Assembly (NCBI GenBank): GCA_022340425.1
Contig: JAJDNY010000028.1
Span: 1-34,724, forward strand
From: Desulfobacteraceae bacterium
Lineage (GTDB): Bacteria; Desulfobacterota; Desulfobacteria; Desulfobacterales; JAABRJ01
Reading direction: 5' to 3'
DNA: 34,724 nt
Position numbers and translations under genes: made by a program
The notes under the pieces: model-generated
Databases searched by the model: none
Told to the model about the DNA's origin: nothing
Seen by the model: the letters and a program-made list of their open reading frames with translations, nothing else
Shown: piece after piece, positions 1 through 34,724 of the stretch
Position numbering within the stretch: position 1 is the stretch's first letter
Layout: each line of letters starts with the position of its first letter

Positions 1-147
1 CTGGAAAAAGAAACCGTTCTGGGGCGTGAATTGGATGAGCTGATTCATTCCCTGCGGCCGGATTTCAGCCTTCCCGAGGCCCCGGACGCGGCCGAGACCC
101 CGCAGGAGCCGCCGCCTGGGGCGGAAACCGGACAAGCCCAGGCCTGA
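1..147 (+). CDS. ftsH: FtsH protease, C-terminal end (partial)
   Basis: An open frame enters from the left edge and ends at TGA 145-147, giving 48 residues. It begins LEKETVLGRELDEL, which matches the conserved ending of the peptidase domain of the membrane AAA+ zinc protease FtsH (usual pattern LLEKETL-x-G-x-E). A variable Pro/Glu/Ala-rich tail follows, as is common at FtsH C-termini. The AAA and zinc-site regions lie outside the window, so function rests on this short motif and on context: ftsH directly upstream of folP is a common bacterial arrangement. The folP start follows the stop after 3 bases, so the two are probably cotranscribed. Confidence 0.72.
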   Translation: MEKETVLGRELDELIHSLRPDFSLPEAPDAAETPQEPPPGAETGQAQA

Positions 148-150
148 TAC

Positions 151-1023
151 GTGAAATCCCACCTTCTTTCATGGGGCCGCCACCGCCTCGAGCTGGGTCG
201 GCATACCTGTGTGATGGGGGTTGTCAACGTCACGCCGGATTCCTTCTCCGACGGCGGCCATTACTTGGACCCGGCCGCCGCCATCGCCCACGGGGAGCAA
301 ATGGCCGCCGAGGGTGTTGGCATCATCGACATCGGCGGGGAATCGACGCGGCCGTTTTCCGACCCCATAACCCCCGAGGAGGAAATGGAGCGGGTGGTGC
401 CGGTGATCGAAAGCCTTGCGGCCCGCATCCGGCAGCCCATCTCCATCGATACCATGAAGGCTGCCGTGGCCCGGCGGGCACTGGCGGCTGGCGCGGCCAT
501 GATCAACGACATCAGCGCCATGACCTACGACCCGGAGATGGCGGAAGTGGCGCGCGCCTGGGACGTTCCGGTGGTCCTGATGCACATGCAGGGGACCCCC
601 AAGACCATGCAGGCCCGGCCGGTCTACAGCGATGTGACGGCCGAGGTCGGCGCCTACCTGCTGGCAGCCGCCGACCGGCTTCAGGCCGCGGGGGTCAAAC
701 GCCGCAGGATCATCTTGGACCCCGGGATCGGTTTCGGCAAGACCTTCACCCACAACCTGCTGCTCCTGAAGCGCCTCCAGGCTCTAACACAAATGGGCTA
801 CCCGCTTTTGGTCGGCACATCCCGCAAGTCGTTCATTCGCCATCTGGTCAAAGGCGACCAGAAGCCCGATCTGCATCCGGAGCACCCGCTGGTGGAAACC
901 GGCACACAGGCGACGGTCACGGCCGCCATCCTGGCCGGCGCCCAGATCATCCGCGTCCATGATGTCGCCAACACGATGGCAACCGTCAAGGTCATCGACG
1001 CCATCCGCAATGCGGAGGGGTGA
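151..1023 (+). CDS. folP: Dihydropteroate synthase
   Basis: This 290-residue protein condenses 6-hydroxymethyl-7,8-dihydropterin diphosphate with p-aminobenzoate to form 7,8-dihydropteroate in cytoplasmic folate synthesis. Both family signatures are visible: MGVVNVTPDSFSDGG near residues 22-36, and IDIGGESTRPFSD about 30 residues later. Further pterin-site segments are present: INDISAM, LDPGIGFGKT and GTSRKSF. Length is normal for the family. The start is GTG 151, three bases after the ftsH stop, without a strong Shine-Dalgarno sequence, so translational coupling is likely. The roughly 20 residues before the first signature fit the usual N-terminal strand, which supports this start. Identification is secure. 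Confidence 0.96.
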   Translation: MKSHLLSWGRHRLELGRHTCVMGVVNVTPDSFSDGGHYLDPAAAIAHGEQMAAEGVGIIDIGGESTRPFSDPITPEEEMERVVPVIESLAARIRQPISIDTMKAAVARRALAAGAAMINDISAMTYDPEMAEVARAWDVPVVLMHMQGTPKTMQARPVYSDVTAEVGAYLLAAADRLQAAGVKRRRIILDPGIGFGKTFTHNLLLLKRLQALTQMGYPLLVGTSRKSFIRHLVKGDQKPDLHPEHPLVETGTQATVTAAILAGAQIIRVHDVANTMATVKVIDAIRNAEG

Positions 1024-1070
1024 TCGCTGCGGGGCGCTTTGGGGTGGAACTCATCCAGAGGAAATAAACG

Positions 1071-1850
1071 ATGCTCTTGGTGATCGATGTCGGCAACACC
1101 AACACGGTGCTGGGAATCTACGACGGTTCGAGCCTGATTCGGGACTGGCGCATTCGCACCGAGCGCGACACCACCGAAGATGAATTGAATGTGCTGCTCA
1201 GCAGCCTTTTGGCGTCGGGGGGAATCGAGCGCGCCCGCATCGAGCGGAGCATCATCTCCTGCGTGGTCCCGCCGGTGGTCAAAATTCTGGATGCCTTCTG
1301 CCGCCGCTACCTGGGGCACGCCCCCCGCTGGGTGGATGCCCGCTCGGTTGGGATGATGCCCATCCGCTATCACAACCCGGCGGAAATCGGCGCCGACCGG
1401 ATCGTCAACGCGATCGCAGCCTATCAGAAATACCGCTGCAGCCTGATCGCCATCGACTTTGGCACCGCCACCACCTTCGACGTCATCTCGGAAAAGGGGG
1501 AATACCTGGGCGGAGCCATCAGCCCCGGCATTATGATCTCCGCGGAAGCCCTGTTTCGCAAAGCCTCCAAACTGCCGCGGGTGGAAATTTTCACGCCGCC
1601 GCAGACGGCCATCGGCAAGGACACCATCAGCAGCATTCAGGCCGGGATTATCTTTGGATATGCCGCCATGGTGGACGGCATGGTGCGGCGGATGAAAGCC
1701 GAGCTGGACACCAGCCCGCGGGTCATTGCCACCGGCGGGCTGGCCGACCTGATGGTCACGGTCGCCGAAACGATCGAGGCCACGGAGAAAAATTTAACCT
1801 TGGAGGGCTTGCGGCTTTTGAGCCAGAGGCTTGAGGATGATGCAAGTTGA
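1071..1850 (+). CDS. coaX: Type III pantothenate kinase
   Basis: This 259-residue protein phosphorylates pantothenate with ATP, the first committed step of coenzyme A synthesis. Type III enzymes belong to the ASKHA superfamily. The phosphate-binding segment LLVIDVGNTNTVLGIYDG is at the extreme N-terminus, GADRIVNAIAAY is in the middle (substrate site with catalytic Asp), and DFGTATTFDVI is the second ATP-binding motif. ATG 1071 is preceded by AGAGGA at a good distance. It lies 47 bases downstream of folP on the same strand and is probably in the same housekeeping operon. Length and motifs are typical. Confidence 0.96.
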   Translation: MLLVIDVGNTNTVLGIYDGSSLIRDWRIRTERDTTEDELNVLLSSLLASGGIERARIERSIISCVVPPVVKILDAFCRRYLGHAPRWVDARSVGMMPIRYHNPAEIGADRIVNAIAAYQKYRCSLIAIDFGTATTFDVISEKGEYLGGAISPGIMISAEALFRKASKLPRVEIFTPPQTAIGKDTISSIQAGIIFGYAAMVDGMVRRMKAELDTSPRVIATGGLADLMVTVAETIEATEKNLTLEGLRLLSQRLEDDAS

Positions 1851-1921
1851 CTGAACGTTGAAAATGCGATTTCTGGATTGCGCAAGTCTCGGGGGATGAG
1901 AGGCGCTTCAGCCGAAGGCGG

Positions 1922-2083
1922 CTACTTCATACCCATCTGCTCTTCCAGTTCGGCAATCTCCTTTTGCAGGGCCTCTTTCTCCGCCGCCGTCAGGGAATCA
2001 TCCGTAAACCGGCGGCGCAGGCTCAACAACAGCATCTCTTCACGGTATTCATGGCAGGTGTAGCGGTTCGGAGAATCGGCCAT
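1922..2083 (-). CDS. Small conserved-looking hypothetical protein (53 aa)
   Basis: A short frame begins with ATG at 2083-2081 and ends with TAG at 1924-1922. It encodes MADSPNRYTCHEYREEM followed by LLLSLRRRFTDDSLTAAEKE and a Glu/Lys-rich helix ending EEQMGMK. A GGGAG ribosome site lies 9 bases before the ATG. The C-terminal half has heptad-like Leu/Ile spacing and high charge, suggesting a short coiled coil. I do not recognise the family. It is the last gene of the minus-strand pilT group and converges on coaX. Evidence for coding is the ribosome site, the codon pattern and the lack of any competing frame; function is unknown. Confidence 0.66.
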   Translation of the reverse strand: MADSPNRYTCHEYREEMLLLSLRRRFTDDSLTAAEKEALQKEIAELEEQMGMK

Positions 2084-2180
2084 CTAAGAAAACTCCCTGC
2101 GCTTCGGCGGGCGGGCGGCGCTACGGGCGGTTTCTCCCCCCAGGCCCGGCTTTCCCGTTGCGCCCAAGAACATCCCGACT

Positions 2181-2843
2181 TCAGGCCCGCCCGACGGCCT
2201 CAAGGGAGTCGTTGAAAACCCGGTAGAAGAGGTCCCGCTCGGTCAGTCCGCGCCCTAAAATGCCGCCGATCTGGTTCAGATTGCGGCTGTTGATGATCAT
2301 GTTGACGCTCTTGCTGAACGCCATGAACTGGTCCATGGTGCGGTAGCGCCGGCTGATCATCGCCACGAAGGTCTTGCGCCGCACCGCCATGCTGAGGCGC
2401 TCGAGGTAGATCAGAACCCCGTTGTCGTCGGGATTGGCGGTGTCAAAGGCTTCATTGACGATCACCAGATCATAGTCGTGGTAGCGCATGCGCTTGAGGG
2501 CGTCCCGGGTATTTTCCGCTTCGGTGATGTGGTACTCCATGATTTTCAAAACCTCACAAACCTTCTTTATCACCTCTGGGCTTTCTTCGCAAATCAAAGC
2601 GGTTTTGCCCTCTTCCTCGACAAAGTTAAACGGGCTGTCGGTATAGCCTTCCAGGGATGCGGGGGCGGCTTCGACACAGGCCGGCTCCGGTTCCGATGCT
2701 GGGGGCGCAGCGGGAAGTTGGTTGGCGCCGACGACGATTGCGGCCTTGCAGCGGGGGCAGCGCAGGGTTGCCGTCCGGTCGGGCCTGATTTTATCGTCGG
2801 CGATACGAAACTTGCTCTTACACGTTTTACAGATGATCTCCAT
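2181..2843 (-). CDS. Zinc-ribbon protein with degenerate receiver domain
   Basis: This 220-residue protein opens with an MJ0042-type zinc ribbon: CxxC at Cys5/Cys8 and a second CxxC at Cys29/Cys32. A low-complexity Pro/Ala/Glu linker (about residues 42-65) leads to a CheY-like fold at about 78-200. The receiver is degenerate. The strand that normally ends in the phosphoacceptor Asp reads LVIVNEAFD, placing Asn130 at that site, and the usual N-terminal acidic pair is replaced by CEES. It is therefore probably a protein-interaction module rather than a phosphorylated switch. It lies 41 bases downstream of a PilT-type ATPase, so a role with type IV pilus retraction is plausible but inferred. A GGGGAA ribosome site precedes ATG 2843. 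Confidence 0.8.
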   Translation of the reverse strand: MEIICKTCKSKFRIADDKIRPDRTATLRCPRCKAAIVVGANQLPAAPPASEPEPACVEAAPASLEGYTDSPFNFVEEEGKTALICEESPEVIKKVCEVLKIMEYHITEAENTRDALKRMRYHDYDLVIVNEAFDTANPDDNGVLIYLERLSMAVRRKTFVAMISRRYRTMDQFMAFSKSVNMIINSRNLNQIGGILGRGLTERDLFYRVFNDSLEAVGRA

Positions 2844-2884
2844 GGTCAGATTCCCCTTTTTTTCGAATACAGGCCAGCGCGCGC

Positions 2885-4072
2885 TTAAAATCCCATGGCG
2901 CTGGGCTGATGCTTGCGGGTGTATTCGCGATCCAACTGGAGTTGCTGGATATCGGTGGTCGACTCCCCGCGGGCGCTCTTGACCATGTCGATGCCACGCC
3001 CCACGATGCCCCGGCGCGAGGCGTAGCCCAGGGCCGTATCGCGGGTAATCAGCCCCTGTTCGTAAAGGCTTACGATATAATCGTCGAAAGTGGTCATCCC
3101 GAAGGGCCGGCCATCCTGCATGATCTCGTAGAAGGTTTTGCCTTCCGACTCGCCGTTGAGGATCGAATCCTTGACCCGCAGGTTGGTGCGCAGCACTTCA
3201 AAGGCCGCCACCCGCCCCCCACCGACCTTGGGAAGAAGCCGCTGCCCGACAATCCAGCGCAGCGTGTCGGCCAGCCGGATCCGGATCTGGTTCTCCTCTT
3301 CGGTTTTGAACATCCCCAGAATACGGTTGATGGTCTGACCGGCGTCGACGGTGTGCAGCGTGGTCAACACCAGATGGCCGGTTTCCGCCGCGCTGAGACC
3401 GATTTCGACGGTTTCCCGGTCGCGCATTTCCCCCACCAGAATTACCTTGGGTGCCTGACGCAACGCCGCGCGCAGGCCGTGGGCGAAACTGTCGAAGTCG
3501 GTTCCAAGTTCGCGCTGGTTAAAGGTCGATTTTTTGTGGGGGTGCTGATACTCGATGGGATCCTCGAGGGTCACCACGTGAACGGATTTTTTTTCGTTGA
3601 TTTCGTCCAGAATGGCGGCCAGGGAGGTGGATTTACCGGAGCCGGTAGCACCGGTGACAAAAACGATGCCGTTTCTTTCCTGGGCAATCTCGAAAAAGGA
3701 TTCGGGCAGGTTCATTTCCCGGATGTTGGGAACCTTGGACTCCAGCCGCCGCAGAACAATGCTGTAGTTTCCGGACTGGGAAAAGACGTTGACGCGGAAG
3801 CGGGCCTTGCCGGGCAGACTGTAGGAAAGATCGCAGGAGCCCTCACTGAGTAGCCGTTCGGTCAGGCGGCGGTCCTGGTTGATCAGGTTCAGGGCAAAGA
3901 CCTCGGTTTGAAAAGGGGTCAATTCCCGCAGCACATTTTTCAGGTTTACCGGCACGAGTTCCCCGGCGCTTTCCACCTGAAGGGTTTTGCCCACCGTCAA
4001 ATTCAGGTCCGAGACGTTGTTGTGGGAGTCTAGCATCTTGGTGAGAATCTGGTCGATTTCGTGTTTTTTCAT
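2885..4072 (-). CDS. PilT/PilU-type twitching motility ATPase
   Basis: This 395-residue hexameric secretion ATPase of the PilT/GspE family probably powers pilus retraction at the inner membrane. Walker A GATGSGKS is at residues 141-148, the Asp-box TLEDPIEY around 168-175, Walker B ILVGEMRD at 211-218 and the His-box up to TLHT near 241. The frame is open upstream to 4138, but ATG 4072 is chosen because AGAGG lies 6 bases before it and the upstream residues do not look family-like. It differs clearly from the neighbouring PilT: the N-terminal domain is more divergent, the C-terminus is longer and the AIRNLIRE-type motif is absent. This fits an accessory, PilU-like paralogue, but the symbol is left open. 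Confidence 0.88.
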   Translation of the reverse strand: MKKHEIDQILTKMLDSHNNVSDLNLTVGKTLQVESAGELVPVNLKNVLRELTPFQTEVFALNLINQDRRLTERLLSEGSCDLSYSLPGKARFRVNVFSQSGNYSIVLRRLESKVPNIREMNLPESFFEIAQERNGIVFVTGATGSGKSTSLAAILDEINEKKSVHVVTLEDPIEYQHPHKKSTFNQRELGTDFDSFAHGLRAALRQAPKVILVGEMRDRETVEIGLSAAETGHLVLTTLHTVDAGQTINRILGMFKTEEENQIRIRLADTLRWIVGQRLLPKVGGGRVAAFEVLRTNLRVKDSILNGESEGKTFYEIMQDGRPFGMTTFDDYIVSLYEQGLITRDTALGYASRRGIVGRGIDMVKSARGESTTDIQQLQLDREYTRKHQPSAMGF

Positions 4073-4176
4073 GCTGTGCCTCTTCTTGCTGACAGTACAA
4101 GGCGGGCTGCCCCGGAACGGACCGGAAGCCTGCCGCAAACCACGATTTTAAGCCAAAACCGCGCCGCGCCGGGCGC

Positions 4177-5259
4177 TCAGGCCTCGGTAAAGTCCGCTGG
4201 CGGATTGCGCAGCAGCGGCCTGAACTTGGCCTTGTCGTTGGCCTTGGCATAGGCATCTTCCGAATCGATCATGCCCTTTTTGTAGAGATCCATGATGGCG
4301 TCATCCAGCAGCTGCATACCGTATTTCTTTCCGGTCTGCATCATGGACGGCAGCTGGTGGGTCTTGGACTCGCGGATCAGGTTGCGCACCGCCGGAGTTG
4401 CAATCAGGATCTCGAGGGCTGCGCAGCGGCCGACCCTGTCCACGCGTTTGAACAGCACCTGCGCCACCACGGCCCGGATGCCATCGGCCAGGGTGGAGCG
4501 GATCTGGGCCTGTTCGTTGTGGGGGAAAACCTCGATGATGCGGTCGACGGTTTTCGCCGCACTGGTGGTGTGCAGGGTCCCGAAAACCAGATGTCCGGTG
4601 GAGGCCGCCTCGATCGCCAGCGAGATGGTCTCCAGATCGCGCATTTCGCCCACCAGGATGATATCGGGGTCTTCACGCAGCGCTCCGCGCAGGGCGGCAC
4701 TGAAGGATTGGGTGTGCATTCCCACCTCGCGGTGATTAACGATGCAGCTCTGGCTCTTGTGCACGAACTCGATGGGGTCCTCAACGGTGATGATATGGTC
4801 CTTGCGCGTGCGGTTGGCCTCATCGACGATCGCCGCCAGGGTGGTGGATTTACCGCTGCCGGTGGGCCCGGTCACCACCACCAGCCCGCGCGGCAGGGAG
4901 GCCAGACGCGGGATAACCGACGGCAGACCCAGTTGCTGGGCCGTCAGAATGGTATTGGGAATCTCGCGGAAGACGGCGCCGATTCCGTTTTTCTGCATGA
5001 AAAAATTGGCGCGGTAACGGGCAAGGCCCGGGATCTCATACCCGAAGTCGATATCCCCCCTTTCCTCAAAGCTCTTGACCTTGTCTTCGGGTGCAATTTC
5101 ATAGAGCATGCTTCGCAAATCGTCATCGGTCAGCAGTTTGTACTTGACCCGCTCAATATCACCGCGAATCCGCAAGGCCGGCTGCTGCCCGGAGACCAGG
5201 TGAAGGTCGGACGCCCCCTGGTCGTGCATCAATTTAAAAAACGCATCAATTTTCGCCAT
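4177..5259 (-). CDS. pilT: Type IV pilus retraction ATPase PilT
   Basis: This 360-residue protein hydrolyses ATP to depolymerise pilin fibres during twitching motility. Walker A GPTGSGKS is at residues 131-138, the Asp-box ITVEDPIEF at 157-165, Walker B ILVGEMRD at 201-208, and the His-box runs to GTLHTT near 232. The retraction signature AVRNLIRE (canonical AIRNLIRE) is at 290-297. The N-terminus SDLHLVSGQQPALRIRG is the standard PAS-like PilT start. The frame extends to 5568, but ATG 5259 gives the family length and has GGGAG 6 bases upstream. It is first in a minus-strand set with the PilU-like ATPase and the zinc-ribbon protein. Confidence 0.94.
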   Translation of the reverse strand: MAKIDAFFKLMHDQGASDLHLVSGQQPALRIRGDIERVKYKLLTDDDLRSMLYEIAPEDKVKSFEERGDIDFGYEIPGLARYRANFFMQKNGIGAVFREIPNTILTAQQLGLPSVIPRLASLPRGLVVVTGPTGSGKSTTLAAIVDEANRTRKDHIITVEDPIEFVHKSQSCIVNHREVGMHTQSFSAALRGALREDPDIILVGEMRDLETISLAIEAASTGHLVFGTLHTTSAAKTVDRIIEVFPHNEQAQIRSTLADGIRAVVAQVLFKRVDRVGRCAALEILIATPAVRNLIRESKTHQLPSMMQTGKKYGMQLLDDAIMDLYKKGMIDSEDAYAKANDKAKFRPLLRNPPADFTEA

Positions 5260-5622
5260 GAAACGCTCCCGCTGGCAAGGATTGAAAAGAGGGTTAAGGT
5301 TTCTTCCGGGCTTCAAACAAGCGCCGGATTTGCCCGTTGGGTGCAAAACGCCGATATTTAGACCGCTGGGGCGCGGGCTGCGCGGCCCAGGGCCGATACC
5401 GGCCCCGGCCCCCCGAAGGCAGCGGTCCGCGGACGGCGCGCAGGGGCGCCGCAGCGGCGACCCGTCCGGTTGACGGACGGATACGGCCTGCCGGGGGCAA
5501 AGGGTACTTAAGACATCGACAGCGGGATTAACTAGCTTGAGGGGAAAACGGCCTGACGTAAGGCCCACGGAAAGGACTGAACGGCGGCCGCGGCGAGAGA
5601 CGGCCGCAACCGGCTAAGGCCG
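5260..5622. other. Intergenic region between pilT and the DivIVA gene
   Basis: No convincing gene is seen in these 363 bases; the open frames here are extensions or shadows in very GC-rich DNA. Two perfect hairpins are present. Arms CCGTCCG (5462-5468) and CGGACGG (5474-5480) enclose a 5-base loop. Arms GCGGCCG (5584-5590) and CGGCCGC (5601-5607) enclose a 10-base loop. The second lies 16 bases beyond the DivIVA stop on the minus strand and could mark the end of that transcript, but no T-run follows it. The pilT promoter should lie in this stretch; I could not pick out a clear one. Confidence 0.45.
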
Positions 5623-6126
5623 CTACCTGGAGCGGGTGAGAAACTTGAGTTTGGAATCATCCTGGTCCATGGCGCCCATTTTGGACTGCCCCATCTCGAG
5701 CAGCTTGGTGTGGGCCTCCAACACCGAGCGGATCTGCACCTCTATCTGCAGGCGCTGGCGTTTCAACTCGGCGATATCTTCATGCAGTTGGGCCAGGCGG
5801 TTGTGGGCCCCGTTGAGCAGCTTCTGGGCGTGCACCTGGGCCTCGGCGGTGATCAGCTCGGCCGCTTTGCGGGCGTTTGCCTTCATCTGCTCGAGGACTT
5901 TCTGGGAGTTGAGCATGGCCCGTTTGAAGCTTTCCTCGCGCTCGCGAGAGCCTTGAACATCCTCCTTGAGACGTCGGTTTTCCTCCTGGAGGCCCTTGTT
6001 TTCCTGGCCGATGGACTCGAAGGCGTCCGCCATCTTCTCGAGGAAGTTGTCAACCTCACGGACATCGAAGCCGCGAAAGCGCAGGCGAAATTGCTGCTGG
6101 GCGATTTCAAGGGGGGTGATTTTCAT
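5623..6126 (-). CDS. DivIVA-domain coiled-coil protein
   Basis: This 167-residue protein starts MKITPLEIAQQQFRLRFRGF and continues DVREVDNFLEKMADAFE, the DivIVA/GpsB N-terminal pattern: a short membrane-curvature-binding segment and then the first coiled coil. From about residue 35 to 150 it is almost continuous charged heptads (QENKGLQEENRRLKEDVQ and similar), so a parallel coiled-coil scaffold is expected. Such proteins recruit partners to division sites or poles; the partner here is unknown. ATG 6126 is chosen over an upstream extension to 6270 because AGGA lies 6 bases before it and the family motif begins there. It follows the YggT-family gene by 43 bases, as is common in bacteria. Confidence 0.88.
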   Translation of the reverse strand: MKITPLEIAQQQFRLRFRGFDVREVDNFLEKMADAFESIGQENKGLQEENRRLKEDVQGSREREESFKRAMLNSQKVLEQMKANARKAAELITAEAQVHAQKLLNGAHNRLAQLHEDIAELKRQRLQIEVQIRSVLEAHTKLLEMGQSKMGAMDQDDSKLKFLTRSR

Positions 6127-6169
6127 GGCTGTTCCTAACCTTTTGGGATAAAAGGCCGCCGCCGGTTCA

Positions 6170-6466
6170 CTACAAGAGGGCCGCCATCCGGAAGAGGCTT
6201 TCCACGAGAAACTTCCGCAGAAAAATGACCACCAGAAAAACGATGATCGGCGAGAGGTCAAGTCCCCCAAAACTTACCGGCAATCGTCTGCGGATCTGGT
6301 AGAGCACGGGCTCGGTGACGCTGTTGATAAAACGCACAATGGGGTTGTAGGGATCCGGGTTGACCCAGGACAAAACGGCGCGGGCCACAACGATCCACAT
6401 GAAAAAAAGCAGCACGTAGTCGATGACCGTCGCCACCGCGATCAGAAGATTGCCGATGATAAACAT
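6170..6466 (-). CDS. YggT-family membrane protein
   Basis: This 98-residue integral membrane protein has two hydrophobic segments (about residues 5-30 and 70-90). Between them is the family signature WVNPDPYNPIVRFINSVTEP followed by VLYQIRRRLP. YggT proteins are small two-span proteins linked to division, envelope stability or osmotic tolerance; the molecular function is not settled. ATG 6466 has AAGGAA upstream. It is the first gene of a two-gene unit with the DivIVA-domain gene, matching the yggT-divIVA order seen in many genomes. Confidence 0.93.
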   Translation of the reverse strand: MFIIGNLLIAVATVIDYVLLFFMWIVVARAVLSWVNPDPYNPIVRFINSVTEPVLYQIRRRLPVSFGGLDLSPIIVFLVVIFLRKFLVESLFRMAALL

Positions 6467-6829
6467 GCCGGTCAGTTCCTTGCAGCAGGCTGAGCGTCAC
6501 CCCCCGGCTGGGGCATGGGGGCAGATGGTAATAATTTTAACAATTAAATATAGATGGCAAATAAGTCAAGGGGGTTGATACAAATTTGCCGCCTTCAAAA
6601 AGCGGCCCGCAGACGGCGGGGGCTAAATCCATTTTCTTTACAGCCCGCCCAAAACGCCTTACAGTGGATAGCGAAACGATGCGTGACCAATTCTCGAGAC
6701 CGCGGCCGGGTCGTTGTTGGTGCGGACAAGATTCGCAAACCAGCCACGGGTCTGAAGGCAACCCCGCGGGCGACCCGGTTGGACCCGCCGCGAGTGAACC
6801 GGCGGCTGACACCCCAAGGAGCAGGCAGC
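6467..6829. other. Divergent intergenic region, yggT / thioredoxin-fold gene
   Basis: This 363-base gap separates divergently transcribed genes. The part nearest yggT (about 6530-6575) is strikingly AT-rich in an otherwise GC-rich window and probably holds promoters. On the minus strand a TTGACT lies ahead of an AT-rich stretch, but no good -10 stands at 17 bases, so I do not annotate a specific promoter. An open frame running into the downstream gene from 6554 is rejected as coding because its composition is basic and family-unlike and the real start with a ribosome site is at 6830. Confidence 0.4.
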
Positions 6830-7300
6830 ATGCACTTCAAATGCACCCCGACAATCATCGGCCTTGCGCTCGTTCTTTTTTTCGGCGCCATAACTTCCGA
6901 GGCTTTCGCCGCCGGCAGCATCAATTGGCACTCCTACCAGGATGGGGTCGCCCTGGGCAAGCAGCGGAACAAGAAGGTGTTCGTGAATTTTTTCGCCGAC
7001 TGGTGCACCTACTGCAAACAGATGGACAGCGAGACTTTCGCCGATTCGGCGGTTGGCGCTTTTCTGAACAAGAATTTCATACCCGTAAGGGTGGACGCCG
7101 ACCGGGAGGCCCAGCTGGCCTCGGAGTATCATGTTCAGGGCCTGCCGGTGTCCACCTTCATCGGCGAGAACGGGGTGCTTATCGGCAGCCAGCCCGGTTT
7201 CATCGGCCCGGAGCAGATGATGCCGCTGCTGCGCTACATCCACTCCGACAGCTACAAAACGATGTCCTTGGAAAAATTCCTGCAAGCCCCGGGCAACTGA
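6830..7300 (+). CDS. Exported thioredoxin-fold protein
   Basis: This 156-residue protein has an N-terminal signal peptide (basic start, hydrophobic core LALVLFFGAIT, likely cleavage after AFA near residue 28). The thioredoxin domain follows: FVNFFADWCTYCKQMD carries the redox CxxC (Cys-Thr-Tyr-Cys), and GLPVSTFIGENG supplies the conserved cis-Pro. It resembles DsbD gamma-domain or Thioredoxin_7-type proteins that reduce or repair periplasmic thiols, for example during cytochrome c maturation. The start is ATG 6830, with GGAG 9 bases upstream. It has no operon partner on its strand. The specific substrate cannot be told. Confidence 0.88.
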   Translation: MHFKCTPTIIGLALVLFFGAITSEAFAAGSINWHSYQDGVALGKQRNKKVFVNFFADWCTYCKQMDSETFADSAVGAFLNKNFIPVRVDADREAQLASEYHVQGLPVSTFIGENGVLIGSQPGFIGPEQMMPLLRYIHSDSYKTMSLEKFLQAPGN

Positions 7301-7388
7301 GCCCCCCCATCGCAGGCCAGGCGCGGGATCCCCGGCAGACGTTCAGGCCCAGGTCCGCTCTATCCGGAAATCTAAGACAGCCGGGCGC

Positions 7389-7649
7389 TCAGCGCGAGGA
7401 CCGCTGGGCGCTGCGTCGCAGCAGCAACCGGATGCCCATGGAGGCGAAGGTCGCTGCGCTTAGAACCACCAGAAGACCCGGCACCCAGGCGGCTGCGGCG
7501 TAGGCCGGATCCTCCCGGGCGACCGGCAGGCCGAAAGCCCCGAAAATCGCCACTGCCGCCAAAAATCCCATGGAGGTCAGGCAGGCGTTTTCGCTGTCGT
7601 ACCAGGGAACGATGATTTTTCGAAAAACGGGATTCTGATCGAGTTTCAT
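7389..7649 (-). CDS. Small two-span membrane protein, unknown function
   Basis: This 86-residue frame starts MKLDQNPVFRKIIVPWYDSE. Two hydrophobic segments follow (roughly residues 27-43 and 55-74), then an Arg-rich tail, predicting a hairpin inner-membrane protein with a cytoplasmic C-terminus by the positive-inside rule. I do not recognise the family, though the N-terminal motif VPWYDSENAC recurs in small membrane proteins of sulfate reducers as far as I recall. An in-frame ATG two codons earlier (7655) is equally possible; neither has a strong ribosome site. The start is only 24 bases from the divergent lipoprotein gene. Confidence 0.62.
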   Translation of the reverse strand: MKLDQNPVFRKIIVPWYDSENACLTSMGFLAAVAIFGAFGLPVAREDPAYAAAAWVPGLLVVLSAATFASMGIRLLLRRSAQRSSR

Positions 7650-7673
7650 GATCATCAGGGTAGTGAAGACGGC

Positions 7674-8639
7674 ATGAAAAATCAAGTTGATAAATGCGCT
7701 CCGCCGGCCGGGAGGCAGGCCGGCGGCAAGAGCGGCTGGCTTCTGACGCTGAGCCTGGCGGCAGTGTTTGGGGTGCTCTCGGGCTGCGCCGGGCCCCCTG
7801 CGGCCGTGACCATTCCGGACCTCGAGGGGACATTTGGGGTCGGCAGCATCCTGTCGGGGAAAACCGGCCGGAGCGTTTCGCTTGAGGCGCTGGTGGCCGA
7901 TCTGGCCCGCGCCCGGATCGTCTACGTGGGTGAAAAACACACCAACCCCGCTCACCACCAGATCCAAGTCCAGTTGATGGCGCTGCTGCACCAGCATCAC
8001 ACGCGCTTGACCGTGGGCATGGAGATGTTCGACCGCACCTACCAGGCGGTTCTGGACCAATGGTCGGCCGGCGAGCTCCAAGAGGACGCCTTTCTGCAGA
8101 AAACCCAGTGGTATGCCAACTGGCGCTACCCTTACCCGCTTTACCGCGAAATCCTAGACTTCATCCGGCACCAGAGGCTGCCGCTTTTTGCCCTCAACCT
8201 TCCAGGACACATCCCCGCACGGATTCGGGTGGGGGGGATCGCCAACCTCACCCCCTATGACAGCCCCTGGCTGCCGGCCGAAATCGACCTGACCCATGAG
8301 GCCCACCGCCGTCACCTCAAAACGGTCTTCCAACGCCACGCCTTCGCCGACGAAGCCCGATTCGAATTTTTCTACGAAGCGCAATGCGTCTGGGAGGAGA
8401 CCATGGCGGAGAGCATAGCCCGCAGCCTGACAGCAGCCCCCATGCTGGTGCTGGCGGGAAACAGCCACATCCAGTATCACTACGGCATCCCCGAGCGGGC
8501 GCTGCGCCGCACCGGGGTGGCCTTCCGCACGGTTTACCTGGCGACGGTGGGCGACAGCATCGACCTTGGCATCGCCGATTACATCTGGGTCACCCCGGAT
8601 GCCGGCGCCCCCCGCAACAAGGGTCGCGGCACCGAATAA
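7674..8639 (+). CDS. ChaN-family (haem-uptake type) lipoprotein
   Basis: This 321-residue protein has a lipoprotein signal: basic N-terminus, hydrophobic LLTLSLAAVFGV and lipobox LSGC with acylated Cys near residue 38. The mature part is a ChaN/DUF399 domain. Its signatures are IVYVGEKHTNPAHH, TVGMEMFDRTYQAVLDQW, an aromatic stretch around TQWYANWRYPYPLYREI, and LAGNSHIQYHYGIPERA. ChaN proteins bind haem as dimers and belong to the TraB/EreA/Tiki superfamily, where the EKH and GNSH motifs form an active or ligand site. An outer-membrane or periplasmic role in haem or iron handling is inferred. The ribosome site is weak (GAAG about 6 bases upstream). Length is usual for the family. Confidence 0.87.
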   Translation: MKNQVDKCAPPAGRQAGGKSGWLLTLSLAAVFGVLSGCAGPPAAVTIPDLEGTFGVGSILSGKTGRSVSLEALVADLARARIVYVGEKHTNPAHHQIQVQLMALLHQHHTRLTVGMEMFDRTYQAVLDQWSAGELQEDAFLQKTQWYANWRYPYPLYREILDFIRHQRLPLFALNLPGHIPARIRVGGIANLTPYDSPWLPAEIDLTHEAHRRHLKTVFQRHAFADEARFEFFYEAQCVWEETMAESIARSLTAAPMLVLAGNSHIQYHYGIPERALRRTGVAFRTVYLATVGDSIDLGIADYIWVTPDAGAPRNKGRGTE

Positions 8640-8641
8640 CC

Positions 8642-8670
8642 CCAGGCGCTGACGCCGGATTTTCTTTTCT
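8642..8670 (+). terminator. Possible intrinsic terminator after the ChaN-family gene
   Basis: Just after the stop at 8639, GGCG (8645-8648), loop CTGA and CGCC (8653-8656) form a short GC hairpin. It runs into the T-rich stretch ATTTTCTTTTCTT (8659-8671). The stem is only 4 base pairs plus a broken extension, so it is weaker than a textbook terminator, but position and T-tract fit. Confidence 0.4.
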
Positions 8671-8790
8671 TCCCGCAGACCAAAATCACCCCAGCCGGAG
8701 AATGGTTCTTGCCGGGCCCCCAGCCGTTTCAAACCTTTTAAAATTGTGCCCTCAAACGCTTAAGGCCTTGGCACCGGGGTGCCGATAAAG

Positions 8791-8841
8791 CCCAATATGT
8801 GGGAAGTTTTCTGTTGACATACAACAATATGTAGTTGTAAG
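8791..8841 (+). promoter_or_regulatory. Candidate NrdR box pair overlapping a sigma-70 promoter
   Basis: The octamer CAATATGT occurs twice exactly 32 bases apart (8793-8800 and 8825-8832), each in a dyad: CCCA/TGGG arms at 8791-8803 and TACAAC/GTTGTA arms at 8820-8839. NrdR, the zinc-ribbon/ATP-cone repressor of ribonucleotide reductase genes, binds two roughly 16-bp palindromes of the type acaCwAtATaTwGTGt spaced about three helix turns apart. That agrees with the spacing and position here, upstream of nrdD. A TTGACA (8814-8819) with TGTAAG (8836-8841) after 16 bases makes a candidate promoter that the second box would cover. The leader to ATG 8976 is about 130 bases. No nrdR gene is in the window. 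Confidence 0.6.
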
Positions 8842-8975
8842 AAAACCTGACCGTCGTCACTGGCGGCCTTGCCTGTCAGCATCCTTGAGCCCAACTTCAG
8901 TCCGAACATCCCAACCGCCACCCGGGAGTCTGAGCACCGGTTTCCGAGCTGAACTGCGAACCAGAGAGGAGCGCC

Positions 8976-11105
8976 ATGTTTGAAGGAGTGAGGTCCCAAG
9001 ATGATCCGATGGTTGTTTTTGACACTATCAAGAAACGGGACGGCCGGGTCGTCGCCTTCGATTCATCCAAAATCACCGCCGCCCTGGCCAAGGCCGGCAA
9101 GGCCAGTGGCGAGTTTGACCTGCGCGAGGCCCGCAAACTGACCCTGCGGGTTCTGACCCTGGCGCATGAGCTGCGTCTGGGCCACCGACCTGAGGTCGAG
9201 GAGATCCAGGACATCGTGGAGCGCGTCCTGCTCGACTCCCCTTTCCTGATGACCGCCAAGGCCTACATCCTCTACCGCGAGCAGCATGCCCAGATCCGCA
9301 ACATCACCACCAAGGCGCATGTCGACCTGGTGGAGAACTATCTTCAGAAGCTGGACTGGAAGATCAAAGAAAACAGCAACATGTGCTACTCCCTGCAGGG
9401 GCTCAACAACTACATCTCCTCGGATGTGACCGCGGAGTACTGGCTGAGCCGAATCTACCCCCCCGAGATCCGCCACGCCCACAAAAACGGCGATATGCAC
9501 ATCCACGACCTCAGCCTGCTCTCGGTCTACTGCGTCGGCTGGGACCTCAGGGACCTTCTCCGCCAGGGGTTCCGGGGCGCGGCCGGCAAGGTGGAAAGCG
9601 GACCGCCCAAACACCTGCGCTCGGCCCTGGGCCAGGTGGTCAATTTCTTCTACACCTTGCAGGGGGAGGCCGCCGGCGCCCAGGCGATTTCCAATTTCGA
9701 CACCCTCCTGGCGCCGTTTGTGCGCTTCGACGGTCTCGACTACGCGGAGGTCAAGCAGGCTTTCCAGGAGTTCGTCTTCAACATCAACATTCCCACCCGG
9801 GTGGGCTTCCAAACGCCGTTCACCAACATCACCATGGACCTGCACCCCCCGGCCGTTCTGCGGGACCATCCGGTTATCGTCGGGGGCCTGACCCGCGAGG
9901 AGACTTACGGCGAGTTCCAGACCGAGATGGACATGATCAACCGGGCCTTCGCCGAGGTGATGATGGCGGGCGATGCCCGCGGCCGGGTATTCACTTTCCC
10001 CATCCCGACCTACAACATCACCCGGGACTTCGACTGGGACAACCCCAATCTGGAGCGGGTCTGGGAAATGACCGGCAAATACGGCATCCCCTACTTTTCC
10101 AACTTCGTCAATTCGGACATGTCCCCGGAGGATGCCCGCTCCATGTGCTGCCGTCTGCGTCTGGACAACCGGGAGTTGATGAAGCGCGGCGGGGGGTTGT
10201 TCGGGGCCAACCCGCTGACCGGCTCCATCGGGGTGGTCACCATCAACCTGCCGCGGATTGGGTTCCTGGCCGTCGACAAGGATGATTTTTTCAGCCGCCT
10301 CGACCGGATCATGCAGGCCGCCAAGGAGAGCCTCGTCATCAAGCGCAAGGTGCTGGAGCGCTTCACCGAAAAAAATCTCTACCCCTACACCAGCTTCTAT
10401 CTGCGGGAGATCAAAGCCGGATCCGGGTCTTACTGGAAAAACCACTTCTCCACCATCGGCATCGTGGGCATGAACGAGGCCTGCCTGAACTTCATCGGAC
10501 AAGACCTCACCACCGCCACCGGCCAGCGCTTCGCCCTTGAGGTGATGGATTTCATGCGGGAGCGGATCGCCGCGATCCAGGAGGAGACCGGCGAGATTTT
10601 CAACCTCGAGGCCACCCCGGCCGAAGGCACCTCATATCGCCTCTGCATGCTGGACAAGAAGCGCTACCCCGAAATTCTGGCGGCCAATAACGACGGCTGG
10701 CGCCGGGGCGAGGCCGCCTACTACACCAACTCCACCCAGCTGCCGGTCAATTTCAGCGACGACCTCTTCGAAACCCTCACCCTGCAGGACGAGCTCCAAA
10801 CCAAGTATACCGGCGGCACCGTCCTGCATCTTTTTCTGGGGGAAAGACTCGCCGACATCGAGACCGTCAAAAACCTGGTGCGCAAGGTGGCCGCCGGCTA
10901 CCGGCTGCCCTACTTCACCCTGACCCCGACCTTCAGCGTCTGCCCGGCCCACGGCTATTTAAGCGGAGAGCGCCAGCGCTGCCCCACCTGCGGCCAGGAA
11001 ACCGAAGTTTACTCGCGCGTGGTGGGCTATCTGCGGCCGATCCGGCAGTGGAATACCGGCAAGCAGGCGGAGTATGCCCAGCGCAAAACCTTCAAAATAA
11101 CCTGA
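8976..11105 (+). CDS. nrdD: Anaerobic (class III) ribonucleoside-triphosphate reductase
   Basis: This 709-residue glycyl radical enzyme reduces ribonucleotides to deoxyribonucleotides without oxygen. An ATP-cone allosteric domain occupies about residues 13-105 (TIKKRDGRVVAFDSSKITAAL). The catalytic barrel includes MCCRLRLDNRE, a likely thiyl Cys region, and GVVTINLPRIG. A zinc site near the C-terminus reads CPAHGYLSGERQRCPTCG. The glycyl radical loop is QWNTGKQAEY with Gly695, 14 residues from the end. ATG 8976 has GGAG 4 bases upstream. nrdG lies 34 bases downstream. The enzyme implies growth without oxygen. The upstream dyads suggest NrdR control. Confidence 0.97.
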   Translation: MFEGVRSQDDPMVVFDTIKKRDGRVVAFDSSKITAALAKAGKASGEFDLREARKLTLRVLTLAHELRLGHRPEVEEIQDIVERVLLDSPFLMTAKAYILYREQHAQIRNITTKAHVDLVENYLQKLDWKIKENSNMCYSLQGLNNYISSDVTAEYWLSRIYPPEIRHAHKNGDMHIHDLSLLSVYCVGWDLRDLLRQGFRGAAGKVESGPPKHLRSALGQVVNFFYTLQGEAAGAQAISNFDTLLAPFVRFDGLDYAEVKQAFQEFVFNINIPTRVGFQTPFTNITMDLHPPAVLRDHPVIVGGLTREETYGEFQTEMDMINRAFAEVMMAGDARGRVFTFPIPTYNITRDFDWDNPNLERVWEMTGKYGIPYFSNFVNSDMSPEDARSMCCRLRLDNRELMKRGGGLFGANPLTGSIGVVTINLPRIGFLAVDKDDFFSRLDRIMQAAKESLVIKRKVLERFTEKNLYPYTSFYLREIKAGSGSYWKNHFSTIGIVGMNEACLNFIGQDLTTATGQRFALEVMDFMRERIAAIQEETGEIFNLEATPAEGTSYRLCMLDKKRYPEILAANNDGWRRGEAAYYTNSTQLPVNFSDDLFETLTLQDELQTKYTGGTVLHLFLGERLADIETVKNLVRKVAAGYRLPYFTLTPTFSVCPAHGYLSGERQRCPTCGQETEVYSRVVGYLRPIRQWNTGKQAEYAQRKTFKIT

Positions 11106-11139
11106 GCGCGGCTGCCGGCCAGGCGCCCCGCAATCCCGT

Positions 11140-11844
11140 GTGGTGATGAGATTCGGCGGTCTGCAGAAAAACTCGTTCAGCGACTACCCCGGCGGGATCA
11201 GTTGCGTGGTGTTTCTGGCGGGGTGCAACTTTCACTGCCCCTATTGCCACAACCCCGAGTTGGCCTCGGGGGCGGCGGCAGGCGGCTGCGAGCTGAGCCT
11301 GCCCTGGATCCGCGACTTTTTGGCGGCGCGCAGAGGGTTTTTGGACGGGGTGGTCGTCTCCGGCGGCGAGCCCACCCTGCAGCCGGATCTTGCGGAGCTC
11401 TGTGCCTGCATCCGGGAAGCCGGCTATCCGGTCAAGCTGGACACCAACGGCAGCAACCCCGATGCCCTCCGCCGGCTGCTGGCGGAGAATCTCGTGGACT
11501 ACATCGCCATGGACATCAAAACCGCACCGGAGGCCTATGTGCCGTGGCTTGCGGCCGACCTTGACCCCGCCCGCCTGCTGGCCAGCATCGATCTCATCAT
11601 GCACGCCGGTCTGCCCTACGAGTTTCGCACCACCTGCGTGCAGCCGTTCGTCGATACCGCCGCCATCCACGCCATCACCCGCTGCATTGCCGGTGCCGAG
11701 CGCTACGTGCTGCAGGGATTCCGCTCCCAACGGGTTTTGGACCCGAGCTTTTTTGGCGGCGTGCGCCGGGGTGCGACGGCCGCCGAAATGCAAAATTACC
11801 GCCGGCTTGCGGCCCCGCTTGTCCGGCAGTGCCTGGTGCGCTGA
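11140..11844 (+). CDS. nrdG: Anaerobic ribonucleotide reductase activating protein
   Basis: This 234-residue radical SAM enzyme generates the glycyl radical on NrdD by reductive cleavage of S-adenosylmethionine. The cluster motif CNFHCPYC (Cys29, Cys33, Cys36) is preceded by GGLQKNSFSDYPGGISCVVF, typical of this group. VVSGGEPTLQPDL is the SAM-binding GGE motif. The start is ambiguous: codons 1-3 are GTG GTG ATG (11140-11148) with no clear ribosome site, so ATG 11146 is equally possible. It directly follows nrdD and is surely its partner. Somewhat longer than short enterobacterial NrdG, it is of the usual pyruvate-formate-lyase-activase-like length for this lineage. Confidence 0.94.
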   Translation: MVMRFGGLQKNSFSDYPGGISCVVFLAGCNFHCPYCHNPELASGAAAGGCELSLPWIRDFLAARRGFLDGVVVSGGEPTLQPDLAELCACIREAGYPVKLDTNGSNPDALRRLLAENLVDYIAMDIKTAPEAYVPWLAADLDPARLLASIDLIMHAGLPYEFRTTCVQPFVDTAAIHAITRCIAGAERYVLQGFRSQRVLDPSFFGGVRRGATAAEMQNYRRLAAPLVRQCLVR

Positions 11845-11872
11845 GCCCACGGCGACACCGCGGTGACAGGAA

Positions 11873-13459
11873 ATGCCATCCCCGCCCCCTGCCCCCATGG
11901 ACTGGCGGCTCCTCCTGGTCGACGACGAGGAGGGCATCCGCAAGGTCATGCGCATCAGCCTGGAAGATGCCGGCTACCGGGTTGCAACCGCAGCCGACGG
12001 CGCCGGCGGCCTGTCGCGCTGTGAAAGCTTCGACCCCCAGATCCTGATCACCGATATCCGCATGCCCGGCATGGACGGCCTGGAGCTGCTGGCGGCCGTC
12101 AAAAAACGGTGGCCGGGGATCGAGGTCATCGTGATGACCGCCTTCGGCGAAATGAATCTCGCCATTCGCGCCCTGCAGCTGGATGCCTCCGATTTTATCA
12201 CCAAGCCGCTGCATGACGAGGCCCTCTTTCTGGCGCTCAAGCGGGCGCGCGACCGCTTCCGGGTCCGTCAGCAGGTCCGGGACTACACCACCCTGCTGGA
12301 GGCGGGCTGGGCCCGAACCGCCCGGGAGCTGATGGACACCTTCGCCTTTCAGCGCAACCTGATCGACGGCTCCCTGGACGGCATCCTGGGCTGCGGCCGG
12401 GATGACACGGTGGTGATCTTCAACCGCAGCATGGAGAAAATACTCGGCCACTCCCGGGCCCAGGTGGTCGGTCAGATGACCCTGGCAGACCTGCTGCGCC
12501 CCGGGGAGAACGCGCGTTTCAGAAGTGCGCTGGCATCGGAAAAGTGGGGCGGCCGGGAGCGCCTGGCGCTTTTTGAAACAACCCTGATGGCCAAAGACGG
12601 CCAGGAAATCCCGGTTCAGGTCTCGGCCGCGGTCCTGCCCCAACCGGGCAAGCTGGGCGGCCTGGTCTGCTTTTTCCGGGACCTGCGCGAAGTCCGGCGC
12701 CTGGAACAGGAGGTGGCCGACCAGGCCCGCATCCTGCACCAGGATAAAATGATGTCCCTGGGGCGCTTGGCCGCCAGCGTGGTCCACGAGATCAACAATC
12801 CCCTGGCCGGCATTCTCAATTACACCCGCCTGATGCTGCGGGTCCTCAAACGCGGGCCGCTGGAGCCGGCCCGTCAGGCGGATTTCAGCCGCTACCTGGC
12901 GCTGGTGGAAACCGAAACCGACCGTTGCGCCCGGATTGTCGCCAGCCTGCTGGCCTTTTCGCGCAAATCACCACCGGCCATGACCGAGGTCTCGCTGCGC
13001 GAGCTTCTCAACCGCTGCGCCCTGATGAGCCGCCACAAGCTGGAGTTGCAGAACATCGAGCTTGAACTCCTGATCAGCGAAGATCTCCCGCCGGTCCGGG
13101 GGGACGCCAACCAGTTGCAGCAGTGCATCATCAACCTGATCTTCAATGCCATTGACGCCATGCCCCAAGGCGGCCGCCTGCGGCTGGAGGCCCAGCGCAG
13201 CCCTGGCGGCAACGAGGTGACCATCACCGTCACGGACTCCGGAGCGGGGATCCCGGCCGCCGATCTGCCCCATATCTTCGAACCTTTTTTCACCACCAAG
13301 GCCGAAGGCTACGGCGTGGGGCTGGGTCTTTCCACGGTTTTCGGCATCATGCAGCGCCACAAGGGCGCGGTCACGGCCAAAAACGTCGCGGGTAAGGGAG
13401 CGGCCTTCACCCTGCATCTGCCCCTGGCCCCCGCCGGCGCATCGCCTCGAGAAGCCTGA
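11873..13459 (+). CDS. Hybrid histidine kinase, receiver-PAS-HisKA-HATPase
   Basis: A 528-residue soluble signalling protein with no membrane span. The receiver is at about 10-130, with Asp17/Asp18, phosphoacceptor Asp61 (ILITDIRMPGMDG), Thr89 and Lys111. A PAS domain lies at about 160-275 (IDGSLDGILGCGRDDTVVIFN). The dimerisation helix carries His305 in SVVHEINNP. The ATPase domain has N- and G-boxes (IINLIFNAIDAM, VTDSGAGIP, GVGLGLSTVFGI). The N-terminal receiver may accept phosphate from elsewhere and tune the kinase. It is a close relative in architecture and receiver sequence of the kinase at 24250-25821, so the pair brackets the hdr operon. It starts 28 bases after nrdG, with AGGA very close to ATG 11873. 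Confidence 0.92.
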   Translation: MPSPPPAPMDWRLLLVDDEEGIRKVMRISLEDAGYRVATAADGAGGLSRCESFDPQILITDIRMPGMDGLELLAAVKKRWPGIEVIVMTAFGEMNLAIRALQLDASDFITKPLHDEALFLALKRARDRFRVRQQVRDYTTLLEAGWARTARELMDTFAFQRNLIDGSLDGILGCGRDDTVVIFNRSMEKILGHSRAQVVGQMTLADLLRPGENARFRSALASEKWGGRERLALFETTLMAKDGQEIPVQVSAAVLPQPGKLGGLVCFFRDLREVRRLEQEVADQARILHQDKMMSLGRLAASVVHEINNPLAGILNYTRLMLRVLKRGPLEPARQADFSRYLALVETETDRCARIVASLLAFSRKSPPAMTEVSLRELLNRCALMSRHKLELQNIELELLISEDLPPVRGDANQLQQCIINLIFNAIDAMPQGGRLRLEAQRSPGGNEVTITVTDSGAGIPAADLPHIFEPFFTTKAEGYGVGLGLSTVFGIMQRHKGAVTAKNVAGKGAAFTLHLPLAPAGASPREA

Positions 13460-13469
13460 TGTTTCATAT

Positions 13470-13490
13470 GTTGCATCCGGTTTATGCAAC
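13470..13490. repeat. Inverted repeat 1 upstream of the hdr operon
   Basis: Perfect 7-bp arms GTTGCAT (13470-13476) and ATGCAAC (13484-13490) flank a 7-base spacer. It lies about 175 bases upstream of the sigma-54 promoter match at 13663-13678, a usual distance for an activator site. Its inner half-sites (TGCAT/ATGCA) are shared with the second inverted repeat at 13550-13569. It could instead be an RNA hairpin after the kinase gene, but no T-run follows. Confidence 0.5.
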
Positions 13491-13508
13491 GCACAACCAT
13501 CTGTTTAA

Positions 13509-13640
13509 AATATTGTTTTATTCAAATTAAGGCCCACCCATTCTCCGTTTGATGCATTTTTATGCATCATTTCGGCAACATCGCCCCCCGGCCACCGCCC
13601 AGCAGCTTCCAACCCTGGCCTTGAAAATCAAAACAATATT
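13509..13640. repeat. Eleven-base inverted repeat pair around the AT-rich gap
   Basis: AATATTGTTTT at 13509-13519 is the exact reverse complement of AAAACAATATT at 13630-13640. The arms are 110 bases apart and enclose the TGATGCAT palindrome. They could be binding sites for a bending protein such as IHF or a regulator, or a by-product of AT richness. The span is annotated only to record the two arms. Confidence 0.35.
13550..13569. repeat. Inverted repeat 2 upstream of the hdr operon
   Basis: Perfect 8-bp arms TGATGCAT (13550-13557) and ATGCATCA (13562-13569) flank TTTT. The centre is about 110 bases upstream of the sigma-54 promoter match. With repeat 1 it shares the TGCAT/ATGCA half-sites, so both may bind the same dimeric regulator; the local Fis-type activator at 30337-32073 is the obvious candidate. 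A weak bidirectional terminator is the alternative. Confidence 0.5.
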
Positions 13641-13662
13641 AATTTCAATAAGTTGAACAAAC

Positions 13663-13678
13663 CGGCACGTTAAATGCT
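13663..13678 (+). promoter_or_regulatory. Sigma-54 promoter candidate for the hdr operon
   Basis: CGGCACGTTAAATGCT matches the sigma-54 consensus TGGCACGNNNNTTGCW at all but two defined positions. It keeps the invariant GG (13664-13665) and GC (13676-13677) separated by exactly 10 bases. Transcription would start near 13689, leaving a leader of about 45 bases to the GTG at 13735. The inverted repeats upstream and the sigma-54 activator gene at 30337-32073 support it. Sigma-54 matches do occur by chance, so this needs transcript mapping. Confidence 0.62.
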
Positions 13679-13734
13679 GTGGTTAACTGGACGATGCCCG
13701 TGTACCCCGCGAACGTTTGCCCCAGGAGCCCATC

Positions 13735-14151
13735 GTGAGCCAGAAGACCGGCGCTAAAAAGATCCTGATCGTCGACGACGAAGCCGACATGGTCACCTTC
13801 ATGGCCACCTTGCTGGCGGCCAACGGCTACAGCCCGATCGTCGCCCGCAACCCGGCCGAAGGCATGGCCAAGGCCCTGGCGCTCACGCCTGACTGCATCA
13901 TCCTCAACGCCATGATGACCGGGGACGGCGGCATCACCCTCTATGTCAACTTGAGATGCAACCAGCAGCTGCGGACCGTTCCGGTCATCATGCTGTCCGC
14001 CATCGGCAAAAAGATCTTTCTCTTCTACCCCGAAACCCAGACCACGACCGGCGGCCGGGAGCTGCGGGAGCCGGAGTGCTGCCTGGAAACCCCTCCTGAC
14101 GCCGAGGAACTGCTGCGCCAGGTGCAGAGGCTGTCCGCGCCGAGGTCCTAG
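13735..14151 (+). CDS. Degenerate receiver-domain protein, first gene of the hdr operon
   Basis: A 138-residue single-domain CheY-like protein. The N-terminal acidic pair Asp14/Asp15 is intact (ILIVDDEAD). The phosphoacceptor position reads CIILNAMM, placing Asn58 where Asp is expected, and the conserved Lys near the end is lost in CCLETPPDAEEL. An insertion-like segment (about residues 96-116) lies before the last helix. It is therefore unlikely to be phosphorylated normally and may act as a constitutive or docking form. GTG 13735 is chosen because CAGGAG stands 6 bases before it; an in-frame TTG at 13717 lacks this. It lies 31 bases ahead of the HdrA-GltD gene and probably binds a kinase or an Hdr subunit. 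Confidence 0.85.
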   Translation: MSQKTGAKKILIVDDEADMVTFMATLLAANGYSPIVARNPAEGMAKALALTPDCIILNAMMTGDGGITLYVNLRCNQQLRTVPVIMLSAIGKKIFLFYPETQTTTGGRELREPECCLETPPDAEELLRQVQRLSAPRS

Positions 14152-14182
14152 CGTTGGCGCCGGCACCATCAGGGAGAGACCC

Positions 14183-17100
14183 ATGGCCATCAAAATCGGG
14201 TTTTACATCTGCCACTGCGGGATCAACATCGCCTACCGGGTCCGGGTAAGGGAGGTGGCCGATTTTGTCCGCGGCCTGAAACATGTGGTGGTGGCCCGCG
14301 ATTACAAATTCATGTGCTCGGACCCCGGCCAGGAAATGATCGAGAAGGATATCCGCGAGTACGGGCTCAACCGCGTGGTGGTGGCCTCCTGTTCGCCGCG
14401 ATTCCACGAAAAGACCTTCCAAGGGGCCTGCCAGCGGGCCGGTCTGAACCCCTACATGTTCCAGATGGCCTCGGTGCGTGAGCAGGTATCCTGGGTCACC
14501 CAGGATCCCGACGAGGCCACCCGCAAGGCCAAAACCCTGGCAGCGGCGGCCATCAATCGGGTGAACTTCCACGAGGCCCTGGAAACCCGTGAAGTGGCAG
14601 TCCACCCCGACCTGCTGGTGGTCGGCGGGGGGATCGCCGGCATGCAGGCGGCGCTGGATATCGGCAATGCCGGCCGCAAGGTCTACCTGGTGGAAAAGGA
14701 CACCACCATCGGGGGCCACATGCTGCAGTTCGACAAAACCTTTCCGACCCTGGACTGCGCCGCCTGTATCGGAACCCCCAAGATGGTGGAGGTGGCCCAG
14801 AACCCGAACATCGAACTGCTCTCCTACAGCGAGGTGACGGCGGTTTCGGGCTACATCGGCAACTACACGGTCAGCATCCGGCGCAAACCGCGCTACGTCA
14901 AGGAGGGGGTCTGCACCGGCTGCGGCGAGTGCACCAAGGTCTGCCCAGTGACGGCGCCCAGCGCCTGGGATCAGGGTCTGAGCCAGCGCAAGGCCATTTA
15001 CCGGGCCTTTCCCCAGGCGGTGCCGATCACCTTCTGCATCGACAAGCAGGACCGCGCACCCTGCACCACCACCTGCCCGGCCGGCATCAACGTCCAGGGC
15101 TACGTGCAGCTCATCGGCCAGGGCAAATACCGCGAAGCCGTGGCGCTGATCATGGAGCGGCTGCCCCTGCCGGGGATTCTCGGTCGGGTCTGCCCGCACC
15201 CCTGCGAGGCGGCCTGCCGCCGGGCCGAGGTGGACGCCCCGGTGGCCATCCGCGAACTCAAGCGCTTCGCGACCGACCAGGTGGACCCCGCCCAGCGCCC
15301 AAGGCCCGAGATCACCGAGCGCCCGGAGAAAATCGCGGTGATCGGCGGCGGCCCGGCCGGCCTAACGGCGGCCTACTTCGCCCGCCTCAAAGGCTACCAG
15401 GTGACCCTTTTCGAAGCCCTGGAAACCCTGGGCGGCATGCTGCGGGTGGGAATCCCCGACTACCGCCTGCCGTCTGCTGTGCTCGACGGCGAGATCGACT
15501 TCATCCTCGATCTGGGGGTCAACGCCCGCACCGGGATGCGCCTGGGACGCGATTTCACCCTGGCCGATCTTCAGCAGGAGGGCTTTGCCGCGATTTTTAT
15601 CGCCATTGGCTGCCACGCCTCCCTCAAGCTGGGAATACCCGGAGAGGACGAGACCCGCGGAGTGATCGACGCGGTGACCTTCCTGCGCGAGGTCAACCTG
15701 GGCGCACGCACCGCCGTCGGCAAACGGGTGGTGGTGGTCGGGGGCGGCAACGTGGCCATCGACGCCGCCCGCGTGGCGCGGCGGCTCGGCGCCGAAAAGG
15801 TGACCGTGGTCTACCGCCGCTCCGAGGCGGAGATGCCGGCCTACCCCGAGGAGGTCGCCGGCGCCCTGGCCGAGGGCGTTACCTTCGAATATCTCACCGC
15901 CCCGGTCCGCGTCCTCGGTCCCCAGGGCGCCGTCACCGGCTTTGAATGTCTGCGCACCCAGCTGGGGCCGCCGGACGGCAGCGGCCGACGGCGCCCGGTA
16001 CCGCTCGCCAACTCGGAATTCCAAATCCCCTGCGACACGGTGATCCCCGCCATCGGCCAGCGCACCGCAAGCGCGTGGTCGGCGGCCGAAACGGCCCCCG
16101 CCTGCACAGAGCGCGACACCATCGCGGTCAGCCCCGAGTCCATGTCCACCACCCTGCCCCACGTGTTTGCCGCCGGGGATGCGGTCACCGGCCCGGCGAC
16201 CGTCATCGAGGCGGTGGCCGGTGCCCGGCGGGCGGTGGCGGCCATGGACCGCTTCATCCGCGGGGAGACGATCGAGACCGCCGAGCGGCCCGCCGACCCT
16301 TCGGCGGCCTCGGCGGCCGGCTGGCGCGAAATCCCGAATGACCTCCCAACCGCCGAGCGTCTGCAGCCCGCGCATCTGTTGGCAGCAGAGCGCCCGACGG
16401 ACTTCGCCGAGGTGACCTCCGGGGTGACGCCCACAGCGGCCCGCCAGGAAGCCGAGCGCTGCCTCAACTGCGGGGTTTGCTCGGAGTGCATGGAATGCGT
16501 CAAGGTGTGCGAGGCCCGGGCCATCGACCACCGCATGCAGCCCGAAACCCTGGAAGTCCAAGTGGGCAGCATCATTCTGGCCACCGGCTACGACACCCTC
16601 GACCCCAGCCCCATGCATCCCTTCGGCTACGGCCGTTTGCCCAACGTGTTCACCAGCCTGGAATTCGAGCGCCTCAGCAACGCCACCGGCCCCACCGGCG
16701 GCAAAATCCTGATTCGCGACGAAAACGGGGACTTCACCCGGGTGCCCCGAAGCGTCGCCATCCTCCACTGCGTCGGCAGCCGGGACGTCAACTACCACGA
16801 ATACTGCTCGCGGGTCTGCTGCATGTACGCCCTGAAATACACCCACCTGCTCAAAGAGAAGATCGGCCACGACACGGCCGTCTACGATTTCTACATCGAC
16901 CAGCGCTGCTACGGCAAAGGCTACGAGGAATTCTATCGCCGCTGTCAGGAGGAGGGCACGATCTTCGTGCGCGGTAAAGTGGCCGAGATCACCGACCAGG
17001 CCGAGACGCCGTCGGAGAAGGGCAAGCTGGTGGCGATCGCCGAGGACACCCTGATGGGGCGCCGCATGCGGGTGCCGGTGGACATGGCCATCCTGTGCAC

Positions 17101-17593
17101 CGCCATCGAGGCCCGCACGGATGCCGCCGAGGTGGGCCGGATTTTCGGGGTCAATCAGGGCGCCGACGGCTTCTTCCTGGAGGAACACCCCAAGCTGGCG
17201 CCGCTGAACACCGCCACCGACGGCGTCTTTCTGGCCGGCACCTGCCAGGCCCCGCGGGATATCCCCGACACCGTCGCCCAGGCATCGGGGGCGGCGGCCA
17301 AGGCCCTGGCGCTCTCCACCCGGGGGTGGGTGGAAATCCCCTCGGCCATCTCCTGGATCGACCCGGACATCTGCGCCGGCTGCCAGGTCTGCATCGGGCT
17401 GTGCCCTTATGGTGCCATCGAGTTCGACCCGCGCCGCCAGGTCTCGGTGATCAACGAGGCGCTCTGCAAGGGCTGCGGCAGTTGCGCTGGCTTCTGCCCC
17501 AGCAGCGCCGCCCAGGTCCGGCACTTCAAGGAGAAACAGCTTTTTTCGGAGTTGGACGGGATCATGGACGCCCTCCATGAGGTCGGCCCGTAG
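14183..17593 (+). CDS. HdrA-like flavoprotein with inserted GltD/NfnB-type NAD(P)H module
   Basis: A 1136-residue cytoplasmic iron-sulfur flavoprotein. Residues 1-130 are the HdrA N-terminal domain (YICHCGINIA, then VVVASCSPRFHEKTF). HdrA FAD fold at 143-235 (VVGGGIAGMQAALDIG, IGGHMLQFDKTFP, CAACIGTPKMVE). Ferredoxin-like cysteines at 244-254 (CTGCGECTKVC). From about 285 to 700 lies a complete GltD/NfnB-like module: cysteine-rich N-terminus (CTTTCPAGINVQGY), FAD motif IGGGPAGLTAAYF (387-399), NAD(P) motif VVVGGGNVAIDAARVARRLG (517-536) and YRRSEAEMPA, suggesting NADPH or NADH. HdrA then resumes (ILATGYDTLDP, CVGSRDVNYHEYCSRVCCMYALK). A two-cluster ferredoxin domain ends the protein (1064-1105). 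It may let NAD(P)H feed an Hdr bifurcation site directly. ATG 14183 has GGGAG upstream. Confidence 0.93.
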   Translation: MAIKIGFYICHCGINIAYRVRVREVADFVRGLKHVVVARDYKFMCSDPGQEMIEKDIREYGLNRVVVASCSPRFHEKTFQGACQRAGLNPYMFQMASVREQVSWVTQDPDEATRKAKTLAAAAINRVNFHEALETREVAVHPDLLVVGGGIAGMQAALDIGNAGRKVYLVEKDTTIGGHMLQFDKTFPTLDCAACIGTPKMVEVAQNPNIELLSYSEVTAVSGYIGNYTVSIRRKPRYVKEGVCTGCGECTKVCPVTAPSAWDQGLSQRKAIYRAFPQAVPITFCIDKQDRAPCTTTCPAGINVQGYVQLIGQGKYREAVALIMERLPLPGILGRVCPHPCEAACRRAEVDAPVAIRELKRFATDQVDPAQRPRPEITERPEKIAVIGGGPAGLTAAYFARLKGYQVTLFEALETLGGMLRVGIPDYRLPSAVLDGEIDFILDLGVNARTGMRLGRDFTLADLQQEGFAAIFIAIGCHASLKLGIPGEDETRGVIDAVTFLREVNLGARTAVGKRVVVVGGGNVAIDAARVARRLGAEKVTVVYRRSEAEMPAYPEEVAGALAEGVTFEYLTAPVRVLGPQGAVTGFECLRTQLGPPDGSGRRRPVPLANSEFQIPCDTVIPAIGQRTASAWSAAETAPACTERDTIAVSPESMSTTLPHVFAAGDAVTGPATVIEAVAGARRAVAAMDRFIRGETIETAERPADPSAASAAGWREIPNDLPTAERLQPAHLLAAERPTDFAEVTSGVTPTAARQEAERCLNCGVCSECMECVKVCEARAIDHRMQPETLEVQVGSIILATGYDTLDPSPMHPFGYGRLPNVFTSLEFERLSNATGPTGGKILIRDENGDFTRVPRSVAILHCVGSRDVNYHEYCSRVCCMYALKYTHLLKEKIGHDTAVYDFYIDQRCYGKGYEEFYRRCQEEGTIFVRGKVAEITDQAETPSEKGKLVAIAEDTLMGRRMRVPVDMAILCTAIEARTDAAEVGRIFGVNQGADGFFLEEHPKLAPLNTATDGVFLAGTCQAPRDIPDTVAQASGAAAKALALSTRGWVEIPSAISWIDPDICAGCQVCIGLCPYGAIEFDPRRQVSVINEALCKGCGSCAGFCPSSAAQVRHFKEKQLFSELDGIMDALHEVGP

Positions 17594-17649
17594 CCCGCGA
17601 TCCGGGCTTGTCTGCCGATACCCGCCACCCCTCGCTACTGGAGGCAACC

Positions 17650-18072
17650 ATGGACGCTTTCGAACCCACCCTGATCGCCTTTGTCTGCAACTGGTGCACC
17701 TACACGGCCGCCGACCTGGCCGGCACCTCGCGCCTGAGCTATCCGCCCAACGTGCGCCTGGTGCGGGTGATGTGCACGGGCATGGTGGACCCCAAATACG
17801 TGATCAAGGCCCTGCTGGAAGGGGCCGACGGGGTGCTGGTCAGCGGTTGTCATCCGGGCGACTGCCATTACATCAACGGCAACTTCAAGGCCCGCCGGCG
17901 CATCAAGCTCCTCCAGGAGATCCTGCCCCAGTTCGGGTTCGCCCCCGAGCGGCTGAAACTCACCTGGATCGGCGCCAGCGACGGCATCCAGTTTGCCGAC
18001 ACCATTACCCAGCTGGTGGCGCGGCTGAAGGCCCTGGGTCCCAGCGAGGCCCGCAGCCAGATGGTGATCTGA
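17650..18072 (+). CDS. mvhD: MvhD/FlpD-type iron-sulfur electron transfer subunit
   Basis: This 140-residue protein is the normal length for the delta subunit of methyl viologen-reducing hydrogenase. Family motifs are AFVCNWCTYTAADLAG near the N-terminus, VRVMCTGMVDPKYVIKALLEGADGV, and VSGCHPGDCHYINGN; the Cys residues hold an iron-sulfur cluster. In methanogens MvhD passes electrons from hydrogenase or formate dehydrogenase to HdrA. In sulfate reducers it serves other donors. No hydrogenase catalytic genes are nearby, so here the source may be the GltD module of HdrA-1 or the FrhB-like protein. ATG 17650 has a perfect GGAGG 5 bases upstream, preferred over an upstream start at 17608. Confidence 0.93.
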   Translation: MDAFEPTLIAFVCNWCTYTAADLAGTSRLSYPPNVRLVRVMCTGMVDPKYVIKALLEGADGVLVSGCHPGDCHYINGNFKARRRIKLLQEILPQFGFAPERLKLTWIGASDGIQFADTITQLVARLKALGPSEARSQMVI

Positions 18073-18123
18073 GTGTACCCCTGCAAACGGGGGCCATCCG
18101 ATTGGGCCCCTGCGGAGGACCCC

Positions 18124-19260
18124 ATGGCGCGCATGCTGAAAATCGACGTGACCGCCGGTGACATCCTGCCGGCGCTGCAGGCCTTCTTGAAATCGGTGCT
18201 GGCCCAGGAGGAGATCAGCGCCCTGCTGGTTCCGCTGCACCTGCCGGCGAAAGCGCGGGTGATGCCGACCCTGGTGTCGGATCCCGCCAGGCTTGACGCA
18301 GCCGACCCGCTGGCGCCGGCCTTTCCCTTGAACGCCGCGCGCCTGGCGGCGCGCCTGACCCGCCGCGGCGCCGGCGGCCGGATCGCGGCGGTCCTGCGGC
18401 CGTGCGAAATCCGCGCCCTGGTCGAACTGGTCAAGCTCAAACAGGCCAGCACCGAGGACCTTATTTTGATCGGGATCGACTGCCTGGGCGCCTTCACCAA
18501 CCGCGACTACACCCGCTATGCGGCGAAAACCGGCGCCGAGGCCACGGCCGCGTTTTACCGCGCCATCCTGGCCGATGGAAGGCCGCCGGAGGCGTTCGAG
18601 CTGGCGCCGGCCTGCCGGGTCTGCGAACACCCCGTAGCCGAAGGGGCCGACATCTTAATCGGGCTTTACGGCGCCGCCCCCGGGGGGCCGCTGTGGGCCG
18701 AGGCCCGGACCCCCCAGGGGGAGGCGTTCCTGGAGCAGCTCGGGGCGGGGTCCACGGAGGCCCCCGCCGGACGCTCGGCGGCGGTTGCCGCCCTCGTCGC
18801 CGAGCGCAGCGCGCGCCGGGACGCGATGTTCGCCGCCACCCGGGAGCAAACCGGCAGCCTGGAGAAACTCAGCGCCTATCTGGCCGCCTGCATCAACTGC
18901 TACAACTGCCGGGTGGCCTGCCCGGTCTGCTACTGCCGGGAGTGCGTTTTCGTCACCGACGTCTTCGACCACGAACCGTTCCAGTATCTCAAGTGGGCCC
19001 ATCGCAAGGGGGCCGTCAAGATGCCCACCGACACGATTTTCTTTCACCTGACGCGGCTAGCCCACATCAGCACATCCTGCGTGGGCTGCGGCCAGTGCTC
19101 CAACGCCTGCCCCAACGAGATCGCCGTCATGGAGCTCTTTCGCAGCGTTTCCCACCGCACCCAGGCGGCGTTCGAGTACGAAGCCGGCCGCAGCCTGGAC
19201 GAACCGCTTCCGCTGGCGGTCTTCAAAGAGGATGAATTCGGGGAGGTCACCGGCCTGTAA
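18124..19260 (+). CDS. FrhB/FdhB-like iron-sulfur flavoprotein
   Basis: A 378-residue protein with the C-terminal FrhB/FdhB domain of coenzyme F420 hydrogenase or dehydrogenase beta subunits. AAVLRPCEIRALVELVKLKQ (88-107) and LILIGIDCLGAF (113-124) are the hallmark segments. Two cysteine clusters follow: CINCYNCRVACPVCYC (256-271), and the ferredoxin motif CVGCGQCSNACP (319-330). In methanogens the family binds FAD and exchanges hydride with F420. In Desulfobacterota its electron partner is unclear and may be ferredoxin or formate-derived electrons. GGAGG stands 5 bases before ATG 18124. Its place between mvhD and the second hdrA gene argues it is part of the same complex. Confidence 0.87.
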   Translation: MARMLKIDVTAGDILPALQAFLKSVLAQEEISALLVPLHLPAKARVMPTLVSDPARLDAADPLAPAFPLNAARLAARLTRRGAGGRIAAVLRPCEIRALVELVKLKQASTEDLILIGIDCLGAFTNRDYTRYAAKTGAEATAAFYRAILADGRPPEAFELAPACRVCEHPVAEGADILIGLYGAAPGGPLWAEARTPQGEAFLEQLGAGSTEAPAGRSAAVAALVAERSARRDAMFAATREQTGSLEKLSAYLAACINCYNCRVACPVCYCRECVFVTDVFDHEPFQYLKWAHRKGAVKMPTDTIFFHLTRLAHISTSCVGCGQCSNACPNEIAVMELFRSVSHRTQAAFEYEAGRSLDEPLPLAVFKEDEFGEVTGL

Positions 19261-19326
19261 CCCCACGCTCCGGCCCGCCGCAGCGGCGGCAATGACCCGG
19301 GAGACCACCACTAACAGAGGCCAGCC

Positions 19327-22300
19327 ATGAAACGAAAAATCGGCAGCGCAATGGTCGTCGGCGCCGGGATCGCCGGCATCCGGGCAGCCCTGGATCTGGC
19401 CGAAACCGGCTACGGCGTCACCCTGATCGACCGCGCAGGGCATATCGGCGGGATTCTCAGTCAATTGGACTACCAGTTCCCCAGCAATGGCTGCGGCATG
19501 TGCAAGATGCTGCCGCTGGTGGCGCGCGACGCCGGCTCCCAGTACTGTTTGCGCAAGGGGCTTTTCCACGAGAATATCGAGATCCTGCTGGCCACCGAGA
19601 TCGCCGCGATCTCGGGCGAGGCCGGCCATTTCGAGGTGACCCTGCGGCAGACGCCAAACCCGGTGGACCCGGAGCGCTGCATCGGCTGCGGGGCCTGCAC
19701 GGCCGTCTGCCCGGTGTCGGTGCCCGATGAATTCAACGCCGGGCTCAGCTTGCGCAAGGCCATCTACCTGCCCGTGCCACATGCCGTCCCCAACCCCTTC
19801 AGGATCGATACGGCGGCCTGCACCGGCTGCGGCGCGTGTGTCGCGGCCTGCCCCACCGGTGCCATCCAGCTGGGTGACAAGGGACGGGAACGCTTCCGGG
19901 TGCTGGTGGTGGATGACGAACTGATCGTGCGGGATTCCATCCACGCCTGGCTGACCGACGAGGGCTACACGGTGGAGATGGCCGCCGGCGGCCAGGAGGC
20001 CTTGGAGCGGCTGAGCCGGGAGCGGTTCCAGCTGATGCTGCTGGATATCAAGATGCCCGGCATGGATGGGGTCGAAGTCCTGCAAAAAGCCCGGGAAATT
20101 CAGCCGGACCTGTGCGTGGTGATGATGACCGCCTATGCCACGGTTGAAACAGCCATCGAGGCCATGAAGGCCGGCGCGCGCGAATACCTGCTCAAGCCCT
20201 TCGATCCCGACACCCTCAGCGATCAGGTGGGGCGCATTCACCATCAAAGCGAGCTGGCCGAAGCGCGGCGAATGGAGACCGGCGCACTGATCCTCTGCGG
20301 GGGGACCGATTACTTCGACCCGTCGGAGGGCAAAAACCCCTTTGCCTACCGGCAAAACCCCCATGTGCTGACCAGCCTGGAATTCGAACGGATCTTAAGC
20401 GGCACCGGCCCCAGCGGCGGGCGGCTGGTGCGCCCGGTAGACGGCAAAACGATCACCAAGATCGCTTGGATCCAGTGCGTCGGCTCCCGCGATCTTCAAA
20501 GCGGAGCGGACTTCTGCTCCACCGTCTGCTGCATGTATGCCATCAAGGAGGCCCTCCTGGCCCGTGAAAAAGCCGCCGCCATAAACACGACGATCTTCTA
20601 CATGGACTTGCGCACCCCCGGAAAGTCATTCCAGCGCTACCGCGACCGGGCCGAGCGGGAAGCGGGCGTGCGGTTTGAGCGGGGCCGGATCCACTCCGTG
20701 ATCCCCGACCCGGACAGCGGCGACCCCGTACTGGCCTACGTTTCCCTGGAGGGCGAACGCCGCCAGGAGCGCTTTGACCTGGTGGTGCTCTCCGTCGGCC
20801 AGCGGCCGGCGGCCGGTGCGGCCCAACTGGCCGAAATCGCCGGGATCGAACTGAACCCCTGGGGGTTTGCCCGCAGCGCCCCGTTTTCCCTGACCAGAAG
20901 CAGCCGCGAGGGCATTTTCCTGGGGGGCGCCTTTGCCGGCCTGGAGGACATCTCCGAAGCGGTCATCCGGGCCAGTTCGGCCGCCTTGAGCGCCTCGCGG
21001 GTGCTCCACGCCGGCGGCGGCAGCCTGGGCGCGGCCCCATCGCCGGCGCCGACCTTTCGGGACGTCAGCCGCGAGGCGCCACGGGTCGGGGTGGTTTGCT
21101 GCACCTGCGGCGGGGCCCTGCCGCTGACCGAAGACCTGTCCGCCCGCCTGCAGCAGGACCCCGCGGTGGCCTGGGTCGCCGCCCTGGAAAACACCTGCAC
21201 CGCCCAGGGCTGGAGCGCCCTAATGGACCTGGTGAAGGCCCGGAACGCCAACCGTCTGGTGCTTGCCGCCTGCCAGCCCTACAGTTACGCCCGCAAACTG
21301 GGTGAACTGGCCGCGGCCGTCGGGCTGGAACCGGCCCTGATGACGGTGGTGGACATCCGCAGCCTCCTGCCCGCCGGCGCCGCCACCGGCCCGGCACCCG
21401 CGGAGCTGGCGCGGGTCGTGGCGATGGGGGTTGCCGCGCTGAAAACCGTGGCGCCGGGGCCGGTAGCCAGCATCGCAGTGGTCCAGGAGGCGCTGGTGGT
21501 GGGCGGCGGAATCGCCGGCATGACCGCGGCCCTGGGAATCGCCGACCATGGCTATGCGGTAAACCTGGTGGAGCAGGCCGAGAACCTGGGCGGCAACCTG
21601 AACTGGCTGGTCTCCACCTTGGACGACCAAGACCCCAGGGCCCTGCTGGGCGAGACCGTCGCCCGGGTGCAAAACCACCCCCGCATCACGGTCCACACCG
21701 GCAGCCGGGTGGCCGGGGGTTACGGCGAGGTCGGCCATTTTTTGACCACCATCACGGGACCCGAAGGGCGGACCATCACCCTGGAGCACGGGGCGGCGAT
21801 TCTGGCCACCGGCGGCAGCGAGGCGCCCACCACGGCCTACGGCCACGGGGAAAACGCCGCCGTGACGACCTTGAAGGGGATGGAAATCGGTCTGGCCAGC
21901 GGAACCATCGATCCTGCCGGCCTGACGGCCGTCGTCATGATCCAGTGTGTGGAGTGCCGCGAGGAACCCCGCAACTACTGCAGCCGGGTCTGCTGCCCCT
22001 CAGCCCTCAAACACGCTCTCGGGCTCAAAAAACGCAACCCGGATATCGGGGTCTACGTTTTGTACCGGGACCTGATGAGCTGCGGCTTCAGCGAAACCTA
22101 CTACACCCGGGCGCGTCAGGCCGGAATCCTGTTTTTTCCTTACAGCCTGGAGCGTAAGCCCGAGGTGACCATCGACGCCCAAGGCCGGCCGCTGGTGACG
22201 GCCTTCGAACCGCTGGTCGAGCGTGAGGTCGCCATTTCCGCCGATCTCGTGGTGTTGGCCACCGGCATCGTGCCCCATCTGCCGGCAGCGCTGGTGGACG

Positions 22301-22740
22301 CATTCGGCGTCACCCGCGACCGGGACGGATTTTTCCAGGAGGCGGAATCCAAGTGGCGGCCGGTGGATGCCATCAAGGAAGGGGTCTTCGCCTGCGGTCT
22401 GGTGCGCGCACCCCACGGTATCCCGCAATCGATTGCCGAGGCCGAGGCCGCAGCCCAGCGGACCCTGCGCATACTGGGGCGCGAGCGCCTGCCGGCGGCC
22501 AAGGTGGTGGCCGAGGTGCGCCACAGCCTCTGCAGCCGCTGTGAACGCTGCCTGGACGCCTGCCCCTACGGCGCCCGGCACCGCAACCCGGAACTGGACA
22601 GAATCGAGGTCAACCCGGCCATGTGCCAGGGCTGCGGGGCCTGCGCCGCGGTCTGCCCCAACAGCGCAGCGATTGTGGCGGGCTTTACGGACACCCGGAT
22701 GATGGCGGTGATCGACGCCGCACTGGAGGGGGTGTCGTGA
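19327..22740 (+). CDS. Tandem HdrA flavoprotein with an embedded receiver domain
   Basis: A 1137-residue cytoplasmic protein made of two HdrA cores in one chain. First core: FAD motif VVGAGIAGIRAALDLAETG (10-28), CGMCKMLP (56-63), and two ferredoxin motifs CIGCGACTAVC and CTGCGACVAAC (118-128, 165-175). A complete CheY-like receiver follows at about 190-305, then the core resumes with ILCGGTDYFDP, CVGSRD and CSTVCCMYAIK. Second core: CCTCGG near 591, FAD motif VVGGGIAGMTAALGIADHG (724-742), CSRVCCPSALK, and a C-terminal two-cluster ferredoxin (1069-1110). Receiver key residues are Asp196/Asp197, phosphoacceptor Asp240, Thr268 and Lys290, all canonical and NtrC-like. HdrA carries the bifurcating FAD in known complexes. 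Phospho-control of it is inferred, not shown. AGAGG precedes ATG 19327. Confidence 0.95.
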   Translation: MKRKIGSAMVVGAGIAGIRAALDLAETGYGVTLIDRAGHIGGILSQLDYQFPSNGCGMCKMLPLVARDAGSQYCLRKGLFHENIEILLATEIAAISGEAGHFEVTLRQTPNPVDPERCIGCGACTAVCPVSVPDEFNAGLSLRKAIYLPVPHAVPNPFRIDTAACTGCGACVAACPTGAIQLGDKGRERFRVLVVDDELIVRDSIHAWLTDEGYTVEMAAGGQEALERLSRERFQLMLLDIKMPGMDGVEVLQKAREIQPDLCVVMMTAYATVETAIEAMKAGAREYLLKPFDPDTLSDQVGRIHHQSELAEARRMETGALILCGGTDYFDPSEGKNPFAYRQNPHVLTSLEFERILSGTGPSGGRLVRPVDGKTITKIAWIQCVGSRDLQSGADFCSTVCCMYAIKEALLAREKAAAINTTIFYMDLRTPGKSFQRYRDRAEREAGVRFERGRIHSVIPDPDSGDPVLAYVSLEGERRQERFDLVVLSVGQRPAAGAAQLAEIAGIELNPWGFARSAPFSLTRSSREGIFLGGAFAGLEDISEAVIRASSAALSASRVLHAGGGSLGAAPSPAPTFRDVSREAPRVGVVCCTCGGALPLTEDLSARLQQDPAVAWVAALENTCTAQGWSALMDLVKARNANRLVLAACQPYSYARKLGELAAAVGLEPALMTVVDIRSLLPAGAATGPAPAELARVVAMGVAALKTVAPGPVASIAVVQEALVVGGGIAGMTAALGIADHGYAVNLVEQAENLGGNLNWLVSTLDDQDPRALLGETVARVQNHPRITVHTGSRVAGGYGEVGHFLTTITGPEGRTITLEHGAAILATGGSEAPTTAYGHGENAAVTTLKGMEIGLASGTIDPAGLTAVVMIQCVECREEPRNYCSRVCCPSALKHALGLKKRNPDIGVYVLYRDLMSCGFSETYYTRARQAGILFFPYSLERKPEVTIDAQGRPLVTAFEPLVEREVAISADLVVLATGIVPHLPAALVDAFGVTRDRDGFFQEAESKWRPVDAIKEGVFACGLVRAPHGIPQSIAEAEAAAQRTLRILGRERLPAAKVVAEVRHSLCSRCERCLDACPYGARHRNPELDRIEVNPAMCQGCGACAAVCPNSAAIVAGFTDTRMMAVIDAALEGVS

Positions 22741-22801
22741 GCGCCGCCTGCGGCGCCCCGGCCGCCAGCCCGTTTCCCTGCCAACGGCGGAAGGAGTTCA
22801 G

Positions 22802-23377
22802 ATGAAAGTCAGCGCCAGCGCAAACCCTCCGGCTGCAGACGCCGGTGACGACGACTTGCTGAGGGAGATTCGCGCCATGGTCAGCGCCTGCATTCAATGC
22901 GGCACCTGCAGCGGCTCGTGCCCCAACGCGCATGCCATGGACTACACCCCCCGCCAGCTCTGGCGCATGGTGCAGATGGGGGAGCAGGACCGCATCTTTG
23001 AGAGCAAAACCTTCGCCCTCTGCTCGGCCTGCTACACCTGCAGCCTGCGCTGCCCCCGGGGTCTGCCGCTGACCGACGCCATGGCGGCCCTCAAACAGGC
23101 CGCGGCCCGTGCGGACGTCCCGGCTTTCCGGCCGAGCGCCCGATTCTACGGCAGCTTTCTGGAAAGCGTGCGCCGCCACGGGCGGGTGCGCGAGAGCGAA
23201 TTCATGACGCTCTATTTCCTGGCCATGAAAAACCCGCTGCTGCCGATGAAGTTTGCACCGCTGGGTCTCAAGCTGATGGGCAAGGGCAAGCTGCAGATGG
23301 CCCTGCCGACCGGAGCCGGCCGGGGGACCCTGGATGCCATCTTTGAAAAAGTCGCTGAACTGGAGGGGCGCTCATGA
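22802..23377 (+). CDS. hdrC: Heterodisulfide reductase-like subunit C
   Basis: This 191-residue iron-sulfur protein links HdrA to HdrB. Two [4Fe-4S] motifs are visible: CIQCGTCSGSC (Cys30, 33, 36, 40) and CSACYTCSLRC (Cys74, 77, 80, 84), each followed by Pro as usual. The region between them (YTPRQLWRMVQMGEQDRI) matches HdrC. The C-terminal helical part includes a mildly hydrophobic stretch but no clear membrane span, so the protein is cytoplasmic. ATG 22802 has AAGGAG 5 bases upstream. The end overlaps the hdrB start by 4 bases (ATGA), which predicts coupled, equimolar synthesis. Confidence 0.95.
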   Translation: MKVSASANPPAADAGDDDLLREIRAMVSACIQCGTCSGSCPNAHAMDYTPRQLWRMVQMGEQDRIFESKTFALCSACYTCSLRCPRGLPLTDAMAALKQAAARADVPAFRPSARFYGSFLESVRRHGRVRESEFMTLYFLAMKNPLLPMKFAPLGLKLMGKGKLQMALPTGAGRGTLDAIFEKVAELEGRS

Positions 23378-24243
23378 AGTATCTCTACTACCCGGGGTGT
23401 TCTCTGGAGGCCAGCGCCGGCGAGTACGACCGTTCCAGCCGCGCCCTGTTGACCGCCATGGGGGCCGAGATAACGGAGCTCGAGGATTGGAGCTGCTGCG
23501 GTGCCAGCGCCGCCGAGGCCCAAAGCCGGCTGCTGGCCCTGGCCCTACCCGCGCGCAACCTCGCCATCGCCGAAAAGATGGGGGGTACCCACGACCTGGT
23601 GGTGCCTTGCAGCGCCTGCTACCTGAACCTCAGGAAGGTTGCGGAAAAAATCGGGCGGGAACCGGAGCTGCTGATGGCCCTCAATACGGTCCTGAGCGCC
23701 GATGGGCTGCACCTCAGCGGCGGGGTGCGGGTGCGGCACCTGCTGGACGTGCTGGCCAACGACCTGGGGGCGCAAGCGCTGGGCGCCAAGATCGCACGCC
23801 CGCTGAAGGGGCTGACGATCGCGCCCTACTACGGGTGCCAGTGTCTGCGGCCCTACAGGGTATTTGACGACCCCGAAGCGCCCCGGACCATGTCCCCCCT
23901 GATCACGGCCGCAGGGGCCGCCGTGCACCCCTGGCAGATGGGGGCGCGCTGCTGCAGCGCCTCGCTGATGACCACCAAACCGGAGGTGGGGCTGCCCCTG
24001 GTGGCCAGCATTCTCAAGGCCGCGCACGGTGCGGACGCCATTGCAACCGTCTGCCCCATGTGCCAGATGAACCTCGAGGCTTTTCAGTCCAAGGCCTCTC
24101 GTTTTGCCGCCGAGGACCTCGCCATTTCCGTGCTCTACCTGCCCCAGCTGCTGGGCCTGGCCATGGGCCTTTCGGAGTCGGAGCTCGGGCTGGGGTTCAA
24201 CCTGGCGCTGACGCCGGGGTTCAGGGAAAAGCTGGCCGCCTGA
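23374..24243 (+). CDS. hdrB: Heterodisulfide reductase-like subunit B
   Basis: This 289-residue catalytic-type subunit has two CCG domains. The first has Cys9, Cys41-Cys42 (SCCGAS), Cys79 and Cys82 (CSACYLN). The second has Cys155, Cys193-Cys194 (RCCSAS), Cys227 and Cys230 (CPMCQMN). In methanogens these domains hold two noncubane [4Fe-4S] clusters that split CoM-S-S-CoB. Sulfate reducers lack those cofactors, and DsrC-type trisulfide or another disulfide is the usual proposal. The second motif reads CCS rather than CCG, a small departure. It starts inside the end of hdrC and is the last gene of the operon, 6 bases from the end of the convergent kinase gene. Confidence 0.95.
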   Translation: MKYLYYPGCSLEASAGEYDRSSRALLTAMGAEITELEDWSCCGASAAEAQSRLLALALPARNLAIAEKMGGTHDLVVPCSACYLNLRKVAEKIGREPELLMALNTVLSADGLHLSGGVRVRHLLDVLANDLGAQALGAKIARPLKGLTIAPYYGCQCLRPYRVFDDPEAPRTMSPLITAAGAAVHPWQMGARCCSASLMTTKPEVGLPLVASILKAAHGADAIATVCPMCQMNLEAFQSKASRFAAEDLAISVLYLPQLLGLAMGLSESELGLGFNLALTPGFREKLAA

Positions 24244-24249
24244 CGGCGC

Positions 24250-25821
24250 TCAAGCCTCCTGATCCCGGGGGCTCTTTTCGGCGGCCTCTCCCGATCCGCC
24301 GCCGACGGCGGGCAGACGCACCGAGAAACAGGCGCCTTGCCCCGGTTCGGAGGCCACCGTGATCTCGCCCCCGTGCTGGCGGACGATTTTAGCGGCCACA
24401 AAAAGCCCCAGACCGGTCCCTTTGTCGGCTTTGGAGGAAGCGAAGAGGGTGAAAATTCCGGCCCGGGTTTCGGCATCCATCCCGATGCCGTTGTCCTCGA
24501 CTTCGAACACAACCTGCTGCGACTCCCGGCGGATCCGGAAGGCCACCCGGTGCTCGCTTTTCTGGCGGTCCTCGAGGCAGGCGTCCACGGCATTTTCAAG
24601 GATATTGACCAAAGCGGCCTGGATCTGGCCGGCATCCAGCTCAAAGCGCCCCAACCCGGGCGCGAACTCCTGCTCGAAGCGGATGCCGTGGCGCTTCATT
24701 TTGGGGGCGATCACGCCGGCTACCTCCTCGCCAAATGCCGCCAGATCGACCGCCGTCCGCACCACCTCCCGTTCCTTGGCCTGGTAGAGAATGTCCAGGA
24801 CCATCCCCCGGATGCGCCCCACCATGAGTTTGACCACCTCCCAGCCCTCCTGGACCTGGGCCTGGTCCTCGCGCGCGAAACCGGCATCGATGAGGTACAT
24901 CCCGCCGTCCAGCCCCGTCAGCAGCCCCTTGATGGCATGGGAGACGGAACCGATCATCAACCCCAACGAGGCGAGGTGGTCCTGCAGCCGTTGCAGCTGG
25001 GTGATGTTGGTGGCCATCACCAGCACGTGGGTGATCTCCCCCAGGGAATCGCGCACGGGGGTGGTCCACACCAGGGTGTTGAAGGGCTCGCCGGTCTCGG
25101 TTTTGAAAACCATTTCGGTTTGCTGGGGGCAGCCGCTTTGGAAAGTTTTTTCGACCGGGCAGTCCTCGCAGGGCGAAGCGGCCTGCTTGCAGAGTTCGTA
25201 GCAGCAGGCGGCGCCCGGCTCCCCGAAATCCTGCCTGAAGAGCTTGTTGGCGGCCGTGAGGCGGTAGCGGCGGTCCCGCACGGCGATATAGCACGGCATA
25301 TCGTCGAAGAGTTTCTGGTAGCGGGAAGACTCCGCCGGCTCCTGCGCACCGGCAGCGGTTGCCGCCGCAGGGGTTGCCACCGCCTGGAGCCGGGAGGCCT
25401 TTTCGTGCACCAGGGATTCCAGGTTTTCGGTGTACTCTTTTAGTTTGCGGCGAATGAGAATATTTTCGCGGGCCTTCTGGAGGGACTTTTCCAGGGCCTC
25501 GTCGCTGATCGGCTTGGTGACGAAATCGGTGGCGTCGTATTGCAGGCTCTTGATGGCGAGGTCCATGTCGCCGTGGCCGGTGATCATGATGACCTCGGTT
25601 TCAGGGTTGCGCTGCTTGAGGCGGCGCAGCAGGCTGATGCCGTCCATGCCGGGCATTTTGATGTCGGTGAGCACGATTTCGGGCTGCTCACGGTCGAAAA
25701 CACCCAAGGCCTCCTGCCCGTTTTCAGCGGTCAAAACGGTGTAGCCGCTGTCTTCCAGAGCAATACCGAGGACTTTGCGAATCCCTTCCTCGTCGTCTAC
25801 CAGGAGCAGTTTGGGTTTCAT
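24250..25821 (-). CDS. Hybrid histidine kinase, receiver - Cys-rich PAS - kinase
   Basis: A 523-residue soluble kinase. The receiver at 1-122 has Asp9/Asp10, Asp53 (IVLTDIKMPGMDG), Thr81 and Lys103. A coiled linker leads to a PAS domain (about 165-275) with clustered cysteines: Cys206, 207 and 211, then CEDCPVEKTF at 218-227, then Cys231. Such cysteines could bind metal or an iron-sulfur cluster or sense redox; this is inferred. His295 sits in SVSHAIKG, an atypical H-box. ATPase motifs are VNILENAVDAC, VEDNGIGMD and GTGLGLFVAAKI. It belongs with the tmc operon strand, after the lone receiver, and is the architectural twin of the kinase at 11873-13459. The ribosome site before ATG 25821 is weak. 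Confidence 0.91.
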   Translation of the reverse strand: MKPKLLLVDDEEGIRKVLGIALEDSGYTVLTAENGQEALGVFDREQPEIVLTDIKMPGMDGISLLRRLKQRNPETEVIMITGHGDMDLAIKSLQYDATDFVTKPISDEALEKSLQKARENILIRRKLKEYTENLESLVHEKASRLQAVATPAAATAAGAQEPAESSRYQKLFDDMPCYIAVRDRRYRLTAANKLFRQDFGEPGAACCYELCKQAASPCEDCPVEKTFQSGCPQQTEMVFKTETGEPFNTLVWTTPVRDSLGEITHVLVMATNITQLQRLQDHLASLGLMIGSVSHAIKGLLTGLDGGMYLIDAGFAREDQAQVQEGWEVVKLMVGRIRGMVLDILYQAKEREVVRTAVDLAAFGEEVAGVIAPKMKRHGIRFEQEFAPGLGRFELDAGQIQAALVNILENAVDACLEDRQKSEHRVAFRIRRESQQVVFEVEDNGIGMDAETRAGIFTLFASSKADKGTGLGLFVAAKIVRQHGGEITVASEPGQGACFSVRLPAVGGGSGEAAEKSPRDQEA

Positions 25822-25840
25822 GGCACGTGCGGGCAGCGGC

Positions 25841-26200
25841 TCAATCCGGCAGCCCGATGGCGCGCTGAACGGTCAGCAGCAGCTTGTCGGCGTCAAACGG
25901 CTTGCTGAGGTAGGCCACGGCCTTCTTGATGGCGTGGCGCCCGGCCATCCCGCTGATCACGATCACGGGAATGTCCTGCAGTTCGGGGTCCTTGGTCATC
26001 CGGCGGTAGAAGTGCGGGCCCCACTCTTCGGGCATTTCCAGGTCCAGGGTGATCAGGTCGGGTTTCTCGCGCTTGACCACATCCAGCGCCGCCACACCGG
26101 AGTTGGCGCTGCAGGTGGTGTAGCCGTTGTCTTCCAGCAGCGCGGTGAGGTATTTGACGATAATGGGGTCGTCATCGATGATCAGGATTTTCTTTGCCAT
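25841..26200 (-). CDS. Stand-alone receiver-domain response regulator
   Basis: A 119-residue CheY-like protein consisting only of the receiver. Asp9/Asp10 (ILIIDDDP), phosphoacceptor Asp in LITLDLEMP, Ser in VIVISGM and Lys in YLSKPFD are all present, so it should be phosphorylated normally. There is no output domain, so it must act by binding another protein or as a phosphotransfer intermediate. It lies between tmcA and the Cys-PAS kinase (19 bases upstream of the latter), which is its likely partner. AGAGG precedes ATG 26200. Confidence 0.92.
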   Translation of the reverse strand: MAKKILIIDDDPIIVKYLTALLEDNGYTTCSANSGVAALDVVKREKPDLITLDLEMPEEWGPHFYRRMTKDPELQDIPVIVISGMAGRHAIKKAVAYLSKPFDADKLLLTVQRAIGLPD

Positions 26201-26307
26201 GCGGTGACCTCTTTCGGGGCGAATCGGTTGGGGCCTCCGGGAAAATCAGGGGGTTCACACTCACGGCCGGCACCCCGGGGTGTACCCGCTTTTTCCGGGC
26301 AGGGCGT

Positions 26308-26700
26308 TTAGTTCCGGGGGTGGCACTCGGCGCACATCACCGGACCGGCCAGCTGCTCCCGATGGCAGCCGCCACAGCGCAGGTGGTAGACGGCGATCAG
26401 TTCGATGGGTTTGGCGCCGGCGGCGGCCAGATGGCATTCCGAGCACTCCATGTCCTCGGAGGATTCGTCCTCCAGCACCTGGCCGTCCTCCACGACGTGA
26501 TGACAGACATTGCAGGCGTCAATGCCGGCCTTTTCATTGTGGTCGTCATGCACGAAGGGGACCGGCGGCCGCATCCGGTTGCCGAAGGCGCTGTCCCGCA
26601 CGGTGGTGACGTCTTCCTGGGAATATACGACCGATCCGGCGGCCAGCGCCAGGGCGGCCAACGCCAAGAGTGCAAAGGCCTTCAAAGCGCGGTTTTTCAT
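26308..26700 (-). CDS. tmcA: TmcA, acidic tetraheme cytochrome c3 (type II)
   Basis: A 130-residue periplasmic cytochrome. A signal peptide (basic start, LALLALAALALAAGS core, cleavage near residue 22-28) precedes four CxxCH heme motifs: CNVCH (63-67), CSECH (86-90), CGGCH (109-113) and CAECH (123-127). Extra His residues (HDDH at 51-54, His68, His106) can serve as second axial ligands. TmcA accepts electrons from the type I cytochrome c3 and hydrogenase network in sulfate reducers and donates to TmcBCD. The low pI expected from its many Asp and Glu agrees with the 'acidic c3' description. GGGGGAG lies 3 bases before ATG 26700. Identity is supported by the complete tmcABCD neighbourhood. Confidence 0.92.
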   Translation of the reverse strand: MKNRALKAFALLALAALALAAGSVVYSQEDVTTVRDSAFGNRMRPPVPFVHDDHNEKAGIDACNVCHHVVEDGQVLEDESSEDMECSECHLAAAGAKPIELIAVYHLRCGGCHREQLAGPVMCAECHPRN

Positions 26701-26744
26701 CAGCTCCCCCCATCTTTTGGCTGCTTCGGCATACCACGGCGGCC

Positions 26745-28079
26745 CTATTCGGGTTTTTCCATGGTTTCGTAGATCAGGTCCCCGAGAAATTTAAGCTCCA
26801 ACCCCAGTTGATTGACATGGATGATATCCTCCAACCCGCCGTGGCAGTTGTGGCAGGGGGCGATCACCGTCTTGACGCCCTTGGTCTTGACCCGAAAGAG
26901 CTGCTCGGCCTTGACGCGGTTGCCGGTAACGCGCTTGTTCTTGAACGGTGGACCGGTGTTGATCACCCCACCACCGGCACTGCAGCAGTAGTTGTGCTCC
27001 CGGTTGGGGTGCATTTCGACGACCTTCTCGCAGAGGGCGTCGGCCACGTAGCGCAGCATTTCGTGCAAACCCCGGCCACGGACCACGTTGCAGGGGTCGT
27101 GGATGGTGACCGGGGTCGGGTACTTCTTGGCGATCCGGATGCGCCCCGACTTGAGCAGTTCGTAATAGAACTCGATGGCGTGGACCACCGGGATCGGCGG
27201 CATCCGCCACCCCAGGGCGCGGTTGCCCATGTCGTAAACCGAGCGGAAGGCGTGGCCGCACTCGCCCATCACGATCCGCTTGACCTTAAGCCGCATGGCG
27301 GTTTCGAAATGGGCGCGCTTCAGGCGGGCCATCATCTCGTTGTCGCCGGAGTACATGCACATGTCGCTGTTGTCCCAGCCGGGGGTGGCCGGCATGGTCC
27401 AGTTCACCCCGGCCGTGTTCATGATCACCGCCGCCTGGTAGATCAGCTGGGCGCGGAATTTGGGCTCCGGGCCGATGACCGAGTAAAACACATCGGCCCC
27501 TTCCTTCTCCAGCGGAATCCGGAGCTTCGGAATCTCCTCCTGGGCCTCTTCCTCCTGCCACTGGAGGCTGTCGATCCATTCGTCTTCCTTGACCCACATC
27601 TGGTTCAGGGTGGCCGAGTGGCTGTGGGCGGTATCCTGGAGGTACTGCGGGGTGGTGCCCAGCAGGTGACAGATGCGCCGCATGACGAGCATCAGGTAGG
27701 CCACGTCGATCCCGAAGGGACAGTACATGGCACAGCGCCGGCACAGGTTGCACTCGGTGTGGGCGATCTCACAGGCTTTTTCGATGAAGGCCGGCGACAC
27801 GCGCCCCTTGTGTTTGACGATTTCCCCGAGGGTCTGCTTCACCTTGGCGGCCGGCGCAAAGGCGGGGTCGTTGTCGTTGGAGAGGTAGAAATGACAGGCC
27901 TCGCTGCACAGGCCGCAGTGGACACAGGTCTCCAGATAGGCTTTCAGGCGCGCGCCGGTCTCGTTCTTGAGAAACTGCCGGATCACAACCTCGATGCGCT
28001 CGGGGGTCAGCTTGGCCGCCCCTTGTGCGATCCCCATGTCGTGAATTTTGGGTTTGTCTTGAGTTGCAGGCGCAACCAT
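26745..28079 (-). CDS. tmcB: TmcB, HdrD-like iron-sulfur subunit
   Basis: A 444-residue cytoplasmic-facing subunit. Two [4Fe-4S] motifs, CVHCGLCSEAC (52-62) and CNLCRRCAMYC (110-120), are followed by two CCG-type domains. MGECGHAFRSVYD and HDPCNVVRGRG belong to them, as do YCCSAGGGVINT and APCHNCHGGLEDI. This is the HdrD/GlpC/DsrK-like plan. In the Tmc complex it is thought to pass electrons between the membrane cytochrome and a cytoplasmic thiol/disulfide or other acceptor. GGAGG lies 7 bases before ATG 28079. It sits between tmcC and tmcA in the usual order. Confidence 0.94.
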   Translation of the reverse strand: MVAPATQDKPKIHDMGIAQGAAKLTPERIEVVIRQFLKNETGARLKAYLETCVHCGLCSEACHFYLSNDNDPAFAPAAKVKQTLGEIVKHKGRVSPAFIEKACEIAHTECNLCRRCAMYCPFGIDVAYLMLVMRRICHLLGTTPQYLQDTAHSHSATLNQMWVKEDEWIDSLQWQEEEAQEEIPKLRIPLEKEGADVFYSVIGPEPKFRAQLIYQAAVIMNTAGVNWTMPATPGWDNSDMCMYSGDNEMMARLKRAHFETAMRLKVKRIVMGECGHAFRSVYDMGNRALGWRMPPIPVVHAIEFYYELLKSGRIRIAKKYPTPVTIHDPCNVVRGRGLHEMLRYVADALCEKVVEMHPNREHNYCCSAGGGVINTGPPFKNKRVTGNRVKAEQLFRVKTKGVKTVIAPCHNCHGGLEDIIHVNQLGLELKFLGDLIYETMEKPE

Positions 28080-28158
28080 GTGCTATCCTCCCCCTCGGGT
28101 GGCGTGGTGATCGGTGACGACCCCGGGCCCGTACTGCGGCGGTTGGAAACGGCGGTGC

Positions 28159-28818
28159 CTACCAGTCCCGGGCGTGGCGCACGGCGCCGAATTCCGAGCC
28201 CATATACCCCCGCATGAAAGGAAAAAATATCATGTGACTGAGCTTGGTGAACGGGATCGCCATCAGCAGGATCTCACCGGAGAGGATGTGCACGATCCCC
28301 ATCGTCCGGAAACCGATCCACTGGTGGTAGGTCCAGAAACCGGTGACGAAGGGCGCCGCCACCAGCGCCAGGATGACGAAATCCGACGCGCTGCTGAGAT
28401 ACTTGACATCCGGCAGCACCAGCCGGCGCACCAGGAAAAACAGGCATGCGGCGATGACCACCAGGGTGAGTACGTCCCCGGTAGCCTCCGAGATATACCA
28501 CCAGCTGACGTTCCAGCTTTGCTTCCAAAGCACCACGTGCGCGAAAAGAAAGATCGGCACCAGAAAGAGACAGACGTGGAAGGTGAAAGTGACGATCGTA
28601 AAGACCGGGCGGCGGCGGGAATTCAGGCTGCCGAAGGGCGCCAGCCAGTGCATGATCGAGCGCAGGGCGTAGCGCAGATCCATGTAGGAGTATACCACCA
28701 GATCCTTTTTGCGCGCCAGCAGTGCCATGGACACCAGCCGGTAGAGCACCCCGCCGAGAAACACGGCCGCGGTCACCCAGAGCAACGGTCCGGCCACGAA
28801 GTTGTAAACAGCGTGCAT
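28159..28818 (-). CDS. tmcC: TmcC, membrane cytochrome b-type subunit
   Basis: A 219-residue integral membrane protein with about five hydrophobic spans (about 8-34, 72-97, 113-134, 144-165, 172-200). It resembles the NarI/DsrM family. Several His residues in or next to spans (His81, His94, His177, His195) are candidate heme b ligands, though I cannot assign pairs. It would carry electrons across the cytoplasmic membrane between periplasmic TmcA and cytoplasmic TmcB. GGGAGG is 5 bases before ATG 28818. It is part of the minus-strand tmc operon. Confidence 0.92.
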   Translation of the reverse strand: MHAVYNFVAGPLLWVTAAVFLGGVLYRLVSMALLARKKDLVVYSYMDLRYALRSIMHWLAPFGSLNSRRRPVFTIVTFTFHVCLFLVPIFLFAHVVLWKQSWNVSWWYISEATGDVLTLVVIAACLFFLVRRLVLPDVKYLSSASDFVILALVAAPFVTGFWTYHQWIGFRTMGIVHILSGEILLMAIPFTKLSHMIFFPFMRGYMGSEFGAVRHARDW

Positions 28819-28886
28819 CTTTGCCTCCCCGAATGGATCGCTTGCAAGGGCCTCAAGGGCGTGGCGGCTTATGCGGCCTCACGCTG

Positions 28887-30155
28887 CTACGCATCCAGCG
28901 CAACCACCTCGCGGTAATAGCGGCCGCTTTCAGCCCCGCTGCCAACCCCCCGAATCAACAGCCGCTTTCCGTCCGGGCTGAAGGCGGGGCTCCAGAGGGC
29001 TTCGAAATCGCTTCGCAGCACCTGGCCGTCCAGCAGTAGGCGGTAACCCCCGTTTTTTTCCACCTTGGCGGCGACGTGCCGGCCATCCGGGCTGAAAACC
29101 GGCTGCCAGGCCATGTCGTGGTCGCCGTCCCAGGCGCGGCCGTCCACCACGATGGTCCAGCGGTCCTTCTCTTTGGCAACGCAGGCGATATGCCCCCCCT
29201 GGGGGCTAAAGACCGCCTCGGAGACCAGCCCGTCGAAGGTTCGCGACCAGGGGCGGTCGTCCACCGCAATGGTCCACTTGCCGAACCTGGGAGCTACGAT
29301 CGCCGCAAGCTGCCGACCGTCGGGGCTGTAGGTCTGGTGCCAGAGCTGCACATAGTCGCCGCTCCAGAGGCGCTCGCCGTCACGGGCCAGGGTCCAGCTG
29401 CCACCGATTTTGACCGGCGCGCAGACCGTGCCGTCCTGGGGGTGAAAGCGCGGCTCCCAGACGGCGTTGAAGCGCTGCCCCCAGGTGGCGCCGTCCACGG
29501 CGATGGTATAGTCGTAAAGGGTTGTTCGCACCTCGGCGGCCACATGCCCGCCGTCGGAGCTGAAATCCAATCCCCAGACATTCACGAAATTCCGCTCCCA
29601 GGGCTTCCCGTCCACCGCCACCGTGTAACAGCCTTCTTGAAACTTGAAGATTTCCCCCTCGTTGAAGGCGACGGTCTGCACCACCGCGGCGGCCCGGCGG
29701 CCGTCCGAGCTCAGGCGCAGATTATTCAACGCTCCGAAGGCGCTTTCCCAGGGAACACCGTCCAGCACGGCGAAATATTTCATCGCCTTCTGGGCGGCGG
29801 CGGCCACATGTCCACCGACGGCACCGAAGAGGGGGTTCCAGAGGTAGTCGAAGCGCTCCTCCCACGTCTCGCCGTCCAGCGCCAGGGTCCACTCGCCGCC
29901 GTCCGAGACGATGGCCGAGACGCGGCCATCGGGGGTGAAGCGCAAAAACCAGATCTTGTCGAAGGTGTTCTCCCAGGCGTCGCCGTTGACGCAGACCGAA
30001 AAACTGCCCTCCTCGGTCTTCACCACGGCGGCAATCTGCTCGCCGTCGGGGCTGACGTAGGGCTCTTCCACCCACGGGTGGATCTCCCCCCACCGCCCCG
30101 GATCCGCAACGAGTCTCCTTCCGATCTCCCAGTCCCAGCTGTTTGAACCGCCCAT
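28887..30155 (-). CDS. tmcD: TmcD, WD40-like repeat subunit of the Tmc complex
   Basis: A 422-residue protein without a signal peptide or membrane span, built of about nine repeats of roughly 42-47 residues. Each repeat has a VDG-x-x-W turn, an aromatic position about 10 residues later, then SPDG-x-x-x-AA-x-V. Examples are VDGKPWERNF with FSSDGGHVAAEV, and VDGRAWDGDH with FSPDGRHVAAKV. This predicts a beta-propeller on the cytoplasmic side. TmcD is a known but functionally unexplained Tmc subunit; scaffolding or partner docking is likely. AGGAG stands close before ATG 30155. It is the first tmc gene, 181 bases after the sigma-54 activator gene. Confidence 0.9.
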   Translation of the reverse strand: MGGSNSWDWEIGRRLVADPGRWGEIHPWVEEPYVSPDGEQIAAVVKTEEGSFSVCVNGDAWENTFDKIWFLRFTPDGRVSAIVSDGGEWTLALDGETWEERFDYLWNPLFGAVGGHVAAAAQKAMKYFAVLDGVPWESAFGALNNLRLSSDGRRAAAVVQTVAFNEGEIFKFQEGCYTVAVDGKPWERNFVNVWGLDFSSDGGHVAAEVRTTLYDYTIAVDGATWGQRFNAVWEPRFHPQDGTVCAPVKIGGSWTLARDGERLWSGDYVQLWHQTYSPDGRQLAAIVAPRFGKWTIAVDDRPWSRTFDGLVSEAVFSPQGGHIACVAKEKDRWTIVVDGRAWDGDHDMAWQPVFSPDGRHVAAKVEKNGGYRLLLDGQVLRSDFEALWSPAFSPDGKRLLIRGVGSGAESGRYYREVVALDA

Positions 30156-30336
30156 GGACTCCTTCTCCTTTTGTCGCCTGGAAACCGCTGCGCAACAGCG
30201 CCTCGCGAAAGGGCCTCGCTGAACTTAATGATGGCGGCCAGGCCGGGCCAAGTTCACTATGGCATCAATTCAGCTCGATTTCAACTCCTTAAGCCGGCAG
30301 ACAGCGGCCACGCCAGGAAGCCGCAGGCAATCCCGA
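30156..30336 (-). other. Gap between the sigma-54 activator gene and tmcD
   Basis: This 181-base gap is the likely place for a tmc promoter on the minus strand. I searched it for the sigma-54 GG-N10-GC pattern on that strand and found no site with both a good -24 and a good -12 element. No clear sigma-70 pair was seen either. The tmc genes may therefore be read through from the kinase-activator genes upstream. Confidence 0.35.
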
Positions 30337-32073
30337 TCACAGATCGATTCCGTAGCGCTTCATCTTGCGCCACAGGGTGGTGCGGTTGATTTTCAAAGCC
30401 CGGGCGGTCTTGCCGCGTTTGCCCCCGTGGGCCTGCAGCAGCTGCAGGATCCGATCGCGTTCCGGACGGCCACCCCCCGCCGCCTGCGGGCGATGCTCCG
30501 GAGATGTCTGGGGCGGGGCGCCGGGGCCGTTTTTCAGCAAAAAAACCGGCAGGTGGCGCCACTCGATGACCTTTCCCTGACAGATGATCAGGGCATGCTC
30601 GAGAATGTTTTCCAGCTCCCGGACGTTGCCGGGGTAGTCATGGTTGAGCAGCACTTCCATGGCCCGCTGGGAGATGCGCTCGACCTGGGTGGTGCGGGTG
30701 GCGCAGAGGCGTTTGAGCACATGGGCGATCAAGAGGGGCAGGTCCCCCTGGCGGTCCTTGAGCGGTGGCAGCTCCAGGCGCATGACGTTCAGACGGTAGA
30801 AAAGATCCTCACGAAAACGCTTCTGGTGAACCAGCTTTTCCAACCCCAGGTTGCTGGCCGAGATGATGCGCACGTCGACCTTGGTGGTACGCCGGCTGCC
30901 CAGCGGGTAGAACTCCTTGTCCTCCAATACCCGCAGCATTTTGGCCTGCAGCGAAAGGGGCAGGTCGCCAATTTCGTCCAGAAAGATGGTCCCGCCGTCG
31001 GCCTCCTGGAAGCGGCCCGGCTTGTTCTGATCCGCTCCGGTGAAGGCCCCCTTGACATAGCCGAAAAACTCCGATTCCAGAAGGGTGTCCGGCAGGGCGG
31101 CGCAGTTGACCTTCACCAGCGGCTTGCGGGCCCGGGGGCTGGCGTTGTGAACGATCTTGGCAAGCAGGTCCTTGCCGGTGCCGGTGGGCCCCTCGATCAG
31201 GATAGTGGCCTGGCTGGCGGCAATCACCGGCACGATCTCGAATATTTTCTGCATCACCGGGTCCTTGCCCACCATGTCATAAAAGGTGTAGCGCTCCTGG
31301 ATGGCGCTGTCGAACTGGTATTTCAGCGAAAGGTCCGTGAGGGTCGCCAGGCCCCCCACCGTGACGCCTTTTTCGTTTTTGAGGGCCATGCAATTGACCC
31401 GCACGGGCAGGGGCTGCCCCTGCCGGGTGACCACCCGCGTTTCGATACCCGACGGACCCCGACCGCTCTCGGCGCCCGCCCGGTTGGCGCGCATCTCGCG
31501 GCACAGATCACGGCCGAAAACAGCGCTGCAGGGCCTGCCCAGCAGACTTTTGCGGCTGTAGCCGGTGATGCGCTCGGCCATGGTGTTGAAGAAGGTGATG
31601 TGGCCGCCGCGATCCACGGTCAGGACCCCGATGTCCAGGTTGTCCAGTATGATCTTGAGCCTCAGGTCGTCATAGCGGATCCGCCGGATCAGGGACTTGA
31701 AGACCGTGTGGTCCTGGAACACCTGGATGCAGCCCGCCGGCCTCTGATCCGGACCGTAGAGCGGCGCCTCGATCCGGGTGATGCTGTGCTCGCCGCTGGT
31801 GACATCGGTGATTTCGATTTCCGCACACGCCTCGGTTCCGCCCGGCGGGGTTTGCAGCCCGTCCACATAGCGGCAGCTGCCCCCGCAGAGGTAGTCGCGG
31901 AACACCTCGTAGCAGAATTTGCCGACCACATCGGCGGCTTTGCGATCGGTGAGCTGCTCGGCCGAGCGGTTGATGCCCAAGATGCGCCGGTCCGGCGAAA
32001 GAACGATGCTTCCCAGCGCGAGGCAATCCAGGATTCCGCCCAACTGCTTGAAACCGATCAGGATGTTTTCCAT
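30337..32073 (-). CDS. Sigma-54-dependent activator with two PAS domains, no receiver
   Basis: A 578-residue transcription activator. PAS 1 (about 15-125) holds Cys54, Cys63 and Cys67, and PAS 2 is at about 140-250. The AAA+ domain (262-500) has Walker A GPTGTGKD at 295-302, the sigma-54 contact loop GAFTGA at 342-347 and Walker B GGTIFLDE at 360-367. A Fis-type helix-turn-helix is at about 553-574 (TARALKINRTTLWRKM). There is no receiver, so activity is set by the PAS ligand or redox state, or by protein contact. ATG 32073 shares its A with the TGA stop of the heme-c kinase (TGATG), so the two are translationally coupled. It is the best local candidate for the promoter at 13663-13678. Confidence 0.94.
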   Translation of the reverse strand: MENILIGFKQLGGILDCLALGSIVLSPDRRILGINRSAEQLTDRKAADVVGKFCYEVFRDYLCGGSCRYVDGLQTPPGGTEACAEIEITDVTSGEHSITRIEAPLYGPDQRPAGCIQVFQDHTVFKSLIRRIRYDDLRLKIILDNLDIGVLTVDRGGHITFFNTMAERITGYSRKSLLGRPCSAVFGRDLCREMRANRAGAESGRGPSGIETRVVTRQGQPLPVRVNCMALKNEKGVTVGGLATLTDLSLKYQFDSAIQERYTFYDMVGKDPVMQKIFEIVPVIAASQATILIEGPTGTGKDLLAKIVHNASPRARKPLVKVNCAALPDTLLESEFFGYVKGAFTGADQNKPGRFQEADGGTIFLDEIGDLPLSLQAKMLRVLEDKEFYPLGSRRTTKVDVRIISASNLGLEKLVHQKRFREDLFYRLNVMRLELPPLKDRQGDLPLLIAHVLKRLCATRTTQVERISQRAMEVLLNHDYPGNVRELENILEHALIICQGKVIEWRHLPVFLLKNGPGAPPQTSPEHRPQAAGGGRPERDRILQLLQAHGGKRGKTARALKINRTTLWRKMKRYGIDL

Positions 32074-34355
32074 CACGACCCACCAGCGGCCGGAAAGCTC
32101 AACCGGAAGCACGCCCCTTGGCCTTCTTCAGAGACCACCTGAATGTCGCCGCCGCAGTCCTTGACGATCCCATAGCTGATGGAAAGCCCCAGGCCGGTTC
32201 CCTTGCCAACCTCCTTGGTGGTGAAAAAGGGCTCGAAGATCCGGTCGCGCAAGGCCTCGGGAATCCCGCCGCCCGAATCCGACACCTCTGCAATCACCCG
32301 GCTGCCGACGGGATAGGTCCTGAGCGCGATCTGCTTGGCACCCGGGGGCGGCAGCGCCTCCCCCTGCCAGTGGTCCTCGATGGCGTCCCGGGCGTTAATC
32401 AGGAGATTGATGAAGACCTGCTCCAGGCGATCCGCATCGGCCATCACCAGCGGCAACTCGGGGTGGTAGTCGCGCGTCACCGCGATTGCGCGCACCTTGA
32501 GTTGCTGACTGAAAAACTCGAAGGCCTTGTCCAGCACCTGGTTGAGCTGCACCTGGCCCAAGTCCAGGTCCGACTGCCGGCCGAACTCGCGCATGTGGTT
32601 GATAATCTTGGTGGCGCGGTCGACGTGCCCGTCGATTTCACCGGTCAGGGTCAACAGGATCTCTTCCTTGATCGGCTCCCCGCGACTGGCCTTCTTTTTC
32701 AGGAAACTGCTGGCGGTCTTGATCACCGACAGGGGCTGGTTGAGCTCGTGGGCCACACCGGTGGCCATCTCCCCCAGGGTGGCCATCTTGCTGGCCTGGA
32801 TCAACTGCTGTTCGGCCAACAGCTGCTTGGTGATATCGCTGGTGGTCACCAGCAGGACTTTCCTGCCCTGAAACTCGGAGGGCGAGACGCGGATGTCCAC
32901 GAAGAGGCGCGCACCGTCGCGGTTGCGGTGCTTGACGCGGTTGATGGCCGCACTGGTCATGAGTTTGAAGGCGTAGTGGTCCCGATCCTCCTCCTCGGCA
33001 AAGATGTCCAGAAAAGGTTTGCCCAGGATGTCCGCCTGGGTGAAGCCGTAAACCCGCTCAACGCTCTGGTTGCAGTCCAGGACGTGGAGGGTGTCCACAT
33101 CCAGCACGAAAACCGGATTGGGAATGTTGGTGAAGATGGCCCGGTATTTCTGCTCGGACTTCTCCAGCTTTTCGGCCAGCAGCTTGCGCGGGGTGATATC
33201 CAGGCTCATCTCCATGGCGGCCACGATGTTGCCGCGGGCGTCAAAGACCGGCGTGGTCTTGTAAATCCAGTGGGAAACCGAGCCGTCCTTGTTGAGGCCC
33301 ATTTCCTCGCCGGAGTGGGACTGGCCGTCGGCAAAGGTCTTTTCCACCGGGCAATTGTCGCATTTTTGCCGCCGACTCTTGTAGGCCGAGTAGCAGAAAT
33401 CGCCCGGATTTGGCGCGAACTGGTTGGCAAACTGGCGATTGTACTGCAGCAGGCGGAACTCACGGTCCTGCACCGTGATCAGGCAGGGAACGGCCTCAAA
33501 GAGGTTCTGATATTCGTCGCGCTGCTGGTTGAGGGCTTCCTGATTGGCGGCGATCTCTTCCCCCATACGGTTGATGGCCCTGGCCAGCTGCCCCATCTCA
33601 TCCTCCTGGCGAATGTCCACCCGGCTCAAGTAGTCCCCATGGCCGATGCGCCGCGTGCCTTCGATGAGCTTGCGCACCGGCCGGTTGACGAAGGCCATCA
33701 CCAGCAGGAAAATACCGGTGGATGTCATCAGGAAAACCAGGCCGGCCAGCCCGATGATGCCCTTTTCGATCAGCAGCACCTGCCGGTCGGTTTCCTCGAG
33801 GGAGACCACCACGTCGAGGGCACCCAAAACCTTTTTGGACTTGGGGTGCACATGGCAGGGGTCGGCGGAGCAGCCGGGCTCGTTGAAAATCGGGCTGATG
33901 ATGCCCAGATGGCGGTAGCCGTCGTCAAGGGCGACGATCCGGATGCGCTCCTCGAGCCCCAATTTTTCCTGGGGCGGCTCGGTCCGGTGGCAGATGTGGC
34001 AGGCTTCGTCGCGAATGTTGGTGAAGCGGTCCACCTCGGAGCTGCGGTTGGAGTACTTGATCTGGCCGGCTTTGTTGTAGATCCGGACGGCGTCGAGGCC
34101 TTCCTGCCCGCCGATATTGGTGATGATCTGGTTGATGTCGTCGCGCGAGTTGAGCATCATGGCGTAGTGAGTGCCGAGACGGATGGTGGTGGTCAGGCGG
34201 TCGGCGCTGGCGACGACATCCGCCATGATTCTCTTTTGCTGGTAATCGATGGTAAAATAAGCCCAGGTGGCGATGGAAAAAAGCAGGGTCAAACCGACCG
34301 TCAAAATCAGCTTGGCAATCAGACTGTGACGCAGCCTGAGTAATTTTTTGAGCAT
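32073..34355 (-). CDS. Membrane histidine kinase with periplasmic c-type heme motif
   Basis: A 760-residue sensor. Membrane span 1 (about 12-34), periplasmic domain (35-195), span 2 (about 196-223) and HAMP (224-280) come first. PAS 1 (280-390) contains [10 protein letters not shown] at 332-341, and PAS 2 spans 400-510. HisKA has His536 in [10 protein letters not shown], and HATPase follows ([32 protein letters not shown]). The periplasmic domain has a c-type heme site CHICH (Cys119, Cys122, His123) and a second possible site CSADPCH (162-168), so it probably senses redox potential or a gas. ATG 34355, with GGGGGGTG 5 bases upstream, is chosen over an open extension to 34409. It ends in the overlapping start of the sigma-54 activator gene. 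Confidence 0.93.
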
Positions 34356-34405
34356 GTCTTCACCCCCCTGCAAATCATGCTCCCCGAAAGCAATCCTTAA
34401 TTTGA

Positions 34406-34434
34406 ACAATAACTTAAAATAATTTTGGGGTCAA
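34406..34434 (-). promoter_or_regulatory. Sigma-70-type promoter candidate for the heme-c kinase gene
   Basis: Read on the minus strand, TTGACC (34434-34429) and TATTGT (34411-34406) are separated by exactly 17 bases of AT-rich DNA. The expected leader to ATG 34355 is about 45 bases. A 12-base word CCTTAATTTGAA on the plus strand (34395-34406) touches the -10 and also occurs upstream of the hdr operon at 13532-13521 on the minus strand. It might be an operator. Confidence 0.5.
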
Positions 34435-34499
34435 CCGCCTTGTCCGCTGCGGCTGCCGCCGGACACCCCGTCGGCTCGCCTGCGCACCGCTATTCTTGC

Positions 34500-34528
34500 T
34501 TGACAAAATCAGGAGATCTCACTATGAA
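34500..34528 (+). promoter_or_regulatory. Possible sigma-70 promoter in the right-hand divergent gap
   Basis: TTGACA (34500-34505) is followed after 17 bases by TATGAA (34523-34528). It would drive the exported protein starting at 34682 with a leader of roughly 145 bases. The same DNA can be read as AGGAG, 8 bases, then ATG (34524) opening a 16-codon frame that ends at TAA 34572-34574 (MNTGAWQDESPSVRHT). Both readings cannot hold in full; the promoter is slightly preferred. The rest of the 34356-34681 gap shows nothing else I can name. Confidence 0.35.
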
Positions 34529-34681
34529 TACCGGAGCCTGGCAGGACGAATCTCCAAGCGTGAGGCACACTTAATCTGGGCTTCCAGATCGGGACAGGGA
34601 CAGGATGCACTCATCGGGATTTACAGGACCGTATAGTCTTTCTGCCGATATTTGAGCCTAACTTCTTCAAGGGGGACGAGA

Positions 34682-34724
34682 ATGTACAGAGTTGGCCTTC
34701 TGATTTTGTGTCTGATAGTCATCG
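34682..34724 (+). CDS. Start of an exported or membrane protein (partial)
   Basis: A frame opens at ATG 34682 after GGGGGACGAGA (a GGGGG ribosome site about 7 bases upstream) and runs off the right edge. The 14 visible residues, MYRVGLLILCLIVI, are a short basic start plus a strongly hydrophobic stretch, as in a signal peptide or anchor. A Cys at residue 10 is too early for a standard lipobox. No family can be assigned. It diverges from the heme-c kinase gene. Confidence 0.55.
   Translation, partial: MYRVGLLILCLIVI

Follow-up and report, generated by a model that had tools for sequence, protein, structure and literature searches.

An HdrA-type flavoprotein with a conserved internal receiver domain, a candidate response regulator of the Desulfobacterales

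The HdrA-type flavoprotein encoded by a Desulfobacteraceae bacterium carries, inside its first flavin unit, a complete receiver domain of the CheY/NtrC type, in which the phospho-acceptor aspartate and the other key residues are kept. The same fusion occurs in relatives across the order Desulfobacterales, where histidine kinase genes commonly lie just downstream. Comparison of sequences and of predicted structure suggests that this HdrA is probably a response regulator which has an electron-transfer flavoprotein as its output and is phosphorylated at Asp240 by a histidine kinase. The stretch of DNA analysed, referred to here as the window, is 34,724 nucleotides long, and its relevant features are collected in Table 1.

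Table 1. Features of the window around the hdrA gene
Feature	Position	Strand	Evidence or remark
HK1, receiver-PAS-HisKA-HATPase hybrid kinase	11873..13459	+	Upstream of the hdr operon, same strand
Stand-alone receiver, Asn in place of the phospho-Asp	13717..14151	+	Directly upstream of HdrL
HdrL, HdrA/GltD-type fusion with pyridine-nucleotide binding unit, 1136 aa	14183..17593	+	Profiles; equal position in relatives
MvhD/FlpD subunit, 140 aa	17650..18072	+	FlpD, E 4.2e-53
FrhB/FdhB-like iron-sulfur flavoprotein subunit	18073..19260	+	FrhB_FdhB_C, E 2.1e-11; Fer4; true start probably about 18124
HdrA-type tandem flavoprotein with internal receiver, 1137 aa	19327..22740	+	Single open frame; Pfam; NCBIfam; solved HdrA structures
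Two [4Fe-4S] motifs of the inserted ferredoxin domain	19678..19851	+	Fer4; immediately 5' of the receiver
Receiver (REC) domain, residues 190-305	19894..20241	+	Pfam, invariant residues, model fold
Strand 314-318 re-entering the FAD domain	20266..20280	+	Model secondary structure; alignment to 5odc from 318
HdrC	22802..23377	+	CoB_CoM_SS_C, E 1.6e-23
HdrB, two CCG domains	23374..24243	+	Profile matches
HK2, receiver-PAS-HATPase kinase	24250..25821	-	Phospho-His in H-box SVSHAIKG
Stand-alone CheY-like receiver, intact	25841..26200	-	Rival target for HK2/HK3
DsrK/TmcB-like protein, Fer4 dicluster and CCG	26745..28079	-	Conserved beside other HK3-HK2 pairs
PD40 beta-propeller-like protein	28887..30155	-	Same module as the DsrK-like protein
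HK3, membrane kinase: periplasmic sensor, HAMP, PAS, HisKA, HATPase	32073..34409	-	Start probably at 34355

The receiver is recognised by the Pfam profile Response_reg (PF00072), which matches residues 192-300 of HdrA over profile positions 1-109 of 111 (E 3.7e-31) with a score of 108 bits against a cut-off of 30.2, so that the domain counts as full-length. A preliminary description of this DNA had proposed a complete receiver with all key residues retained, and this is what was found: the acidic pair D196/D197, the phospho-acceptor D240, T268 and K290 are all present, together with Y287 and P291. With Asp240 in place, the domain does not belong to the aspartate-less receivers (ALRs). In an AlphaFold model of the protein (28 sequences, mean pLDDT 83), residues 188-312 adopt a normal CheY-type fold, whose top match is 3crn (Z 23.0, rmsd 1.3 A).

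The position of the receiver within HdrA can be defined closely. It is bounded on one side by the inserted ferredoxin domain with its two clusters and on the other by the strand that returns to the FAD domain; Pfam and the alignment to HdrA of M. thermolithotrophicus (5odc) thus agree with its earlier placement after the ferredoxin motifs and before the second half of the flavin fold. In the sequence alignment, residues 8-182 of the window protein correspond to residues 146-310 of 5odc, and residues 315-511 to residues 318-514. Because the two flanks align in this way, the receiver, of about 130 residues, stands in place of a 7-residue linker. In the model, helix 5 of the receiver (294-310) is followed by three residues and then by the FAD-domain strand 314-318.

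The description of the protein as a tandem HdrA was also borne out, as two flavin units were found by Pfam, by the alignment to 5odc and by structure matching. The first unit comprises a flavin fold, the ferredoxin insert and the receiver (Pfam, structure comparison), and the second comprises a stretch resembling the N-terminal domain, an insert-free flavin fold and a C-terminal diferredoxin. Residues 5-564 of the model superpose on residues 151-576 of 8rwn (421 residues, 1.9 A, 36% identity). Every ferredoxin and CCG-type cysteine is invariant among relatives, as is the lysine equivalent to Lys409 of 5odc, on the FAD side; in the 28 sequences this includes all eight cysteines of the two-cluster insert (C118/121/124/128 and C165/168/171/175) and C1069-C1110 of the C-terminal diferredoxin (Fer4 at 1062-1115). 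The protein therefore has the features of an HdrA, namely a thioredoxin-reductase-like FAD domain with a two-cluster insert, a C-terminal diferredoxin, and linked HdrB and HdrC. Its best NCBIfam profiles are all HdrA, yet the scores lie below the HdrA2/HdrA equivalog cut-offs (658 vs 1100, 490 vs 1400 and 480 vs 1300 bits). On these profile scores, it is a divergent HdrA, outside the methanogen-type NCBIfam equivalogs. The partner disulfide CoM-S-S-CoB is not known to occur in these bacteria. Compared with HdrA of the methanogen HdrABC complexes (5odc, 7bkb/7bkd, 8rvu/8rvy/8rwn), the window protein keeps the ferredoxin insert, the FAD domain and the Lys409 equivalent, and hdrC and hdrB follow its gene, whereas the tandem flavin units, the receiver in the linker and the sub-cut-off NCBIfam scores set it apart.

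The hdr operon of the window has the order HdrL-MvhD-FrhB-HdrA-HdrC-HdrB. A frame at 17577-18161 was rejected as a gene, as MvhD occupies another frame there. Locus VIII of Desulfobacterium autotrophicum HRM2, hdrL-fdhB-hdrA4-hdrC-hdrB (PMC2702500), has the order seen in the window: HdrL, which is an HdrA/glutamate-synthase fusion, an FdhB-type subunit, HdrA, and orthologs of HdrC and HdrB. In the text of that paper, no HdrA is described as having a receiver, and no MvhD is reported for hdrA4 (PMC2702500); hdrA4 was compared by its published description, and in a Desulfobacterium sp. locus (L069) the operon lacks the receiver. The genome from which the window comes contains dsrA, and sulfite reduction is therefore possible.

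When fusions were counted at E 1e-90 or better, the HdrA-receiver fusion was present in 72 of the 194 genomes of the order, representing 39 families. An artefact of assembly, which the preliminary description had named as an outcome that would speak against its reading, or of binning is virtually out of the question: one architecture with the same junction recurs in 72 independent assemblies, some of them complete single contigs. The other such outcome, a general loss of the key residues in homologues, was not found either, as D196, D197, D240, T268 and K290 (DDDTK) are present wherever these sites are covered by an intact locus of the order; in one further locus, cut at a contig end, the last three sites are visible and are kept. 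Operons were also collected via FrhB, independently of the receiver query, as a control for search bias. Among those without a receiver match, no degenerate receiver was found, the readable ones being receiver-less or cut at a contig end, with the exception of one fragment, L198, which is intact. Because this control gave no degenerate receiver, the invariance of DDDTK is not merely an effect of the search. Mean identity to the window HdrA is 65% in the receiver, 69% in the N-terminal part and 54% in the C-terminal rest, and for the receiver it falls to 27% only in the degenerate lineage. Judged by these identities, the receiver is conserved about as well as the HdrA core, and its decay is confined to that lineage.

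Five loci have degenerate receivers: L061, L068 and L071, and, from a phylum-wide search, L202 and L203. At the DDDTK positions, L061 reads SADTK, L068 reads DRGAK and L071 reads AGDIT, so that the outgroup locus L068, with Gly for Asp240, is aspartate-less. L069 has the Hdr operon and no receiver. In a tree of HdrA residues 318-1050, from which the receiver columns were left out, the receiver-bearing proteins and L069 form one clade (SH-aLRT 94), with the receiver-less Hdr operons outside it. The degenerate-receiver proteins form a clade (support 100), whose placement inside or beside the intact clade has a support of 42, and the receiver-less L069 is sister to the intact L187 (support 99). 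Since two changes suffice to explain presence and absence of the receiver on this tree, and since the degenerate loci form a clade, its history apparently consists of one gain, one deletion (in L069) and one decay of the phosphosite.

These losses bear on what the receiver does. Because the five degenerate receivers keep the domain without the phosphosite, a structural role is possible: the receiver could be a docking or scaffold domain, dependent on phosphate or not, which tethers the kinases or a partner or sets assembly and leaves catalysis unchanged. Receivers frequently work by dimerisation or docking, and in neighbouring proteins the same receiver cassette is found flanked by a Usp domain on either side. 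A pure scaffold, however, would not need a phosphosite that is invariant over the 39 families of the intact clade, and the lineage that lost the site shows both fast receiver divergence and no adjacent kinase. Thus, we consider a docking role unlikely, and a phosphorylated switch remains the preferred reading.

If HdrA is phosphorylated, kinases should serve it, and the preliminary description had pointed to three in the neighbourhood. Linkage was counted over 8.5 kb downstream, in those intact loci whose sequence extends at least that far (n=45). Of these, 41 encode a histidine kinase in this stretch; it is on the same strand in 37, and two or more kinases are present in 34. Kinase genes often begin less than 100 bp behind hdrA or hdrB. 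The corresponding figure is 0 of 9 for loci with an absent or degenerate receiver (p 1.3e-7, shared descent ignored) and 5 of 18 for other HdrA loci (p 1.3e-6, likewise ignoring shared descent). By family, the linkage occurs at least once in 32 of 35 testable families. Kinase adjacency was counted over related genomes, and the site losses amount to only two independent events. In a tree of HK3-type kinases, 26 of 37 hdr-linked members fall into one clade (SH-aLRT 90). Genome-wide, an HK3 is present in 60 of the 72 genomes with the HdrA-receiver fusion and in 31 of the 122 without it (Fisher p 1.6e-15, shared descent ignored). This co-occurrence is not taken as proof, because descent is uncorrected and because HK3 relatives persist after receiver loss: relatives of HK3 and HK2 were found somewhere in several genomes without an intact HdrA receiver.

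Some of the linked kinases may have other targets, given that 18 of the 45 loci encode, within the same 8.5 kb, a receiver in addition to those of HdrA and the kinases. Usp-receiver or sigma-54 proteins are also found near the cluster in some relatives. It is conceivable that information flows in the reverse direction, with HdrA sensing the redox state of ferredoxin or NAD(P)H and its receiver acting as a phosphate sink or as an input to a kinase network whose output lies elsewhere. The outputs named for such a flow are CheY-like proteins and the Usp-receiver and sigma-54 proteins just mentioned; HK1 and HK2 are hybrid kinases, and in the window an intact CheY-like receiver adjoins HK2. In 27 of the 45 loci, though, there is no other receiver in the 8.5 kb behind hdrA, and the kinase genes follow hdrA directly, so that, even with a sink in trans still conceivable, we regard reverse flow as quite improbable compared with phosphorylation of HdrA by its linked kinases.

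Within the window itself, the three kinases of the preliminary description were recovered, and profile searches found no DNA-binding output on any receiver, in line with its account. Two stand-alone receivers that it had overlooked are included in Table 1. Orthologs of HK1 (57-64% identity) occur at the hdr loci of several relatives only. In HK2, residues D9, D10, D53 and H295 are invariant. The periplasmic sensor of HK3 bears a CxxCH and a Cx4CH motif, shared by 85% of 48 homologues, while four cysteines before and within the cytosolic PAS domain occur in all of them; we infer from these motifs that the periplasmic part would be a haem-c redox sensor.

Here the proposal of dedicated kinases is supported for the family, where linkage is mostly on the same strand, and not for the window as first described, as HK2 and HK3 are part of another module, which includes a CheY-like receiver. 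They lie on the opposite strand, converging on the hdr operon, and, together with the CheY-like, DsrK-like and PD40 proteins, match a module that occurs elsewhere in relatives, including genomes in which the HdrA receiver is absent or degenerate (L213, L214, L216 and L218). The HK3 of the window groups with module kinases, apart from hdr-linked kinases, and at the cut-off applied the genome yielded no second HK3 and no hdr-linked paralog. The chances are therefore about even that, in this genome, HK2 and HK3 serve only the PD40-DsrK-like-CheY module, the HdrA receiver being served by HK1 or by an unlinked kinase. On the other side, the module pair and the hdr-linked pair are homologous, and the former could have acquired the substrate of the latter; only some relatives, too, have an HK1 ortholog linked to the operon. 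The cognate kinase of the HdrA receiver in this genome may thus be HK1 or the HK2/HK3 module pair, and because HK2 and HK3 belong to a separate module, the argument for dedicated kinases comes from the family.

The receiver of HdrA can be compared with those of known response regulators. As in the NtrC, FixJ and Spo0F types, it is a full domain with all conserved residues, and solved receivers match it at 36-40% identity and 1.1-1.3 A; unlike them, it is not coupled to an output of the usual kinds, such as DNA-binding or AAA domains, and it lies inside a redox enzyme with both ends tethered. CheB, PleD, RpfG and RsbU are response regulators with enzyme outputs, in which the receiver is N-terminal and the outputs are covalent-modification or second-messenger enzymes. 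The idea of an enzyme output is common to these and HdrA, whereas the HdrA receiver lies within an electron-transfer flavoprotein of several subunits. A receiver inside such a flavoprotein appears to be a new form of enzyme-output response regulator, both domains being already known. The receiver of L068 (Gly) and the stand-alone receiver upstream of HdrL (Asn) resemble the ALRs (PMC4395418) in having no phospho-Asp, whereas this residue is present in the HdrA receiver of the window and in every other intact one. No account of a receiver or response regulator in HdrA was found in the open-access literature searched, which is an incomplete set.

The sequences show that one Hdr lineage acquired, apparently once, a receiver of the NtrC type where the ferredoxin and FAD domains join, and that it has kept the phosphosite intact throughout the order. 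The following mechanism is proposed. Histidine kinases, in relatives mostly encoded right behind hdrA or hdrCB, would phosphorylate Asp240, and phosphorylation would reshape the alpha4-beta5-alpha5 face of the receiver. The position of the ferredoxin domain relative to the FAD, or of a docked partner, would then shift; the ferredoxin/FAD geometry would be expected to change because helix 5 enters the FAD-domain strand almost without a linker and the N-terminus of the receiver hangs on the second cluster motif. As a result, electron flow in the Hdr complex could be raised, lowered or redirected within seconds, without transcription. An extended version, which we put forward only tentatively and hold to be rather doubtful, is that a two-component phosphorelay acts directly as the switch of an electron-bifurcating Hdr complex: a membrane kinase with a haem-c-like periplasmic sensor would report periplasmic redox conditions, phosphorylate the HdrA receiver and so set electron splitting in the cytoplasm. 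No demonstration of bifurcation by this Hdr complex was found in the accessible literature.

If HdrA is indeed a response regulator, many sulfate reducers would control their core energy metabolism by phosphorylating the redox enzyme itself. An electron-transfer complex would join the outputs of two-component systems, and an Hdr-type enzyme would have a natural on/off handle. Conformational gating of electron flow in flavin-based complexes would become testable, with the naturally receiver-less and degenerate versions as controls.

The window carries a stand-alone receiver immediately 5' of HdrL, the HdrA/GltD-type fusion that opens the hdr operon, and this receiver has Asn at the phospho-Asp position. 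Among its homologues, that position is occupied by N, D or other residues, the PEP...E.PPE tail is conserved, and many sit 5' of HdrL. A weak receiver-like stretch (Pfam 4e-5), apparently degenerate in sequence, is contained in a zinc-ribbon protein.

The membrane kinase HK3 carries CxxCH and Cx4CH motifs in its sensor, and its PAS domain contains conserved cysteines; HK3 possibly represents a family of haem and redox sensor kinases that is widespread in the order. HK3 lies in a PD40 - DsrK-like - CheY - HK3 - HK2 module, which recurs in many genomes independently of HdrA and is often accompanied by Usp proteins.

In search output, receiver-less HdrA paralogs from the window's own genome (G000) contained an in-frame TGA, which probably encodes selenocysteine at an 'ATGU' motif; the window HdrA has Thr or Gly at the matching position. 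In the near-complete genome G055, an in-frame TGA breaks an HdrA-receiver gene (L142) at about residue 369 of HdrA, which differs from the usual selenocysteine site.

Locations of the features described
Feature	Location	Positions
Zinc-ribbon protein	window	2181-2843
Stand-alone receiver	window	13717-14151
PD40 - DsrK-like - CheY - HK3 - HK2 module	window	24250-34409
HK3	window	32073-34409
Receiver-less HdrA paralogs with in-frame TGA	G000 contigs C148, C136, C36, C81 (loci L003, L007, L008)	
Usp-receiver-Usp protein	locus L118	10848-12149
Usp-receiver-Usp protein	loci L184, L189, L151, L114	

In some relatives, proteins in which a receiver is flanked by two universal-stress-protein domains (Usp-receiver-Usp) are encoded close to the hdr cluster. 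The receivers of HdrA and of the Usp proteins form one clade (SH-aLRT 98), outside which the receivers of kinases and sigma-54 regulators fall. It is as if a single receiver cassette had entered two hosts, HdrA and the Usp proteins.
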